Positions 1-64,000 of a stretch of 64,000 nt of DNA are shown here, one piece after another; the first letter of the stretch is position 1; each line of letters opens with the position of its first letter. The translations under genes were made by a program, and so were the position numbers. The notes beneath the pieces were generated by a model that was not told the origin of the DNA, made no database searches, and saw nothing but the letters and a program-made list of their open reading frames with translations. Source of the DNA: Arthrobacter psychrochitiniphilus (GTDB taxonomy: Bacteria > Actinomycetota > Actinomycetes > Actinomycetales > Micrococcaceae); NCBI RefSeq assembly GCF_003185915.1, contig NZ_QHLZ01000001.1:558001-622000 (forward strand), read 5' to 3'.

Positions 1-898
1 TCACGAAGCCCACCTGGCCACCCATGAGCGAACCGGCCAAACCACCCACACCGGCACCGAGCGCAAACGCCCACACCTTGTACTTGAAGGTGGGAACGCC
101 CATGGTTTCTGCTGCGTCCTCATCTTCGCGGATGGCAATCCAAGCACGGCCCACACGGCTGCGTTCAAGGTTGCCCACCAAGAACAACACGATGATCAAG
201 ATGACAAGTGTGAGCCAGTACCACGGGGTGCCATTGGAGTTTGCAAAGATGGGGATGCCATCAGCGCCAATGCCCGGGGGATGGCCCACATTCTGGAAAC
301 CTGGCTGACCCTTCATGGCCGGAATGAGAGTGGCCAGGATGCGGACAATCTCACCAAAACCTAGGGTCACAATGGCCAGGTAGTCCCCTCGCAGGCGCAG
401 CGTGGGTAGACCCAGCAGCACGCCCACAAACATGGAGACGGCAATAGCCACCGGGATGGTCCAGAGGTACGGGATCTTGATGAACGCCGAATCCGGGCTG
501 GTCAGCATGGCCGCCGTGTAGGAGCCCACGGCGAAGAAGGCAATGTAGCCCAGATCCAGCAAACCGGCGTAGCCGATCACAATGTTCAGACCCACTGCCA
601 CGAGGGCGAAGATGGCCATGGCCTGGCAGGCCAAGGGCCAGTCGTTGCCGGGCTCGGTGGAGATCAGTGGCGGGTTGATCACGGGGAGCAGGAATGCCAG
701 AATCACCACCGGGATCAGGATCAGCCACTGCTTTTGTCGGGGCATTTCACGCCAACGGTCACTCCAGCTACCAAACTTGCGGTTGGGCCGGGGAACGGCA
801 CCGCTGGAACCCGGGGGAACCCCCGCAGATTCCATGTTGGCAGTTTTTTGCTCGGATTTGGCTGTTGAGAACGGCTTGGGTCCGTCAACCATGCTCAT
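1..898 (-). CDS. livM: Branched-chain amino-acid ABC permease LivM (3' end beyond window)
   Basis: Second membrane subunit of a high-affinity branched-chain amino-acid (or related amide) importer. About 299 codons are visible and the gene runs off the window start. After a roughly 45-residue Pro/Ser-rich polar N-terminus come hydrophobic segments with typical LivM signatures: LNIVIGYAGLLDLGYIAF, then LPTLRLRGDYLAIVTLGFGE, and near the edge the coupling-helix motif RSRVGRAWIAIREDEDAAE. The start is ATG at 898-896, which overlaps the livH stop in an ATGA arrangement, so the two are translationally coupled. It lies downstream of the binding protein and livH on the same strand. The ATPases livG and livF would be expected to the left, outside the window. 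Family assignment is firm; substrate is not determinable. Confidence 0.93.
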   Translation of the reverse strand, partial: MSMVDGPKPFSTAKSEQKTANMESAGVPPGSSGAVPRPNRKFGSWSDRWREMPRQKQWLILIPVVILAFLLPVINPPLISTEPGNDWPLACQAMAIFALVAVGLNIVIGYAGLLDLGYIAFFAVGSYTAAMLTSPDSAFIKIPYLWTIPVAIAVSMFVGVLLGLPTLRLRGDYLAIVTLGFGEIVRILATLIPAMKGQPGFQNVGHPPGIGADGIPIFANSNGTPWYWLTLVILIIVLFLVGNLERSRVGRAWIAIREDEDAAETMGVPTFKYKVWAFALGAGVGGLAGSLMGGQVGFV

Positions 899-1902
899 GC
901 CTTGCTCCTTCCCAATGAGGTGCCCAGAATTCCTTCGGGTCGGAACAACAGCACCAGGACGAGCACCATGAATGCCACCACGTCAGTCCATTGCGAGTTA
1001 CCCAACAGGATTTGCCCGTAGTTACCAATCAAGCCCAGCAGCAGACCACCAAGCAGTGCACCACGGACGTTGCCAATGCCGCCCAGAACAGCAGCCGCGA
1101 AGGCTTTGATGCCGAGAATGAACCCACCGTTGTAAACTACGCCGGAGGGAATTTTCATGACATAGAACAGTGCAGCGGCACCAGCTAGAATCCCGCCAAT
1201 AACAAAGGTGGTGATAATGATCTTTTCCTTGTTGACGCCCATCAGCGTAGCCGTGTCAGGATCCTGTGCCACCGCACGGATACCGCGGCCGGTTCTGGAT
1301 TTACTGATGAAACGCTCTGTCACAACCATCATGATCACGGCTGCTGTGACGATCAAGATCTGGTCCGAGTAGATGATGGTGCCGAAGACCTGAAAAACTG
1401 GTTTTGTTTGGAACATGGTCAGTGCCTGCTCTGGAACGGGACCACGCCACAGGAAAATCAAGTACTGGATGGTGAAGGAAGCACCAATGGCTGTGATCAG
1501 GAAGACCAAGCGGGGCGCGTTGCGTTTGCGCAGCGGTCTATAGGCCAGCCGCTCCAAGAGAAATGCTGTCAGGGCGGAGGCCACAATGGCCGCTATCAGC
1601 GCCAAGAGTAGATTCAAGATGATGGCTCCAACGCCCAAATTGGGGGCAGAGGGGCCAAAACCCAGGAAACTCAGGGTGAAGAAAACCGCGTAGCAACCCA
1701 TGATGAATACTTCGGAGTGGGCGAAGTTAATGAGGTTCAGAACACCGTAAACCAAGGTGTAGCCGAGGGCCACGAGGGCGTAAATGGAGCCGAATGTCAG
1801 CCCATCAAAGGTGGCTGACCAGAAGTTCTGCCCCAGCGAAACAAAATCAAGAGTAATCCAGTCGTTGGACACAGGCGCGGCCATGAGGATAGTTGGAATC
1901 AT
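895..1902 (-). CDS. livH: Branched-chain amino-acid ABC permease LivH
   Basis: Membrane subunit that pairs with LivM. 335 residues with multiple hydrophobic segments and LivH hallmarks: GLTFGSIYALVALGYTLVYG followed by NLINFAHSEVFIMG near the N-terminus, and the cytoplasmic coupling loop TGRGIRAVAQDPDTATLMGV in the middle. The ATG at 1902 was chosen because the reading frame upstream carries no LivH-like sequence; a second ATG lies six codons in (1884). The ribosome site is weak at both. The gene follows the binding-protein gene after about 140 bases that hold a strong hairpin, and overlaps livM by 4 bases. Probably one transcript livK-livH-livM with reduced read-through into the permeases. 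Confidence 0.93.
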   Translation of the reverse strand: MIPTILMAAPVSNDWITLDFVSLGQNFWSATFDGLTFGSIYALVALGYTLVYGVLNLINFAHSEVFIMGCYAVFFTLSFLGFGPSAPNLGVGAIILNLLLALIAAIVASALTAFLLERLAYRPLRKRNAPRLVFLITAIGASFTIQYLIFLWRGPVPEQALTMFQTKPVFQVFGTIIYSDQILIVTAAVIMMVVTERFISKSRTGRGIRAVAQDPDTATLMGVNKEKIIITTFVIGGILAGAAALFYVMKIPSGVVYNGGFILGIKAFAAAVLGGIGNVRGALLGGLLLGLIGNYGQILLGNSQWTDVVAFMVLVLVLLFRPEGILGTSLGRSKA

Positions 1903-1995
1903 AGGATTGTCCGTTTCTTGCGGGGTGCCGTGATCGGTTGCCTCCACGGTCCCTGGAAACCGCGGAGGTGGGCTGATGAGAAAATTGCATGAACA

Positions 1996-2029
1996 ATGCT
2001 GTGGGCCGGTTTTACCCAACCCACAGCAT
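1996..2029 (-). terminator. Hairpin between binding-protein gene and livH
   Basis: Perfect 10-bp inverted repeat, ATGCTGTGGG ... CCCACAGCAT, with a 14-base loop, just after the livK stop on the minus strand. No U-run follows. In ABC importer operons a hairpin here usually stabilises the upstream mRNA or partly attenuates, giving more binding protein than permease. That role is inferred. Confidence 0.6.
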
Positions 2030-2044
2030 CCTCACTTTGCAGAA

Positions 2045-3280
2045 TTACTCCCCGATGGGACCAATGGGAACGATCTTGCCGTTCTCCACCTTGTAACCGT
2101 AAACAGTCGGAGCCTGCAGCTCGCCCTTGTCATTCCACTTGTAGTGCTTGCTCAAACCATCAGCATCGTAGTTCTTCACCCAGTCCAGCAGACTTGCCCG
2201 GTCTTGGTTGCCTGCATCAATGCCAGCTAACAGAACTGTGGTGGCGTCGTAGCCCTCAATGGAATACGTGCCCGGATCCATGTTTGTCAATGACTTGTAC
2301 GCCTTGGCGAACGAAGGGATCAACTCACCCGGAATGCAAGGGCAGGTGAAGAAGGCGTTCTTCGAAGCATCACCTGCCTGCTTGATGAACTGGTCATCCT
2401 TCAAACCGTCCGGACCAACAAATGTCCCCGTGTAGCCCTTGGCCACCAACTGCTGATCAAATGGCGCACCCTCAGCGTAGTAACCGGAATAGAAGACTGC
2501 GTCTGCGTTGGAGTTCATGATCTTGGAGATCGTGGCCGAGAAGTCTTTCTGACCCTGGGTGACCTTGTCGGTGCCAATCAGGGCATCCCCCAAAGCATCC
2601 GAGGTGGTCTTGCCCAAACCAATTCCGTATTCGGAGTCATCTTGGACCAGATAAACCTTTTTAGCTCCAAGCTTGCCCGTCATGAACTTCGCTGCTGCCG
2701 GTCCCTGGACTGCGTCATTGCCTAGGCCGCGGAAGAACGTTGTCCAGCCGTTCTCGGTCAGACCAGGGTTGGTAGCTGCCGGGGTGATGTGGACCATCTT
2801 GACTTGTTCGAAGATATTACCTGTTGCTTTGGACTCACCGGAGAACGGCAACCCAACAACACCAATAATGCTCTCTTCCTTGGTGGCCTGCGTGACGGGG
2901 CCGGTGGCCTTATTCGGGTCCCCTTCAGTATCAAACTTCTTGAACGCTACCTGGCAGTCCGGGTTGGCCGCATTGTGCTCATTGATGGCGAGCTGAATAC
3001 CTTGGAAAATGTTGATGCCAAGTTGTGCGTTGGCGCCCGTCTGTGCGCCAATATAGGCCAAGGTGGTGGTGGCTGGGCATTTGGCCTTGCCATCCCCTGC
3101 CGGCAGAACGGCATTCTTGGGTGTTTCAATGGAGGTCAGCGCGGGAATATCAACGGCCGAGCTACTGCCTGCAGCCGAGGAACTTCCGCCCTCCGGTGCA
3201 GCCTGATTGGCGCAACCGCTAAGCAGCAGCCCCATGGTGGCCACCGTCGCCAACGTTGTCATAACTTTCTTGCGATTCAT
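2045..3280 (-). CDS. livK: Branched-chain amino-acid ABC substrate-binding lipoprotein
   Basis: Extracytoplasmic solute receptor for the LivHM permease. 411 residues. It has a lipoprotein signal peptide: basic MNRKK, hydrophobic core, lipobox LLSGC with Cys at about residue 23. A Ser/Gly/Ala-rich tether follows. The body matches the type 1 periplasmic binding fold of the Leu/Ile/Val family: LAYIGAQTGANAQLGINIFQ, then VVGLPFSGESKATGNIFEQV, VYLVQDDSEYGIGLGKTTSD and a C-terminal IEGYDATTVLLAGIDAG. First gene of the liv operon; about 190 bases of leader separate it from the icd terminator. Ligand cannot be read from sequence. Confidence 0.93.
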   Translation of the reverse strand: MNRKKVMTTLATVATMGLLLSGCANQAAPEGGSSSAAGSSSAVDIPALTSIETPKNAVLPAGDGKAKCPATTTLAYIGAQTGANAQLGINIFQGIQLAINEHNAANPDCQVAFKKFDTEGDPNKATGPVTQATKEESIIGVVGLPFSGESKATGNIFEQVKMVHITPAATNPGLTENGWTTFFRGLGNDAVQGPAAAKFMTGKLGAKKVYLVQDDSEYGIGLGKTTSDALGDALIGTDKVTQGQKDFSATISKIMNSNADAVFYSGYYAEGAPFDQQLVAKGYTGTFVGPDGLKDDQFIKQAGDASKNAFFTCPCIPGELIPSFAKAYKSLTNMDPGTYSIEGYDATTVLLAGIDAGNQDRASLLDWVKNYDADGLSKHYKWNDKGELQAPTVYGYKVENGKIVPIGPIGE

Positions 3281-3469
3281 GTATTCGCCTTCCGGATGCG
3301 CATCATCAGCCGTGCAACGCCGTCGTTACACGTAGCCAATGGCTCAGTGACTCGACCCTACTCCGCAGTACGTGATCTACGACACATTACTGCGTAAAGA
3401 TCTGATAACGGATCTTTTATTGCGCCATAAAGGCACGACGGCGCGTCCCCGGCAAGAATCTCACACTGC

Positions 3470-3506
3470 CCAAAAACAAAAAACCCGCCTCCAAAAGAGG
3501 CGGGTT
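3470..3506 (-). terminator. Rho-independent terminator of icd
   Basis: On the minus strand AACCCGCCTC, a 5-base loop, then GAGGCGGGTT, followed by a T-rich run (TTTTTGTTTTTG). Perfect 10-bp GC-rich stem about 60 bases after the icd stop. Confidence 0.9.
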
Positions 3507-3566
3507 GATTGCTGCGACAGCGGTTCTCGAGCCAATCGAGCCACGGTGGCCTAGCCAGCCAGTGGT

Positions 3567-5813
<2,247 letters not shown>

Positions 5814-6007
5814 TCAGTGGATTACTTAAGAATCTAGTGTGATTTCTTTCCGTATCTAACTTACCCGAGACAGTGCGTTTGCCCGCTATCGGCGCCTTTT
5901 GGTGACTGCACACGGATAATTCACCCCGCCCCTAAAGACCGTAGTCACCGCGTGAGGTGAGGCTCATCTACTGTGCGCAGCGGCTCACTTGAGGCTACTT
6001 TGGGAAC

Positions 6008-6511
6008 ATGGAACTTATAGGGAAGCTCGCAACCGCCATCAACGCTCAAATTACGCTGGAAATCCAGGCCTCGGTGGTTTACCGCCAACTCGCCATTGAA
6101 ATGGATGTGCTTGATTTGCCCGGCATCTCCGGCTGGTTCTTGGCTCAGTCAGCCGAGGAATTAGTGCATGCACAAAAGTTCACCAACCATATGACAGACC
6201 GTAACGCCTCCCCCAAGATTGGTGATATTACGGCCCCCAACGTCACCACCACCACGGTACTGGAGGCTTTCGAAGCGTCCCTGGCGCACGAGCAGAAGGT
6301 CTCCGAATCCATCCGCAACCTTTACCGCCTGGCCATGGCTGAAGGTGATATTGATTCAATCCCGCTGCTGAACTGGTTCGTTGAGGAGCAGTTGGAAGAG
6401 GAAGCCAGCGTCGGTGAGATCATTGGCCGCGTCAAGTTGATCGGCACAGATGGCAACGGTCTGCTGCGGCTAGATGCAGAGCTGGGCTCTCGCAAAGAGG
6501 CCAGCGAATAG
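6008..6511 (+). CDS. Ferritin-like iron-storage protein
   Basis: Cytosolic iron-storage protein expected to form a 24-mer shell and oxidise Fe(II). 167 residues, the normal bacterial ferritin length. Ferroxidase-type ligands are present: Glu18 on helix A (ITLEIQ), Tyr25, Glu51 and His54 (EELVHAQKF), then acidic residues on helices C and D (AHEQKVSESI; NWFVEEQLEEE). No Met52 haem ligand as in bacterioferritin is obvious, so ferritin (Ftn) is preferred over Bfr. Single gene, divergent from icd. A long inverted repeat follows the stop. Confidence 0.9.
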   Translation: MELIGKLATAINAQITLEIQASVVYRQLAIEMDVLDLPGISGWFLAQSAEELVHAQKFTNHMTDRNASPKIGDITAPNVTTTTVLEAFEASLAHEQKVSESIRNLYRLAMAEGDIDSIPLLNWFVEEQLEEEASVGEIIGRVKLIGTDGNGLLRLDAELGSRKEASE

Positions 6512-6528
6512 CCCTCCCCCTGAACCAG

Positions 6529-6587
6529 CCGTGAGCTTTGGCGGCTTAGAAGTACTCAAAGCAGCTCAAAGCAGCCAAAGCTCACGG
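6529..6587. terminator. Long inverted repeat after the ferritin gene
   Basis: Arms CCGTGAGCTTTGGCGGCT and AGCAGCCAAAGCTCACGG pair over 18 bases with one mismatch around a 23-base loop. The loop and right arm repeat the word CAAAGCAGC. No T-run follows on either strand, so this is a transcript-end or mRNA-stability structure rather than a classical intrinsic terminator. Confidence 0.5.
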
Positions 6588-6627
6588 ATCGAATTACGCA
6601 CGGATCAAATAGCAGCGTTTTAAGGTT

Positions 6628-6744
6628 CTAGCGCTGCCACATCTTAATCACAATTCCCACCAGCAAGGCCAGGAACACCAGCGAGCCAGCGCCAATGATC
6701 AGCGTGGCTAAAACGCCCGGCTCCCACAGCCATGCAAGGCCCAT
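6628..6744 (-). CDS. Small (38 aa) single-pass membrane protein ORF after purH
   Basis: A 38-codon frame starting ATG 3 bases after the purH stop on the same strand. It reads MGLAWLWEPGVLATLIIG, then a hydrophobic helix, and ends IKMWQR. The pattern is short N-terminus, about 21-residue membrane span, basic tail, as in real small bacterial membrane proteins. No clear ribosome site is visible; translation would depend on coupling to purH. Function unknown, and a chance frame is possible. Confidence 0.45.
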   Translation of the reverse strand: MGLAWLWEPGVLATLIIGAGSLVFLALLVGIVIKMWQR

Positions 6745-6747
6745 GGG

Positions 6748-8415
6748 TTAGTGGAAGAAGTGCCGGGCACCGGTGAAGTACATGGTGATCCCGGCAGCGT
6801 TAGCCGCTTCAATCACTTCTCCGTCGCGCACTGACCCGCCGGGCTGGACTACGGCGCGGACACCGGCGTCGAGCAGGATTTGCAAACCGTCGGCGAACGG
6901 GAAGAACGCGTCGGAGGAGGCTACCGCGCCGATGGAGCGCTGGGCCGAAGCACCCTCGCCACCTGAGGCACCGCCGGCGCCGTCAACATCGGATTCCACC
7001 GTTACGCCCAGTGTGTTGGCACGCTCAACGGCCAGTTTGCAGGAGTCCACGCGGTTGACCTGGCCCATGCCAATGCCCACTGCGGCTCCGTTGTTGGCGA
7101 GCAGAATGGCGTTGGACTTGGCTGCACGCACTGCGGTCCAGGCGAACTTCAAATCAGCCAGGGTCCCGGCATCGGCCGGGGCGCCTGCGGCGAGTGTCCA
7201 GTTGGCGGTGTCATCGCCCTCGGCGTCAACCCTGTCGCTCATCTGCACCAGCATGCCGCCGGAAACCTGGCGAACCTCTGCCGGGTAGCGGCCGTACCCT
7301 TCGGGCAGGGCCAGCAGGCGGATGTTCTTCTTGGCCGAAAGGATCTCCACTGCTTCGGGCTCGAAGTCCGGGGCAATAACAACCTCGGTGAAAATACCGG
7401 CCACGGTGCGGGCCATGGCCGCGGTGACGGTGCGGTTGGCCGCAATCACACCACCGAATGCTGAGAGCGGATCGCAGGCGTGAGCCTTGGCGTGGGCATC
7501 GGCAATGGGATCCACGGCGTCCGGGGAGGCAACGGCCACACCGCACGGGTTGGCGTGCTTGATAACGGCCACAGCCGGTACGTCAAAATCAAACGCGGCA
7601 CGCAGGGCGGCGTCAGCGTCAACAAAGTTGTTGTAGCTCATGGCCTTGCCGTGCAGCTGGTCCGCCTGGGCAATGCCGGCAGGTGCAGCCTTGTCCACAT
7701 ACAGCGCGGCCTGCTGGTGCGGGTTTTCACCGTAGCGCAGCACCTCTGAACGCTCCAGGGAGTAGCCGGCGTAGGCGGGCCAATCGATGACGCCGTCCCC
7801 GTCCGCATCCAGGAACTGGGCCGAGGTCCAGGCAGCAACAGCGTTGTCATAAGCGGCGGTGTGGGAAAAGGCTGCGGCGGCCAGGCGCTGGCGTGCGGCG
7901 AGCGTGAAGCCACCTTCCTGCGCTGCGGCAATGACGGCGCCGTAGCGGGCGGGGTCAACCACAACAGCAACAGACGGGTGGTTCTTCGCGGCGGCGCGGA
8001 CCATGGAGGGCCCGCCAATATCAATCTGCTCAACAACGGCGTCCTGTCCGGCACCAGAATTGACGGTGTCCACGAACGGGTACAGGTTCACTACCACCAG
8101 ATCGAAGGGCTCAATGTTCATCTCTTCGAGCTGGTGCACGTGGTCCGGCAAGCGGCGGTCAGCCAGGATGCCTGCGTGGATCAGCGGGTGCAGGGTCTTC
8201 ACACGGCCGTCCAAGCATTCTTGGAAGCCTGTCACCTCTGAAACTTCAGTCACGGGCACACCGGCTGCGGCGATTCTTGAGGCAGTAGACCCGGTGGAAA
8301 CAATGGCTACACCGGCGGCGTGCAGGCCCTGGGCCAACTCCTCCAGACCGGTCTTGTCGTAGACCGAGATCAATGCCCGGCGGATGGGAACACGGTTAAG
8401 GGGAACGCTGGTCAC
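6748..8415 (-). CDS. purH: Bifunctional AICAR transformylase / IMP cyclohydrolase
   Basis: Catalyses the last two steps of IMP synthesis. 555 residues with the GTG start at 8415, chosen because GGAGA lies 7 bases upstream and the family N-terminus ([19 protein letters not shown]) begins directly after. N-terminal MGS/cyclohydrolase domain: [39 protein letters not shown]-terminal formyltransferase: [40 protein letters not shown] and [19 protein letters not shown] short Gly/Ala/Glu-rich insertion (about 488-505) precedes [11 protein letters not shown]. Divergent from nagZ with only 77 bases between starts. purN, its usual upstream partner, is 6.4 kb away (14854-15417). Confidence 0.96.
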
Positions 8416-8492
8416 GTTGAAATCTCCGTAGGTGGCTCGATGATGGCGACACATAAAGTTTAGGCCACGTAAGCGCCGGTAGGATCTCAATC

Positions 8493-10064
8493 ATGACTTC
8501 CAGTGATCTGCTCACCGCACCGGCCCCCGCTCAAACCTCCCCCGCAGGACTCACCCCTGCTGTAGAAGGGCAGTTGCCCGAGGACCTTAACCGCCTGATC
8601 AACTCGGTTATCCTCCCCGGTTTTGTTGGCACAACCGTGCCACAGTGGCTGGAACGGGCGCTCGAGAACGGTTTGGCCGGCGTGGTCTATTTTGGCCACA
8701 ACATTGATCCGGACTCCCCGGAGCAGGTCTCTGCGCTCTCTGCCGCCATCCGCGCAGCCAACCCGAACGCTGTGATCGGTGTGGATGAAGAAGGCGGCAA
8801 TGTCACCCGCCTGCAGTCCCGTGACGGCTCCACCATCCCCGGGGCGGCGGCGTTGGGAGCACTCAACGAACTCAGTACAACGGAGGCGGCGGGCCGCGCC
8901 ATTGGCCAGCTCTGCCGCGACGCAGGCATCAACTTGACCATTGCACCGGTGGCTGATGTGAACACTAACCCGCTCAACCCTGTCATCGGCGTGCGCGCGT
9001 TTGGCGCCGATACCGCCTTGGTCAGCGCGCATACTGCCGCTGCCGTCCGCGGTATCCAGGAACTGCGTGTGGCTGCCTGCGCCAAGCACTTCCCCGGTCA
9101 CGGGGACACTGTTGCAGATTCCCACATGGACGCCGCCCGTGTGGATTTGACCATGGCGGAAATGGCCCAGTTCCACCTGCCGCCATTCCGTGCCGCCGTG
9201 GAGGCCGGTGTGGCGTCCATGATGAGCGCACACATCATCATCCCTGAGTTGGGCGAGGCCCCGGCAACTCTGACTCCGGCGGCGAGCGCTCTGCTGCGTG
9301 GGATGGGGTTCGACGGCGTGTTGATCACCGACGCGCTGGACATGGCTGCCGTGCGTGTAACGGTGGGCCCGGGCGAGGGCGGCGTGCTGGCGCTCCTGGC
9401 CGGCAACGATCTGCTCTGCGTGGGCAACCCGCTCAACGCCTACACCACGGGACGCGATGATGAGTCCTGCTATACCGAGGTCTTTGACGCCCTGCACGCC
9501 GCAGCGGTCTCAGGACGGCTGCCTGTGGACATCCTGCGCCGTGCGGCCGGACGCGTTCAGGCCCTGGCGCAGTGGTCTGCCGGGGAGGTTGCCGCGGACA
9601 AGCACGACGCCGTTGACTGGGTTTCCGTCGCTGCCCGCGCCACCCGCACGGACTCGCTAGGCTCCGGCTCGCTGGGCAAGACACCGGTGCTCGCCGGCTC
9701 CGGTGTGCTCACCTTGGTGGATGCGCGCACGGGTCACAACATGGCGGCCGGTCCCACCGAGAACTTCCTGGCCACGGCGCTGCACCACTACGCCGTGACC
9801 GCAGTGAACGCCACCGAGCTCTCCAGCGCTGAACTGGAAGTGGCGCTGATGCAGGCCCGGGGAGCTGTGCTGGTTCTTGTTGATTCACTTGAATCTGCGG
9901 AGCAGGCACAAACTCTGGAACTGGTCTTCGCCACGGCTCCGCAGGCGGTGTGCGTCAACGCCGGGTTGGCACCGGCTGAGCCCACCCTGTTCCCCGCCCT
10001 CCATGCCCACGGTTTTAGCCGCGTCACTGCCGAAGCCGTGGTCCGCGTTCTGGAAACCGTTTAA
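8493..10064 (+). CDS. nagZ: Glycoside hydrolase family 3, beta-N-acetylglucosaminidase NagZ-like
   Basis: Predicted to remove GlcNAc from peptidoglycan fragments. 523 residues: GH3 catalytic barrel to about 330, then a C-terminal alpha/beta domain. NagZ hallmark AKHFPGHGDTVADSH at 197-211 supplies the Asp209-His211 acid/base pair of the family, and Asp280 in VLITDALDM is the likely nucleophile. VIGVDEEGGNVTRLQ (94-108) is also typical. No signal peptide is seen, so it is probably cytosolic. First gene of a four-gene plus-strand cassette whose next member is murQ 56 bases on; the pairing strongly supports a role in MurNAc/GlcNAc recycling. Confidence 0.92.
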   Translation: MTSSDLLTAPAPAQTSPAGLTPAVEGQLPEDLNRLINSVILPGFVGTTVPQWLERALENGLAGVVYFGHNIDPDSPEQVSALSAAIRAANPNAVIGVDEEGGNVTRLQSRDGSTIPGAAALGALNELSTTEAAGRAIGQLCRDAGINLTIAPVADVNTNPLNPVIGVRAFGADTALVSAHTAAAVRGIQELRVAACAKHFPGHGDTVADSHMDAARVDLTMAEMAQFHLPPFRAAVEAGVASMMSAHIIIPELGEAPATLTPAASALLRGMGFDGVLITDALDMAAVRVTVGPGEGGVLALLAGNDLLCVGNPLNAYTTGRDDESCYTEVFDALHAAAVSGRLPVDILRRAAGRVQALAQWSAGEVAADKHDAVDWVSVAARATRTDSLGSGSLGKTPVLAGSGVLTLVDARTGHNMAAGPTENFLATALHHYAVTAVNATELSSAELEVALMQARGAVLVLVDSLESAEQAQTLELVFATAPQAVCVNAGLAPAEPTLFPALHAHGFSRVTAEAVVRVLETV

Positions 10065-10120
10065 CCCCGCGGCTGCCCTAGGCCCTCTGCACTAACCGCC
10101 CTCCCGCAAGGAAGAACACC

Positions 10121-11059
10121 GTGAGCACCCCTGAGAACACCTTCGACGCCGTCCGCGCTGAGATTGGCCAGCTCGTCACCGAAGCCAGCAACCCGAAGTA
10201 CCCGGATCTGGCCGCTCTCTCCACCCAGGAGCTTGTAGCGGCCATGAATAGTGAAGACGCGATGGTTCCGGCCGCGATAGAAAAGGCCCACCACGTCATC
10301 TCCTCCATCATTGATGAGGTTGCTGCGCGCATGGCCCGCGGCGGGCGTCTGATCTACGTTGGCGCTGGCACGCCCGGACGCATGGGTATTCTGGATGCCA
10401 GCGAATGCCCGCCCACCTTCGGCACCGACCCCTCCCTGGTGGTAGGTGTCATTGCTGGCGGTAGTGCAGCCGTAAACCAGGCCGTTGAAAATGCCGAGGA
10501 CAGTGAAGAGGGCGGAGCCGCGGACATGGCAGCCCTGAAACTGACCGCCAACGATTCCGTTGTGGGTATGGCCGCCTCCGGCCGCACCCCCTACGTCATC
10601 GCCGCCATCCGAGCCGCACGTGCAGAGGGCGCATACACCGTGGGATTCGCCTGCAACAATGGCTCCCCCCTCGGTGCCGCGGCCCACACCGCCTTGGAGA
10701 TCGAGGTGGGTCCGGAATTCTTGGCTGGTTCCACCCGGCTGAAGTCCGGAACCTGCCAAAAGCTGGTGTTGAACATGATCAGCACCATCACCATGGTCCG
10801 TCTCGGCAAGACCTATAAAAACGTCATGGTGGACTTGCGCGCCACCAATGCCAAGCTCCATGCACGCAGCGAGCGGACCCTGATGCACGTCACCGGCGCC
10901 GATGCTGCCACAGCCTCAGCTGCCCTCACCGCGGCCCATGGTCATGTGAAGGCTGCGATCCTCTCGATCATGACGGGCCTGCCCGCAGATCAGGCCCTCT
11001 CCCTGCTGGCAAAGAATGCCGGTTTCTTACCAGCCGCCATCGAGGCCGGCAACCAGTAA
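10121..11059 (+). CDS. murQ: N-acetylmuramic acid 6-phosphate etherase
   Basis: Cleaves the lactyl ether of MurNAc-6-phosphate to GlcNAc-6-phosphate and D-lactate. 312 residues, standard length. SIS domain with GRLIYVGAGTPGRMGILDAS and the signature PPTFGTDPSLVVGVIAGG; the second half has AASGRTPYVIAAIRAA and GSTRLKSGTCQKLVLNMIST. GTG start with AAGGAAG about 9 bases ahead. It lies between nagZ and the AmiE-like gene. No MurNAc or anhydroMurNAc kinase (MurK, AnmK) is visible in the window, so the phosphorylated substrate must come from an enzyme encoded elsewhere or a PTS. Confidence 0.95.
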   Translation: MSTPENTFDAVRAEIGQLVTEASNPKYPDLAALSTQELVAAMNSEDAMVPAAIEKAHHVISSIIDEVAARMARGGRLIYVGAGTPGRMGILDASECPPTFGTDPSLVVGVIAGGSAAVNQAVENAEDSEEGGAADMAALKLTANDSVVGMAASGRTPYVIAAIRAARAEGAYTVGFACNNGSPLGAAAHTALEIEVGPEFLAGSTRLKSGTCQKLVLNMISTITMVRLGKTYKNVMVDLRATNAKLHARSERTLMHVTGADAATASAALTAAHGHVKAAILSIMTGLPADQALSLLAKNAGFLPAAIEAGNQ

Positions 11060-11115
11060 GCACTTCTTCTCTCAGCATCCCTTTCACCACCCGAGTCCGA
11101 TTGGAGGCACCCACC

Positions 11116-12228
11116 ATGAGCCCCTCTCACCCGCACTTCGCAACGGAGCTGCGCAGCCGGCTCCAACGCCTGCTCGAGGCAAGCGTCAGGGACGGGGTGG
11201 CACCCGCAGTGGCCTGCGCCGTCGTACTCCATCAAGGCAGCGGAAATGACAGCGGCGGAGCGGGCGGGATTGAACTGCCCGTCCTGACAGCGGGCCAAGC
11301 CACCCGCGGCACCTTCTTTGATCTGGCCTCGGTCACGAAACTGTTCACCACGGCCACGGTGCTAGCCCTTGTCAATGATGGGCGGCTGGCTCTGGATGCG
11401 CCCATTGGCCGGCATCTTCGCGCTTATGCGGCCGGGGAAAAGTCCACGGTGACGCTGCGGCATCTGCTCACCCACACCTCGGGCCTGCCGGCGCAGTGGC
11501 GGGGCTGGCACACAGCGATATCAGACGGGAACGGATTTCAGCGCAAGGAACTCATTGCGGATCTGCTGACCACGCCGCTCACCGCCCCGCCGGGGACCCG
11601 GTACGAGTATTCCTGCGCCGGATTCAACACGATCATGGTACTGGCCGAGCGGGTGACAAAAACCCCGTGGGCACAGTTGGTGAAAGAGCGGGTCCTGTAC
11701 CAGCTGCCCACCCACGGCATCACCGGAAGTCCGCGCATTGAGCAATGCGCCCCCACCGAGTATCAACCGGAGCTGGGACGCGGGCTGGTGCGCGGGATTG
11801 TGCATGACGAGGCGGCGTGGTCTTTGGCCGGGCTCAGCGGAAACGCCGGCATGTTTGCCACGGCGGATGGGCTGCGTGTTTTCGGCACGGCGTTGCTGAA
11901 CGGCCTGCCGGGCATCCTCTCCCCCGGATTGGCCGCCGAAATGTGGCGGGATCAGCTGCCCGGAATACTCGCAGAGCACTTCAAGGTAGCCGGTCCCGGT
12001 TTCGGCCAGGGTCTGGGCCTGCGCATCAACGAGCAGCCGTGGATGGGGGCTGCGGGTACGCAGGCTCGCGGGCATACTGGATTCACCGGCACCTCCCTCC
12101 TGGTGGATCAGGAGGCGGGGTTGGTGATCTCCCTGCTCAGCAACCGGGTCAACCCCAGCCGGGACGGCTCAGATGCAACGGAGCTGCGCCAGGCTGTGTC
12201 CGAGCTCGTCTACTCTTTTGCCCAGTGA
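11116..12228 (+). CDS. Serine beta-lactamase-fold hydrolase, AmiE-like
   Basis: 370 residues of the class C beta-lactamase/esterase superfamily. The catalytic motif SVTK lies at 72-75; the second motif reads YSC at 165-167 instead of YxN; the third is HTG (GHTGFTG) in place of KTG near the C-terminus. ATG at 11116 was chosen for GGAGG 8 bases upstream. The Bacillus subtilis recycling operon contains a homologous-type hydrolase (AmiE) that removes stem peptide from MurNAc, so position between murQ and a transporter suggests an amidase or esterase acting on muropeptides rather than antibiotic resistance. No signal peptide is seen, unlike the secreted Bacillus enzyme. Exact substrate is an inference. 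Confidence 0.82.
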   Translation: MSPSHPHFATELRSRLQRLLEASVRDGVAPAVACAVVLHQGSGNDSGGAGGIELPVLTAGQATRGTFFDLASVTKLFTTATVLALVNDGRLALDAPIGRHLRAYAAGEKSTVTLRHLLTHTSGLPAQWRGWHTAISDGNGFQRKELIADLLTTPLTAPPGTRYEYSCAGFNTIMVLAERVTKTPWAQLVKERVLYQLPTHGITGSPRIEQCAPTEYQPELGRGLVRGIVHDEAAWSLAGLSGNAGMFATADGLRVFGTALLNGLPGILSPGLAAEMWRDQLPGILAEHFKVAGPGFGQGLGLRINEQPWMGAAGTQARGHTGFTGTSLLVDQEAGLVISLLSNRVNPSRDGSDATELRQAVSELVYSFAQ

Positions 12229-12241
12229 TTCGAAAGGCACC

Positions 12242-13594
12242 ATGAATTCCACCACCGAGCTCTTAACCGGCGATCGTGTTGTGCAGGAACTGCCGTGGCG
12301 CTGGCGAGTGCAGGGCAGTATTTTTCTCATTGGCGGGCTCGGCTTCATGTTCGATGCCTGGGATGTCACACTCAATGGCTTCTTAATTCCGCTCTTGTCT
12401 AAGGAATGGGGACTCAGCACCGGACAGGCGGCGTGGATTGGCACAGCCAACTTGATCGGCATGGCCGTGGGTGCCTTCGCCTGGGGATCCATTGCGGACA
12501 TCATTGGGCGCAAGAAGGCGTTCACCCTGACTCTGCTGATTTTCTCGGTGTTCACGGTACTGGGCGCGTTCTCGAATGAGATTGTGCTGTTTTGCGTGTT
12601 CCGTTTCATGGCCGGCTTTGGATTGGGCGGCTGCATCCCCGTGGACTATGCACTGGTAGGTGAGTTCACCCCGCGCAAGCACCGGGGACGGGTACTGACG
12701 GCCATGGACGCCTGGTGGCCCATCGGCGCTTCCCTGTGCGGCGTGGTTTCTGCTCTGTTGATGGCATGGTTTGGCGACTGGCGCTTCCTGATGCTGATCA
12801 TGGTGTTGCCGGCACTACTGGTGTTCTGGGTACGTACGGGCATCCCGGAATCACCGCTGTTTCTGGTGCGCGCCGGACGTCCGGCGGAGGCGAAGGCCGT
12901 CATTGATTCCTTGATCAAGCGGACCGGGGCCACAGTGGGCCCGTGGGTTTTGCCTGACCCGGCCGCTGCTCCAAAGCTTTCCTTGGGCAAGGTCACGGAT
13001 CAGCTGGCCGGGCTGTGGCGCTTCAACTGGCGCATCACCGGCGTTGCGTGGTCACTATTCCTGACAATTTTGCTGGTGTACTACGGCGCGCTGACATGGA
13101 TGCCCTCAATTTTGGTGTCCACAGGATACGCGGAAAACAAGGCGTTCATGGCCACAGCTTCCATGACGGGCATTGGCCTGCTCGGTGTGGTGGCGGCCGC
13201 CCTGCTCGTGGAGCGGCTGGGGCGCAAGTGGATCCTTGCCATTACGGGACCGCTGGCCGCACTCTCGCTGGTAATTTTTGCGCTGGTACTGGATGCGCCC
13301 GTGGCCTCTGCGATCTGGCTGTTGGTGTTTGGTTTTGTCATCCAGGTGGCCATACCCGTTCTCTACACCTACGTTTCGGAACTGTACCCAACCCATCTTC
13401 GCGCAACCGGTTTTGGCTGGGCCTCCACCATTTCACGAGTGGGCGCCGGGCTGGTGCCGTTGATCTTCGGGTCTATTCTGTGGCCAGTGCTGGGCCTGCC
13501 GCTGACGTTCGCCCTGACCGGTGGGCTGGTGTTGCTAGCAGTCATCTGGATGGCCTTCTCAGCTCCGGAGACCAGGGGCGCAGCACTGGACTAA
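12242..13594 (+). CDS. Major facilitator superfamily transporter (likely amino-sugar importer)
   Basis: 450 residues, 12 predicted membrane segments, sugar/metabolite-porter type. Family marks: GSIADIIGRKKAFTL in the loop between TM2 and TM3, RFMAGFGLGGCIPVDYALVG, EFTPRKHRGR, and in the second half YVSELYPTHLRATGFGWAST. The ATG at 12242 follows the stop of the hydrolase gene by 13 bases, with GAAAGG upstream. Last gene of the nagZ-murQ-hydrolase cassette, so its cargo is probably MurNAc, a muropeptide or a related product. Cargo is inferred from context only. Confidence 0.85.
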   Translation: MNSTTELLTGDRVVQELPWRWRVQGSIFLIGGLGFMFDAWDVTLNGFLIPLLSKEWGLSTGQAAWIGTANLIGMAVGAFAWGSIADIIGRKKAFTLTLLIFSVFTVLGAFSNEIVLFCVFRFMAGFGLGGCIPVDYALVGEFTPRKHRGRVLTAMDAWWPIGASLCGVVSALLMAWFGDWRFLMLIMVLPALLVFWVRTGIPESPLFLVRAGRPAEAKAVIDSLIKRTGATVGPWVLPDPAAAPKLSLGKVTDQLAGLWRFNWRITGVAWSLFLTILLVYYGALTWMPSILVSTGYAENKAFMATASMTGIGLLGVVAAALLVERLGRKWILAITGPLAALSLVIFALVLDAPVASAIWLLVFGFVIQVAIPVLYTYVSELYPTHLRATGFGWASTISRVGAGLVPLIFGSILWPVLGLPLTFALTGGLVLLAVIWMAFSAPETRGAALD

Positions 13595-13739
13595 GCCGTG
13601 CAGCGGCGAAAGCCTCCCCCTGCGGCGAACTCCCCTCCCTGAGTTCATTCCCTCCCTCGGTTCAAGGGTCTTCAGCGTTCCCTCACTTTCACCCGGTATT
13701 CTAGTGCCAACCGTGCATTCCCACTGAGTAAGGATCACC

Positions 13740-14042
13740 ATGAGCGCGTTGCTTCCCACTGTTTTCTCCACTGCCGGACTGCTTGGCGGTTACCAGATAG
13801 CTAGGGCCACGAAGAACCGGCAGCTGGGCGGCGCCGTTCTGGCGGTGGCAGGTGCCGCGGCCTTCCTGGGCTGGAAGAAAAACGCTGGGACGGGAACCGC
13901 CACGGCCTTGACCGCCACTTACGTGCTGGCTTTTGGCGCCTCCCACCCTCTGGCCAAGAAGATGGGTTCCTGGCCTGCCGTGTACACGGTTACAGCTGCA
14001 ACGGCTGTTGCCTCACTGGTCTTTGGCCGCAGCAAGAAATAA
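13740..14042 (+). CDS. Small hydrophobic protein of unknown function
   Basis: 100 residues, Ala/Gly-rich with about three hydrophobic stretches and a basic C-terminus (FGRSKK). ATG preceded by AAGGA at good spacing. The 145 bases before it hold no gene, so it is probably expressed separately from the recycling cassette. No domain recognised. Confidence 0.7.
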   Translation: MSALLPTVFSTAGLLGGYQIARATKNRQLGGAVLAVAGAAAFLGWKKNAGTGTATALTATYVLAFGASHPLAKKMGSWPAVYTVTAATAVASLVFGRSKK

Positions 14043-14157
14043 CGCCCCCTGTCCAGGGCATAGCAGCCGCGAGCAGTAAACCTTAGATTCCACAAAGGCC
14101 GTACACTTTTTAGGTACAACCGCCTCTAAGCGGTGATCTTCAAACGAAAAGGATCCC

Positions 14158-14781
14158 ATGGATCTCGCAGCCGATACCACCGGCTTCCTCTCGAGCATCT
14201 GGGTCTACCTGCTGGGCGGCGGATTCGTCATGGTCTCAGCCCTCATCCCGCCGGTCCCCAGTACCACTGTGTTCGTTGCCTTGGGCGCCGTGGCGGAGCT
14301 CGACGGCGGACCCCGAGCACTTCCGCTGGTGCTGGCCATGCTGACCGGGGCAGTTGCCGGAGACTTGCTGACCTATTGGCTCACCAAATTGATGGGCGCC
14401 ACACGGTGGGGTAGCGCTAGCGGGCCGCGGCGTGACCGGGCCGTGGAGGCAGCTACGCGCAGGCTCCGGAGCCGCCCGTACATGTTCATGCTGACCTCAC
14501 GCTTCATTCCACTGGGCAGGCTCTCCTCCAATATTGCCGCGATAGCGGCCAAGTACCCGTTGCGTTCTTTCACGGCTTTTTCGGCGGTCTCTGGCATCAT
14601 CTGGTCACTGTACTCGGTGGGGATCGGCATGCTCACCCAGCAGTGGCCCGAGATCTCAACCCAACTTGCCGTGGTCTTGGCGATCGTCTTTTCCTTGATC
14701 CTTGGCTGGTTGATTGGCAAAGTCTCCAGCTGGTTACTGGACCGTAAGAACGCCAAGGATGCTCCCAGCTTGGCTCCCTAA
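14158..14781 (+). CDS. DedA (SNARE-associated) family membrane protein
   Basis: 207 residues of the DedA/VTT family, membrane proteins linked to lipid carrier recycling and membrane homeostasis. Seen: N-terminal amphipathic segment, the re-entrant region SALIPPVPSTTVFVALGAVA, GAVAGDLLTYWLTKLMGA, and the conserved RFIPLGRLSSNIAAIAAKY where Arg and Pro are family marks. ATG preceded by AAAAGGAT. Ends about 70 bases before the convergent purN stop. The family role in undecaprenyl-phosphate transport would fit the cell-wall theme upstream, but this is inference. Confidence 0.88.
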   Translation: MDLAADTTGFLSSIWVYLLGGGFVMVSALIPPVPSTTVFVALGAVAELDGGPRALPLVLAMLTGAVAGDLLTYWLTKLMGATRWGSASGPRRDRAVEAATRRLRSRPYMFMLTSRFIPLGRLSSNIAAIAAKYPLRSFTAFSAVSGIIWSLYSVGIGMLTQQWPEISTQLAVVLAIVFSLILGWLIGKVSSWLLDRKNAKDAPSLAP

Positions 14782-14853
14782 GAACCTCTTACAGGCAATG
14801 GCTACTTCATCAACCCGGGCCGGAGGCGCGGGCCAGCTTGCGTGGACGCAGAT

Positions 14854-15417
14854 CTAGGCACGGGCCAGGTCTGCGAGCACCTGGATGAGCAGCTCGCGCT
14901 CGGCCACTTTGATGCGCTCGTGCAGTGAATCTTCGGTATCTTCGGGCAGGATTGCCACGGGGGTTTGGGCAATGATGGGGCCGGTATCCACACCCGCGTC
15001 CGCGAAGTGCACGGTACAGCCCGTCACTTTAACGCCGTAGGCCATGGCATCGCGGACCCCATGGGCACCTGGGAATGACGGCAGTAGGGCAGGGTGGGTG
15101 TTGACGTAGCGGCCCTCAAAGGCGTTGATGAACCCGGGTGCCACAATGCGCATGAAGCCGCTGGAAATCACGTAATCGGGCGCATAAGAAGCCACCTTCT
15201 CCAAAAGCGCGGCGTCCCATTCGGTGCGGGCAGAGTAGTCCTTGAAGTTGACCACAAAAGTTTCCAGTCCGGCGGACGCGGAACGTTCCACGCCGAGGGT
15301 GCCGGGCCTGTCCGCGCCCACTGCCGCAATATCTAAGGGCAGGCTGCCATTGGCGACGGCGTCAATGACAGATTGCAGATTTGAACCGGTTCCGGATACT
15401 AAGACAACTATGCGCAT
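14854..15417 (-). CDS. purN: Phosphoribosylglycinamide formyltransferase
   Basis: GAR transformylase, third step of purine synthesis using 10-formyl-THF. 187 residues. It starts MRIVVLVSGTGSNLQSVIDA (phosphate loop), with the folate-site region SSGFMRIVAPGFINAF and active-site HPALLPSFPGAHGVRDAMAY carrying the catalytic Asn-His-Asp set (VNTHPALL and the later Asp in DTGP). ATG at 15417 fits the family N-terminus; upstream frame is not conserved. Follows the DUF6350 gene by 34 bases on the same strand, the order seen in other actinobacteria, where purH usually comes next. Confidence 0.95.
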   Translation of the reverse strand: MRIVVLVSGTGSNLQSVIDAVANGSLPLDIAAVGADRPGTLGVERSASAGLETFVVNFKDYSARTEWDAALLEKVASYAPDYVISSGFMRIVAPGFINAFEGRYVNTHPALLPSFPGAHGVRDAMAYGVKVTGCTVHFADAGVDTGPIIAQTPVAILPEDTEDSLHERIKVAERELLIQVLADLARA

Positions 15418-15451
15418 GCCCTCAATTTTAGGGGCACGGCGCGGGCTAGCC

Positions 15452-16774
15452 CTATTCGGTGCCAGCGTGGCGGCGCTGGGGCAGACCCATGGACGGGTGG
15501 TCCCCTTCCAGCCAGGGTCCTGCCAGGGAACCGATGATGACACCAGCTGCTATTTCAGCCCCTACCCACAGGGCGGCAGTTAGCGGATCCGGACCCAGCT
15601 GGGAGAACCGCCCGATCCCGGCGGAGCCTTGTGAGATCCAGAAAAGGATGCCGCAAACAATCGCGGAAACGGTACCTATCACTGCACCGAGAAAGATGGT
15701 GGAGGCGGGCAGTGAGAGCCAGCGCTGGCGTACCTTCAAGGAGAGCCACTCATCAAAATGGTTTTCACCGGCCCGGACAAACCACCAACCACCCAAGAGG
15801 CCGGCCAGGACGGGGATGATGAGGGCGGCAAAGCCCCATCCCAGCTCACCGGTAGGCAAGGCCGCCAGCAAGGGAATGGGCGGCACCGGGGCCACGCTGG
15901 TGCCCAGGGGTGAAACTGTGGAACCAACACCCAAGGAGAAGCCGTCGCCCCCGGCCCATGCCAACGTCCAGATCGCCAGGTTGGGCATGAATCCTAATTG
16001 GGCCAGCGTCAAGGCAGCGCCTCCCACAGCACCGGGCCGCAACGCCTGATAGACGGAAACAATGTCACTCCACCTCGCCACGAGGTTGATGGTCAGTAAT
16101 AAGGCTGAGAGTGAGAGGGCGGCCATGGACGCCACAAAACCGGCTCGGATTACCGAGGCCACATACGATCCCGCCCAGCGCTGATCTTGGCTAGTCTTGG
16201 AAATCCAGTGCGCAGCATTGACACCAATGAGCCTGCCCCATGATCCGGCCTCAAGCCTGGATCCGATGATGAGCCCGGCTCCTGCAGGAATGAGTGGCAC
16301 CAACATGCTGGGAATGAGGCCTACGCTGATTTCCAGCGAGCTGCAAACAAATCCGGTGGCCAGGCCAGCCGCAGCGTAGACAGCGAGGGCACTGAATACC
16401 GGCTGCCAGAGTTGGTCGGTGTAGGAGGCGCGAGCCAAACGCCCGCCTGCACGCCAGGAAAGCAGGAAAGGAATCAGGGCCAAACCGAGTGGCAGCAGAG
16501 TAAAGGTCCCAGTCTCTACTGAGGCCGAGCTGGGGCCATTGGTCATGGTCAGGTGCAAAGGCACACCGTGGCCCAGTAACCAGATCTGGCCCGCCAACTG
16601 GGCTACCGCTGAGGCGTCCCGTTGCGCAAAGCCGCCCGCCCACCAGGTGGCCGCCACCGGAACGGCCACGATCAGCGCCGAGATGACGAACATTTGTGCA
16701 GCTTCAAAGGCCCCCTGCAGCCAGAGCGGCATGGGTATTCCGTGGCGTTTTCGCTTGTCCGCTGTGCTGTTCAT
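15452..16774 (-). CDS. DUF6350 / PerM-like polytopic membrane protein
   Basis: About 440 residues with eight or more hydrophobic segments and a short basic N-terminus (NSTADKRKRHG). Position directly upstream of purN and general sequence character match the actinobacterial DUF6350 family, whose Mycobacterium member PerM is linked to cell division under stress. Start taken at ATG 16774; an in-frame GTG six codons upstream (16792) is an alternative, and neither has a strong ribosome site. A bidirectional terminator separates it from the cold-shock gene. Confidence 0.8.
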   Translation of the reverse strand: MNSTADKRKRHGIPMPLWLQGAFEAAQMFVISALIVAVPVAATWWAGGFAQRDASAVAQLAGQIWLLGHGVPLHLTMTNGPSSASVETGTFTLLPLGLALIPFLLSWRAGGRLARASYTDQLWQPVFSALAVYAAAGLATGFVCSSLEISVGLIPSMLVPLIPAGAGLIIGSRLEAGSWGRLIGVNAAHWISKTSQDQRWAGSYVASVIRAGFVASMAALSLSALLLTINLVARWSDIVSVYQALRPGAVGGAALTLAQLGFMPNLAIWTLAWAGGDGFSLGVGSTVSPLGTSVAPVPPIPLLAALPTGELGWGFAALIIPVLAGLLGGWWFVRAGENHFDEWLSLKVRQRWLSLPASTIFLGAVIGTVSAIVCGILFWISQGSAGIGRFSQLGPDPLTAALWVGAEIAAGVIIGSLAGPWLEGDHPSMGLPQRRHAGTE

Positions 16775-16946
16775 CGTCTTCAATGGTGCCACATGGCGGG
16801 CAGATACCTAGTTAGCGGCACTGGGTTGGCTGGCAAAAAGTGTTCAGTGCATCCTCACTTTGTCTGGGGAACTCGGCCCTACACTCTGGGACCCTACGCC
16901 CTGGGACCCCGGCGCTGGGGGCCGGTTCACGTTCCGCTCCTTAAAC

Positions 16947-16982
16947 ACAAATAAGGCCCGGGATAATCCGGACCTTATTTGT
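16947..16982. terminator. Terminator between cspA and the DUF6350 gene
   Basis: ACAAATAAGG ... CCTTATTTGT arms with an inner CCGG/CCGG pair and A/T flanks on both sides. It lies about 55 bases beyond the cold-shock stop on the minus strand and upstream of the DUF6350 gene. Confidence 0.75.
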
Positions 16983-17035
16983 TCAAGCCCTAAAGGCTAA
17001 AGAAAAATGCGGTTACCCGCAAATGTTCTTTAGAA

Positions 17036-17239
17036 TTAGATAGCCTGGATGTTGACTGCCTGAGGACCCTTGGGACCCTGCTCAACATCGAAGGAAACCT
17101 TCTGGTTCTCTTCGAGGGAGCGGTAGCCTGAGGAGTTGATCGCGGAGTAGTGCGCGAAAACGTCCTGGGACTGGTCATCGGGAGAGATGAAGCCGAAGCC
17201 TTTTTCAGCGTTGAACCACTTGACGGTACCTGTTGCCAT
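17036..17239 (-). CDS. cspA: Cold-shock protein (single CSD)
   Basis: 67-residue RNA/DNA-binding chaperone. It begins [20 protein letters not shown], containing the RNP1 motif (KGFGFI), with RNP2 as DVFAHYSAI, and ends [19 protein letters not shown] at 17239 with AAGGAAAT upstream gives the usual family length. The 5' untranslated region is long, as for other csp genes. Confidence 0.96.
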
Positions 17240-17400
17240 TATTTCTATTTCCTTCTGAAGTTGGAGATTCCGCCCGACCTTCGGGCCTCCGTGTACGGTG
17301 TAAGTCCGCTTCTCCAGAAAAGCGACGTCTTCCCCTAAAGGATGGCGTCGCTTCAACTACAAAAAACGCAACACTACAACTACGTCCAAGTATACATACC
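17240..17400 (-). promoter_or_regulatory. Structured 5' leader of cspA
   Basis: Upstream of the csp ribosome site are two short stem-loops on the transcript: GCCCGA/TCGGGC (about 17272-17287) and AGCGACG/CGTCGCT (17321-17352), then AT-rich DNA. Long structured leaders control cold-inducible translation in csp mRNAs. Here the control is inferred from layout. From 17401 to 17640 nothing is recognised. Confidence 0.4.
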
Positions 17401-17712
17401 TATTACCCAAAAGCCACTAAGAGCTGAGAGGTGTGTCACTTAGCGCCTTGGGGCGGGCCGCAAATATTCGCAAATCGTTGATTTTCCGGGAAGAAATAGG
17501 CCTTCTTCCGTGACGCGGCACTCATTGTTCACTTCGTCTTCACTTGTCATATTCGTGAAATATTGATCTGGCTGCCAATCTTTGTGGCCAAACAGAGCAC
17601 CTTGGCCACACACTGCGCCGGCACCCGGCTACTAGTGCCGGCACCCGTATAGTGGGCCCGAGGATAGTGAAGCCATCACTTGGCTGATGTTGAGAACAGT
17701 GAGGGGGATCAG

Positions 17713-18141
17713 ATGCGCAGTTTCAGCTCGCGAGTCCCCGGAACATTCCCGGCACTCTTGATGGCTCTCCTCCTGGCACTGGGCTCCATGACACTGGTGG
17801 TCATAGGCTGCACCGGTGCCCAAGCATCGCCTGGCATGCAAACAATTGCAGTGAGCCCCGCGGCAGAGCAACAGATCACAGCAGCCACCACTGCTGCCCT
17901 TAACACCCGCGGGATCCTCAATACCCTTAATCAGCTCTCCCCAGAATGTAAACCCGGGCACAAGAAGGTTCGCCTGGAAAGCCATGCGGTCTCCCCCAAC
18001 CTGGTTCAGTTGCAATCACCTCGCGGATCTTTTGGCTCCCCCCTCCCCCACCGCCTCCTCGTGGACGGTGCTGCCCAGCAGTTCCTCGGACGGATACCAG
18101 CGGCTTTGAGCCATCTGGATCTCGGGATCGTAAGGACGTAG
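17713..18141 (+). CDS. Hypothetical secreted protein, possible lipoprotein
   Basis: 142 residues. N-terminus MRSFSSRVPG then a hydrophobic stretch ending in VIGC (Cys33), which fits a lipobox; an AxA-type site (AQAS) follows. The rest is polar with no recognised domain. GAGGGGGAT sits just before the ATG. Function unknown; expression as a small surface protein is plausible. Confidence 0.5.
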   Translation: MRSFSSRVPGTFPALLMALLLALGSMTLVVIGCTGAQASPGMQTIAVSPAAEQQITAATTAALNTRGILNTLNQLSPECKPGHKKVRLESHAVSPNLVQLQSPRGSFGSPLPHRLLVDGAAQQFLGRIPAALSHLDLGIVRT

Positions 18142-18296
18142 ACAAGGGTGCGCCAACTCCTACGCCAGCATTAATGCCAGCGGCGGGTGTCCGGCGTTGA
18201 GCCTGTCCTGATGTTTTCCCGTGGCGCACTGCCACCGGGCACACTTTCCAGTGCCTGCGAATGTGCGCTGCTGATACGATCCTGAAAGTTTTTTAG

Positions 18297-19037
18297 ATGA
18301 ATACCCAAAAGACGAGTACCAAAAAGACCCGGAATGTTGTTTTAGCGCTGGTGTTGGGCGCCGTTGTTATCTTGGCAATAGTTTTTGCCGGCGCTGCGGC
18401 CAATGAGAACCGCCTAAAACCGGCAGGTACTGGCTCCAACGCGCTTGGCGAATCAAACCTGCCAGCCGCCGAGCAGGCCCCTGACGTCAAGCTTGAGCGG
18501 CGCATTTCCGGCGATCCGATGGCGCTGGGCGCCGTGGATGCCCCGGTAGTCATGATCGAATATTCGGATTACCGCTGCCCATTCTGTGGTGTCTACGCGC
18601 GCAAGACCCAGCCGGAAATCATCCAGAAGTATGTTGATTCGGGGCAATTGCGTATTGAATGGCGTGATTTGCCGGTGCTGGGTGAGGCATCGGTGAATGC
18701 GGCCGTTGCTGCCCGCGCCGCAGGTGAGCAGGGCTTGTTCTGGGAGTTCAACCAGGCCGTTTACGCCGGCGCCCCGGAAAAAGGCAAGGCCGAACTCAGC
18801 GAAGCAGAGCTACTGAAGTTCGCGCAGAAGGCAGGGGTGCCTGATCTGGCAAAGTTCTCCGCGGATAGCAAAAGCCCCGAGTTGTTGGCCCTGGTCAAGG
18901 CCGATCTATCCGAAGGAACGGCGCTGGGCCTGAACAGCACCCCTACCTTTGTCATCAATAATGAGGCGATCCCCGGCGCCCAACCCATGGAGGTCTTCTC
19001 CGAAGTGATTGATGCCGCCCTAGCCAAGGCCAAGTAG
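18297..19037 (+). CDS. DsbA-family membrane-anchored thiol oxidoreductase
   Basis: 246 residues: basic N-terminus, one membrane anchor (about 13-36), linker, then a thioredoxin-fold DsbA domain with active site Cys94-Pro-Phe-Cys97 (YSDYRCPFCGVYA) and the cis-Pro loop LNSTPTFVINNEAIPG near 220. It should act outside the membrane on disulfides. The CcdA-like gene starts 2 bases after its stop, so both are co-transcribed with the following CxxC membrane gene. Confidence 0.92.
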   Translation: MNTQKTSTKKTRNVVLALVLGAVVILAIVFAGAAANENRLKPAGTGSNALGESNLPAAEQAPDVKLERRISGDPMALGAVDAPVVMIEYSDYRCPFCGVYARKTQPEIIQKYVDSGQLRIEWRDLPVLGEASVNAAVAARAAGEQGLFWEFNQAVYAGAPEKGKAELSEAELLKFAQKAGVPDLAKFSADSKSPELLALVKADLSEGTALGLNSTPTFVINNEAIPGAQPMEVFSEVIDAALAKAK

Positions 19038-19039
19038 CC

Positions 19040-19888
19040 GTGGATATTGGCTATACGGGAGCGTTTCTGGGCGGGATACTGACCCTGCTGAGCCCTTGTT
19101 CTGTCATGCTCCTACCGGCGTTCTTCGCTTACGCCTTCGCCAGCCCTACAAAGCTGCTGGGGCGCACAGCACTGTTTTATGCCGGTTTGCTAACAACACT
19201 GGTCCCGCTGGGGCTATTGGCAGGACTGCTCGGTTCACTCGTTCTTCAGAACCGGACGGCGCTGATCAGCGTTGCCGCTGGGGTAGTCATTGTGATCGGC
19301 ATCCTCCAACTCGTGGGGGTGGAATTTCCCGGGCTAAGCCGGCGCGCTGGTACTGACGGGACCTCAGCGGTATCCGTTTTTGTGCTGGGCTCGGTCTACG
19401 GCGTGGCCGGGGTCTGTGCCGGTCCCATCCTTGGCTCGGTGCTGGCGGTGGCCGCGACGGGCGGAAATCCACTCTATGGCGGGATTATGCTGGCAATTTT
19501 TGCCCTCGGCATGGCCTTGCCGCTGCTGCTACTGTCACTGCTGTGGACGCGCCTGGGGCTCGGCACACGGGGCTGGCTGAAACCGCGCCGCTTCAGGATT
19601 GGCCCGTGGGAAAACTCCATCTGGATGGCAATCTCGGGCCTGTTGTCAATAGGAATCGGTGTGCTGCTTCTAGCTACGCAGGGCACCTCCTCACTAGGTG
19701 GTGCGCTGACCATTGACGCCCAGTTCGAGGCTGAGTCCGCGGTGGTGAGCTTTGCCGCGGGTATCTCCAATATGTGGTTTGCAGGGGCGGCATTAGTACT
19801 CTTGTTGCTCGCAGGCGGACTCTATTGGTGGCGGTCTCGGCGGGCGGAAAGTGCCGCGAGCCCGGCTCCGGCACAGGAGCGCCCATGA
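19040..19888 (+). CDS. CcdA/DsbD-like membrane electron-transfer protein
   Basis: 282 residues, about seven hydrophobic segments. It moves reducing equivalents across the membrane by a Cys pair: LTLLSPCSVMLLPAFFAY (first Cys) and YGVAGVCAGPILGSV (second Cys), the two conserved CcdA cysteines. GTG start 2 bases after the DsbA-like stop. C-terminal about 35 residues are a final helix and a basic/Ala-Pro tail. Its likely partner is the neighbouring thioredoxin-fold protein. Confidence 0.9.
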   Translation: MDIGYTGAFLGGILTLLSPCSVMLLPAFFAYAFASPTKLLGRTALFYAGLLTTLVPLGLLAGLLGSLVLQNRTALISVAAGVVIVIGILQLVGVEFPGLSRRAGTDGTSAVSVFVLGSVYGVAGVCAGPILGSVLAVAATGGNPLYGGIMLAIFALGMALPLLLLSLLWTRLGLGTRGWLKPRRFRIGPWENSIWMAISGLLSIGIGVLLLATQGTSSLGGALTIDAQFEAESAVVSFAAGISNMWFAGAALVLLLLAGGLYWWRSRRAESAASPAPAQERP

Positions 19889-20349
19889 TGATCACCGTTG
19901 CGGGGAACCTGCGCACGTGGCCGCTGCGGCGCTGGCTCACCGGGGCGGCAGTGGCGGCGCTGGTTTACGTTCTTGTTGCCATCCCCACGGTGTTGATCCC
20001 CAATACCTTCTTTAGCCGCGAGATCCCGCCAACCTGGTGGTCTTACACGGCCCTGGGCATCAGCTCTCTACTGACAGGGCTGCTGGTGGCCACCTATGTT
20101 GCCTCCCCCATACCCCGTACGGGCGCCACCAATAAGTCCGGCGTCTTCGCATCGTTGCTGACGTTCTTCGCCGTGGGCTGCCCTGTGTGCAACAAGATGG
20201 TGCTGCTGGCTCTGGGCTCTTCTGGTGCTATAACGTTCTTTGAACCCGTCCAGCCGGTCCTGGCCCTGCTCTCTCTTGGGCTGCTCCTCTGGGCCTTATT
20301 GCGCCGGATCTCGCAGGAGAATGCGTGCACGGTGCCGGTCCCAGCGTAA
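19885..20349 (+). CDS. Small membrane protein with CPVC motif, part of Dsb/Ccd operon
   Basis: 154 residues with about four hydrophobic segments. A Cys99-Pro-Val-Cys102-Asn-Lys motif lies at the end of a helix (FFAVGCPVCNKMVLL). Start ATG overlaps the CcdA-like stop (ATGATG), so translation is coupled. The CxxC in a membrane setting next to DsbA and CcdA suggests a third redox partner or a quinone/haem-linked role. No established family recognised with certainty. Confidence 0.8.
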   Translation: MMITVAGNLRTWPLRRWLTGAAVAALVYVLVAIPTVLIPNTFFSREIPPTWWSYTALGISSLLTGLLVATYVASPIPRTGATNKSGVFASLLTFFAVGCPVCNKMVLLALGSSGAITFFEPVQPVLALLSLGLLLWALLRRISQENACTVPVPA

Positions 20350-20356
20350 ACCGGGG

Positions 20357-20397
20357 TTCCCGGCGTCGTGCTTGGTAGTGAAGTACGACGCCGGGAA
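20357..20397 (+). terminator. Hairpin after the Dsb/Ccd operon
   Basis: Perfect 13-bp stem TTCCCGGCGTCGT ... ACGACGCCGGGAA with a 15-base loop, starting 8 bases after the operon's last stop. No long U-run. Confidence 0.65.
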
Positions 20398-20525
20398 TCT
20401 CCTTGCGCTGGGTGAGCCAGGGGTAGGTACGTAGGCAACAGCGTCAGCGTGGCCTGACATCACCATTCCCTGAGCTCTCAAACGGATCAGGGTCCAGGGG
20501 CTGTGATGCACACCTCTGAAGTGGC

Positions 20526-20562
20526 TTGACAGTTCGCCGTCAGTGCGGTGCAATATATTGCA
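20526..20562 (+). promoter_or_regulatory. acdS promoter with palindromic operator
   Basis: TTGACA (20526-20531) is a consensus -35. About 19 bases on, an AT-rich -10 region (CAATAT/TATATT) lies inside the perfect palindrome TGCAATATATTGCA (20549-20562), the form typical of GntR-type operators. A repressor binding here would block RNA polymerase. The regulator gene is not in the window. Confidence 0.5.
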
Positions 20563-20625
20563 TGCTGCACATTGATCTTGCAGAACCTTCAAGCCGTACT
20601 TTTCCTCATAGAAAGTTCATCCACC

Positions 20626-21633
20626 ATGGCAATCACAGACTTTGAGCGCTACCCCTTGACCTTCGGCCCCAGCCCCATCCATGAGCTGCCACGCTTGAGT
20701 GAGCACTTGGGTGGCGCGAAGATCTGGGCCAAGCGAGAGGATGTGAACAGTGGCCTGGCCTTCGGAGGCAACAAGACCCGCAAGCTGGAGTACATTGTCC
20801 CGGACGCCATTGCCCAGGGAGCGGACACGCTTGTCTCCATTGGCGGGTACCAATCCAACCACACCCGCCAAGTTGCAGCCGTCGCTGCAAAGCTAGGCAT
20901 GAAAGCCCGCCTCGTTCAGGAGAATTGGGTTGACTGGGCCGATCCCCTCAGCGACCGGGTCGGTAACATCCTGCTCTCCCGCATCATGGGTGCCGAGGTT
21001 ACTTTGGACAATGCCGGCTTCGACATCGGCATCCGTTCCAGTTGGGAACAAGCCATTGCTGAGGTTGAAGAAGCAGGCGGTAAGCCGTACGCCATCCCGG
21101 CAGGTGCCTCCGAGCACCACTTAGGCGGGCTGGGCTTCGCCAACTGGGCCTATGAAGTGGAGCAGCAGGAAAAGGACCTTGGCGTCTTCTTCGACACCAT
21201 TATTGTCTGCACCGTCACCGGTTCCACCCATGCCGGGATGATCGCCGGGTTCGCCGGCCAGGACAAGCCCCGCCGGGTCATCGGCATCGACGCCTCTGCC
21301 ACGATCGAAAAGACCCGTGCACAGGTGGCCCGGATCGCCCGGCATACGGCAGAGTTGATCGGTTTGGGCCGGGAACTGCGCGATGACGAAATCACAGTCC
21401 TTGAGGGCTGGGCTGGGGATTATTACGGCATCCCGGTTGAATCAACCATGGAAGCCATCCGCCTCTCCGGCTCTCTCGAGGCCATGATTATTGACCTCGT
21501 GTATGAGGGCAAGTCCATGGCCGGGCTCATTGATCTGGTCAAGAGCAAGGACATTCCCGAGACCAGCAATGTTCTCTACGCCCACCTCGGTGGCCAGCTC
21601 GCACTGAACGCTTACAGCGGACTCTTTCGCTAA
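20626..21633 (+). CDS. acdS: 1-aminocyclopropane-1-carboxylate (ACC) deaminase
   Basis: PLP enzyme that breaks ACC, the plant ethylene precursor, into 2-oxobutyrate and ammonia. 335 residues. N-terminus [20 protein letters not shown] and the PLP loop [11 protein letters not shown] (Lys50) match AcdS. Residues that separate ACC deaminase from D-cysteine desulfhydrase favour AcdS: Glu in [14 protein letters not shown] and Leu in the C-terminal [13 protein letters not shown], corresponding to Glu295 and Leu322 of the Pseudomonas enzyme. Start ATG at 20626 gives the family length; an upstream in-frame ATG at 20548 would begin at the palindrome and is rejected. Confidence 0.9.
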
Positions 21634-21681
21634 GTCAATCCAGCAGGTGGAACTCCGGGCGCGCAAGGGTCCGGAGTTCGG

Positions 21682-23334
21682 CTAGGCCCGCTCCAGAATT
21701 CCGGCTAGATTAGCCGACGCCGGGAGGTTGCCGTAGTTGAAGGAGCGCTCAAGCCCCAGCCGGGAGAACACAAACGCCTCAGATACGCTGGCCGGGGCGA
21801 AACGGATAAGCAAGGACGCCTGGAGCGCGAGCGCCATCTTCTCAACGATGTTGCGGGCTTGCCCGGCGAAGTTCAAGGGGGCCAGGCGGAGAGGCGCAAG
21901 TTCTTCCTTGAGCCGGGCCATAAAATCATCGAACACCGGGTGCGCCCCCGATGCCAGCCATAACTCGGCCAAGAACGCATCAACGGAATCCGGCTCCGTC
22001 CCCATGGCCCGCAAAACATCAAGGGCAATGACGTTGCCGGTGCCCTCCCAAATGGCCATGACCGGCTGCTCCCGGTAGCGCATGGCGAGGGGGAAGTCCT
22101 CAATGTATCCGTTGCCGCCCAAACATTCCATGGCTTCATAGGCGTGATTGGGTCCGCGCTTGCACACCCAATATTTGGTGACCGCAGTAGCAAGGCGGCG
22201 GAAGGCTCTCTCGGTTGGTCCGGCGTCGTAATCATAGGCGCGGGCCAAACGCATGCTGACAACGGTGGCAGCCTCGGACTCCAGCGCTAGGTCCGCTAGA
22301 ACATTACTCATGGCGGGCTGGTCGATGAGCTTGGCTCCAAAGGCCTGCCGGTGCCGTCCATGCCAGAGAGCCTCGGCCACGGATTGGCGCATCCCGGCGG
22401 CGGTGCCCAGAATGCAGTCAAGCCGGGTGCGTCCCACCATGCCCATGATGGCGCGTACGCCGCGGCCGGGCTCACTGATCCGCCAGCCGTGGGTGTTTGA
22501 AAACTCCACCTCGCTGGAGGCATTGGATCGGTTTCCCAGCTTGTCCTTGAGCCTCTGCATCATGAAGGTGTTGCGTTCACCATCCGGGAGCACGCGCGCA
22601 ACAAGGAAGCAGCCTAGGCCGGCATCCTCCTGTGCAAGAACCAAGAAGGCGTCAGACATGGGGGCGGAGCAGAACCATTTGTGGCCGGTGAGCAGATGGT
22701 GTTCGCCCTCCTGCACGGCGCGGGTGGTGTTAGCGCGAACGTCCGAGCCGCCTTGCTTCTCCGTCATGGCCATGCCGAAGAGCGCACCTGGCTTACCGTG
22801 CTGCAGCGCCGGTGAATAGTTGCGCGAGTAGAGCCGGGGCAACCATTCTTGCGCCAGTTCGGGTGCCAGCTGGAGGGTATCGACGGCGGCATGACTCATG
22901 GAAATGGGGCAGGCGTGGCCCGGTTCCACCTGCGCGAACAGCATGAACTGCGCAGCTCTGTGAGCATTGGCGCCCACCCCGGGCTTTTGCCATGCGGAGG
23001 TGTGGGCGCCGGCAGCCACCGCGGCACAGATGATCCGGTGGTAGGAGGGGTGGTACTCCACCTCGTCGATCCGCTGCCCATACTTACTGTGGGTGTGCAG
23101 GATGGGCGGGTTTTTGTGGGCCAGCCGGGCGTCGTCCTGGAACTGCGCTGAACCTACGACGGCGCCACTAGCTTCCAGCGTTGCCTCGCCTTCCGCTTCG
23201 CCGACCGTGCGAAGATACTCCCGGAGCGGAATGTTCGCGGTGTACTCGTTGAGGTCCACACGCGGCGGCGGCTGGTTGGTAACACGGTGAGTTATATAAG
23301 GTCCGGACGTGATGCCGGCGTCATTGGCGGTCAT
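21682..23334 (-). CDS. aidB: AidB-like acyl-CoA dehydrogenase family protein
   Basis: 550 residues, the length of AidB rather than the about 380 of ordinary acyl-CoA dehydrogenases. Seen: FAD/substrate motifs AMTEKQGGSDVRANTT, TGHKWFCSAPMSDAFLVLAQ, MVGRTRLDCILGTAAGMRQS, and the C-terminal ECLGGNGYIEDFPLAMRYRE ahead of IWEGTGNVIALDVLRA. Escherichia AidB responds to alkylation stress and binds DNA; catalytic acyl-CoA activity is weak. Members in actinobacteria are also annotated as isovaleryl-CoA type dehydrogenases, so the physiological role is open. Convergent with acdS. Confidence 0.88.
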   Translation of the reverse strand: MTANDAGITSGPYITHRVTNQPPPRVDLNEYTANIPLREYLRTVGEAEGEATLEASGAVVGSAQFQDDARLAHKNPPILHTHSKYGQRIDEVEYHPSYHRIICAAVAAGAHTSAWQKPGVGANAHRAAQFMLFAQVEPGHACPISMSHAAVDTLQLAPELAQEWLPRLYSRNYSPALQHGKPGALFGMAMTEKQGGSDVRANTTRAVQEGEHHLLTGHKWFCSAPMSDAFLVLAQEDAGLGCFLVARVLPDGERNTFMMQRLKDKLGNRSNASSEVEFSNTHGWRISEPGRGVRAIMGMVGRTRLDCILGTAAGMRQSVAEALWHGRHRQAFGAKLIDQPAMSNVLADLALESEAATVVSMRLARAYDYDAGPTERAFRRLATAVTKYWVCKRGPNHAYEAMECLGGNGYIEDFPLAMRYREQPVMAIWEGTGNVIALDVLRAMGTEPDSVDAFLAELWLASGAHPVFDDFMARLKEELAPLRLAPLNFAGQARNIVEKMALALQASLLIRFAPASVSEAFVFSRLGLERSFNYGNLPASANLAGILERA

Positions 23335-23398
23335 GGCTTCAGGCTACGCCCTCCCGTCAAGGTCCACCGTGGCGTGGTTCCGGGCTCAGGGGTTGGCC

Positions 23399-24082
23399 TC
23401 AGTGACTGACCGATGCACAGGCCGCGTCCAAAAACTCCGCCACTTCACGCGGCCGCGAGAGCAGTGGGGCATGGCTGGAGGCAACCTCGGTGATGGCGGC
23501 CCCCATACGTTCCGCCATTTCTCGTTGCAGCACCGGCGGAACACAAAGATCCTCTGCGGACACCCAGTAGTGCGACAGCAGATCCAACCACGCAGGCGAG
23601 CCAACTTTTACCCGGTCCAGCCCAATCCTCACCATCCGCTGGGTGGCCGCGGCGACGGCTACGTCTTCCGGCGGGGCATCGGCGGCAAGCACTTCGCCGA
23701 AGTGCTCCCTGTCGATATACGTGTAGTCCCCCGTCACCACCACGTGGGCCGGGATCAAGCTGCCGGGATGCTTGCGCGAAAGCCCACTCACGGATTCCCC
23801 CTCCGCCGGGGCAAAAGCCGCCACATAGGCCAGTGCCGTGACGGCATCAACCCCGCGAGCGGCTTCCCCAATGACTGCCCCACCGTAGGACCAGCCCACC
23901 AGCAGTACCGGCCCCTCTACAGTGGCAAGGGTCCGGCGGACGGAGGCAACGTCGTCGTCGAAGGTCTCAAGGGAAAGCTGGGCGGCGACAGGGGTGTGGC
24001 CCATGGCGCGCAACTCCGTAATGACCTTTGCCCAGCTGGATCCGTCCGACCACAACCCATGCACCAAAACTATGTTCGCCAT
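23399..24082 (-). CDS. Alpha/beta hydrolase
   Basis: 227 residues of the short EstA/methylesterase-like alpha/beta hydrolase group. MANIVLVHGLWSDGSSWAKV supplies the oxyanion-hole HG motif; the nucleophile elbow is GWSYGG (Ser near 81); the last His is likely in ASSHAPLLSRP with an acidic residue before it. Start ATG at 24082, with AAGAGG six bases upstream. Substrate unknown. Confidence 0.88.
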   Translation of the reverse strand: MANIVLVHGLWSDGSSWAKVITELRAMGHTPVAAQLSLETFDDDVASVRRTLATVEGPVLLVGWSYGGAVIGEAARGVDAVTALAYVAAFAPAEGESVSGLSRKHPGSLIPAHVVVTGDYTYIDREHFGEVLAADAPPEDVAVAAATQRMVRIGLDRVKVGSPAWLDLLSHYWVSAEDLCVPPVLQREMAERMGAAITEVASSHAPLLSRPREVAEFLDAACASVSH

Positions 24083-24139
24083 CACACACCTCTTCCTTGA
24101 GTTGCCCCCAAGATATCAAAGGGTATCCCCCGCCTGCAC

Positions 24140-24188
24140 AAGGTGAGCTAGCGTTCGTCGAAAAGCCCCCAAAGGTGAGATAGCGTCG
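24140..24188. repeat. Short imperfect direct repeat
   Basis: AAGGTGAGCTAGCGTTCG (24140) recurs 32 bases later as AAGGTGAGATAGCGTCG (24172), in the gap between the hydrolase and membrane-protein genes. Meaning unknown. Confidence 0.4.
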
Positions 24189-24201
24189 CTAGGAGGGCGG
24201 G

Positions 24202-25806
24202 TCAGGTGCAGAGGAACACGCCGGCACGGTAACCGTAGTCGGCTTCCAAGGTGTCCACCCCGTTCGGGTTGTGGCCCGTCAGAGCTTCCTGGATGACCTC
24301 AGGCGGTGCCGGGAACTCCGCATTGAGATGACGCAGCGCCCACGCGTTGGACGTGAAGGCCCATTCGAACACCAGCAACGCCCCAATCACGGCAGCCCAC
24401 GTCAGCACATGAGCCGCCGTCCACGGGATCTCCCGGTTCAGCGGCGCCATCACCATGGAGTGAGTGCTGAGCATGGCAAATCCAGCCGCGAAGAAGCCGG
24501 CAAAAACGGCGGCTTCAGTGGCTCCGAAGGAGACACCCGACCGGATGAACCAACGGCTGCGCAGCATGAACTGCCAGTAGATAGCCGCATTAATTATGGT
24601 CAGTACCGTATAAAGCCACAGTGCAGCCAGCGTCCACCACGGCACATCCTGAACCATAGGCGGGACCAACAGCGTCCCTATCAGTGCCAACACTGCGATC
24701 AAATTCGGTGGGATGCCAATAAGTATGCGGGTCCGGCGGGCGGCCCTCGGCGTGGCTGCGCCGCTGGCCGCCGTCTCATCAACCATCCACTGCGGCAGCC
24801 TCTTCAAAGCCGGGGCCGAACTCCCAGACTCAGCTACCCCACTCACAGTGGCAAGGTTCACGGCTGCGCCCGCCTGCGCAATGCCGGCGCGCGCTCCGGC
24901 AACTGTACCGTCCGGCTCCGTGCCGGGCCGGGCCACCAAATCCTCTTCGGAGGCGTGCACACCCGGCACCGGAAGATCGGTGAAGTGTGCAAATTTCTGC
25001 CCCACATAGCGGCGTTCAAGCAGGATCCGTTCCTGAACAAAGGGACGTTCGGGGTCAACCCACACGTCAAACTCATTGCCTATGGCCGGCGCCCACACCG
25101 TGTAGTCAAAGAAACGAATCCTTGAAGTCTCCATCCTGCCTTGAATCAGGTATTCCACATCCACGTGGAACATGGCTCGGTTGTCCAGAAGAAATTTCTC
25201 GTTCGTCACAGCCACTACCGTGCCTACGGTGTGTTGGCCGCTGGCAATGATATCCCAATGAATTCGGTGTTCTTCTCTGGCCTTGAGCCACATAATCCGC
25301 GCCAGCCGTAGGACCTTGACACTCCAAACCAGCAAGGGCAGAGACAGCCCAATCAGCAGCAACATCTCCAACCAATCACCCGAGACTGCACGAATGATCG
25401 CCGCCGCCACGGTCCCCAGAAACAGTCCTACCAGCACCGATGCTTGGGCGATTCGCCGGCCCCGCTCCGGGACCACGGCGCGCCCAGCGTGCGCTGAAAC
25501 TACTTTGATGTCCCCATAGCCCAGCACGTGCATGACGTCCTTGCCGATCTCATGCCCGATCCGGACAGCTCCCACCACACCAATGACAAAGAGGAGGGCC
25601 GGCAGGAAGTGACTAACGTCTTCAAAGACGCGGCTCATCTTGACAGGCGAGAAGAAGCCCAACATGGACACTGCCAGCGCCCACAGGAACACCACCAGGG
25701 CGCAGGCGCGCCACGTCTTCACCACGTAGCCAGCCCACACCACGGGGGACGTGGGCACGGGAACGGTTTTTGCCCCTAGCACGGCTCGGGACATGGGATA
25801 CGCCAC
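24202..25806 (-). CDS. Large membrane protein of unknown function
   Basis: 534 residues with two blocks of membrane segments (about 25-180 and 385-495) around a soluble centre. The centre (about 200-275) alternates beta-strand-like segments such as MFHVDVEYLIQG and ETSRIRFFDYTVW, resembling DUF3592-type inserts, followed by a long Ala/Gly/Ser-rich linker. GTG start at 25806 preceded by GGAGGGGGGA; an ATG four codons later is possible. Nothing shows what it does. Its start faces the helicase-nuclease remnant just upstream. Confidence 0.75.
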   Translation of the reverse strand: MAYPMSRAVLGAKTVPVPTSPVVWAGYVVKTWRACALVVFLWALAVSMLGFFSPVKMSRVFEDVSHFLPALLFVIGVVGAVRIGHEIGKDVMHVLGYGDIKVVSAHAGRAVVPERGRRIAQASVLVGLFLGTVAAAIIRAVSGDWLEMLLLIGLSLPLLVWSVKVLRLARIMWLKAREEHRIHWDIIASGQHTVGTVVAVTNEKFLLDNRAMFHVDVEYLIQGRMETSRIRFFDYTVWAPAIGNEFDVWVDPERPFVQERILLERRYVGQKFAHFTDLPVPGVHASEEDLVARPGTEPDGTVAGARAGIAQAGAAVNLATVSGVAESGSSAPALKRLPQWMVDETAASGAATPRAARRTRILIGIPPNLIAVLALIGTLLVPPMVQDVPWWTLAALWLYTVLTIINAAIYWQFMLRSRWFIRSGVSFGATEAAVFAGFFAAGFAMLSTHSMVMAPLNREIPWTAAHVLTWAAVIGALLVFEWAFTSNAWALRHLNAEFPAPPEVIQEALTGHNPNGVDTLEADYGYRAGVFLCT

Positions 25807-25833
25807 GGCTCCCCCCTCCAGTTGGCTGAACTT

Positions 25834-26054
25834 TCATTGTGCCCATGGGCGCCGGTGATGTCGAGTTCGGTCAGAGCTCGGCGAGTCGCCAGGTCCTGTC
25901 CTCGCCCGCGCCCCAGACGCCGTTGCGGCGGCCGCGATGGCGTCCTGCAAATGTGACAGCTGACCTGCCGGATCCCGGTACCAGCTCAACCACCACACAC
26001 GGAACATGCTCCAGCCCAGTCCGGCGAGCACCGATTTGCGCAGCCGGTCCCGAT
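25834..26054 (-). pseudogene. C-terminal remnant of a DUF4011-type helicase-nuclease
   Basis: On minus this reads DRLRKSVLAGLGWSMFRVW then WLSWYRDPAGQLSHLQDAI. That is the pattern of the Vsr-like (MTES_1575/DUF559-type) nuclease tail ending very large DUF4011/DUF3320 SF1 helicases (R-DRLR-x-VL-x-LGW-x-RIW-S-T-DW-x-x-P). The frame is closed by a stop just upstream (TGA before the DRLR segment) and no helicase motifs precede it, so only the tail survives. A matching N-terminal scrap lies at 33990-34211 in the same orientation. Coordinates are approximate. From 26055 to 26457 no gene is seen. Confidence 0.5.
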
Positions 26055-26457
26055 TTCCTCAAGACCATCCGCCCATCCCTATATCTCGCCACCCGAATAT
26101 CATCCTTCACCCATCGGAATCAATAGGATTCCGGACCAAACCCCGTTTATACCCCCACAGGACTCAAAATAAGCGCGAACTTGGGTCTAGTAGGAGGCCG
26201 CGACCTTGCAACTATCCGCGAGTCAAGGTTTGGCTCTTCCTACTCACTTCTACGCAAGTCTTCTGCGCAAGTTCAGGCTCTATCTGGCTTCATTTTCACC
26301 ACAGCGGGTCGGGGAAGTTGGTCACGCGGCTTAGCGGCCAAAAACCACGGCCATTGACCTTAAGGCTAGTTGCAGCTCCCCTGAAGCGAGTCAGCTTGTT
26401 CAGACTGCTAGCCTACTACCAGCGCGTCACAGATGACGCTTCAAATGGAAGGCTTCA

Positions 26458-28917
26458 ATGGTGCAAATTCTCCCTTTGGCCCACACTGCCGTGGGCGAAG
26501 TTCCGGAATTGCTGGAGTTTCTCTCACAAGCAGGAATCTCCTTGGCACCACATGTGGCTGCAGCTTTGGTCACAGACCTAGCCTCAGACATTGAAGCTGT
26601 ACTTGAGGTGGCTAGAGCCCTCACCCCCTCCCAGCTTTCCGGCCACTCTGCACTCCCAGACCCGCTGCCTTTGATGCCAGGGCTAAGGGCGCGGATAGGT
26701 GCCGCCGGTGACGAGCTCGACGCCGAAGACCGAGCAGGCCTGCTGGCTGCGGCAATCTGTGTCGAGGACCGCACCGACGTGCTTCTGGAACAGCAGCAAG
26801 TCACCATGAGCGAACTCATAGCCAGCCGGGGGGGCACCCATCTGCTCTTCGTGGCAGGACATTTTTCCTTTGTTGACCCCCGCATGCGTATATGGGTCCA
26901 TGGTTCGGCAACCCTAGCCGAACGGACAAACGCCCACATCGAGATGCAGCGCGCTTACACCGCCATGGGGGATATGGACAAAGCGATCTGGCACGAGTCA
27001 CTGGCGACCCTTGAGGGTGATAACCTGCTTGTCCCATCGCTGCTACGCCTCTCTCGCAAAGCGAACGCGGCTAACAATGCAGTCTGGGCGCATGCCATTG
27101 CCCGCGAAGCTGCCAGTCATGCCGTGGGTGCTGAATTATTTCAAGCACAGCTATGCGCTGGTGAGGCCGCGCTCAACCTTGGGCAAGTGGGCGACGCCGC
27201 CACTTGGCTTGGTGGAGCCTTGTCATCTCCGGATGTGTTGGTGGCTGCCCGGGCACTGCCGGCATTCATTCACGCCGAGTCGCTCTTGGCAGGGGAGGCG
27301 CCCACCGTGGCCCTAGCTCGCTACAGTGAAGCCTTCCTCAGCCGAGCCCAGGCCCTGGATGCGGCGGGGTTCGCTACCGTTGCCCGCCAGGTTGCCAAGG
27401 CCACTGGGTTGGCAGCCGGGCTGTGCGCGGCACGGGGCATGCTCGAGGAGGCCGAGGGGCTATTAACCATGGCTGAGCGGCTTGTGGAAGTTCACAAGAT
27501 TGACGGGCTACCACTCTGCGCAGCACGGCTCTGGTGCGCGAACTTTGGCGGACCCACCATTGAGCCGGAATACGCCTGCAGGTGCCGCGGGTGCCTTGAC
27601 GGCCTGCCTGATAATTCCGGTGCGCGCGTGGTTATGGAGGCGTTGACGCTAGGACTTGATGACGATCCCTACGCGGGTCTGCGCTTACTAAAAGAGGGTC
27701 CAGAAGCCGGTCGGTCTATGACGGTAAGGAACCGAGGCGGTGGGCTGCAATGGGCACCAACACCGCTGGGACTTGCTTACGGGGCAGTCGTGGCAGCGTT
27801 ACTTCAGCTATGGCTCGGAGATGTCTCACGAGCAGCAGCCGAACTAGGGCGAGCGGCCGCGTCCGTGCCCGTGGGCCTGCCATTTTTCGGCCTCGGTGTT
27901 ATCGTAGCGCGGCGACTTGACGTGCTCACCACCGGGCAAGTGGGCACCGTGGCCCATGCCATGGAAGCTAGCTATCCGGCCGGTAGCTCTGCCTTCATTC
28001 GCACCGGTGATCTCATGGACCGGACGTTGAGTGCATATCTGGATGGCCGGATCGAAGAAGCCTCCACTTTGGGCAGACTGGCTGCTGAACGCTCGTTGCG
28101 TGGTGCCGCGTCGCCACTGCATGTCCCTGGCTTTGATGAGATGACACCGCACCAGAGTGAAGCGGGTAGTGCTGGGGCCAGGGTGCACGATGATGGCATC
28201 AACGGACCACTGATGCCATCTGGCCACCGCCGGGCCAGCTCCGCCCGCATGGCTCTTTGCGCCACCAGCGCCTCCCGTTTTGCCAAGGACTATGAATACG
28301 CAGAGAGAGTCAGCGTGACGCTGCGGTCCCAATATGAACGGGCCCGCACGGAATTCGTCATTGGCCGGACATGTCTAGAACACGGTACGCCCGGCGTTGC
28401 CCGGGAACACCTCGTGGTGGCTGCCGATCTCTTCCGGGAAATCGGTGCCCTGGCGTGGCTGCGCTGCGTAGAAAACACTCTCAGCAATATGCCGGAGCCG
28501 CCAAGCCACCTCGATGCCCCTACGTTGGAACCGGATATACCCACGGAGACGGTGACCATCAGCGCCGCAGCTGCACCGCGGGTAGCCGCGGGCTCGAAGG
28601 AAGCTTTGGCACACTCCAGCGGCCCTCAAGGAGGATCTTTGGCATCAGCTAAGTCCGTGAACGTGCGCGGGGACGGACCTCTGCAACGCTTCCGCCAAGC
28701 GTGGGGTGAACAGCTGACCGAGAGGGAAATGGAAGTAGCCATGTTGGTTGTTGATGGTGCGTCAAACAGGCAAGTAGCGGCACAGTTGCATGTTTCTGTA
28801 CGCACGGTGGAAGTTCACGTGGGCCGCATCTTTGCCAAGCTCAGTGTCCGTTCCCGTGTGGAGCTAAGCGTGTTGGCGCACCGTATGGGCAGCGAATGGA
28901 TACCTGCTTGTACGTAG
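26458..28917 (+). CDS. LuxR-family transcriptional regulator lacking a P-loop
   Basis: 819 residues. C-terminal LuxR HTH (about 742-805): LTEREMEVAMLVVDGASNRQ, then VAAQLHVSVRTVEVHVGRIF and AKLSVRSRVELS. The long middle is Ala/Leu-rich helical, TPR-like. Large LuxR regulators normally start with an AAA/STAND ATPase of about 300 residues; no Walker A (GxxxxGKS/T) is visible here. The ATG has GGAAGG five bases upstream, so the shorter start looks genuine. A Cys cluster, YACRCRGCLDGL, sits near 378. Encoded 125 bases ahead of chitinase genes on the same strand, so chitin-responsive control is likely but unproven. Confidence 0.82.
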   Translation: MVQILPLAHTAVGEVPELLEFLSQAGISLAPHVAAALVTDLASDIEAVLEVARALTPSQLSGHSALPDPLPLMPGLRARIGAAGDELDAEDRAGLLAAAICVEDRTDVLLEQQQVTMSELIASRGGTHLLFVAGHFSFVDPRMRIWVHGSATLAERTNAHIEMQRAYTAMGDMDKAIWHESLATLEGDNLLVPSLLRLSRKANAANNAVWAHAIAREAASHAVGAELFQAQLCAGEAALNLGQVGDAATWLGGALSSPDVLVAARALPAFIHAESLLAGEAPTVALARYSEAFLSRAQALDAAGFATVARQVAKATGLAAGLCAARGMLEEAEGLLTMAERLVEVHKIDGLPLCAARLWCANFGGPTIEPEYACRCRGCLDGLPDNSGARVVMEALTLGLDDDPYAGLRLLKEGPEAGRSMTVRNRGGGLQWAPTPLGLAYGAVVAALLQLWLGDVSRAAAELGRAAASVPVGLPFFGLGVIVARRLDVLTTGQVGTVAHAMEASYPAGSSAFIRTGDLMDRTLSAYLDGRIEEASTLGRLAAERSLRGAASPLHVPGFDEMTPHQSEAGSAGARVHDDGINGPLMPSGHRRASSARMALCATSASRFAKDYEYAERVSVTLRSQYERARTEFVIGRTCLEHGTPGVAREHLVVAADLFREIGALAWLRCVENTLSNMPEPPSHLDAPTLEPDIPTETVTISAAAAPRVAAGSKEALAHSSGPQGGSLASAKSVNVRGDGPLQRFRQAWGEQLTEREMEVAMLVVDGASNRQVAAQLHVSVRTVEVHVGRIFAKLSVRSRVELSVLAHRMGSEWIPACT

Positions 28918-29042
28918 TGACACCTATGCGTGTTTGTGCTGATGTGCGGTGGCCATGGCCATGGATAGCCTTGGGCCAGCAAGCGTAGGAGCCTACTTCC
29001 TGCGCTGCAGCGGTCTCATTCGCACAGCAGAACAGGAAATTC

Positions 29043-31685
29043 ATGCAGACACCAACATTGCCAAGATGGCGGCATCGCAGTGCCGCCATCGTGACGGGGT
29101 TCGCCCTCGTTGCCTCAATAGGCATAACGACTCAGGTGGCTTATGCCTCCCCCTCTGGGACCACCACAACCAAGGCGTGCGCCACTCCGTGGGCCCCGGC
29201 CAGCTCGTACAGTTCAAACGCAGTGGTCTCCCACCAGAGCGTGAACTATTCTGCCAAGTGGTGGACCCAGAACAACGTCCCGGGCTCTGATCCTTGGGGC
29301 CCGTGGACTAGTCAGGGCACATGCGGCACCGTAACCGATCCGACGCCTACGCCGACGCCAACGCCGACGCCAACTGCGGTTCCGACCACAACTCCCACTG
29401 CTGTTCCGACAGCAACCCCAACCACGCCGCCACCCACAACCCCTGCGGCCGGAACCCCTTGGACATCAAACCCGGATGAGAAGTGCCGGCCCGACGGCCT
29501 GTACCAAACCCCCGGCGTCAATGTGCCGTATTGCTCCGTCTATGACGAAGCCGGCAGGGAACTCCTTCCCAATGGACTAGAACAACGCGTGATCGGCTAT
29601 TTCACCAGCTGGCGCACCGGTGAGAACGGCGCCCCACGCTACCTCGCCAGTGACATCCCGTGGAAGAAACTCAGCCACATCAACTACGCCTTTGCCCACA
29701 TTGACAAGAACAACAAAGTCTCCGTGGGTGCAGAGACACCCGGTAATGCGGCCACTGACCTGACGTGGCCCGGTGTTGCTGGCGCAGAGATGGACCCAAC
29801 GTTGCCTTACAAGGGGCACTTGAACCAGCTGAAGAAGTTCAAGAAGGAAAACCCTGGAGTGAAAACTCTGGTTTCAGTTGGTGGTTGGGCCGAGACCGGT
29901 GGTTACTTCGCTGCTGATGGCACTCGTGTTGGGGATGGCGGCTTCTATACGTTGACCGAATCCCAAGCAAAGATCGATACCTTCTCCGATTCAGCCGTGG
30001 AATTCATCCGCAAGTATGGCTTTAGTGGTGTGGATATCGATTACGAATACGCCACTAGCAACTCCAAAGCGGGTAACCCGGATGACTTTGCTATCTCGGA
30101 GCCTCGCCGAGCCGTGCTCTTTGAGAACTACATGAAGCTAATGAAGACTCTGCGCGAAAAACTGGACAAAGCCAGCGTTGCTGATGGCACTTACTACCAG
30201 CTCACAGTTGCCGCTCCGGCCTCGGGCTGGCTGTTGCGTGGCATGGAAGCGCATCAAGTTGTTAAATACTTGGACTTCGTTAACATGATGAGCTATGACT
30301 TGCACGGTGCATGGAATAACTTCGTGGGCGGCAACGCGGCGCTCTTCGACGATGGCAAAGATCCAGAGCTCGCCGCTGGTGGCGTGTACAACGCCTATAA
30401 GGGCATCGGCTACTTGAACTCTGACTGGGCATACCACTACTTCCGCGGCGCAATGCCAGCTGGTCGCATCAACCTAGGAGTGCCTTTCTACACTCGCGGC
30501 TGGACTAACGTACAGGGCGGAACCAATGGCCTCTACGGTAGCTCCGTGTTGGCCGACCAGAACAAGTGCGCTCCCGGAACCGGGCCTAAAGCCGGCGGAA
30601 ACTCCAAGTGTGGTGACGGTGCCGGGGGCATCGACAACCTGTGGCATGACAGCGATCCGATGGGTGGCGAATTGGCCGCCGGGGCTAACCCAATATGGCA
30701 TGTGCTGAACCTGCAAAAGGGTGTTGTGGGCGATTACGCGGCTTCCTATGGTTCACCGACGGGTGCTCTCAAGGGCACTTACACACGCCATTTTGATAAC
30801 GTCACCAAAAATGAGTGGTGGTGGAATGACACCACAAAGACATTCCTTAGCGGCGACGCCGATCAGGCGATCCAAGCCAAGGCAGACTACGTGGCAGATA
30901 AGGGCCTGGGCGGGGTCATGATTTGGGAGCTCGCCGGTGACTACGAGTACAACGCCAGCAAGGGCCAGTACGAGATGGGCTCCACACTGGTAAATAGAAT
31001 CCATTCAACCCTGTCCGCGTCCAAACCCTATGGGGCCACCAAGGCCAACGTGAAGATGCCCACCAAGGCCATTGACCTTGGTGTTGAACTGAAAAACTTC
31101 GCCTTGGGTGACAACAACTACCCCATCAACCCAGAAGCGCACTTCACGAATAACTCCAAAACCACCATCCCGGCCGGTGCAACTATCACCTTTGACAGTG
31201 CAACAAGCGATACGGGTGAGATGAAGGAACAGAGCGGCTGGTCTATCACAAAGGATTCCAGCGATCACACCGGCAGTAACGTCGGCGGGCTCAAGGGTGA
31301 CTTCCATACCTACACCATCAAGGTACCCGCCGGGGGCATTGCGCCCGGCGCTACCGTCAGTACCAAGCTGGCATGGACGCTACCTACCTCGATGATTTCC
31401 AACTTCCGGGTCAGTATTGGTTCAGAACAGTATGCTCTCCTGACCGATTACCCTCGTGGCGTGAGCGTGGTGGAGCCCTCCGCGGGCACTGGCGGCGGCA
31501 ACGGCGCGGGCCCGGTTGAGAGCTGTAATGGTGCTGTTACATGGTCCGCTGCAGCGGTCTACACCGGCGGGGCTGTTGTAGCTCACGCAGGTTCCAGTTA
31601 TAAGGCCAAGTGGTGGACCCAGGGTGAAGTCCCCGGTTCCGGCGCTGCCAACGCTTGGGGTTCTCCCATCCTGTGCGGCAAGTGA
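29043..31685 (+). CDS. Secreted GH18 chitinase with two CBM5/12 modules
   Basis: 880 residues. Signal peptide with AYA-S cleavage near residue 36; N-terminal CBM5/12 chitin-binding domain (about 44-94, aromatic AKWWTQNNVPG, GPWTSQGTC); Thr/Pro linker (98-138); GH18 barrel (about 180-660) with LVSVGGWAE and catalytic segment SGVDIDYE at 328-335 where Glu335 is the acid; a beta-sandwich domain (about 680-820); then a second CBM5/12 (CNGAVTW to the end, AKWWTQGEVPG). The first Asp of the usual DGxDxDxE motif is Ser328. AGGAAATTC precedes the ATG. Expected to degrade chitin outside the cell with the second chitinase. Confidence 0.93.
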   Translation: MQTPTLPRWRHRSAAIVTGFALVASIGITTQVAYASPSGTTTTKACATPWAPASSYSSNAVVSHQSVNYSAKWWTQNNVPGSDPWGPWTSQGTCGTVTDPTPTPTPTPTPTAVPTTTPTAVPTATPTTPPPTTPAAGTPWTSNPDEKCRPDGLYQTPGVNVPYCSVYDEAGRELLPNGLEQRVIGYFTSWRTGENGAPRYLASDIPWKKLSHINYAFAHIDKNNKVSVGAETPGNAATDLTWPGVAGAEMDPTLPYKGHLNQLKKFKKENPGVKTLVSVGGWAETGGYFAADGTRVGDGGFYTLTESQAKIDTFSDSAVEFIRKYGFSGVDIDYEYATSNSKAGNPDDFAISEPRRAVLFENYMKLMKTLREKLDKASVADGTYYQLTVAAPASGWLLRGMEAHQVVKYLDFVNMMSYDLHGAWNNFVGGNAALFDDGKDPELAAGGVYNAYKGIGYLNSDWAYHYFRGAMPAGRINLGVPFYTRGWTNVQGGTNGLYGSSVLADQNKCAPGTGPKAGGNSKCGDGAGGIDNLWHDSDPMGGELAAGANPIWHVLNLQKGVVGDYAASYGSPTGALKGTYTRHFDNVTKNEWWWNDTTKTFLSGDADQAIQAKADYVADKGLGGVMIWELAGDYEYNASKGQYEMGSTLVNRIHSTLSASKPYGATKANVKMPTKAIDLGVELKNFALGDNNYPINPEAHFTNNSKTTIPAGATITFDSATSDTGEMKEQSGWSITKDSSDHTGSNVGGLKGDFHTYTIKVPAGGIAPGATVSTKLAWTLPTSMISNFRVSIGSEQYALLTDYPRGVSVVEPSAGTGGGNGAGPVESCNGAVTWSAAAVYTGGAVVAHAGSSYKAKWWTQGEVPGSGAANAWGSPILCGK
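29339..29458 (+). repeat. Low-complexity Thr/Pro linker repeat in chitinase 1
   Basis: Tandem ACG-CC-type triplets coding (TP)n with TAVP units. It joins the N-terminal chitin-binding module to the catalytic domain. Slippage-prone but in frame here. Confidence 0.7.
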
Positions 31686-31740
31686 GGCCTTTCCTGCTGA
31701 CACGGGAAACGTAACACCACAGATCGTGAGCATCTAACAC

Positions 31741-31780
31741 AAAGACGGCGGGGTTCTTCGGAATCTCGCCGTCTTTATGT
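31741..31780 (+). terminator. Rho-independent terminator after chitinase 1
   Basis: AAAGACGGCG ... CGCCGTCTTT perfect 10-bp stem, then TTATGT, about 55 bases after the stop. Confidence 0.8.
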
Positions 31781-31835
31781 CCATGAGTGGGGGGAAAAGT
31801 AGAGGAAACGAAAAAATTCCTGCCATCACGGCAAT

Positions 31836-31853
31836 CTAAGTATTACTACTTAG
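31836..31853. promoter_or_regulatory. Palindrome upstream of chitinase 2
   Basis: CTAAGTA-TTAC-TACTTAG, 7-bp arms, 118 bases before the chitinase 2 start. A possible operator, for instance for the adjacent LuxR regulator. Only symmetry and position support this. Confidence 0.3.
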
Positions 31854-31970
31854 GTCAATGTCAGCGGGAAAAGTATGTGGATCATGCTGATGTGACATGC
31901 GCCACCGACGAATAGCGTTGTTCCTGGACGACGGTGCGATACGCGCACCTCACTGTTCAAAGGACTGCTC

Positions 31971-33704
31971 ATGTCAGAAAAAATCAAACGGCCCAGACGC
32001 CTTACTAAGCTGTGGGCTGCTGTAGCGGCGGGCACCATGGTTGCCGGATTGGCAGGGGGTGTGGGTGCCCTCGGTGCCAATGCTGCACCGCCCAACACCG
32101 CGGCCGATGCCCCCCTCACTTCAACGGTCAACGGCTACCGCAACGTTGGCTACTTTGCACAATGGGGAGTGTATGGACGCGCATTCCAGGCAAAGCAGCT
32201 AGACGTCTCCGGTACAGCCAAAAACCTCACTCACATCAACTACTCTTTCGGTAACATCAACAACCAGACATTGACCTGTTTTATGGCCAATAAGGCGCAG
32301 GGAACCGGTCCCAACGGCTCCGATGGCGCCGGCGATGCTTGGGCAGACTTCGGCATGGGTTATGCGGCCGACAAGTCCGTCTCAGGCAAGGCTGATACTT
32401 GGGATCAGCCTTTGGCTGGTTCATTCAACCAGCTCAAGCAGTTGAAGGCTAAAAACCCCAAACTCAAAGTCATGATCTCTTTGGGCGGCTGGACCTGGTC
32501 CAAGAACTTCTCCAAGGCCGCAGCCACTGAGCAGTCCCGCCAGAAGCTGGTTTCCAGCTGCATTGACCTATACATCAAGGGCAACCTGCCAAACTTCGAA
32601 GGTCGCGGCGGCGCTGGTGCGGCGGCCGGGATTTTTGACGGCATTGACATTGACTGGGAATGGCCGGGCACAAACTCCGGTCTAGAAGGCAACGGTGTAG
32701 ACACCGTCAATGATCGTGCAAATTTCAAGGCTCTACTGGCGGAGTTCCGTAAGCAGCTTGACGCTTACGGCTCAACGAATAATAAGAAGTACGTCCTGAG
32801 CGCCTTCCTGCCTGCTAATCCTGCGGACATCGATGCAGGTGGCTGGGATGACCCTGCCAACTTCAAGTCCTTGGACTTTGGCAGTATCCAGGGCTATGAC
32901 TTGCACGGTGCGTGGAACCCCACGCTCACCGGTCACCAGGCCAATCTGTATGACGACCCCGCGGATCCTCGCGAGCCGAGCAAGAAATTCAGTGCCGATA
33001 AGGCCGTGAAAAAGTACCTTGCAGCTGGCATTGACCCGAAGCAGCTGGGACTAGGGCTAGCAGCCTACGGCCGCGGCTGGACAGGTGCAAAGAACGTTTC
33101 CCCTTGGGGCCCTGCCACTGATGGCGCTCCCGGCACTTACGAAAAGGCCAATGAGGACTACGACAAGCTAAAGACGCTTGGCACGGACCACTACGACGCC
33201 GCAACCGGATCTGCGTGGCGCTATGACGGCACCCAGTGGTGGAGTTATGACAACATGGCCACCACTAAGCAAAAAACTGACTACATTGTCAGCAAGGGAC
33301 TTGGCGGCGGCATGTGGTGGGAGCTCTCTGGCGACCGCAACGGTGAGCTGGTAGGCGCAATGTCTGATAAGTTCCGCGCTGCAGCGCCGGGTCCTGTCAC
33401 TGAAGCAGCACCCCCGTCCACGACGAACCCCACTCCTACTCCTACACCTACACCGACCACTGCTCCGACAGTCACTCCCACTCCTACCCCGACCACCACT
33501 CCGACAGTCACTCCCACAACACCGCCCACAACTCCGCCCGCCGGGTCAGGCTGTGCCGCTCCTTGGAGCGCAACGGCAACCTATCTCGGCGGTTCCAAGG
33601 TGTCCCATGGCGGCATCAGTTACAAGGCCAAATGGTGGACCCTGAATGAGAAGCCCGGCGCTTCACAGTGGGGACCTTGGGAAGCCACAGGAGCCTGCAA
33701 CTAG
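31971..33704 (+). CDS. Secreted GH18 chitinase with C-terminal CBM5/12
   Basis: 577 residues. Signal peptide (basic KIKRPRR, hydrophobic core, ANAA cleavage near 39); GH18 barrel (about 55-460) with VMISLGGWTWSKNF and the complete catalytic motif FDGIDIDWEWPG, Glu230 being the acid; Thr/Pro linker (about 480-520); C-terminal CBM5/12 (CAAPWSATATYLGG, KAKWWTLNEKPG). It differs clearly from chitinase 1 in the barrel, so the two are probably complementary (different subsites or direction of attack) rather than a recent duplication. AAAGGA ribosome site. Confidence 0.95.
   Translation: MSEKIKRPRRLTKLWAAVAAGTMVAGLAGGVGALGANAAPPNTAADAPLTSTVNGYRNVGYFAQWGVYGRAFQAKQLDVSGTAKNLTHINYSFGNINNQTLTCFMANKAQGTGPNGSDGAGDAWADFGMGYAADKSVSGKADTWDQPLAGSFNQLKQLKAKNPKLKVMISLGGWTWSKNFSKAAATEQSRQKLVSSCIDLYIKGNLPNFEGRGGAGAAAGIFDGIDIDWEWPGTNSGLEGNGVDTVNDRANFKALLAEFRKQLDAYGSTNNKKYVLSAFLPANPADIDAGGWDDPANFKSLDFGSIQGYDLHGAWNPTLTGHQANLYDDPADPREPSKKFSADKAVKKYLAAGIDPKQLGLGLAAYGRGWTGAKNVSPWGPATDGAPGTYEKANEDYDKLKTLGTDHYDAATGSAWRYDGTQWWSYDNMATTKQKTDYIVSKGLGGGMWWELSGDRNGELVGAMSDKFRAAAPGPVTEAAPPSTTNPTPTPTPTPTTAPTVTPTPTPTTTPTVTPTTPPTTPPAGSGCAAPWSATATYLGGSKVSHGGISYKAKWWTLNEKPGASQWGPWEATGACN
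33419..33545 (+). repeat. Low-complexity Thr/Pro linker repeat in chitinase 2
   Basis: Repeated ACTCC/ACACC words coding PTPTPTP and TTPTVTP units between the barrel and the chitin-binding module. Confidence 0.7.
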
Positions 33705-33807
33705 GGCATATCTCCTCATGCGGCACAACAGTTGATTACGGTCGAAAGTACGGCTGCTAAGCCTTAGCGTGTGGAAAGTTTTGAAAGAAGTACGTTTATC
33801 CCTCATG

Positions 33808-33845
33808 CCCGGTTCCGGGTAGGTCTTAGACCTCCCGGAACCGGG
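33808..33845 (+). terminator. Strong hairpin after chitinase 2
   Basis: CCCGGTTCCGGG pairs with CCCGGAACCGGG (12 bp), with a second small inverted repeat AGGTC/GACCT in the loop. About 100 bases downstream of the stop. No U-run. Confidence 0.55.
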
Positions 33846-33989
33846 CTGATCGATGTTAAAGGCCTCCTTGGGGAGTGGTTGCCCTCCGCATCCTCAAACG
33901 TGAGCCTATCTAGGGCAAAGTCCCAAGACATCTTCAACGCTGGTGCAGGCGTTTACACACGCTCAGGATCTGAGTTTCATTCGTATCAG

Positions 33990-34211
33990 CTACCGTGGCC
34001 ACATGCATTTACTGGCTGACGGGCACGCCCAACGCCGCGGCACTGGATCAGTGATCTCGGGGTGCTGGAAATTCAGTAGCTTGTGGCGACGCTCCAGGGC
34101 CAGCAGGCCCTCACGCCAGGCCTTCATTTGGCTTTTCCGCTTATTCAGCTGCATCCCTGCCGGCATCGTGTCCACCGCCGTCGGCTCACCGTCCACCCGC
34201 TGCCCACGCAC
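33990..34211 (-). pseudogene. Possible N-terminal remnant of a DUF4011-type helicase
   Basis: A 73-codon frame on minus contains AWREGLLALERRHKLLNFQH, resembling the opening of DUF4011 helicases (WR-x-x-LL-x-L-x-x-R-x-x-LLxF). It then runs into unrelated sequence and a stop. Alone this would be weak; it gains weight because the C-terminal tail of the same kind of protein lies at 25834-26054, in the same orientation and correct order, with the LuxR-chitinase cassette between. 33846-33989 holds no gene. Confidence 0.35.
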
Positions 34212-34232
34212 TAATCACTCGCCGGGGCGCAG

Positions 34233-34275
34233 AAAGCCCCGTCCTTGCAACCAAAGGGAGAAAGAACGGGGCTTT
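34233..34275 (-). terminator. Terminator downstream of the CoA-transferase gene
   Basis: AAAGCCCCGT ... ACGGGGCTTT, 10-bp perfect stem with a 23-base loop, about 65 bases after the minus-strand stop at 34341. T-rich after the stem on minus (TTTCT). Confidence 0.6.
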
Positions 34276-34340
34276 GCGGTGTGGCGAGCTAAGCTACTCG
34301 GGCCACAGGCACCGCAAAAAATCAGACAACGTTGGCTTAA

Positions 34341-35852
34341 CTACAGGCGCATATCACCGGTTTCAATGTAGCGCTGGTGCCAGGACAGGGCCTCGCCCAT
34401 CAGGTGCGGGGTGTGCTTGCCGTACGAATCCCGTGAGGCGCGGGCAAAGTAGTCCTCGAGCATGGGCTTGTAGTCCGGGTGCGCACACTTTTCGGTGATG
34501 ACGCGGGCGCGCTGCTTCGGCGCCAAACCACGCAGGTCAGCCAGGCCCTGTTCGGTGATGATAAGCATGGTGTCATGCTCAGTGTGGTCCACGTGGCTGG
34601 CCATGGGAACAATGCCGGAGATCTTTCCGCCCTTGGCAGTGGAAGGGGACATGAACGCACCCAAGTAGCCGTTGCGGGCGAAGTCGCCGGAGCCGCCAAT
34701 GCCGTTCATGACGTGTGAGCCAACAACGTGGGTGGAGTTTACGTTGCCGTAAATGTCCGCTTCGATCATGCCGTTCAGGGCAATGCAGCCCAGGCGGCGG
34801 ATCAGTTCGGGGTGGTTGGAAATCTCCTGGGTGCGGAAAACAATGCGCTCACGGTAGAAGTCGACGTTTCGGTTGAACTCCTCAATGCCGGCCTCGGAGA
34901 GGGAGAAGGAGGTGGCCGAGGCGAACGCCAGGGTGCCGTCCTTGATCAGCTCAAGCATTCCGTCCTGGATCACTTCGGTGTACGCCTTCAAACCGCGGTA
35001 TCCACCACGGGACAGTCCTGCCAGCACAGCGTTGGCAATGTTGCCCACGCCAGACTGGAGCGGCAGCAGCTTATCCGTCAGGCGGCCGGTCTTGATCTCC
35101 CCGTCCAGGAAGTCCAGCAGGTGTGAGGCAATCTGGGTGGAGGCCTCATCCGGGGCGGCGAAGGCAGAGAGCCGGTCCGGCGCGTCGGTCTCAACCACGG
35201 CAATGACTTTGTTCATGTCAACGTCCAGGTAGGCCTGGCCAATACGGTCTTCCGGTGCCACGAGCGCGATGGGCTTGCGGTGCGGCGGCAGTGCAGTGCC
35301 GTAGTAGATGTCGTGCATGCCTTCCAGCTGTGCGGATTGCTGCGCGTTGACCTCGAGAATCACGGCGTCGGCCATGTCCAGCCAGGTCTTGTTGTTGCCC
35401 ACCGAGGTGGAGGGAATCAGCGATCCGTCCTCGCGAATGCCCACCACTTCAACGATCGCAATGTTAATGCCGCCGTAGAAGCCGAACCAGGTGTGCTGGG
35501 CAACGTGGCTGAGGTGAATGTCCATGTAGTCGAGGTCGCCGTCGTTGATCCGCTTGCGCAACGCAGGATCGGACATGTACGGCAGGCGCAGTTCCATGCC
35601 GCCCACTTTGGCCAAGACACCGTCCAGCTCAGGTGCGGTGGAGGCGCCAGTGAGGACCTTGATCTTGAAATCAGTTCCGGCGGCGTGCGCGGTTTCCATC
35701 TGTGCAGCGAGCGCCTGCGGCACGGCTTTCGGGTAGCCTGCACCGGTAAAGCCACTCATGGCGACGGTCATTCCGGGCTTGATTAGCGCAGCGGCTGCCT
35801 CGGCCGACATACGCTTTTCCAACAATCCGGCATGGCGAATACGATCGTGCAC
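34341..35852 (-). CDS. Acetyl-CoA hydrolase / succinyl-CoA:acetate CoA-transferase family protein
   Basis: 503 residues of the class I CoA-transferase family that includes Acetobacter AarC and yeast Ach1. Oxyanion loop SGFTGAGYPKAVPQAL near 33-48; the catalytic glutamate is Glu293 in AYTEVIQDGML, aligning with AarC Glu294; SGVGNIANAVLAGLS and the C-terminal ITEQGLADLRGLAPKQRARV also match. Predicted to shuttle CoA between succinyl-CoA or acetyl-CoA and carboxylates, supporting acetate use. Monocistronic, own terminator. Whether hydrolase or transferase activity dominates cannot be read. Confidence 0.92.
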   Translation of the reverse strand: MHDRIRHAGLLEKRMSAEAAAALIKPGMTVAMSGFTGAGYPKAVPQALAAQMETAHAAGTDFKIKVLTGASTAPELDGVLAKVGGMELRLPYMSDPALRKRINDGDLDYMDIHLSHVAQHTWFGFYGGINIAIVEVVGIREDGSLIPSTSVGNNKTWLDMADAVILEVNAQQSAQLEGMHDIYYGTALPPHRKPIALVAPEDRIGQAYLDVDMNKVIAVVETDAPDRLSAFAAPDEASTQIASHLLDFLDGEIKTGRLTDKLLPLQSGVGNIANAVLAGLSRGGYRGLKAYTEVIQDGMLELIKDGTLAFASATSFSLSEAGIEEFNRNVDFYRERIVFRTQEISNHPELIRRLGCIALNGMIEADIYGNVNSTHVVGSHVMNGIGGSGDFARNGYLGAFMSPSTAKGGKISGIVPMASHVDHTEHDTMLIITEQGLADLRGLAPKQRARVITEKCAHPDYKPMLEDYFARASRDSYGKHTPHLMGEALSWHQRYIETGDMRL

Positions 35853-36142
35853 AGTGGCCCTCTTTCAAGATTTTTGCGGGACATCCGTCCAATGTCACCC
35901 AGACCACTATAGACGGTGATGCAGGATACACCCAGCCGGGCGGTGCGTCCACAGATTTCGTAGAATTGATGTACCACGGCGCTCGTTGGGCGCAGGCTGC
36001 GGGTAGCACTTAACGCTGGCCTGTCAATTGTGAACGGGGAGTCTCAGCACAGTCTCAGCTTCACGGAGAGGAAAGCCTTGTTGGTACCTCGCGGACAAGA
36101 AGCGAACGCAAGTTCCGTCACCAATGCTGGTAGAACTAGAAC

Positions 36143-36508
36143 ATGACTGAGAACTCCCGCCTTGAACCCACGCCAAACGAACGCGTAAAACAGGAACGCT
36201 CCCAGCTCACCGGCACCCTCGTGGCGCTCATCGGCTGGGCTGTGGTGGTGGTGCCGATCATTTTGATGGCGGTCTTCATCCTTGCCGCCGTCTTGGAGCC
36301 TTCGCAGAGTATGGCATCGCCAGCCCGCTTAGCCCTGATTTTTGGCGGCGCAGTCCTACTGTTCTGTATGATTGCCGCTCCGCACCTGCTGGGCCAGGCG
36401 GTGCGGTTTAAGGAGCGGGCCATGTGGCGGGCCGCTTTGCTTACGGGCATTCCCACCGTGTGCGTCATTTTGTACTTCGTGTTCCGCTGGCTGAGCAATC
36501 TGGGCTGA
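36143..36508 (+). CDS. Small membrane protein, first of three tandem relatives
   Basis: 121 residues: polar N-terminus (ENSRLEPTPNERVKQERS), then three hydrophobic segments starting LVALIGWAVVVVPIILMAV, and a final segment ending FVFRWLSNLG. The GW-x(5)-P core recurs in the next two genes. Stop overlaps the next ATG by one base (TGATG). No known family recognised. Confidence 0.7.
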   Translation: MTENSRLEPTPNERVKQERSQLTGTLVALIGWAVVVVPIILMAVFILAAVLEPSQSMASPARLALIFGGAVLLFCMIAAPHLLGQAVRFKERAMWRAALLTGIPTVCVILYFVFRWLSNLG

Positions 36509-36873
36509 TGGCCTACCTCAGCAACTCCAACCACGCCCCTGAGCCAACCTCTGCTAAGGAGATCCCGGCGCTCAAAGCGAGGGGTAACGTGGGTGGGGCC
36601 GTCGCCATCACGGTCATCGGGTGGCTAGTATTTTCTCCGGCTTTCCTGGTCTTTGCTGGTTTTTCCCTCATGGCTGCATTGATGAGTTCCGGCAACGGGG
36701 ATTCTAATAATTCCAATTTCTATGGGCAGTCTTTTTTCGTCGGCGCTTCTGCAGTAGCTTCCCCTTTACTACTCGGGATGGCACTTTACCGGCGCAGCAC
36801 GGGCTTGTTGATTTTTGGCGCCTTAGCCACCATCCCTGCCATTCTGGGCCTCATTCACGTAGCTACTGGATGA
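36508..36873 (+). CDS. Small membrane protein, second of three tandem relatives
   Basis: 121 residues. It starts on the ATG overlapping the previous stop (TGATG), so translation is coupled; longer in-frame starts upstream are ignored for that reason. Layout matches its neighbours: polar N-terminus, AVAITVIGWLVFSPAFLVFA, then two more hydrophobic segments. An Asn/Ser/Gly-rich loop (SGNGDSNNSNF) is specific to this copy. Confidence 0.7.
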   Translation: MAYLSNSNHAPEPTSAKEIPALKARGNVGGAVAITVIGWLVFSPAFLVFAGFSLMAALMSSGNGDSNNSNFYGQSFFVGASAVASPLLLGMALYRRSTGLLIFGALATIPAILGLIHVATG

Positions 36874-36922
36874 CTCCAAGTGAATACAGTCCGCACTCAG
36901 CACGGCATGCCAAAATAAGCCC

Positions 36923-37315
36923 ATGCCCCGTCCTCACCGCGAGATCCCGTCCCAGCGCCTAGCCACATCACGCGCTGAGCCAGCTACTGCAGCTAGGCCC
37001 CAGCGCGGACTCTGGCTGGCCATTGTCATCACCGTTGCCGGCTGGGCGTTGCTGGGTTACCCCGCGTTGTTGCTGGCACTGCTCTCTATCATAGTCATGA
37101 CGGGAACTCTGGACACAGCGGTCACGGGCCCCGGTATTGCCTTGGGCGTTTTGGGATTTCTGGCCACCTTGGCCATGCTGGCTTTTCCGCTGCTGCTGGG
37201 CCTTGCGGTGAAAGCACCACGCCGCTCACTCTGGATTGCGGCGTGCTTCACCGGAGTGATCACCATTGCCGCCTGCATTTACGTTGCGGTGGAGTGGCTG
37301 GTCCCCTTCGGCTGA
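36923..37315 (+). CDS. Small membrane protein, third of three tandem relatives
   Basis: 130 residues. Basic/Pro N-terminus with REIPSQR, then WLAIVITVAGWALLGYPALL, a second and third hydrophobic segment and the ending VAVEWLVPFG, close to the RWLSNLG ending of the first copy. It ends 3 bases before the convergent methyltransferase stop. Unknown function; probably the same role as its neighbours. Confidence 0.7.
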   Translation: MPRPHREIPSQRLATSRAEPATAARPQRGLWLAIVITVAGWALLGYPALLLALLSIIVMTGTLDTAVTGPGIALGVLGFLATLAMLAFPLLLGLAVKAPRRSLWIAACFTGVITIAACIYVAVEWLVPFG

Positions 37316-37318
37316 GGG

Positions 37319-38239
37319 TTACTTGGCGCTCTTGTGCTTAATGAAGGTGACCTGCTCCGGGTCCAGGCGTGAGCGCATAACTTCAATGGCTTCGGGGTTC
37401 TGATCCACCATGACAAAGCGGCGGCCCAGCTCCAAGGCGGCGGCCCCGGTGGTGCCACTGCCACCAAAGAAATCCAGTACCCAGTCCCCCGGCTCGGTGC
37501 TGGCTTGGATAATGCGGCGAAGGATCCCGAGGGGCTTCTGGGTGGGGTACCCAGTTTTTTCGCGGCCCATCGGGGAAACAATGGTGTGCCACCAAGTATC
37601 GGTGGGCAGCTTGCCCAGTTCCCGCTTTTCGGGCGTGACCAGCCCGGGCGCCATGTAGGGCTCGCGGTCTACTTCGGTGCTGTTGAAGTAGTAGGTTTTA
37701 GGGTTTTTGACGTAGACAAGGATGTTGTCGTGCTTGGCGGGCCAACGCTTTTTGGAGCGCGCCCCGTAGTCATAGGCCCAGATAATTTCATTGAGGAAGC
37801 ACTCGCGGCCAAAGAGGGCGTCCAGCAGCACCTTGGCATAGTGGACCTCGCGGTAGTCCAGGTGCAAGTAGAGAGTGCCATCGTCCTTCAAGAGACGCCA
37901 TGCTTCTTCTAGCCGGGGCTCCAAAAATTCCCAGTAGTCGCCGAAGGAATCGTTGTAGCTCAGCGTCAAGCCCTTGATGGTTTCATAGCTGCGGCCTTGA
38001 AAACCTACGCGGGAGCCTGTTTCGCTGCGGACGTTGGTCATGTTTTGGCGCGCTTGAACCTTGCCGGTGTTAAAGGGCGGGTCAATGTAGATCAGGCGGA
38101 AACTTTCATCCGGCAGTGTGCCTAAAAAGCTGAGGTTGTCCCCTTCTGCAACGAGGTTCCCACTCTCCGAATGCCACGCAGCTGCCGGCTTTTTAGCCGG
38201 GGTAGCACTCAGGGTGGAATCACTCGCGTCGATTGTCAT
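37319..38239 (-). CDS. Orphan site-specific DNA methyltransferase, beta class
   Basis: 306 residues of the N6-adenine/N4-cytosine methyltransferase type. Catalytic motif IV comes first (IYIDPPFNTG, 53-59) and the SAM-binding motif I last (VLDFFGGSGTTGAAALE, about 254-270), the beta-class order. LHLDYREVHYAKVLLDALFG is also typical. No restriction endonuclease gene is next to it, so it is probably a solitary, possibly regulatory methylase. Target sequence cannot be read. It lies about 4 kb from the defence island. Confidence 0.9.
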   Translation of the reverse strand: MTIDASDSTLSATPAKKPAAAWHSESGNLVAEGDNLSFLGTLPDESFRLIYIDPPFNTGKVQARQNMTNVRSETGSRVGFQGRSYETIKGLTLSYNDSFGDYWEFLEPRLEEAWRLLKDDGTLYLHLDYREVHYAKVLLDALFGRECFLNEIIWAYDYGARSKKRWPAKHDNILVYVKNPKTYYFNSTEVDREPYMAPGLVTPEKRELGKLPTDTWWHTIVSPMGREKTGYPTQKPLGILRRIIQASTEPGDWVLDFFGGSGTTGAAALELGRRFVMVDQNPEAIEVMRSRLDPEQVTFIKHKSAK

Positions 38240-38344
38240 GCTTCAAGGCTAGCCGGGCGGTGGTAGGCCGCGAAATGCAGGGAGTAGGTACAGGCATTGG
38301 GCACTAGGACAGCGCCCAAGCAAAATTCACGTTAGGGTCGATAA

Positions 38345-40840
38345 ATGGGATCGTCTCTAAGTACAGCTCTGACCACCACCAGCCCTGAGCACTCAGGATT
38401 TGTCCAAGTCCGCGGTGCCCGCGAGAACAACCTGAAAAACGTGGACGTGGATGTCCCCCGCGACTCCATTGTCGCCTTCACCGGCATCTCAGGGAGCGGT
38501 AAGTCCTCGCTGGCCTTTGGCACTATTTTCGCTGAAGCCCAACGCCGCTATTTTGAATCCGTGGCTCCCTACGCGCGCCGTCTCATTCAACAGGGAAATA
38601 CACCCCGGGTGGAGTCCATTTCGGGACTTCCACCGGCAGTGGCCATGCAACAGCGCCGCGGAACCCCCAGCACCCGCTCTTCAGTGGGGACAGTAACAAC
38701 TCTTTCAAACTCAGTACGGATGTTGTTTTCTCGGGCAGGTGATTACCCTAAGGGCGCTGAGATTTTGTACTCAGATTCCTTCTCGCCCAACACGGTGGCT
38801 GGCGCTTGCCCGGTGTGCCACGGCTTGGGAACAGCCCACACTGTTACCGAAGAATTGCTGGTGCCGGACCCACACCTCAGCATTCGCGAAGGTGCGGTTG
38901 CGGCGTGGCCCAGCGCTTGGCAAGGTAAAAACCTCCGCGACATTCTCAGCCATCTGGGCTACAACGTTGACGTTCCGTGGAAGAAGCTGCCTAAAAAAGA
39001 ACGTGATTGGATCCTCTTTACCGAAGAGCAACCTGTTGTTGAGGTAACGCCGCAAAGGGACCGGGTGGCCAAACCCTATAAGGGAAAATTCTGGAGCGCC
39101 CGCAGCCATGTTTTACACACTCTAGCCAACACCAAGAGTGCACCTATGCGTGAGAACGCCCTGAGATTCATGCATTCAGGACCCTGCCCCGAATGTGGTG
39201 GGAGCGGGTTGAAAGTGGCGGCCATGGCGGTGACGGTGGAGGGCAAAGACATTTCCGCCATGAATGCCCTGCCGCTGACGCAACTTGCTGAGGTACTGCA
39301 GAGGATCATGACCGGCCCTACTGGCGATGATGGGAGCCGTGAGGCCGTTGCAAGCGCCATTGCCCATGATTTGCACCAGCGCATAACAGTGCTGCTGGAT
39401 CTGGGACTAGGGTATCTGAGCCTGGGCCGCAGCACGCCCACCCTCTCCCCCGGAGAGATGCAGCGCTTACGCATTGCCACCCAGCTCCGTTCTGGACTTT
39501 TCGGTGTCATCTACGTTTTGGACGAACCGTCAGCGGGGCTGCATCCGGCCGACGCCGAGCCTCTGCTGGAGGTATTACAACAGCTCAAACGTTCCGGAAA
39601 TAGCGTCTTCATTGTTGAACACAACATGGACATGGTCCGGCGGGCCGACTGGCTGGTTGATGTAGGCCCCCAGGCAGGTGAAGCCGGCGGCCGGATTGTT
39701 TACAGCGGCCCAGTTCCGGGGATTGCCCATGTTCAAGAGTCAGTCACGCGGCCCTTCCTATTGGAAGGGGCTTCCCCTTCTGCGCCCATAGCGCAGGATG
39801 CTGAAAGGGCTACCGGCACCTCCGCAGTGCGCAGAGATCCCCAAGGCTGGTTGGAATTGGTAGGTATCAGCTCCCACAATCTTGAGAACGTTGATGCGCA
39901 GATCCCTAGGAACGTTCTGACAGCCATTACTGGGGTATCCGGTTCTGGGAAGTCCACGTTATTGCAGGTGCTGAACAGTACTGCTGGCGGCCAGCGCGAA
40001 GGCGATGACTCCGCCCCGGAGGACATTGCGGGAACAAGCGGGTTCGGCGGCGTAGACCGTGTGGTTCCCGTGGACCAGCGCCCCATTGGCCGGACACCGC
40101 GCTCCAACCTGGCTACGTACACAGGAATGTTCGACGCCGTCCGGCGTGAGTTCGCTGCCACACCCGAGGCCCGGGCGAAGGGATTTACCGCGGCCAGGTT
40201 TTCTTTCAACGTTGCGGGTGGGCGCTGTGAAACATGCTTGGGTGAAGGCGCCGTGGCGGTGGAACTACTGTTCCTTCCTGGTAGTTACGGCCCCTGCCCC
40301 GTCTGCCACGGTTCCCGCTTCAATGATGAGACCTTGGCAGTGTTGTACAAGGGAAAGTCCATTGCCGATGTTCTGGCGCTGACGGTGGATGCGGCAGCGC
40401 TGGTGCTCGCGGACATTCCCGCTGCGGCAAGAAGCTTGGCAACCCTACGTGAAGTGGGGCTAGGCTACCTCCGGCTGGGGCAGCCGGCCACGGAACTCTC
40501 GGGTGGTGAAGCACAGCGGATCAAACTCGCCACCGAATTGCAGCGCCCGCGGCGGGGTCACACGCTGTACCTCTTGGATGAGCCCACCACGGGTCTGCAC
40601 CCTGCCGATGTTCAGTTGTTGATGCATCAGCTCAACCGGCTGGTGGACGCCAACAACACTGTGGTGGTTGTGGAGCACGAGATGGACGTGGTGGCAGCCG
40701 CCGATTGGGTCATTGACTTAGGACCCTCGGGAGGGTCCGCCGGCGGCCGCATCATGGCCACCGGGTTACCCGAGGACGTAGCCACTGCTGAGGAAAGCCG
40801 CACCGCACCTTATTTGGCGGCCGCGTTGGCGCGGCGTTAA
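38345..40840 (+). CDS. UvrA-like ABC ATPase (UvrA2 type)
   Basis: 831 residues, about 100 shorter than housekeeping UvrA. Two ABC modules: Walker A FTGISGSGKSSLAFGT (46-61) with its signature TLSPGEMQRLRIATQLRSG and Walker B FGVIYVLDEPSAGLHP; and GVSGSGKSTLLQVLN with ELSGGEAQRIKLATELQ and LYLLDEPTTGLHP. Zinc-binding Cys clusters are present (CPVCHGLG, CPECGGSG, CETCLGEG, CPVCHGSR). The short first insertion suggests the UvrB-binding region is reduced. Such UvrA2 proteins are linked to resistance to DNA-binding drugs. Single gene. Confidence 0.92.
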   Translation: MGSSLSTALTTTSPEHSGFVQVRGARENNLKNVDVDVPRDSIVAFTGISGSGKSSLAFGTIFAEAQRRYFESVAPYARRLIQQGNTPRVESISGLPPAVAMQQRRGTPSTRSSVGTVTTLSNSVRMLFSRAGDYPKGAEILYSDSFSPNTVAGACPVCHGLGTAHTVTEELLVPDPHLSIREGAVAAWPSAWQGKNLRDILSHLGYNVDVPWKKLPKKERDWILFTEEQPVVEVTPQRDRVAKPYKGKFWSARSHVLHTLANTKSAPMRENALRFMHSGPCPECGGSGLKVAAMAVTVEGKDISAMNALPLTQLAEVLQRIMTGPTGDDGSREAVASAIAHDLHQRITVLLDLGLGYLSLGRSTPTLSPGEMQRLRIATQLRSGLFGVIYVLDEPSAGLHPADAEPLLEVLQQLKRSGNSVFIVEHNMDMVRRADWLVDVGPQAGEAGGRIVYSGPVPGIAHVQESVTRPFLLEGASPSAPIAQDAERATGTSAVRRDPQGWLELVGISSHNLENVDAQIPRNVLTAITGVSGSGKSTLLQVLNSTAGGQREGDDSAPEDIAGTSGFGGVDRVVPVDQRPIGRTPRSNLATYTGMFDAVRREFAATPEARAKGFTAARFSFNVAGGRCETCLGEGAVAVELLFLPGSYGPCPVCHGSRFNDETLAVLYKGKSIADVLALTVDAAALVLADIPAAARSLATLREVGLGYLRLGQPATELSGGEAQRIKLATELQRPRRGHTLYLLDEPTTGLHPADVQLLMHQLNRLVDANNTVVVVEHEMDVVAAADWVIDLGPSGGSAGGRIMATGLPEDVATAEESRTAPYLAAALARR

Positions 40841-40867
40841 CTGGGGCGGCTTGCCCGGGCTGGCGTT

Positions 40868-41641
40868 TTAGCCGCGCAGCACGTCTTTGGTGGCGTGGTT
40901 GTAGTGGAAAGTGACGGGTCCACCGGCGTGGGAGAACTCGTGGTTGGCGCCATCTAGCAGACCGAATGCGCCGTAGTTTTCATCCCAGCTTCCGTTGACC
41001 ACAGCCTTGTAGTTGTACTGTCCGGCGGGGAGGTCGGCTGTCAACTGCCAGAGCCCACCAATGCTATCTAGCGTCATCTGCACGGCGGCATGGCTGGGAT
41101 CCCAGTTCTTCTCCGCACCCAAGGTGGTGCCGAAATCTCCCACCAAAGCCACTGAAGCTGGCTGCTCCCCAAGTACGACGCCGGAGTCCCCCGCCTGCTC
41201 TTTGGCGGCCGCTGGGGCTGTGGCTGCCTTGACGGACGGCTGCTTGGCTGGTGCGGTCTTTGCTGCTGGCGTGCCGGCAGGTTTTTCTGGCAGTTCAGTA
41301 CCGGCAGGAATGAGTGTGCCGTTGCTGAGTGCATCGCTGAGCTTCTCAACAGTGCTGAAGGCCACCGTGGCGCGTAGGCCGTTGTCCGTGATGGCCCAGC
41401 CACCACGGCCCTTGGTCATCCATCCGGCCTTGACCAGATCTGCCGTGGCCTTGGTGAGGTTCTTGTGACCGCGCGGGATGCCGCCGCTGAGGAGTTCGGA
41501 CTCTTCCTTGGTGAAGGGAATCCGTGCCACCGCTTCGGCCAGGACTTCACCGCCGTTGGGCTTGTCATCCTGCCACGATCCGGCGGCCATGATGTCAAGG
41601 ACTTCTTTGAGCCTGCGGTTGGTGTTGTCTCGAACGCTCAT
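40868..41641 (-). CDS. Winged-helix / pullulanase X25-domain fusion protein
   Basis: 257 residues, no signal peptide. N-terminal about 95 residues resemble the winged-helix domain found at the start of Mrr-type proteins (RGHKNLTKATADLVKAGWMT, then GRGGWAITDNGLRA). A Pro/Ala/Lys linker (about 110-150) follows, then a C-terminal beta-sandwich like the X25/CBM48 modules of pullulanases: SVALVGDFGTTLGAEKNWDP, LTADLPAGQYNYKAVVNGSW, VTFHYNHATKDVLRG. ATG at 41641 with GGAGG upstream. A cytosolic alpha-glucan-responsive DNA-binding protein is one reading. Convergent with the UvrA-like gene. Confidence 0.75.
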   Translation of the reverse strand: MSVRDNTNRRLKEVLDIMAAGSWQDDKPNGGEVLAEAVARIPFTKEESELLSGGIPRGHKNLTKATADLVKAGWMTKGRGGWAITDNGLRATVAFSTVEKLSDALSNGTLIPAGTELPEKPAGTPAAKTAPAKQPSVKAATAPAAAKEQAGDSGVVLGEQPASVALVGDFGTTLGAEKNWDPSHAAVQMTLDSIGGLWQLTADLPAGQYNYKAVVNGSWDENYGAFGLLDGANHEFSHAGGPVTFHYNHATKDVLRG

Positions 41642-42113
41642 GGTGGTCCTCCTATAGCAATGGGTATCGTTCCACTGTTGCACGTGCCAGAGTTACGCGA
41701 CAGTACATGACGCTATGGACGTAGGGATCAACCACGCCGGCCACACTTCCGAGCGATGGCGCTTACCCGCACCACAAGTGCAGCCCACAGAAGCCAATAT
41801 TCACTTGGTCGGGTGCGCGTGCACCCGACATGGATCACCGAGCCTGGCAGATGGAAGTTAGAAAGATATCATCAAGGCAACCAGTACCTAACAGCTACGG
41901 AAGGCGGATACGTAGGACCTGTAGCCTCCAATATCGCTTACATTGCGAGAGCCCAGCTTCAATTGTTATGCAGATGGAACTGTTGAAGCCTCACTCAAAC
42001 CTTCAACAGCCCCACCTGGCCTTCATGATCGAATTTCTACGGACGCTGAGGGGCAAAATTACCGATTCGATGCCCTTGCCCCTAGGAGCGTTCACAGAAC
42101 CTGAAACGTATGT
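41642..42113. other. Intergenic stretch at the left edge of the defence island
   Basis: 472 bases without a recognised gene. It holds an 8-bp inverted repeat TCGGGTGC/GCACCCGA at 41809-41828. The short frames here (for instance one ending at 42117) have no recognisable sequence. GC falls rightward, consistent with an island boundary. Confidence 0.4.
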
Positions 42114-45100
42114 TTAGTCCCCGATCCTCAGGCTCCGAACTAGATTGACAGCATGGCTCGGGTCGCGGTCAAGCATGAACGCGTCGACATAAACCACTCC
42201 ATCGAGACCCGGGTTCTCTGCATGAATTTGTGCCGTAGCCTCCTTTAATCTCTCCGGCATCAAGCCAGGTTCCCCGGATTCGAGGGGATGCCGCAGAATC
42301 ACCGCAATGCGTCCCTCAGCAGGTTTATCCCACAGGGCGCAGGCTGCGAAGCTATTCGAGAGCGTCGATACGTTGTAGACCGCCGCCCAGTTTTGGATTG
42401 CTTTACGTTGCTTGTCCAACTCGATAGTCAGGACTTGACCATCAAGTACTGATTTCAAGTCTTTGGCTAGACGCCAGTCGAGGAGTGCGTGGTAGGCCAT
42501 ATTCGAGTAGTCACGCAAGCATCGGTAGCAAGAAGACGAACATTCAATGGAGTGCTCACCGGCCAGTTCTCCGAGATAGGCGTCGACGTCATTGAGGAAT
42601 TCCGGCAGAATGTCAGGTCTTCCCAAATGACTACTAAAACCCGCGCCGTTTTCCAATGTGTCGGCAAGAAAAGCGAACGTGGTTGGGCGCCCGTCTTGCA
42701 GTCCCGTATAGATTCCGGCGTTAAACTCCTGGGACTGAATGTCTAGTTTGTTGGCGGCTACAGTTCTCATCAGAAAGCTCAGCGAGTACCAAGCGGCCCG
42801 ACGGCCTTGGATGGAATCATAGGCGCCGTATTGTTGGGGCATTCCCGCGCTCAGATCCAACCGCAGCCCCTGACCCTCAACTACTGCTGACTGGGGCCCA
42901 TAGAAGAGGAAATCCGTGGGCTGAATCGTTCCGAGTGCCACTGAGATGACTGCCGCTGACTGGTCAGTGTGAACTGGTGTCGTCCCATCAGACGCTACCG
43001 CTACGTAACCGCCCCAGTAATCGTTTGAGAGAGCCTGCTGAAACTCGAAGGATTTTCCGGAGTTGTCATTGATGACATACCGCTTCCCAGGGCCCGAGTA
43101 TGCGACTGAGTTGGAAAGAGAAACGGACTCCAGTGTTTTGAGATCAGCCACGGCCCGGGTCGATGTCGACTTGGGTGACCAAGAGAAGTTGCCGTCAAAG
43201 TCACGAGGTTTACCTGCCCGGTATCCTTTGGGCTCCCGCAGGTCGATGGTGCTGAAGATTCCGGGGTCGGCATCACATCGTGGGCAGGCACCTTCCGAGT
43301 AGTCCGAACCTGTCGGTTTTTCCTCCACATACGCGCATTGTCGGCAAATATCGATCAGTCGTTGGTCACCCAAAGCATTGTCTTCTTTGCTGACGTTGCG
43401 CCCAGCCGGGTAGAACGCGGCCGCGCCAATGACTGGATAGATCTGCCCGTCGCGAACCAGTTCGCTCCCAGGCGCGAACTGGTTTACTGCCATTGCGGCA
43501 TCTCGATCTATGACATTGTCGGGCGGCCAGGGGAATGCGATGTTTGGTCTCTTGAGGTAGAGATCTCGAACTTTTGAAGGGAACCCGAACATCGGCAGGA
43601 GACCATTTTCGGCCAGTCGCTGGCTCAGGTCGGAATGGCCCGGGCTGTCAAGAGCTACGACCGTTGAAATGTCGTCTACCAGATTGGCTATGTCGGCGCG
43701 TGCGCCGTTCAAGTCGTCGTGGCTTAAGTTTGTGTAAGTCGCGAAGGCGGTCACAGCTTGCTCGACGATGGCCTGATTGTCATCGAGCCATCGGCTTAGG
43801 TGCGGCTTCACCTTGTACCAGTCTGATGCGAGCCCGAATTGGCCGTGGGTGTTCCGGCCAAGTCCGGAAAATTCTTCGTCAAGTGCGAGGACATCGGCAA
43901 GAGAGATAAAGGCACGCCGAAGTGTCTCACTCCTTAGGGCCCGTAGGTATATTTCTGGACGATTAAGAGCAAGATATGGCTTAGGCGTTGGTTCATTGGT
44001 AATGAGTTCTGGACGTCCAAAATAGTACTCGTCGTGGCTGCGTCCCCGGCACACTGTAAGCGATATTGCCATGGGCGTCATACGACGGCCAGCACGCCCA
44101 ACTCGCTGTTGGTAGTTGAAACGGGTAGGTGGCATATTCGCCAAGATGACGGAGTCGAGGGCCCCGATATCTACGCCCGCTTCCATTGTTGTGGTCACTG
44201 ACAACAGCTCAATACCATCGGATTTCTTGTTCTCCTTCTGGTCAAGGAAAACATTCTGGAACCGAGCTTGCCTCGATTGGGCGGCAAGTCTATCGGTTTG
44301 GCCGGTCAGCTCAGCCGCTGTCAGTCTGAACTGTCCGGCTCCTTGGATGGCCTTGTGTCCGTAATAATCAAGGTCCGTCTTGTGAGCAGTCGCCTCTGGA
44401 AGTTGTTTACCGCAATACGTGCAAAGTCCGCATCCCTGCACTAGGTGTCGTCGTCGGCAATTCTCACATGTCCAGTCGCTACCGGAGGGCTGATAGATGG
44501 TGGCCTTGTCTGGATGGATGAGGAATTGAGATACCGAATCTCCCCATTCCTTCCTGACTGAGGTCTGAATGTCATCGAAATCCATGTCAAACGTCTTCGC
44601 CACTGACTGCCAAAAAGTTTTGAGTTTCCTGGGCGGCGTCTCGGATGCATTCCTCATACCAGCGAATCGACGCATTCCAGCCAAAATCCGCAGGCTGGAT
44701 TGCGCGATAGCCGCCGAAGAGCGGGAATCTTGAGCACTACTGAGTGCACCAACAAGTCCTACCCACCCTAGTCCCAAGGATTCATAGTCTCGGCCTACTC
44801 CTGAAAACAACCCGTCAATGACCTCCTTCTGTAGATTCTTGTCTATGGCAGCCTCTAGTCGGTTCTGAGGTGTCGAAAGATCAATTTTTCGTGAAGGTAC
44901 AGGATCCCAACGGTAAATATGCGACCAAGACAGGGCATCTTTCTCGTCAGTCTGCTGAAGAGAAGCCGATGGTCCGCCAGGATTCATGCCCATTTCAACT
45001 AGTCGCTGACTAATCCGTGCAGTTAGTACGGGAATCGATGGGGATTGATTCAGATCACGTATGGCATCAGTTTCCGGCACATTACTCTCGAGATCCCACA

Positions 45101-47519
45101 CGTCTTGAAGAGTGGTAAAAGCTTTCAGATCCTTGGCTCGTAATCGCTTGATCGCGTCTCGAGATTCTGGAGTCCGGTTGCCGTTCAAGTAGTGTTCTTT
45201 GGCCAATGAAATATCAGCTGCAACCTGATCTGATCCTGCAAGTTCACTATGGAGAAGCAGCCGCAACAAATCCTGGTAGTGCCTGAGGCTTATTCCAGAC
45301 GATAGCTTTGCAGCATCCTGACGGCTGTCGGCGAAAACGATAGTCTTCCGGTTTGCAGGTTCGAGGTCTTGGAACAATTCAGTAATCAATACCTGATTTA
45401 TTTTCTCGAACCCTGTGCGCATGGCGCGGATGGGTGATCGTTGACGTTTTTTGTCATCTGATCGAACAGGCCCTTCCGCAGTGTGCCTGATCTCCCAGTC
45501 ATCGGAGCAATTAGGGCATCTAGTGGGGAACGCCGACAGCTGTTCTACGTTCCGCTTGCCTGCCGGAGATGTAACTTGGAAGGTCCAGCCGGTATAACCA
45601 TCTCCGTTCGTTGGTCGGAGCTCCCCTGTTTCGGGCCTTAGGATGGAGCGACGAAAAGCATACTTCACTTTATTCTTGTCTGCATTCCATTCAAGCGCTT
45701 CTAGATCTGGGCTTCGTTTTTGAGGCCAGTACAGCAGATAGTTGTTCGCTGTTCGCTCAAGTCCGACGTGATCAGGCAAATGTTGTATGTCGGACAGGTC
45801 AGCCAACAAGGTTACGGCTTTCCCGGGCTGCTGGGTCGAACCGGAAGGAACATAACCACCAAGAAAGACATCTCCGCAGTTCTGGCAATACAGGAGTTCC
45901 AATACTCTGGATCCGCATAAACAGCGGCCTACTGGCTCGGAATACAGCCGTCCTACGCGTCTAGTTTCGCTCTTCTCTTCCTGAATTTCGGGGCAGGAAG
46001 GATCGGTGCAGGCCCACATTCCCGGTACATTTCGGAAAAATAGATGGCTTCTCAATAACGGCCACTTGATTACCTCAGTCTTTTCAACCGTTGACGCGGC
46101 AGACTTCAGCAGCTTTTGCACGGCCGGGCCGCGCAAATTTTCAGTCAATACGGGAAACAGTTGCTCGCCAATCTGTCGCAGAGACTTGGCGTTGGGGTGA
46201 GACAGCGGTTCACCGTTTTCACTCCGAAAGAAGACGTTGCTCAGTGCGCTTGCCCCGATAATTTCGTCCGCATGGCTGGGAGTGCCCTCTTGGCTTGCGA
46301 ACCCGGTTTCGGAGAGGTCAAGAGCTTGATGCTGTGCTCGGATGAGCTCTCCGGGAAGAAAATCAAATGAATCGCGAGGCACTCCAAAAAATTCCTCAAC
46401 ATACGCTTCGTCCCGGTTGGCTTCCAACGAAGCCGAGGCGGCGATGACCTGGAATTGTTTGGAGTCTTCACCGAGGCCGAGCCGCAGCTTCAAGTTCCGG
46501 ATCAGCAGCGCGACTTCCGTACCGGCGGTACCCCTGTAGGAATGCAGCTCATCGACAACGAAGGTGAACCGATGGTCAGGGCTGGCGGTAAGCCACGCGC
46601 GAGTTGAGTCGAAGTATCGGCTATCCCGATCACGAAGGAGCAGGACATTGAGCATCGAATAGTTGGTGATGAGAATATCAGGCGCAGCGTCGGCCATATC
46701 CCATCTCGAGACCATTTCAGCTCCGCCCAGGTGGGGCATGAAGTACTTGGATTCATCATCGAGCTGCCGCATTTGGGCACTGCGCTCATCGACGTCTTGC
46801 AGATAGGATCGTAAATTCCCTAATGGAACAGTGTCGCCCACTGAACCCGTGACAGGGGTCGCTCCTGTGTACCGACCGAAGTAGAAGCGATGACCGCGCC
46901 TGTGCTTGTCCAACCAGGCTCGGGCCTCATCATTGTCGAGAGCCTTACGGAGCCTGATGAGTTGGTCATCAACGAGCGCGTTCATCGGATACAAGATGAT
47001 GGCGCGAACAGCTTTGGTGCGTCCCGACTCTGTCCCTCGCTGCGGAGCGAACGGCCGATTGTCCCGTTTCCACCACGGAGCAAAATTGGCTCCCTGCCCT
47101 GTCCACGATGTTGATTCTGTCAAAAGGTTGGACAGTAGAGGTAGAAGGAACGCCTCAGTTTTGCCGGCGCCGGTTCCAGCGGTCACGACAACATTGCGCT
47201 TATCCCTCACGACGGACGTCAGCGCGGACTCTTGGTGTGTGTATAGGTCTCGACCGACAGGAATGAGCCCGGTCCGGGCAAACTCAACGAGGTCTTTCGA
47301 AGCCCGGGCTTGTTCTACTGACTGCTCGAACGTCTGTGTGGAGACCTTGTATTCGGGTCGCAGTTCTATAAATGGCTCTCTGTAGACACCGTTGTCCTTG
47401 TCAAGGATTCGACGGCGCTCTGCCATGAGTTTCTCATCAGCAAGTCCAAACGGTGTGTCGTAATAGCGGAAATATGACTCCCGCAAGTGATCGAATGTCT
47501 CAACTATGTCGATGGGCAT
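42114..47519 (-). CDS. druE: Giant DEAD/DEAH-like helicase with DUF1998, DruE-like
   Basis: 1801 residues. N-terminal SF2 helicase: Q-type region YTHQESALTSV, Walker A TAGTGAGKTEAFLLP (Lys about 120), YPMNALVDDQL, Walker B FVVDELHSYRGTAGTEVALL (DELH near 323). Second helicase lobe: TTTMEAGVDIGALDSVILAN and FNYQQRVGRAGRR. Several zinc-ribbon-like Cys sets lie between and after (CENCRR...CTYCGKQ; CRQC...CPRCD). The C-terminus holds the DUF1998-type CSSSCYRCLRDYSNMAYH. Size and order match DruE of Druantia rather than the split DrmA/DrmB of DISARM. ATG at 47519 chosen for fit after the upstream stop at 47563. Third gene of a minus-strand operon. Confidence 0.85.
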   Translation of the reverse strand: MPIDIVETFDHLRESYFRYYDTPFGLADEKLMAERRRILDKDNGVYREPFIELRPEYKVSTQTFEQSVEQARASKDLVEFARTGLIPVGRDLYTHQESALTSVVRDKRNVVVTAGTGAGKTEAFLLPLLSNLLTESTSWTGQGANFAPWWKRDNRPFAPQRGTESGRTKAVRAIILYPMNALVDDQLIRLRKALDNDEARAWLDKHRRGHRFYFGRYTGATPVTGSVGDTVPLGNLRSYLQDVDERSAQMRQLDDESKYFMPHLGGAEMVSRWDMADAAPDILITNYSMLNVLLLRDRDSRYFDSTRAWLTASPDHRFTFVVDELHSYRGTAGTEVALLIRNLKLRLGLGEDSKQFQVIAASASLEANRDEAYVEEFFGVPRDSFDFLPGELIRAQHQALDLSETGFASQEGTPSHADEIIGASALSNVFFRSENGEPLSHPNAKSLRQIGEQLFPVLTENLRGPAVQKLLKSAASTVEKTEVIKWPLLRSHLFFRNVPGMWACTDPSCPEIQEEKSETRRVGRLYSEPVGRCLCGSRVLELLYCQNCGDVFLGGYVPSGSTQQPGKAVTLLADLSDIQHLPDHVGLERTANNYLLYWPQKRSPDLEALEWNADKNKVKYAFRRSILRPETGELRPTNGDGYTGWTFQVTSPAGKRNVEQLSAFPTRCPNCSDDWEIRHTAEGPVRSDDKKRQRSPIRAMRTGFEKINQVLITELFQDLEPANRKTIVFADSRQDAAKLSSGISLRHYQDLLRLLLHSELAGSDQVAADISLAKEHYLNGNRTPESRDAIKRLRAKDLKAFTTLQDVWDLESNVPETDAIRDLNQSPSIPVLTARISQRLVEMGMNPGGPSASLQQTDEKDALSWSHIYRWDPVPSRKIDLSTPQNRLEAAIDKNLQKEVIDGLFSGVGRDYESLGLGWVGLVGALSSAQDSRSSAAIAQSSLRILAGMRRFAGMRNASETPPRKLKTFWQSVAKTFDMDFDDIQTSVRKEWGDSVSQFLIHPDKATIYQPSGSDWTCENCRRRHLVQGCGLCTYCGKQLPEATAHKTDLDYYGHKAIQGAGQFRLTAAELTGQTDRLAAQSRQARFQNVFLDQKENKKSDGIELLSVTTTMEAGVDIGALDSVILANMPPTRFNYQQRVGRAGRRMTPMAISLTVCRGRSHDEYYFGRPELITNEPTPKPYLALNRPEIYLRALRSETLRRAFISLADVLALDEEFSGLGRNTHGQFGLASDWYKVKPHLSRWLDDNQAIVEQAVTAFATYTNLSHDDLNGARADIANLVDDISTVVALDSPGHSDLSQRLAENGLLPMFGFPSKVRDLYLKRPNIAFPWPPDNVIDRDAAMAVNQFAPGSELVRDGQIYPVIGAAAFYPAGRNVSKEDNALGDQRLIDICRQCAYVEEKPTGSDYSEGACPRCDADPGIFSTIDLREPKGYRAGKPRDFDGNFSWSPKSTSTRAVADLKTLESVSLSNSVAYSGPGKRYVINDNSGKSFEFQQALSNDYWGGYVAVASDGTTPVHTDQSAAVISVALGTIQPTDFLFYGPQSAVVEGQGLRLDLSAGMPQQYGAYDSIQGRRAAWYSLSFLMRTVAANKLDIQSQEFNAGIYTGLQDGRPTTFAFLADTLENGAGFSSHLGRPDILPEFLNDVDAYLGELAGEHSIECSSSCYRCLRDYSNMAYHALLDWRLAKDLKSVLDGQVLTIELDKQRKAIQNWAAVYNVSTLSNSFAACALWDKPAEGRIAVILRHPLESGEPGLMPERLKEATAQIHAENPGLDGVVYVDAFMLDRDPSHAVNLVRSLRIGD

Positions 47520-47562
47520 GGCGGCGTCTTTCTGTTGAACGAGCGGGAACCTGGAATTTTCG

Positions 47563-48471
47563 CTAGACAATTTGCAATTGTTGATGAACAGATTGTGCGA
47601 CAGCGTTGGCAACGGAGCTCGGAATGTTTTCGAACGTCCAGCTCCCATCCGAGGTCTTGTCGGGGTGGAACCCGCTACAAAGCGTCAGTGCTTGGAAGTG
47701 CGGCATGGGTAGTGGCAAGCCTTTGTCAACGCGGAGCATACCGATGGGATCGTCAGCATCTTCGGTAATTTGCAGTTCAAAGCACTCTTTGTCAATATCT
47801 ACTCGGGTTAAGCAGACCCCTTCGGCGTAGGTCGTTGAGTACCAAATACCCGATCTCAGCAGCCAGTAAACAGACCGTCCGTTCACTTTCTGTTTGAACA
47901 ATCCATCCCGATGAAAAGTTTCAACGTGCATGAATTTTCCCATGCGTACATTGAACATCTGGACAGGGGAACCTTGTGTGTTTGGTCCCCCTGCTAGAGG
48001 CCCGAGACCAAGCGAAGGGAGATCTTCGGCTATGGACAGCGCGGCACACGATATGAAATCTGCGCCTGAACTGGAAGCAACCTGACGGAGTTCTGCTTCA
48101 TTGTCGTACTCAACGATCAAAGTTCGCGGGTCGCTAAGTGACCCGATTCCAGATCGTGACTGTTCCAGTTTGTGCAAGACCGTATCGGCTTCAAGCCGTT
48201 CTTCCAGTTCAGGCGACCGTTTTCCAACGACAAGTGCAAACGCTGAGGACCCTGGAAGCTGCGTCACCATTGTTGGTCGAATACGCCATTTACCCTCTGA
48301 CCATGATTGGTCCAAGTGCCCGAGTACCTCCAAACGCCAAAGGTAGGATCGAGCAGCTTGGACGTTTTCAGGAGGCACGCCGTCCATCACGGCACCAACT
48401 GACGCGACCACGTCAGTCATACTTCCGTAGCCTCTTGAGCTCAACCACTGTAGAACTAGATCACCGTCCAT
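47563..48471 (-). CDS. Defence-operon protein, 302 aa (DruG position)
   Basis: 302 residues, no recognised catalytic motif. The N-terminus (DGDLVLQWLSSRGYGSMTDV, and RSYLWRLEVLGHLDQSW) looks like a winged-helix domain, with a second part rich in beta-strand (KFMHVETFHRDGLFKQKVNG, SVYWLLRSGIWYS). It starts within the last 11 bases of the 709-aa gene and is followed 43 bases later by the helicase gene, so the three are one operon. Its place corresponds to DruG of Druantia type II; that label rests on position and size, not on recognised sequence. Confidence 0.75.
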   Translation of the reverse strand: MDGDLVLQWLSSRGYGSMTDVVASVGAVMDGVPPENVQAARSYLWRLEVLGHLDQSWSEGKWRIRPTMVTQLPGSSAFALVVGKRSPELEERLEADTVLHKLEQSRSGIGSLSDPRTLIVEYDNEAELRQVASSSGADFISCAALSIAEDLPSLGLGPLAGGPNTQGSPVQMFNVRMGKFMHVETFHRDGLFKQKVNGRSVYWLLRSGIWYSTTYAEGVCLTRVDIDKECFELQITEDADDPIGMLRVDKGLPLPMPHFQALTLCSGFHPDKTSDGSWTFENIPSSVANAVAQSVHQQLQIV

Positions 48472-50590
48472 GGATGCTCTCCTGCATTGATTGTGACAAA
48501 AATGCTCGCCATAAAGGGTTCGTGTAGTCGATTGTTTCGCTGGCGGCCCTTCTCCAGAAAAACTGTGCGGGAATATCTAGTGGTTCGAAATTCGGCGGAT
48601 CTGTAGTGATCTGTTGCAAGTGTGAAATCTTGCCTGCTCGTTCTGCAAGCACCCACGCTGTGTCGGTGGGAACCTGTACTTTCCACTGGTACGACTCAGG
48701 GAAGCCGAGCCTCGTACTAAGGCTCGAAATTGGCGGCTCACCTTGCATGCGCACTTTTCCTGAAGGGCTGACAAACCAAACAGCAGCGTCCTTTCCTCGT
48801 CTGGACAGCACGAACTCTGCACGTCTGATTCCGTACGCGGAGTCTGAAGGCAAACGATCGACAACGCTTTCAGTTTGCTCCGCCTCCCACTGTGCAGCAG
48901 AGCCCCTTGAGTGAACGAAAAATTCCAATGTGACATCGTCAACAGATACGGCGTGATTACCTTCCGTAAACGGCCCGGCCAGCCGCAAAGGAAACAGTGA
49001 GCCGTTGGCCATTGCTCGTGTCCCGGGAAGCCGACCATCAAGAAGAATCTGAATGAATTCTCTCGAAGGATCGTCTGGGAGCTGCAAATCCGGCTCACCA
49101 CCTGAGAGGAAGTGTCGACCGCCAACTACAGTCCGAAGTTCGAGTCCGTTCATGAGCTTGGGCCGCAGATTGGAAGCCGGCTTGAGGAGTTCTTCTATGC
49201 TGATGAACGTTCCCGTCGGGGACAACCCAATAGGTCCGGTGAAGGACACATCAACATAGACACTCCACCCAGGGAAGAGAACTCCGCGAAATTTCCAGTA
49301 TCCAGACACGGCACTTTTGGAGAGAAGATCGTCCATCTCGGCATTATCAGATTGCTGGACAACCAACAGATGCTGCTCACTTGGAATTACATCACTCACA
49401 GACAGCCAGCGGCCCGACGAGGGATCCATACGTAAGATCCATAACTGACGTAACTTCTTGGTGACGACTGCTTTGTCACCGACCGCTTGAAAGCTGCGAT
49501 TCATGAGAGGGACAGATTCGGGGAGAGCACCCTCAACTATGTCGTAGACAGTGCCATATTCTGGTTCCTTGATCGTTATGAATGACCCGTTGCCCGTCGT
49601 GAGCCTCTGAGTTGTCAGCCGCGGATGAACAGGGATAACCCAGCTGACTGACCAGTCCTCCGGATCGATACAGAGGCCCAGGTCCAATCTCACCCTGCCC
49701 TCAACTACAGGAAAGTCCGAGGGTTGTTCTTCCGCTAATTTTACAATGACCGCTAACAGTAACGGATTTCCTGAACCTTTTTGAACCAGGTCCAAGAATG
49801 CCTTCGAGAACCCTCGCGGCTTATGGAGCCATAGACGCAGAAGGGCAAGCAAATGCTGAGGTGACGACTTTGACGCTTGATCAACTCGTCGCCTTTGAAG
49901 AAAAATTGATAACCGCTCTCGATCTGATGCTTTCATCAATGTTTGCGAGAGAGGATATCCAATTCTGCTATAATTTCCTGGGTAGATGGTGCTGGAACCC
50001 AAGAAATCTTGATTACTTTCTATCCACTTGTCGAGTACTTGCCACATCTCAGCTACTAAATCGAAATGTTTTTGAATCCCCCGAGCCGTGATGTTGTTTG
50101 ATCCGGACGTCATCAGACTAAGCAACCGCGGATAATAGGCCGCCTGCGAGAATTCCCCGTCATTTCTCATTCTGGATCCGGCAAGTACCGTGACTGCCAA
50201 GAGCGGTAAACACGGCGGTGCAAGATCCCGCGGGCCCCGCCTCCAAATGGCAAGCCGTCTGTCAATAGCATCGAATATCGTGGATTTGTCCGTTTGTCGA
50301 AGCTCAGCCAGCACGGCAGAACGTAGAGAGCCCACAGGGTCTGTTAAATGAGGAAAGAACCTTGACATTTCCTCATCATCAATGAAGACGATCACAGGTT
50401 CATCAGGTTGATTCATCGAGAAAAACGCTTGAGACAGCTTCGACTGCCACATGTCGTAGTCCACGTATGTCTCTAGTGCTTCAAGATCCCCCATGGTGAT
50501 GATTGTAATGGGGACCTCCGACATTCCTGAATCGCGTCGCATACAACCCGAAACACGAAAATTTTTCCCGTCATAAGCAAAGAATGGCAT
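48461..50590 (-). CDS. Defence-operon protein, 709 aa (DruF position)
   Basis: 709 residues, first gene of the three-gene operon. No nuclease, ATPase or methylase motif was recognised. The N-terminal third has helices and a DDEE segment (VIVFIDDEEMSRFFPHL); the remainder is mostly beta-rich (LWILRMDPSSGRWLSVSDVI, WSVYVDVSFTGPIGLSPTGT, PFTEGNHAVSVDDVTLEFFV). ATG at 50590 gives the full frame; MSEVPITIITMGDLE at 50524 is an alternative start, and neither has a good ribosome site. GC is lower than in the flanking chromosome. Possible DruF equivalent, by position only. Confidence 0.75.
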   Translation of the reverse strand: MPFFAYDGKNFRVSGCMRRDSGMSEVPITIITMGDLEALETYVDYDMWQSKLSQAFFSMNQPDEPVIVFIDDEEMSRFFPHLTDPVGSLRSAVLAELRQTDKSTIFDAIDRRLAIWRRGPRDLAPPCLPLLAVTVLAGSRMRNDGEFSQAAYYPRLLSLMTSGSNNITARGIQKHFDLVAEMWQVLDKWIESNQDFLGSSTIYPGNYSRIGYPLSQTLMKASDRERLSIFLQRRRVDQASKSSPQHLLALLRLWLHKPRGFSKAFLDLVQKGSGNPLLLAVIVKLAEEQPSDFPVVEGRVRLDLGLCIDPEDWSVSWVIPVHPRLTTQRLTTGNGSFITIKEPEYGTVYDIVEGALPESVPLMNRSFQAVGDKAVVTKKLRQLWILRMDPSSGRWLSVSDVIPSEQHLLVVQQSDNAEMDDLLSKSAVSGYWKFRGVLFPGWSVYVDVSFTGPIGLSPTGTFISIEELLKPASNLRPKLMNGLELRTVVGGRHFLSGGEPDLQLPDDPSREFIQILLDGRLPGTRAMANGSLFPLRLAGPFTEGNHAVSVDDVTLEFFVHSRGSAAQWEAEQTESVVDRLPSDSAYGIRRAEFVLSRRGKDAAVWFVSPSGKVRMQGEPPISSLSTRLGFPESYQWKVQVPTDTAWVLAERAGKISHLQQITTDPPNFEPLDIPAQFFWRRAASETIDYTNPLWRAFLSQSMQESIHGR

Positions 50591-51004
50591 GGGTAATTTG
50601 CAAGTACTCAGTATCGTGCTAGGGCATCAATTTATTGCCCGCCGTCGGTCCCCGAGACACCGCAATTGTCGTTAATCGGGGTCAACGATCTTTCTAGACT
50701 GCTTTGATACTGCCGCCCGACTATTCGCACGTCAGATTCCATAGGCCAAACGTTCGACGTTGCTGCAGTCCACACTCGTACGAATCAATGGAACCCGTCC
50801 CTGCAGCAATCACAACTACAGAAATCCTGGTATCGGCTCTCATTCTATTGATTTAGCGGGCTACGAAGGTTCTCCCCGGTCCGTGGTGAAAGCCAAGATT
50901 GCAATGGAGGGTCGACGGTGTCAAGCCGTCTGACCAACGCTGAATTACTTGCAACACGTCGACATTAAATTGGTCATCGTTCGTGACCGCCATAGAGTTG
51001 GGCC
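50591..51004. other. Divergent intergenic region between the DruF-like and NaeI-like genes
   Basis: 414 bases holding the 5' ends of two divergent defence units. No gene or control (C) protein is seen. It is AT-richer than the chromosome, and no clear -35/-10 pair could be chosen with confidence. Confidence 0.4.
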
Positions 51005-51937
51005 ATGTTGCCTTTTTCCTTGGAGCCAAATGCCGAACTCGTCGATCCAGGCCTCACTGCAGTTCTCGACTGGTTCCGGCAAGCGGATCCGGACGGATCC
51101 CGCATGGCCCGGGTGTATCGGGAAACATTTGATCAGCTTTATGACGGCCAGAGGACTGGGCGATATCGCTGGGATCAGCTCTACAAAACAGAGAAGACTC
51201 ACTACGGCACCCTGATCGAGATCAACCTCCAGCGTGAGTTCAAGTTCGACGACGGACTCGTCATGGACTACCAAATTGCTGGCCATGAAATCGACTGCAA
51301 ATATTCTGCCTCAGCGCAATGGATGTTGCCACCGGAGAGCATTGACCACCTCATCCTTGGCTCCGTTGCCAGCGACGTGAAATCTACCTGGAGCATTGGA
51401 CTTGTCCGGGCGACACCAGAGAACCGCAACGTCGGTACAAACCGAGACAGGAAAGGCAGCCTGAGCGCCCTCGGCAAGTCTCGCATTCAGTGGCTGTTTA
51501 AGGATGCCCTTATGCAGCCAAACATCCTCTTGCAGCTCCCAGAGGATCAGGTCGCTCGGATTTTTGCACCCAAAAGTGGCCAAGCGAGAGTCAATGAACT
51601 GTTCCGTGTTGCCACCAACATGCGTATCTCCCGGAACATCATCGCCACCGTCGCACAACAAAACGACTTCATGAAACGAGTCAGGGAAAACGGTGGAGCC
51701 CGAAGCACCCTTCGGGCCGAAGGCTACCTCATACTCGGGGGCGACTACTCATCACAAACGGCCGTTGCCAGGGCTCTCGGATGCATTGTTCCCGAACCTG
51801 GTGAGCTAGTAAGTGTTCGAGTCAGTCCGGTGGACTACCTTGTTGATAATTCTGTAGAGCTCGACGGCCAGCTCTGGCGCAGGATTGAACATGGCCATGA
51901 CTCCAGGGCAGTTGCACCGAAAGTGGTCAGCCAGTGA
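51005..51937 (+). CDS. NaeI-family type II restriction endonuclease
   Basis: 310 residues. The N-terminal endonuclease domain matches NaeI position for position with a +2 offset: Glu72 (TLIEINLQREF), Asp88 (LVMDYQIAG), Asp97 and Lys99 (HEIDCKYS) correspond to NaeI Glu70, Asp86, Asp95, Lys97. The ligase-like motif TFDQL is at 41-45, keeping Leu45 where NaeI has Leu43. The C-terminal part is the DNA-binding effector domain in NaeI. Expected to cut GCCGGC, as a dimer needing a second site. Stop overlaps the HNH start (GTGA). The partner methylase is the convergent C5 enzyme at 52778-53794. Confidence 0.93.
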   Translation: MLPFSLEPNAELVDPGLTAVLDWFRQADPDGSRMARVYRETFDQLYDGQRTGRYRWDQLYKTEKTHYGTLIEINLQREFKFDDGLVMDYQIAGHEIDCKYSASAQWMLPPESIDHLILGSVASDVKSTWSIGLVRATPENRNVGTNRDRKGSLSALGKSRIQWLFKDALMQPNILLQLPEDQVARIFAPKSGQARVNELFRVATNMRISRNIIATVAQQNDFMKRVRENGGARSTLRAEGYLILGGDYSSQTAVARALGCIVPEPGELVSVRVSPVDYLVDNSVELDGQLWRRIEHGHDSRAVAPKVVSQ

Positions 51938-52781
51938 CTACGGACTTCAGTGAGCTACCTTTGCCCGGCACGTGGGCCCAAATCGATTTGATCCCCTCCA
52001 CTCAACATCGAGCAATATACGAGTACCTGCACCAAAGGCACGATGACCCGCCTACCATGGTCGAAATCAGGGCGCACGCCACCACCATTGCCTGTGAAGG
52101 CCATTCCCAGACCGATCGACGAGTCCGCGATCTGCGTGATGTCTATGGAATTTGCGCCCCCCTGCCGATGGATCAACAAGAAGCCCAGGTACGTCCTTGA
52201 AGGAATGCCAGATGCAACCTATTCCAGCCGGAAATCAATTTCAGGCAAGCTGAGGGCTCGGGTGCTCCATGGCCAAATATGCGCCCAATGTGGAAAGACA
52301 CCGCTACGAGACAACGTGAAGCTTGAGGTTGACCACAAACTGCCCCCTGGCCTGGGGTGGTACGGATGACATCGAAAACCTCCAGCCACTCTGCGAAGAG
52401 TGCAATCATGACAAGCAAGACTACTACGCAACATTCAATGCGTATGCCGATAAGATCCGCGTCGCAGCCTCTCTCCTTGAGCCACACAAGCGCATTGGCG
52501 AAACGCTCAGGGTATTCAAAGAGGCCGGAGAGCCAACTCCATCGGAAGTGGTGGGACTCGTGGCCTGCCTAATCCAATACCAAGAGAACTGGCAGAAGCG
52601 CATGCGCGAATTACGACAGCTTGGTTGGGACTATAGGACCCATAAAAAGAAAAAACACGGGCGCATGCGCAGTTCCTACGAACTGACCAAATGGATGCCT
52701 TGGCCGTCAGAGCCTATTGCTCCCCTTATAAGGCAAATCGAAAATGACAAGAAGCTCACCAACCGGCAAGTCTCGAGCTAG
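51934..52781 (+). pseudogene. HNH endonuclease gene with two +1 frameshifts at C-tracts
   Basis: Starts with GTG overlapping the NaeI-like stop. Frame 1 runs to CCCCCC at 52157-52162; frame 2 then continues RWINKKPRYVLEGMPD and ICAQCGKTPL...LEVDHKLP to CCCCC at 52343-52347; frame 3 continues AWGGTDDIENLQPLCEECNH to the stop at 52781. Removing one C from each tract gives one 281-residue protein with a complete HNH/zinc motif (CAQC, VDHKLPLAWGG, N, CEEC) and a Cys pair CAPC at the first junction. N-terminal part is winged-helix-like. As written the gene is broken. Both changes being single-C gains in C-runs points to assembly error or slippage. Confidence 0.85.
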
Positions 52782-53794
52782 CTCGCGGCGCGAAGATGGC
52801 GCTCCAAATCCTCAGATTCGGGTTTCTTCGCCGCAGCCTTCACGCCAAGCGAAGCTGCGATTGACGTCCCGATGGCGCTAGCCACGGGAGGAGGGAAAGC
52901 ATTGCCAATCTGCCGGTAAACGGAAGTCTTGAGTCCGGAGAATTGCCACTCCGCAGGGAAGCCCTGAATGCGGGCAACCATCTGATTGGTCAAGCGAGGA
53001 ATGTGGTTGATTGGTGTTTCCGGCCCCGGTACTTCGTTGGCGATGCCCTTGCCGTCGACGCCCAGCATCAGCCAGCCAGCCTTAGCGCGCGTGGGGCCGA
53101 GATCAGCTCCACCATGCTTCTTGGAGCCGCCGACAACCGTGGGGGCGACATTGTTGGCCTTGGCGGCCCAGGCTTCGGCACCAGCCCATCCCCCACTCGC
53201 CATCATCGGCAGCAGCACCTCGCCAACCGTCGGAGGAGTACCTTTCGGCGTCGGCCAAGCGAACTTCTTAGCGTATCTCGTCTTAACGGCGACAAGAATG
53301 AAGCGCGGTCGCAGCTGCGGAACACCGTACTCACTCGCGTAGAAAAGCTGCCATTGGGGTTCGTAGCCAAGTTCTCGGAGCTCCTCGAGAATCAGCTCAC
53401 GGTAGCTAGTAAATCTGGCCGATGCCAACCCCTTCACGTTTTCGAGCATGACAGCCTTTGGGTTAGCTTCTCGGACGAGTCTCAATGCTTCCGGGAACAG
53501 ATCGCGCTCATCGTCTGCACCCAGCTGCTTGCCAGCCACGCTAAATGGGGGGCATGGCACACCCCCAGCGAGCAAATCGATCCCTTTGTAATTCCGACCG
53601 TTGATCTCACGAACATCACCATGGTGGACGTTCCATGACGGTCGATTGAGTTTCAGCGTTGCCGCCGCGTCCTTGTCGATTTCAACGGCCAGCGAGTGTG
53701 CAAAGCCAGCATCTTCCAAGCCATATGACTGACCACCTGCGCCAGCGCAGATCTCAAGGGCGTAAAGGGGGGTGGTGGTGTTCATGTCGTCCAT
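52778..53794 (-). CDS. DNA (cytosine-5) methyltransferase
   Basis: 338 residues with ordered C5-methylase motifs: I YALEICAGAGGQSYGLEDAG; IV GGVPCPPFSVAGKQLGADDE with the catalytic Cys of PCPPFS; VI VMLENVKGLAS; VIII VPQLRPRFILVAV; X YRQIGNAFPPPVASAIG. Its 3' end overlaps the HNH stop by 4 bases, convergent. It should protect the NaeI-type site, modifying GCCGGC. It is also the nearest methylase to the DruE-like operon and could equal DruM of Druantia type II. Start at ATG 53794; a second ATG three codons on has a better-spaced GAGAAG. Confidence 0.93.
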   Translation of the reverse strand: MDDMNTTTPLYALEICAGAGGQSYGLEDAGFAHSLAVEIDKDAAATLKLNRPSWNVHHGDVREINGRNYKGIDLLAGGVPCPPFSVAGKQLGADDERDLFPEALRLVREANPKAVMLENVKGLASARFTSYRELILEELRELGYEPQWQLFYASEYGVPQLRPRFILVAVKTRYAKKFAWPTPKGTPPTVGEVLLPMMASGGWAGAEAWAAKANNVAPTVVGGSKKHGGADLGPTRAKAGWLMLGVDGKGIANEVPGPETPINHIPRLTNQMVARIQGFPAEWQFSGLKTSVYRQIGNAFPPPVASAIGTSIAASLGVKAAAKKPESEDLERHLRAAS

Positions 53795-54161
53795 CTTCTC
53801 ATTGCAAAGTATTTACTTCGACCTTCTGTGGCGTGTCTCCCACGTTGCCACGAGGCACTGACATCATAGTGAAGAGCCCGCCATATCAAGTAACGCTTCA
53901 GTCCACCGAATACTCAAGTCGACGGTAATTCATCGTCTCAGCGTGCATCACCATCGCCCAGCCAGGAGTCCACATTTCTGTTGCTTCGCATCACCACTGG
54001 AGTGGCCTAGAAACGCCTGTAAGGCTTGCAGCAGCGTCTCGCTATAGAGAAGCTCAGGCTCCTCCCAGACATTTGCCGAGCTCCAGCCGACCGTCAACTA
54101 TTCACGGTTCAAATCAGACTACATTTGATGTGAGCTGTGTCCCAACGAGAGGTCGTCCGCC
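53795..54161. other. Intergenic stretch between methylase and NERD-helicase genes
   Basis: 367 bases with divergent promoters expected. A minus-strand frame of about 42 codons around 53950-54095 contains ELLYSETLLQALQAFLGHSS; it may be a gene remnant but is too short to assign. Confidence 0.35.
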
Positions 54162-55826
54162 GTGCATTGCATCCCACCCGAGCCTGACTTCGGTGCAGGC
54201 CAATTGGCCGAGCAGGCTGTTTGGAACCAGTTGAAAGCGGGCTTGCCAGACGACGTCGTACTTGCGCATTCGGTGCAGGTGCGGAACGGCAGTGCTGAGC
54301 ACGAGATCGACATCCTTGTGCTGTGGCCCGGCGTGGGAATGGCCGCCATTGAAGTCAAGGGTGGGCTTGTCACTCTTGAACAGGGCCAGTGGTACCAATC
54401 TGGGGGTAAAGAAAACAAGCACAGGCTCTTAGATCCCATCGCACAGTCCCAAGGATCTCTGCACGGCTTCAGGAAGTGGATCGAGGGGCAGCTGGGATCG
54501 AAGCTCAGCAACCGGTTCGCTTACATGGCTGCCTTTCCTTATTCCAGAGTCCCGCAGGAATGGGTAAAGTCGGGCAGCCCACGCGCGCTGATCCTCGATG
54601 AGCATGACTGCAAGTCACCGACGGAGAAAATCCGCCACGCCATTGAGACAGAGGGCGGTGCCACATCTCCCCTAGCAGCAAAGTTCATGGTGCGAATCAT
54701 CCCGCACTTGGAAGGGAATCTGGAACAGGCCGACACGAGCTCTGCGGGCCAGACCGAGATTGAGGACGAACAGAACCACCTGACGATACGCCAAAAAGTA
54801 TTGCTATCTGCCACACGTTCACTCCCCCGCATCAAGTTCACGGGCGGCGCCGGCAGTGGCAAGACATGGCTTGCGGTGGAGAAGGCGCGCCTGTTGAGCA
54901 AACAGGGCAAGCGGGTTGGCCTGTTTTGCTACAACAAGGGCCTAGGAATGTATCTGCAACGGCAAGTCGCACCGTGGAAATCAGCGAAGCCGACGTTCAC
55001 AGGAGAGTTCCACGAATATGTACGCTCGCTCGGCGTTCCCGACGGCATTGGGCAGGCTTACTTCGATGTTGACATGCCGACCAAGCTAAAAGAACTCGCA
55101 CTGACCATGCCCGGTGCAGAAAAGTTCGACGCCGTGATTGTGGACGAGGCCCAGGACTTTGCCCCGCTCTGGTGGGAGGCCCTGCGTGGCTGCCTGAAGA
55201 ATCCCGACACTGCTGAGATCTACGCCTTCATGGACGACGGGCAGGATGTCTACAACAGGTGGGCCAATGAGGACTCCATCCGGGATCTGCTGCCCATCCA
55301 CATCGACGAGAACCTCCGCAACACCAAGAGAATCGCAGCAACTTTCAAGTCCTTTGCCGAGGACGGTTTCACGCCGCGGGGTAGTACTGGGCTGCCGGTT
55401 CGCCGGGTTCAATGCTCCAGCGAAGACGCTCTGGACGTTGCCGACAGCTGTGTTGATGCGCTTATTGACGAAGGCTGGACCAATAACCAGATCGCACTGC
55501 TGACCACCAACTCTCGGCATCCCATTCACCGCGAGTACTTCGATGAGGACACCATCGTTGAATATTGGCAGGAATTCCACGCCGACGAAGCCGAATTCTA
55601 TGGCCACGTGTTGGGATTCAAAGGCCTTGAGCGTTCCGCAGTTATTCTGTGCGTCAACGGTTTTAAGGATATGACCCGAGCTGCGGAGCTCCTTTATGTG
55701 GGGTTGTCTCGAGCACGTTGCCTGTTGGTGATAGTTGGCGATGGTGAGCTGCTAAGGGAAGTCGGCGGGAATCAGCTGGACGGTGTCCTGTCGCGGTCGC
55801 AGCAATGGGTCCCGCCCACCGAATGA
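54162..55826 (+). CDS. NERD-domain nuclease / SF1 helicase fusion
   Basis: 554 residues. N-terminal NERD nuclease domain (about 15-130): EHEIDILVLWPGVGMAAIEV followed by KGG gives the Asp...Glu-x-Lys core. UvrD-like SF1 helicase (about 200-545): Walker A FTGGAGSGKTWLAVEKA, Walker B DAVIVDEAQDFAPLWWE, motif IV-like IDENLRNTKRIAATF, and motif VI YVGLSRARCLLVIVG. GTG start with GAGAGG nine bases upstream. Stand-alone nuclease-helicases of this plan occur in phage-defence loci; context agrees, but antiviral action is inference. Its stop lies 3 bases before the end of the decayed DUF4190 gene on minus. Confidence 0.9.
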   Translation: MHCIPPEPDFGAGQLAEQAVWNQLKAGLPDDVVLAHSVQVRNGSAEHEIDILVLWPGVGMAAIEVKGGLVTLEQGQWYQSGGKENKHRLLDPIAQSQGSLHGFRKWIEGQLGSKLSNRFAYMAAFPYSRVPQEWVKSGSPRALILDEHDCKSPTEKIRHAIETEGGATSPLAAKFMVRIIPHLEGNLEQADTSSAGQTEIEDEQNHLTIRQKVLLSATRSLPRIKFTGGAGSGKTWLAVEKARLLSKQGKRVGLFCYNKGLGMYLQRQVAPWKSAKPTFTGEFHEYVRSLGVPDGIGQAYFDVDMPTKLKELALTMPGAEKFDAVIVDEAQDFAPLWWEALRGCLKNPDTAEIYAFMDDGQDVYNRWANEDSIRDLLPIHIDENLRNTKRIAATFKSFAEDGFTPRGSTGLPVRRVQCSSEDALDVADSCVDALIDEGWTNNQIALLTTNSRHPIHREYFDEDTIVEYWQEFHADEAEFYGHVLGFKGLERSAVILCVNGFKDMTRAAELLYVGLSRARCLLVIVGDGELLREVGGNQLDGVLSRSQQWVPPTE

Positions 55827-55829
55827 CTT

Positions 55830-56465
55830 CTAATAGCCGCCTATGCCGGAGACGATACTCATTGCTTAGGCATAGGTCGCAACCATTGCGGCCAGTCCCG
55901 TATATCCAAGGATCAAACCAGCTTTTGCCATACCGAAACCGCCCTCACCCTTCTGCCTGATTTGTTTTACAGCTATCTAGCCAGCGATTACTGCTAAGAG
56001 CGAACCGCCAACTATCCCAAGGATCAGCGAAACGATCACTCACGGATTTGTCCTACCCTGCACTGCCATTGGCCGGGCCCCGTGGCCAGGTGTTGGGAAT
56101 ACCGACGCGGACGAAGGCGTGAAACTTTGGCCTGGGCCCTCCACCTCCCCAACTCCGGAAATCCGGGCTGCTGCCTTGCGCTCTGCTCTGGTCGTTGGTG
56201 CGGCAGCTTGCCGAAGGCTGGGCCCACTAGCAGCTGTAGCCATGACGGGGCTTTCTTTCAACTCGACACCGCAGGTCCCGCAGCTCGATTCGTCGGGCGA
56301 AGCTGGCATATAGCAGTTGAGACACTCCGTAGTGGAACCCCTCAAATTCTTTAGAGATGAGTCAGGACTGTCCCGGCGATAATCTCCGGGTTTGCAAAGC
56401 CACTCGAGCTTTTCGGCTCGTTGAACTCGATTTGTCCTACAACTAGGTGACAAACAGTGGGGCAA
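55830..56465 (-). pseudogene. Decayed zinc-ribbon / DUF4190 membrane protein gene
   Basis: One frame on minus codes a Cys4 zinc ribbon (CLNC...CGTC; 48-65 of the frame), a Pro/Ala linker, then a DUF4190 pair of membrane segments (IVSLILGIVGGSLLAVIAG; KGEGGFGMAKAGLILGYTGL). It is interrupted in frame by TGA (56042-56040), TAG (55979-55977) and TAA (55868-55866) before a plausible natural stop at 55832-55830. No frameshift is needed, so loss seems recent and by point change. DUF4190 proteins are small membrane proteins of unknown role. The 5' end is uncertain. Confidence 0.7.
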
Positions 56466-56467
56466 GT

Positions 56468-56745
56468 TGCTCCGGTCCCGCTATTACCCCGAACAGTATG
56501 GCGCTGGAGCCGCTCCCCCATGACGACCTCGTGCAGTTCACGCAGTTCCTTCAACGTAAACGGCTACTCCAGTACCCGCCAGGGATAGGGCAACTTCGCA
56601 TAGTCGACACGGACACGCGTCACGGCATGGCCAATAATTTCGGCGAGGTCGTATGACAGGGTCGGCACCTGGGTGACGTTGACCAGCGCACCCCGAGGGC
56701 CGACGTCGAACGTTTCTTGTAGGGCAAGTGCACCGGTGGGCTCAC
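56468..56745 (-). pseudogene. Remnant of a NUDIX/NrtR-like protein gene
   Basis: A frame on minus reads VPTLSYDLAEIIGHAVTRVR, then VLE, a TAG stop, and PFTLKELRELHEVVMGERLQ. This is the typical junction and C-terminal winged helix of NrtR-type NUDIX proteins (AYDHAEI ... FTLRELQ-x-x-HE-x-x-LG). The NUDIX box itself is missing, so the gene has lost its 5' half as well as gaining a stop. It lies directly after the sulP stop. Confidence 0.55.
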
Positions 56746-56753
56746 TGGCAGCC

Positions 56754-58274
56754 TTAGCTCAGCTTGCCGCCCAGGCGTTGGCGCATCTTGGCACTGGCCT
56801 CATTCAGACCGACAATTTCCACGTCTTTACCCAGCCGCTGGTACTTATCCGTAATAGCGTCCAACGCCGCAATGGTGGAGGCATCCCACAGATGGGATGC
56901 GTGCATATCAATAACCACATGAGCTGGATCCAGTACGTAGCTGAACTGGGTGTACAGGTCATTGGAGGAGGCAAAGAACAGTTCCCCATTGACTACATAC
57001 GTGACGCTTTCCTCCCCTGTGGCCATGATCCGTTGCACGGTGACAAAGTGGGCCACGCGCCGGGCGAACATCACCATGGCCGTGACAGTGCCTACACCCA
57101 CCCCAATGGCCAGGTTTTCCGTGGCGACAGTGGCCACCACGGTCACCACCATGACGAACGTTTCGCTCTTGGGCATGGTCCGCAAGGTACTCAGCCGGAT
57201 GCTGTGCCAATCAAAGGTGGCCCAACAAACAAAAATCATGACAGCCACCAGTGCTGCCATGGGAATGATCGAAACAATGTCTCCAAGCACCACCACCAGC
57301 AATAGCAAGAACACTCCTGCGAAGAAGGTGGAGATGCGGGTGCGGGCGCCGGACGCTTTGACGTTGATCATGGTCTGGCCGATCATCGCGCAACCACCCA
57401 TCCCACCAAAACATCCGGTAACAATGTTGGCCACGCCCTGCCCCCACGCCTCACGGGTCTTACTGGAACGAGTATCTGTGATGTCATCCACCAGCTTTGC
57501 GGTCAGTAAGGATTCCAACAGACCCACAAAGGCCATGGCCAGTGCGAACGGGAAAATAACCTGCAAGGTCTCCCACGTGAAAGGCACCTGCGGCAGGTGC
57601 AAGAACGGTACGGAATCAGGCAGCTCGCCCTTATCCCCCACTGTAGGAACCACAAGGGTGGCAACCACCGCGATCACCGTCACCACCACAATGGCCACCA
57701 ACGGGGCAGGCACGGCCTGCGTGAATCGCGGCAACACAAACATGATGATCAGCGCCAGCGCCACCAGCGGGTACACCAGCCACGGGACACCAAGGAGTTC
57801 CGGCAGCTGGGCCATGAACACCAAAATGGCCAAGGAGTTCACGAACCCCACCATGACAGAGCGCGGAATGAACCGCATCAACTTCGCCACCCCGGAGATA
57901 CCCAATAGGACTTGGATGACGCCGGCCAAAATCACTGCGGCAATCAAATAATCAACTCCGTGTGACTTCACCAACGGGGCAATCACCAGTGCAACGGCGC
58001 CCGTGGCCGCAGAAATCATGGCAGGACGCCCGCCCACAAACGCAATGGTGACAGCCATGGTGAAGGCCGCAAAAAGCCCCACTCGAGGATCAACCCCGGC
58101 AATGACTGAGAAGGCAATGGCTTCCGGGATCAACGCCAAACCCACCACCAGCCCGGCCAGCACTTCAGTCTTCAGCCGGCGGGGTGAGCGCAAGGTTCCC
58201 CACACGGACTGACGTTGCTCCGGAGTGAGGGTTGAGGCGGGCTCTACTTTTACGGTTGCCACTACTGGTTCCAT
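56754..58274 (-). CDS. SulP-family anion transporter with STAS domain
   Basis: 506 residues. Membrane domain with SulP marks: VGLALIPEAIAFSVIAGVDP, RVGLFAAFTMAVTIAFVGGR, and GGMGGCAMIGQTMINVKASG. C-terminal STAS domain (about 420-506) with VVIDMHASHLWDASTIAALD. Short SulP proteins of this type include bicarbonate (BicA-like) and sulfate carriers; the anion is not determined. Divergent from a merR gene across a perfect inverted repeat, so MerR control is likely. Confidence 0.92.
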   Translation of the reverse strand: MEPVVATVKVEPASTLTPEQRQSVWGTLRSPRRLKTEVLAGLVVGLALIPEAIAFSVIAGVDPRVGLFAAFTMAVTIAFVGGRPAMISAATGAVALVIAPLVKSHGVDYLIAAVILAGVIQVLLGISGVAKLMRFIPRSVMVGFVNSLAILVFMAQLPELLGVPWLVYPLVALALIIMFVLPRFTQAVPAPLVAIVVVTVIAVVATLVVPTVGDKGELPDSVPFLHLPQVPFTWETLQVIFPFALAMAFVGLLESLLTAKLVDDITDTRSSKTREAWGQGVANIVTGCFGGMGGCAMIGQTMINVKASGARTRISTFFAGVFLLLLVVVLGDIVSIIPMAALVAVMIFVCWATFDWHSIRLSTLRTMPKSETFVMVVTVVATVATENLAIGVGVGTVTAMVMFARRVAHFVTVQRIMATGEESVTYVVNGELFFASSNDLYTQFSYVLDPAHVVIDMHASHLWDASTIAALDAITDKYQRLGKDVEIVGLNEASAKMRQRLGGKLS

Positions 58275-58312
58275 TCATGATGAGAAAAAGCCCAGTCAGC
58301 GCTGCGCCCGTT

Positions 58313-58342
58313 AAACCCTACCTTAACGTAATGGTAGGGTTT
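58313..58342. promoter_or_regulatory. MerR-type operator between sulP and merR
   Basis: AAACCCTACC, 10-base spacer TTAACGTAAT, GGTAGGGTTT: a perfect 10-bp inverted repeat in the 94-base gap between divergent genes. The length and spacing fit a MerR operator overlapping the -35/-10 spacer. Confidence 0.65.
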
Positions 58343-58368
58343 GTCGCAGAATGAGGAGTGACCCACCC

Positions 58369-58749
58369 ATGACTGAACGTGAGGCCATCACCATGCACAT
58401 CGGAGAACTGGCGGAGCGCACCGGCTTGTCCCTGCGAACCATAAGGCACTACGACGACGTAGGCCTCCTCCCAGCGACCGCGCGGACCGAGGGCGGCTTC
58501 CGCCTGTATACCGAGGCCGACCACGAACGGCTCTTAACGATTATGGCTATGAAACCCCTGGGGTTCTCTTTGGAGGAAATGGCGGAGATGCTCTCTCTTC
58601 TTCCCGCCCTCACCGACAACCTAGGCAATGACTGTGCCGCAACAACAGAACGCTTGGAATTCTTTCGCAACCGAGCCACCCACCAGCGCGAAAAGATGAT
58701 TCGTAACCTGGCCGCTGCCGATCAATTCATTGCATCATTCGGCGGCTGA
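58369..58749 (+). CDS. MerR-family transcriptional regulator
   Basis: 126 residues. Winged HTH at the N-terminus: MHIGELAERTGLSLRTIRHY, then DDVGLLPATARTEGGFRLYT, and a helical segment ending in the dimer coiled coil (LEFFRNRATHQREKMIRNLA). Only one Cys is present and no metal-binding loop is evident, so it is not a classic Hg or Cu sensor. ATG at 58369 with GAGGAG upstream; an earlier ATG at 58351 lies too close to the operator. Probably controls itself and sulP. Confidence 0.9.
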   Translation: MTEREAITMHIGELAERTGLSLRTIRHYDDVGLLPATARTEGGFRLYTEADHERLLTIMAMKPLGFSLEEMAEMLSLLPALTDNLGNDCAATTERLEFFRNRATHQREKMIRNLAAADQFIASFGG

Positions 58750-58872
58750 TCTCCGCCCACAACCCAGGCACCAGCTTCAAGGCTCCCGAATTTTCTGGGT
58801 TGGCGCGTAACTGTAGGATCAACGCCATAGCTAAAGGCATATGCACAGCAAAAATCTGAAGGGGATGGCACC

Positions 58873-59670
58873 ATGAGCGCACCAACAATCCGAAGATCAA
58901 GTGATCTAACGCGGCAACTTGTGGTGGCCACCAGCGCCGTCATTGCTGTTGTAGGTTCCTTCATTGGATCCGGCGCAGCAGGTGGCACCCCCATTCAGAA
59001 TGCCTCCAACGGGGCCTTGGCTGCCGATGCCACACTCATCGCCCCAGGCGGCTCCGCCTTCTCCATCTGGAGCGTGATCTACCTTGGATTAATGGCCTAC
59101 GCGGTGTGGCAGTTCCTGCCCGCCCAAAAAACCTCAGAACGCCACCGCCTTCTGGGCTACTGGGCCGCGGCCTCCCTCATCCTGAACGCGGCTTGGATCC
59201 TCAGTATCCAATTTGATCAGCTCTGGCTCAGTGTCCCCATCATCATCTTTTTGCTTGCCGTGCTCTCACGAATTTTTGTCCTCCTGTTACACAACAAACC
59301 ACGCAACACCCTCGATGCAGTGCTCACTGACGGCACCATGGGCTTGTACTTGGGTTGGGTGTGCGTGGCCACAGCCGCCAATATTTCCGCCGTCCTAGTA
59401 GCAGCCGGATTTGCTGGCTGGGGGCTAGCGGCCAACGCCTGGGCCGTTCTGGTCCTTGCCGTTGCTGCAGCAGTCGGTATTGCCCTGGCCCTGTACGGCC
59501 GCGGCCGGCTCTCCCCCTCCGTTTCTCTATGCTGGGGCTTGGCCTGGGTAGCCATAGCACGGACCAACGGGGACCTCGTGTCCACGCCAGCTGCGGTGAC
59601 AGCCGCCGTCGGGGTGGTAGCGGTACTAGCCGTCACTATTATTACGCGCATCAAGGCCATCCGGGGCTAG
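58873..59670 (+). CDS. TspO/MBR-like tryptophan-rich membrane protein
   Basis: 265 residues with several hydrophobic segments. Its repeated Trp/aromatic marks resemble the extended TspO-related family: SAFSIWSVIYLGLMAYAVWQ, YWAAASLILNAAWILSIQFD, GLYLGWVCVATAANISAVLV. Function in actinobacteria is unclear; relatives bind porphyrin-like ligands. Starts 124 bases after merR on the same strand. Confidence 0.8.
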   Translation: MSAPTIRRSSDLTRQLVVATSAVIAVVGSFIGSGAAGGTPIQNASNGALAADATLIAPGGSAFSIWSVIYLGLMAYAVWQFLPAQKTSERHRLLGYWAAASLILNAAWILSIQFDQLWLSVPIIIFLLAVLSRIFVLLLHNKPRNTLDAVLTDGTMGLYLGWVCVATAANISAVLVAAGFAGWGLAANAWAVLVLAVAAAVGIALALYGRGRLSPSVSLCWGLAWVAIARTNGDLVSTPAAVTAAVGVVAVLAVTIITRIKAIRG

Positions 59671-59680
59671 CATAGGGGGC

Positions 59681-61423
59681 ATGTGCGCAGCCTGTGATTT
59701 AACGCCGAAACCCCCTCAGCTCAAGTCCACGGCCCCGCCGGCACTATCTTCAGCGCCAAGCGGTGAAGTACCTGGCGCTGCAAGGCCAACCACAGCTGCG
59801 TTGAACCCCGCCTACTGGCAGGATGAACACGGCGATGCCGAGATGCTCATCAGCGGTGGTCCCATCATTACCATGGACCCGAACCGTCCCGACGCCGAGG
59901 CCGTTGCCATCCGTGAAGGCCGGATACTTGCGGTGGGCACTATGGAAGAGCTGCGTGGGCTCGCCGGCCCCGGGACAGAACGGGTGAACCTTGATGGGCG
60001 CACGCTGCTGCCCGGGCTCATCGATCCGCACATGCATTCCTCCATGGTCCAGCTCAATGACTGGGTCAATATCAGTCCCATGAACACGCCCACAGTTGAT
60101 GAGGTCTTTACCGCGCTTCGCAACGCCCCTGCTACATCAACAGGGTGGGTTTTGGCTCAACAGTTTGATCCGAGCATCACCGAAGGCCACCCCGTCTTGA
60201 CCTTGGAGGTCCTTGACAGGCTGGTTCCAGACCGGCCGCTTTTGGTGTTGGAAAGCAATGGACACATTGCCTATGTGAACTCGGCAGCTTTGGCCCGGGC
60301 AGGGGTGGATAAGAATTCTGTTGACCCGCCGGCTGGCCGCTACACCCGTGATGACCGCGGCGAGCTCACAGGCCGCCTCGAAGAGTCTTCAGCCTTGGCT
60401 GCCTTTTCCCAAGGCCTGCCGTTTGTCACGGGGGATGCTGCCACAGCACGCATCCGTGACCTGCTGTGGCATGCCGCTAGCAAAGGTGTCACGCTCCTGC
60501 ACGATTGTGGGATCGGATCCATTGACGGCACCGCGGATCTGGCTGGGCTTGAGCAGGTGCTCGACGCCGATTCGCCCGTACGTTACCGGGGCATGCTCGT
60601 CTCTACGGCCTACGATGCGTGGATGGGAATGGGGCTGCGGCCAGGATTCGGCACTGACCTGTTCAGGGTGGATGGCATCAAGGCGTGGTCCGACGGCTCA
60701 AATCAAGCAGGCACCGGATTCCAACGCGAACCCTACCTGGGCCAAAAAAGCCGCGGTTCCTTGAACTATTCACCGGAGGAACTGGCAGGGGTGGTTCTGC
60801 GCGCCCACACCGATGGGTGGCAGCTTGGGGTACACGCCAACGGCGACGCCGCTATTGACGTCACCATCGATGCTTTTGAACAAGCCTTGAAAGCCCATCC
60901 CCGTGCCAATCACCGCCACCGGATTGAACACTGCAGCGTGATGCGTCCGGAACACATTCAAAGGATGGTTGAGCTGGGGCTCTCGCCATCGTTTCTGATT
61001 GGCCATGTCCGTTGGTGGGGCAAAGCCTTCCAGGACCGGCTTCTTGGCCCGGAAAGGACTGCCTTCTACGATCCGTGTGCCTCGGCGCTCAGCGCTGGGC
61101 TGCGGATTTCCTTGCACAGTGATTGGAATGTGACCCCGCTGGAACCCTTGCGCTATGTCCAGGACGCTGCCACCAGAATCATGGCTGAGGGTGGGGAGGT
61201 GCTGAACGCCAGTGAACGCATTAGTGTGGAGGCCGCGCTGCGGGCTGTCACCCTTGACGCCGCCTGGCAGTGCGGCGCTGACACCATCACCGGTTCCTTG
61301 GAGCGAGGCAAGTACGCCGATCTGCTGATGCTGGAGGAGAACCCGTTGGAAGTAGCTCCCACCTCCATTGAGAGCATTGCCATCTCCCAAACGTTCCTGG
61401 CCGGCAAGGCCTGTATCCGCTAG
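59681..61423 (+). CDS. YtcJ-type metal-dependent amidohydrolase
   Basis: 580 residues of the amidohydrolase superfamily, YtcJ/exoenzyme group. Seen: beta-sandwich start MLISGGPIITMDPNRPDAEA, metal-binding LLPGLIDPHMHSSMVQL, NGHIAYVNSAALARAGV, LLHDCGIGSIDG, GVHANGDAAID, HRIEHCSVMRPEHIQRM and a C-terminal GSLERGKYADLLMLEENPL. The N-terminal about 50 residues are an extra, Cys- and Pro-containing extension (MCAACDL) with no recognised function. Substrate unknown (amide or N-acyl compound). Confidence 0.9.
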   Translation: MCAACDLTPKPPQLKSTAPPALSSAPSGEVPGAARPTTAALNPAYWQDEHGDAEMLISGGPIITMDPNRPDAEAVAIREGRILAVGTMEELRGLAGPGTERVNLDGRTLLPGLIDPHMHSSMVQLNDWVNISPMNTPTVDEVFTALRNAPATSTGWVLAQQFDPSITEGHPVLTLEVLDRLVPDRPLLVLESNGHIAYVNSAALARAGVDKNSVDPPAGRYTRDDRGELTGRLEESSALAAFSQGLPFVTGDAATARIRDLLWHAASKGVTLLHDCGIGSIDGTADLAGLEQVLDADSPVRYRGMLVSTAYDAWMGMGLRPGFGTDLFRVDGIKAWSDGSNQAGTGFQREPYLGQKSRGSLNYSPEELAGVVLRAHTDGWQLGVHANGDAAIDVTIDAFEQALKAHPRANHRHRIEHCSVMRPEHIQRMVELGLSPSFLIGHVRWWGKAFQDRLLGPERTAFYDPCASALSAGLRISLHSDWNVTPLEPLRYVQDAATRIMAEGGEVLNASERISVEAALRAVTLDAAWQCGADTITGSLERGKYADLLMLEENPLEVAPTSIESIAISQTFLAGKACIR

Positions 61424-61483
61424 CGGTTTCCCTCACCATGAGGAAATTGGGATGCAGGCACCCTTGGCAAGTACCCTCTTTTC

Positions 61484-62182
61484 ATGACTGCTGACAAAGC
61501 CCCGGACACTAACCCAACGTCCGCCCCCACACCCCTGGCTCCTGGTGAGGGGAAACGCACGTCAACTGGAGAATTCGCGCCGGTGGCAGCCGTGGGGTTC
61601 GTATTCTTGATTCTGCGGATTTTTGCCGTCTCCGGGTATGACTGGGAAACGGCGTTCGCCGTCAGCACCACCTTGAGCTTGAGCGATGGGCTGGCCCTTG
61701 TCTTTGGCTCACTCATGGCAGGGCATGTCCTGGTGCAAATCCTGCTGATCATTGTTCTGCCGTTGCTTATTGCCACATTTTTATGGTCCTCGAGCGGACA
61801 CCGGGCCACAGTCTTATTAGCCACCACACTGGGCAGTGTCACTCTGATCGCCTTGACAGTCAGCTTCAAAATTTGGTGGTTGCCGCTGGCAACCGCAGCT
61901 GTTTTTGGAGTCTTTGCGCTCACCCGCGCCCTCCCGGTCAAGCACTGGCTACGGCGCGGGTTTGGGGTGGCCATGGCTGGCGTTGGTGGGGTCACCGCAG
62001 TTGCAGTGCTGATAGTTGCCGCTTTCATCCAGACCCCGTGGGTCCCGCATGAAGCCATCATGACAACCCACGGCCCCGTCAGTGGCTATGTCCTCAGCGT
62101 GGATTCGGGATATCTCAACGTTTTGACTGATGAACACGAGTTTGTCATTTTGAATAGCTCAGATGTGATTTCACGCAAATAG
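61484..62182 (+). CDS. Hypothetical four-helix membrane protein
   Basis: 232 residues: Pro/Thr-rich N-terminus (about 35), four hydrophobic segments (about 36-195) and a short extracytoplasmic C-terminal domain (GYVLSVDSGYLNVLTDEHEF) ending VILNSSDVISRK. The tail resembles a small beta-domain. Weak ribosome site. No family recognised. Confidence 0.7.
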   Translation: MTADKAPDTNPTSAPTPLAPGEGKRTSTGEFAPVAAVGFVFLILRIFAVSGYDWETAFAVSTTLSLSDGLALVFGSLMAGHVLVQILLIIVLPLLIATFLWSSSGHRATVLLATTLGSVTLIALTVSFKIWWLPLATAAVFGVFALTRALPVKHWLRRGFGVAMAGVGGVTAVAVLIVAAFIQTPWVPHEAIMTTHGPVSGYVLSVDSGYLNVLTDEHEFVILNSSDVISRK

Positions 62183-62311
62183 CGCAGCACACTCAGGACG
62201 GACCAAGGTAGCCAGGGTCAACTGTAGGTAATCCCAAGTGGTGCGCCTATCCTAGGCAAACAGGCAACGCCTGTATCCCTTGCACCCAGGACCGCCACCG
62301 AAGGAGCACCC

Positions 62312-63415
62312 GTGACCACCACCCTCACTTACCGCCACCTCTTTGGCCCTGGCCCCAGCAATTGTTATCCGGAGGCGATCTCCGCTCTGGGTAATCCGGT
62401 GCTGGGGCACCTTGATCCGCTCTTCCTGGAAATCATGGACAGCGCCTGCCAAGGCCTGCGTCAGGTCTGGGGAACCACCAACAGCCGCACCCTACCTCTC
62501 AGTGGTACCGGTTCTGCCGGCATGGAAGCGGCGTTCGTGAACGCGGTAGGTCCGGGGGACGTTGCGGTGGTTGCCGTCAACGGCATGTTCGGTGCCCGCA
62601 TGTGCGAGGTTGCCCGGCGCACTGGTGCACAAGTGGTGCGTGTGGAACATCCTTGGGGCACGCCCATTGACCCGGAACGCGTGGCCGCAGCCCATCCGAG
62701 TCCCAAGGTCATTGCTGCGGTCCACGCAGAAACCTCCACCGGGGTGCTCTCTGACATTGCCGCTCTGGGTCAGCTCAAGGGCGATGCCCTCCTGATCGCC
62801 GACGCCGTCACCTCCATCGGAGGCCTGGAACTGTACGCCGATAAGTGGGGCATTGACGTTGGCTATGCTGGCACACAAAAGTGCCTTGGCGTGCCGCCGG
62901 GCTTGTCACCCTTCACCATTTCCGATGCCGCCTTTGAACTGCGCATCAAGGACCCGCAATCCTGGTATTTGGACCTGGGCCTGCTAGGTGGCTATGTGGG
63001 CAGTGCCAGCGGTAGCCGCCGCACCTATCATCACACCGCGCCGGTCACCATGATTGCCAGCCTTGAGGCTGGCGTAAACCGAGTCCTTCAAGAGGGGCTC
63101 GGCACAGTTCAGGCCCGTCATGTGGCCGCCGGCCTGGCACTTCAGGACGGTTTGGAAGAGATGGGCTTGGATCTGTTTGCCGCAGCAGGGAGCAGGCTCC
63201 CGAGCCTGACCACGGTCAAGGTGCCCGACGGCGTGGACTCGGCTGCCGTACGCGCCTACCTGCTGGAGCGATTCAACATTGAGATTGGTGCGGGGGTGGG
63301 TGAGTTCGCCTCCTCCGTGTGGCGAATTGGCATGATGGGGCCCAACGCCAACCCCGCATCCGTGACGCTGGTTCTTGGTGCTCTGAAGGAAGCCCTCGCC
63401 AAAGCAGGGCGCTGA
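62312..63415 (+). CDS. Class V aminotransferase, alanine/serine-glyoxylate type
   Basis: 367 residues, PLP-dependent. Family signatures: FGPGPSNCYPEAISALGNPV, LSGTGSAGMEAAFVN, AVHAETSTGVLSDIAALGQL, LIADAVTSIGGLELYADKWG, the PLP lysine Lys190 in VGYAGTQKCLGVPPGLSP, and YHHTAPVTMIASLEAGVN. Predicted to transfer the amino group of alanine or serine to glyoxylate, in purine-catabolic or photorespiratory-like salvage. GTG start with AAGGAG upstream. Followed directly by a strong terminator. Confidence 0.92.
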   Translation: MTTTLTYRHLFGPGPSNCYPEAISALGNPVLGHLDPLFLEIMDSACQGLRQVWGTTNSRTLPLSGTGSAGMEAAFVNAVGPGDVAVVAVNGMFGARMCEVARRTGAQVVRVEHPWGTPIDPERVAAAHPSPKVIAAVHAETSTGVLSDIAALGQLKGDALLIADAVTSIGGLELYADKWGIDVGYAGTQKCLGVPPGLSPFTISDAAFELRIKDPQSWYLDLGLLGGYVGSASGSRRTYHHTAPVTMIASLEAGVNRVLQEGLGTVQARHVAAGLALQDGLEEMGLDLFAAAGSRLPSLTTVKVPDGVDSAAVRAYLLERFNIEIGAGVGEFASSVWRIGMMGPNANPASVTLVLGALKEALAKAGR

Positions 63416-63420
63416 GAAGG

Positions 63421-63467
63421 AAAATGGCTGTGGCCCCCACCATTTTGTGGGTGCCACAGCCATTTTT
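63421..63467 (+). terminator. Rho-independent terminator after the aminotransferase gene
   Basis: AAAATGGCTGTGGC pairs with GCCACAGCCATTTT, with a further CCCAC/GTGGG pair near the loop and TTTTTAG after. It also reads well in the opposite direction. Confidence 0.9.
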
Positions 63468-63484
63468 AGTACCTATTTCTTGTT

Positions 63485-64000
63485 CTAGTGACTACGTCGC
63501 TGCCTGCTGCGGTTCCGTGTAACCACCACCCCCAGTCCGGCTAGCAGCATCAGGCCTGCGAAGGCTGCCAAGACTTGCAGCCTTGAATCGAGCCCCGCGC
63601 TGGCCAAATCATCCACGCCGGCACCTGACGGGGTACTCGAAGCTGGAGCACTCGAGGCCTGCGATCCGCCGGCGGCGGGCGTTGCGGCACCAGTGGTTGG
63701 ACTACCGCCCGGAGTGGTGGCAGGAGACCGGTGACCATGCCATTGGCGTCTACGGAGGCAACAGGCTCTTCACCGGCCACGGCTTGAACCTCCCATGTGG
63801 CTTCCACAGCAGCAAACGCGGCCGGGCTACCTGTAGCAGCCAGCTGAACCGTATCTCCCGGATGAGCAATATTGTTCGCTGACCGCTGCAGCATTCCGGT
63901 CTCTTGAGTCACGTCCACAGCCGCTAGCCGCTGCGGCAATGGCGCATTCGCACCCAGGACACGCAGCTCAGAGATGGCATGGCAACCCAGAGTGTCGTTC
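63485..64000 (-). pseudogene. 3' end of a surface protein (Ig-like, membrane-anchored), frameshifted
   Basis: Enters from the right edge on minus: NDTLGCHAISELRVLG, then a bacterial Ig-like (BIG2-type) segment ending VASVDANGMVTG. There the frame is lost near 63725-63735. In another frame the sequence continues SPATTPGGSPTTGAAT, a Ser/Pro/Ala linker, LASAGLD, a hydrophobic helix (LAAFAGLMLLAGLGVVV) and basic TRNRSRQRRSH, a sortase-substrate-like tail with a degenerate LAxTG. One missing base (or two extra) explains the break. Whether it is real or an assembly error cannot be told. Confidence 0.65.

What the first reader, a model, noticed from the sequence alone, without database searches (positions are those of the whole stretch)
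25834..34211. LuxR-chitinase cassette appears to have replaced the middle of a giant helicase-nuclease gene
At 25834-26054 lies the tail of a DUF4011-type helicase (DRLRKSVLAGLGW...YRDPAGQL), and at 33990-34211 a segment like its N-terminus (AWREGLLALERRHKLLNF). Both are on minus, in correct 5'-3' order, and flank exactly the regulator plus two chitinases. An insertion or replacement event would explain both scraps.
Basis: partly seen in the sequence, partly recalled or inferred. Interest (0 to 1): 0.6.

Follow-up and report, generated by a model that had tools for sequence, protein, structure and literature searches.

The report
Chitinase genes inside a broken helicase
In this Arthrobacter-like bacterium a three-gene unit for digesting chitin sits between the leftover pieces of a large gene that some relatives keep whole and that resembles anti-virus defence genes; this looks like ordinary gene turnover at a changeable site, caught with the relics still visible.

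Summary
Both scraps are relics of one gene. In 6 of the 22 other genus genomes searched, the two scraps match opposite parts of the same locus-specific helicase-nuclease (open frames of 1,843-1,904 codons in five; in two pieces around an assembly gap in G009). In G001 and G022 it lies whole between the CoA-transferase and the membrane-protein gene. In the window about 1,380 codons, including the helicase core, are missing, and a LuxR regulator plus two GH18 chitinases sit there on the other strand. The relic has further internal deletions, and its last ~200 codons are gone too. The cassette is not tied to this site: five relatives carry it near purine genes, four of them with an intact helicase. 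In the window's own genome the purF slot is empty. G005 has also lost the helicase, with no cassette at this site. So 'the cassette now stands where the helicase stood' is well supported. A single insertion or replacement event is not shown, and whether the cassette came from the purF slot or by horizontal transfer is undecided. Ordinary genome evolution, unusually well preserved.

The parts
33884..34178 (-). N-terminal relic of the helicase gene (codons 4-45; 80-116 in another frame with a stop; probably 173-199), with two internal deletions
33705..33883 (.). Spacer after the second chitinase, with a strong hairpin (33795-33860 folds at -42 kcal/mol; not listed by the terminator pattern scan); no match to the helicase or to the cassette's flank in relatives
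31971..33704 (+). GH18 chitinase (577 aa) with CBM5/12; motif DGIDIDWE; hydrophobic N-terminal stretch like a signal peptide (my reading)
29043..31685 (+). GH18 chitinase (880 aa) with ChiC domain and two CBM5/12 stretches; motif SGVDIDYE
26458..28917 (+). LuxR-type regulator (819 aa): C-terminal GerE HTH, long helical N-terminal part (low-confidence model), no NTPase motif found
26390..26457 (+). luxR leader that matches the luxR leader of G001, G022 and G005; left limit of detectable cassette homology
26056..26389 (.). Spacer of unknown origin; the query 26050-26457 gave no match in the other 22 genus genomes at E 0.001
25882..26055 (-). C-side relic of the helicase gene: codons 1581-1638, end of the REase_MTES_1575 domain
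25807..25868 (-). Conserved leader of the 534-aa membrane-protein gene
24202..25806 (-). 534-aa membrane protein, downstream neighbour of the helicase gene in G001, G022, G009, G002, G013
34341..35852 (-). Acetyl-CoA hydrolase/transferase family protein (503 aa), upstream neighbour of the helicase gene in G001, G022, G007

Best explanation
A locus-specific giant helicase-nuclease gene (DUF4011 - SF1-type helicase - REase_MTES_1575 - DUF3320, similar to anti-phage proteins) once stood between the CoA-transferase and the membrane-protein gene in this lineage. It has been lost: codons ~200-1580 and 1639-1840 are gone and the rest is decaying. A chitin-use cassette, a LuxR-type regulator plus two GH18 chitinases, now sits in the gap, on the strand opposite to the lost gene. 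Relatives keep the same trio near purine genes, so it reached this site as a unit. Shown: the relics, their common origin, the synteny, the cassette's other homes, the empty purF slot here, and loss of the helicase without a cassette in G005. Inferred: that the helicase was dispensable and the cassette settled in it or in its remains, by illegitimate recombination or by import together with its surroundings. The regulator presumably controls the two chitinases (adjacency and shared retention only).
For: Each scrap matches the same 6 of the 22 other genus genomes, at opposite parts of the same gene, E 1e-7 to 2e-14. No intact copy was found in the window's genome; the only other hit there is a 27%-identical paralogue (1,405-codon frame) whose homologues occur in all 23 genomes. 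Same gene order MTase - small protein - CoA-transferase - helicase - membrane protein - hydrolase in G001 and G022. Cassette trio between purF and an SCP2-like gene in G001, G022, G005, and in another slot near purC in G002, G013. LuxR at E <= 1e-60 in 6 of 395 sampled family genomes, all in the genus. purF-SCP2 gap of 509 bp without cassette in the window's genome. Helicase relic of codons 1790-1834 and no cassette at the same site in G005.
Against: No terminal repeat links the two spacers (longest shared word 8 bp) and there is no mobility gene in the trio, so the route is unproven. 334 bp left and 179 bp right of the cassette are of unknown origin. The order of helicase loss and cassette arrival is not resolved. 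purF, SCP2 and asparaginase of the window's genome are closest to G012 (apart from G005's purF), which lacks the cassette.
Confidence: 0.85

Rival explanations
1. Relocation within the lineage: the cassette sat in the purF-SCP2 slot in an ancestor and moved from there into the helicase gene, leaving the purF slot empty.
For: The purF slot is empty here and filled in G001, G022, G005. The window's cassette falls inside the purF-slot clade, with G005, support 85/88. Cassette divergence from G001 and G005 resembles G001-G005 divergence.
Against: The chiB tree alone puts the window's copy outside that clade (65/57). The SCP2 + asparaginase genes beside the purF slot do not group the window's genome with the purF-slot carriers: with six genomes it falls with G002/G013 (85/87), with 21 genomes with cassette-free G012 (98/92). 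No recognisable scar in the 509-bp gap.
Confidence: 0.35
2. Horizontal arrival: the lineage never had the cassette at purF. The cassette, or the whole CoA-transferase to membrane-protein stretch already in this form, came from an unsampled relative, for instance by homologous recombination in the conserved flanks.
For: purF and SCP2 + asparaginase of the window's genome group with cassette-free G012. Tract exchange between species of the genus is demonstrable: a ~2.4-kb purM-purF stretch is 98-100% identical between the window's genome and G005 although eight other compared genes are 65-85%.
Against: None of the 5 other carriers has the cassette at this site. Cassette divergence is old (dS 0.5-1.1 to G001 and G005), so there is no sign of a recent import from a sampled lineage.
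Confidence: 0.4
3. One-step insertion-deletion: the arrival of the cassette itself removed the helicase middle, and the other deletions followed. (This is about the order of events and may be combined with either route above.)
For: The relics on the two sides belong to opposite parts of the gene with a single large gap, codons ~200-1580, that the cassette fills.
Against: The relics also lack codons 46-79, 117-172 and 1639-1840, and G005 lost most of the gene without a cassette here. Neither order of events is excluded.
Confidence: 0.4
4. The two scraps are unrelated chance similarities or come from two different genes.
For: Each matching piece is short (about 37-58 residues), and the N-side scrap has no Pfam hit by itself.
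Against: Same six genomes and same gene for both scraps, right order and strand, right flanking genes, scores above all resampled controls.
Confidence: 0.01

Closest known systems
Hhe / ProA / PDC-S37 anti-phage helicase-nucleases (for the lost gene)
   Same: The intact G001 homologue has DUF4011, AAA helicase domains, REase_MTES_1575 and DUF3320 and matches PADLOC PDC-S37 at 1,165 bits and Hhe at 498 bits.
   Different: Below NCBIfam's cut-offs for ProA (1,130 of 1,500) and Hhe (745 of 2,000). Defence activity of this gene is untested; in the window only relics remain.
GH18 chitinase clusters with a LuxR-type regulator
   Same: Two GH18 chitinases with CBM5/12 beside a LuxR-type regulator.
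   Different: The regulator lacks a detectable NTPase and was found only in this genus (6 of 395 sampled family genomes). That chitinase clusters elsewhere have neighbouring regulators is recalled, not tested.
Defence hotspots flanked by core genes (P. aeruginosa cDHS1)
   Same: A variable site between conserved genes; cDHS1 has a large DUF4011 gene at its right flank (two passages of PMC10250203 seen).
   Different: Here the DUF4011 gene is itself the variable part and the newcomer is a metabolic cassette.

Membership tests
Hhe / ProA / PDC-S37-type helicase-nuclease (intact orthologue, G001) | DUF4011 + AAA helicase + REase_MTES_1575 + DUF3320 architecture | tested here: met
   Pfam hits above curated cut-offs: DUF4011 74.8, AAA_11 65.9, AAA_12 48.6, MTES_1575 94, DUF3320 40.8 bits
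Hhe / ProA equivalogs (intact orthologue, G001) | score above NCBIfam equivalog cut-off | tested here: not met
   ProA 1,130.2 of 1,500; Hhe 744.8 of 2,000
Hhe / ProA / PDC-S37-type helicase-nuclease | protection against phage | not testable with these tools
   needs a plaque assay
Hhe / ProA / PDC-S37-type helicase-nuclease (window copy) | intact coding sequence | tested here: not met
   only codons 4-45, 80-116, probably 173-199, and 1581-1638, with frameshift and stop
GH18 chitinase | Glyco_hydro_18 domain with DxDxE catalytic motif (motif recalled) | tested here: met
   PF00704 at 224 and 264 bits; GVDIDYE and DGIDIDWE
LAL (large ATP-binding LuxR) regulator | N-terminal NTPase with Walker A motif (recalled) | tested here: not met
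   no AAA or NTPase hit among the Pfam matches at E 10, no [AG]x4GK[ST]
LuxR-type regulator | C-terminal GerE helix-turn-helix | tested here: met
   PF00196 63.4 bits, residues 752-807
Transposon or integrative element | recombinase gene, terminal repeats or target duplication at the cassette's ends | tested here: not met
   no recombinase among the three cassette genes; longest shared word between 26056-26457 and 33705-33990 is 8 bp

The most novel reading that the evidence does not exclude
The LuxR-chitinase trio is a small mobile metabolic unit that moves between at least three chromosomal slots in this genus (purF-SCP2, near purC, and the helicase site) without any recombinase of its own, and it preferentially settles in changeable sites such as decaying defence genes.
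Probability: 0.15. Interest if true: 0.5.

Novelty: new member of a known kind. Interest (0 to 1): 0.3.

Why it matters
It is a clear case of a metabolic cassette standing in the place of a defence-type gene, with relics of the old gene on both sides and intact comparators in the same genus. It shows how gene gain and loss at one site can be read from short relics that are not open genes. It does not reveal a new system.

Tried and rejected
Chance or composite origin of the scraps: rejected. An intact second copy of this helicase in the window's genome: not found; the C32 hit is a 27%-identical paralogue. Decay of the helicase in G009: its two open frames are separated by a run of N (assembly gap), so it is not counted as broken. 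A scar of the cassette in the 509-bp purF-SCP2 gap: none recognisable; about 350-380 bp of it match the same gap in cassette-free genomes. Terminal repeats between the two spacers: none longer than 8 bp. Origin of the left spacer: query 26050-26457 gave no match in the other 22 genus genomes at E 0.001; that search also missed the luxR leader found by direct comparison, so it is not very sensitive. Genome-contig scan with LuxR: one locus, Arthrobacter sp. H35-MC1, whose contig length equals that of G022:C17 (269,487), so G022 is probably that strain; the name is not in the taxonomy copy. Solved-structure search with the intact helicase: SMUBP-2, Sen1 and '5'-3' RNA helicase-like' chains only. 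Structure model of the LuxR protein: mean pLDDT 54.8, too weak for a fold search, none run. The terminator pattern scan did not list the hairpin after the second chitinase. Papers, seen as search listings with starts of abstracts unless stated: DUF4011 with anti-phage (1 paper, two passages seen), Arthrobacter/chitinase/LuxR (22, 15 listed), Hhe terms (11, 10 listed), PDC-S37 (0), chitinase relocation (1), replacement/remnant/hotspot terms (10, 8 listed), DUF4011 or DUF3320 (4). No listed title or abstract start describes this locus; that is only as wide as these searches.
Full report
What was checked. The window is G000:C11:558001-622000 of a 4.05-Mb draft genome in 38 contigs. A genome-contig hit with the window's LuxR protein, very probably genus member G022, is named Arthrobacter sp. 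H35-MC1, so the window is from Arthrobacter in the broad sense. The names purF, purM, purC, SCP2-like, asparaginase, PhnA-like and metallophosphoesterase below are my reading of translations and come from no family search.

Both scraps are one gene. Each scrap was searched against the 23 genus genomes held (own included). Each matched its own source and the same six others, G001, G022, G009, G007, G002, G013, at opposite parts of the same gene, with E from 1e-10 to 2e-14 for the C side and 1e-7 to 2e-12 for the N side. The other 16 genomes had no match at E 0.001. The gene is one open frame of 1,843-1,904 codons in five of the six and is split by a run of N in G009. In G001 and G022 the order is MTase, small proteins, CoA-transferase, helicase, membrane protein, hydrolase, acyl-CoA dehydrogenase, which is the window's order with the helicase in place of the cassette. 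The other four differ: in G002 and G013 the helicase is next to the membrane protein, but the CoA-transferase is 11 kb beyond the helicase (G002) or was not found (G013); in G009 the membrane protein is next to it and no CoA-transferase was found; in G007 the CoA-transferase is 1.7 kb away and no membrane-protein match was found.

Map of the relic. Numbered on the G001 protein, the window keeps codons 4-45 (34178-34053), 80-116 in a shifted frame with a stop (34047-33937), probably 173-199 (33964-33884; E 6e-4 with G009, 0.02 with G001, searching that stretch alone) and 1581-1638 (26055-25882). Missing are 46-79, 117-172, ~200-1580 and 1639-1840. The C-side scrap is the end of the REase_MTES_1575 domain, not the C-terminus of the protein. 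Controls: in a tblastn of the whole window with seven helicase pieces the lowest E elsewhere is 0.18, and the best score in 400 resampled sequences is 29.6 bits against 39-59 observed.

What the lost gene was. The intact G001 orthologue has DUF4011, AAA helicase domains, REase_MTES_1575 and DUF3320. PADLOC gives PDC-S37 (1,165 bits) and Hhe (498 bits). NCBIfam gives ProA and Hhe but below their cut-offs. It is thus a relative of anti-phage helicase-nucleases, not a member of those equivalogs by score, and its activity is untested. The window's genome has a separate paralogue (1,405-codon frame, C32) at 27% identity; homologues at 27-30% over the C-terminal half occur in all 23 genomes. So only the locus-specific gene is lost.

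The cassette. 26458-33704 (+) holds a LuxR-type regulator (819 aa) and two GH18 chitinases (880 and 577 aa). The same trio occurs in five other genomes: between purF and an SCP2-like gene in G001, G022 and G005; and in G002 and G013 in a different slot about 8 kb from purF, near purC, between a PhnA-like and a metallophosphoesterase gene. The LuxR protein at E <= 1e-60 was found in 6 of 395 sampled family genomes, all of this genus. Four of the five other carriers (G001, G022, G002, G013) also have the intact helicase at its own site; the fifth, G005, has only a relic of it. In the window's genome the purF-SCP2 gap is 509 bp, without cassette, on another contig (C22). Detectable homology of the window's cassette with the others begins 68 bp before luxR. 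The query 26050-26457 had no match in the other 22 genus genomes, though that search also missed the luxR leader. After the second chitinase there is a strong hairpin (not listed by the pattern scan) and then the N-side relic.

How it came about. The helicase is lost elsewhere too. Twelve fetched regions of genomes without the gene were searched for relics: G005 keeps codons 1790-1834 in its 350-bp CoA-transferase/membrane-protein gap, and 11 have none at E 0.01. Some of those 11 regions (e.g. G019, G010, G021, G011) hold only one of the two flanking genes, so the exact site may not be covered; four further genomes (G004, G006, G016, G018) were not fetched. The codons kept by G005 and by the window do not overlap: either two separate losses, or one shared inactivation followed by different deletions. 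G005's sequence has many ambiguous bases and weighs less.

The cassette tree (first two codon positions, six genomes) puts the window with G005 inside the purF-slot clade at 85/88; chiA and luxR alone agree (86/90, 79/81), chiB alone does not (65/57). Synonymous divergence of the cassette genes (dS 0.66-1.09 to G001; 0.50-1.03 to G005) is not above the range of core genes (0.98-2.13 to G001; 0.80-1.85 to G005 with purM and purF set aside) and is like the G001-G005 cassette distance (0.51-1.22). This fits an old relocation or an old transfer, not a recent import. Against a move from purF within the lineage: purF, SCP2 and asparaginase of the window's genome are, G005's purF apart, most like cassette-free G012 (purM less clearly, 76/89 in its tree and not the nearest by identity), and in a six-genome SCP2 + asparaginase tree the window falls with G002/G013 (85/87) and not with the purF-slot carriers. 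I therefore leave relocation (0.35) and horizontal arrival (0.40) open. The order of helicase loss and cassette arrival is also open.

Verdict. The single-event claim is not shown. The kind of event is ordinary for a variable site; what is unusual is the preservation of pieces from both sides of the lost gene.

Noticed in passing
window 42114-48471 (-): A Druantia-type defence pair, DruE type 4 (PADLOC 2,483 bits) and DruL4 (202 bits), lies about 8 kb from the cassette.
   Followed up: partly
L086:~7900-10300 (own genome, C22) against L052 (G005): A ~2.4-kb purM-purF stretch is 98-100% identical in 200-base windows between the window's genome and G005, while eight other compared genes are 65-85% identical. 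The stretch ends near the start of purF, next to G005's cassette. The purF and SCP2/asparaginase trees suggest that G005 was the recipient. G005's sequence holds many ambiguous bases.
   Followed up: partly
L055:9372-11636 (G002): About 11 kb of extra DNA with a transposase-like 754-aa reading frame (my reading of the translation) between CoA-transferase and helicase in G002, another sign that the site is changeable.
   Followed up: no
window 37319-40840: An N6/N4 DNA methyltransferase gene beside an UvrA-like 831-aa ATPase gene. The methyltransferase lies near the CoA-transferase in 8 fetched regions of relatives, with or without the helicase.
   Followed up: no
window 26056-26389: 334 bp between the relic and the luxR leader with no match in the other 22 genus genomes (query 26050-26457); origin unknown.
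   Followed up: partly
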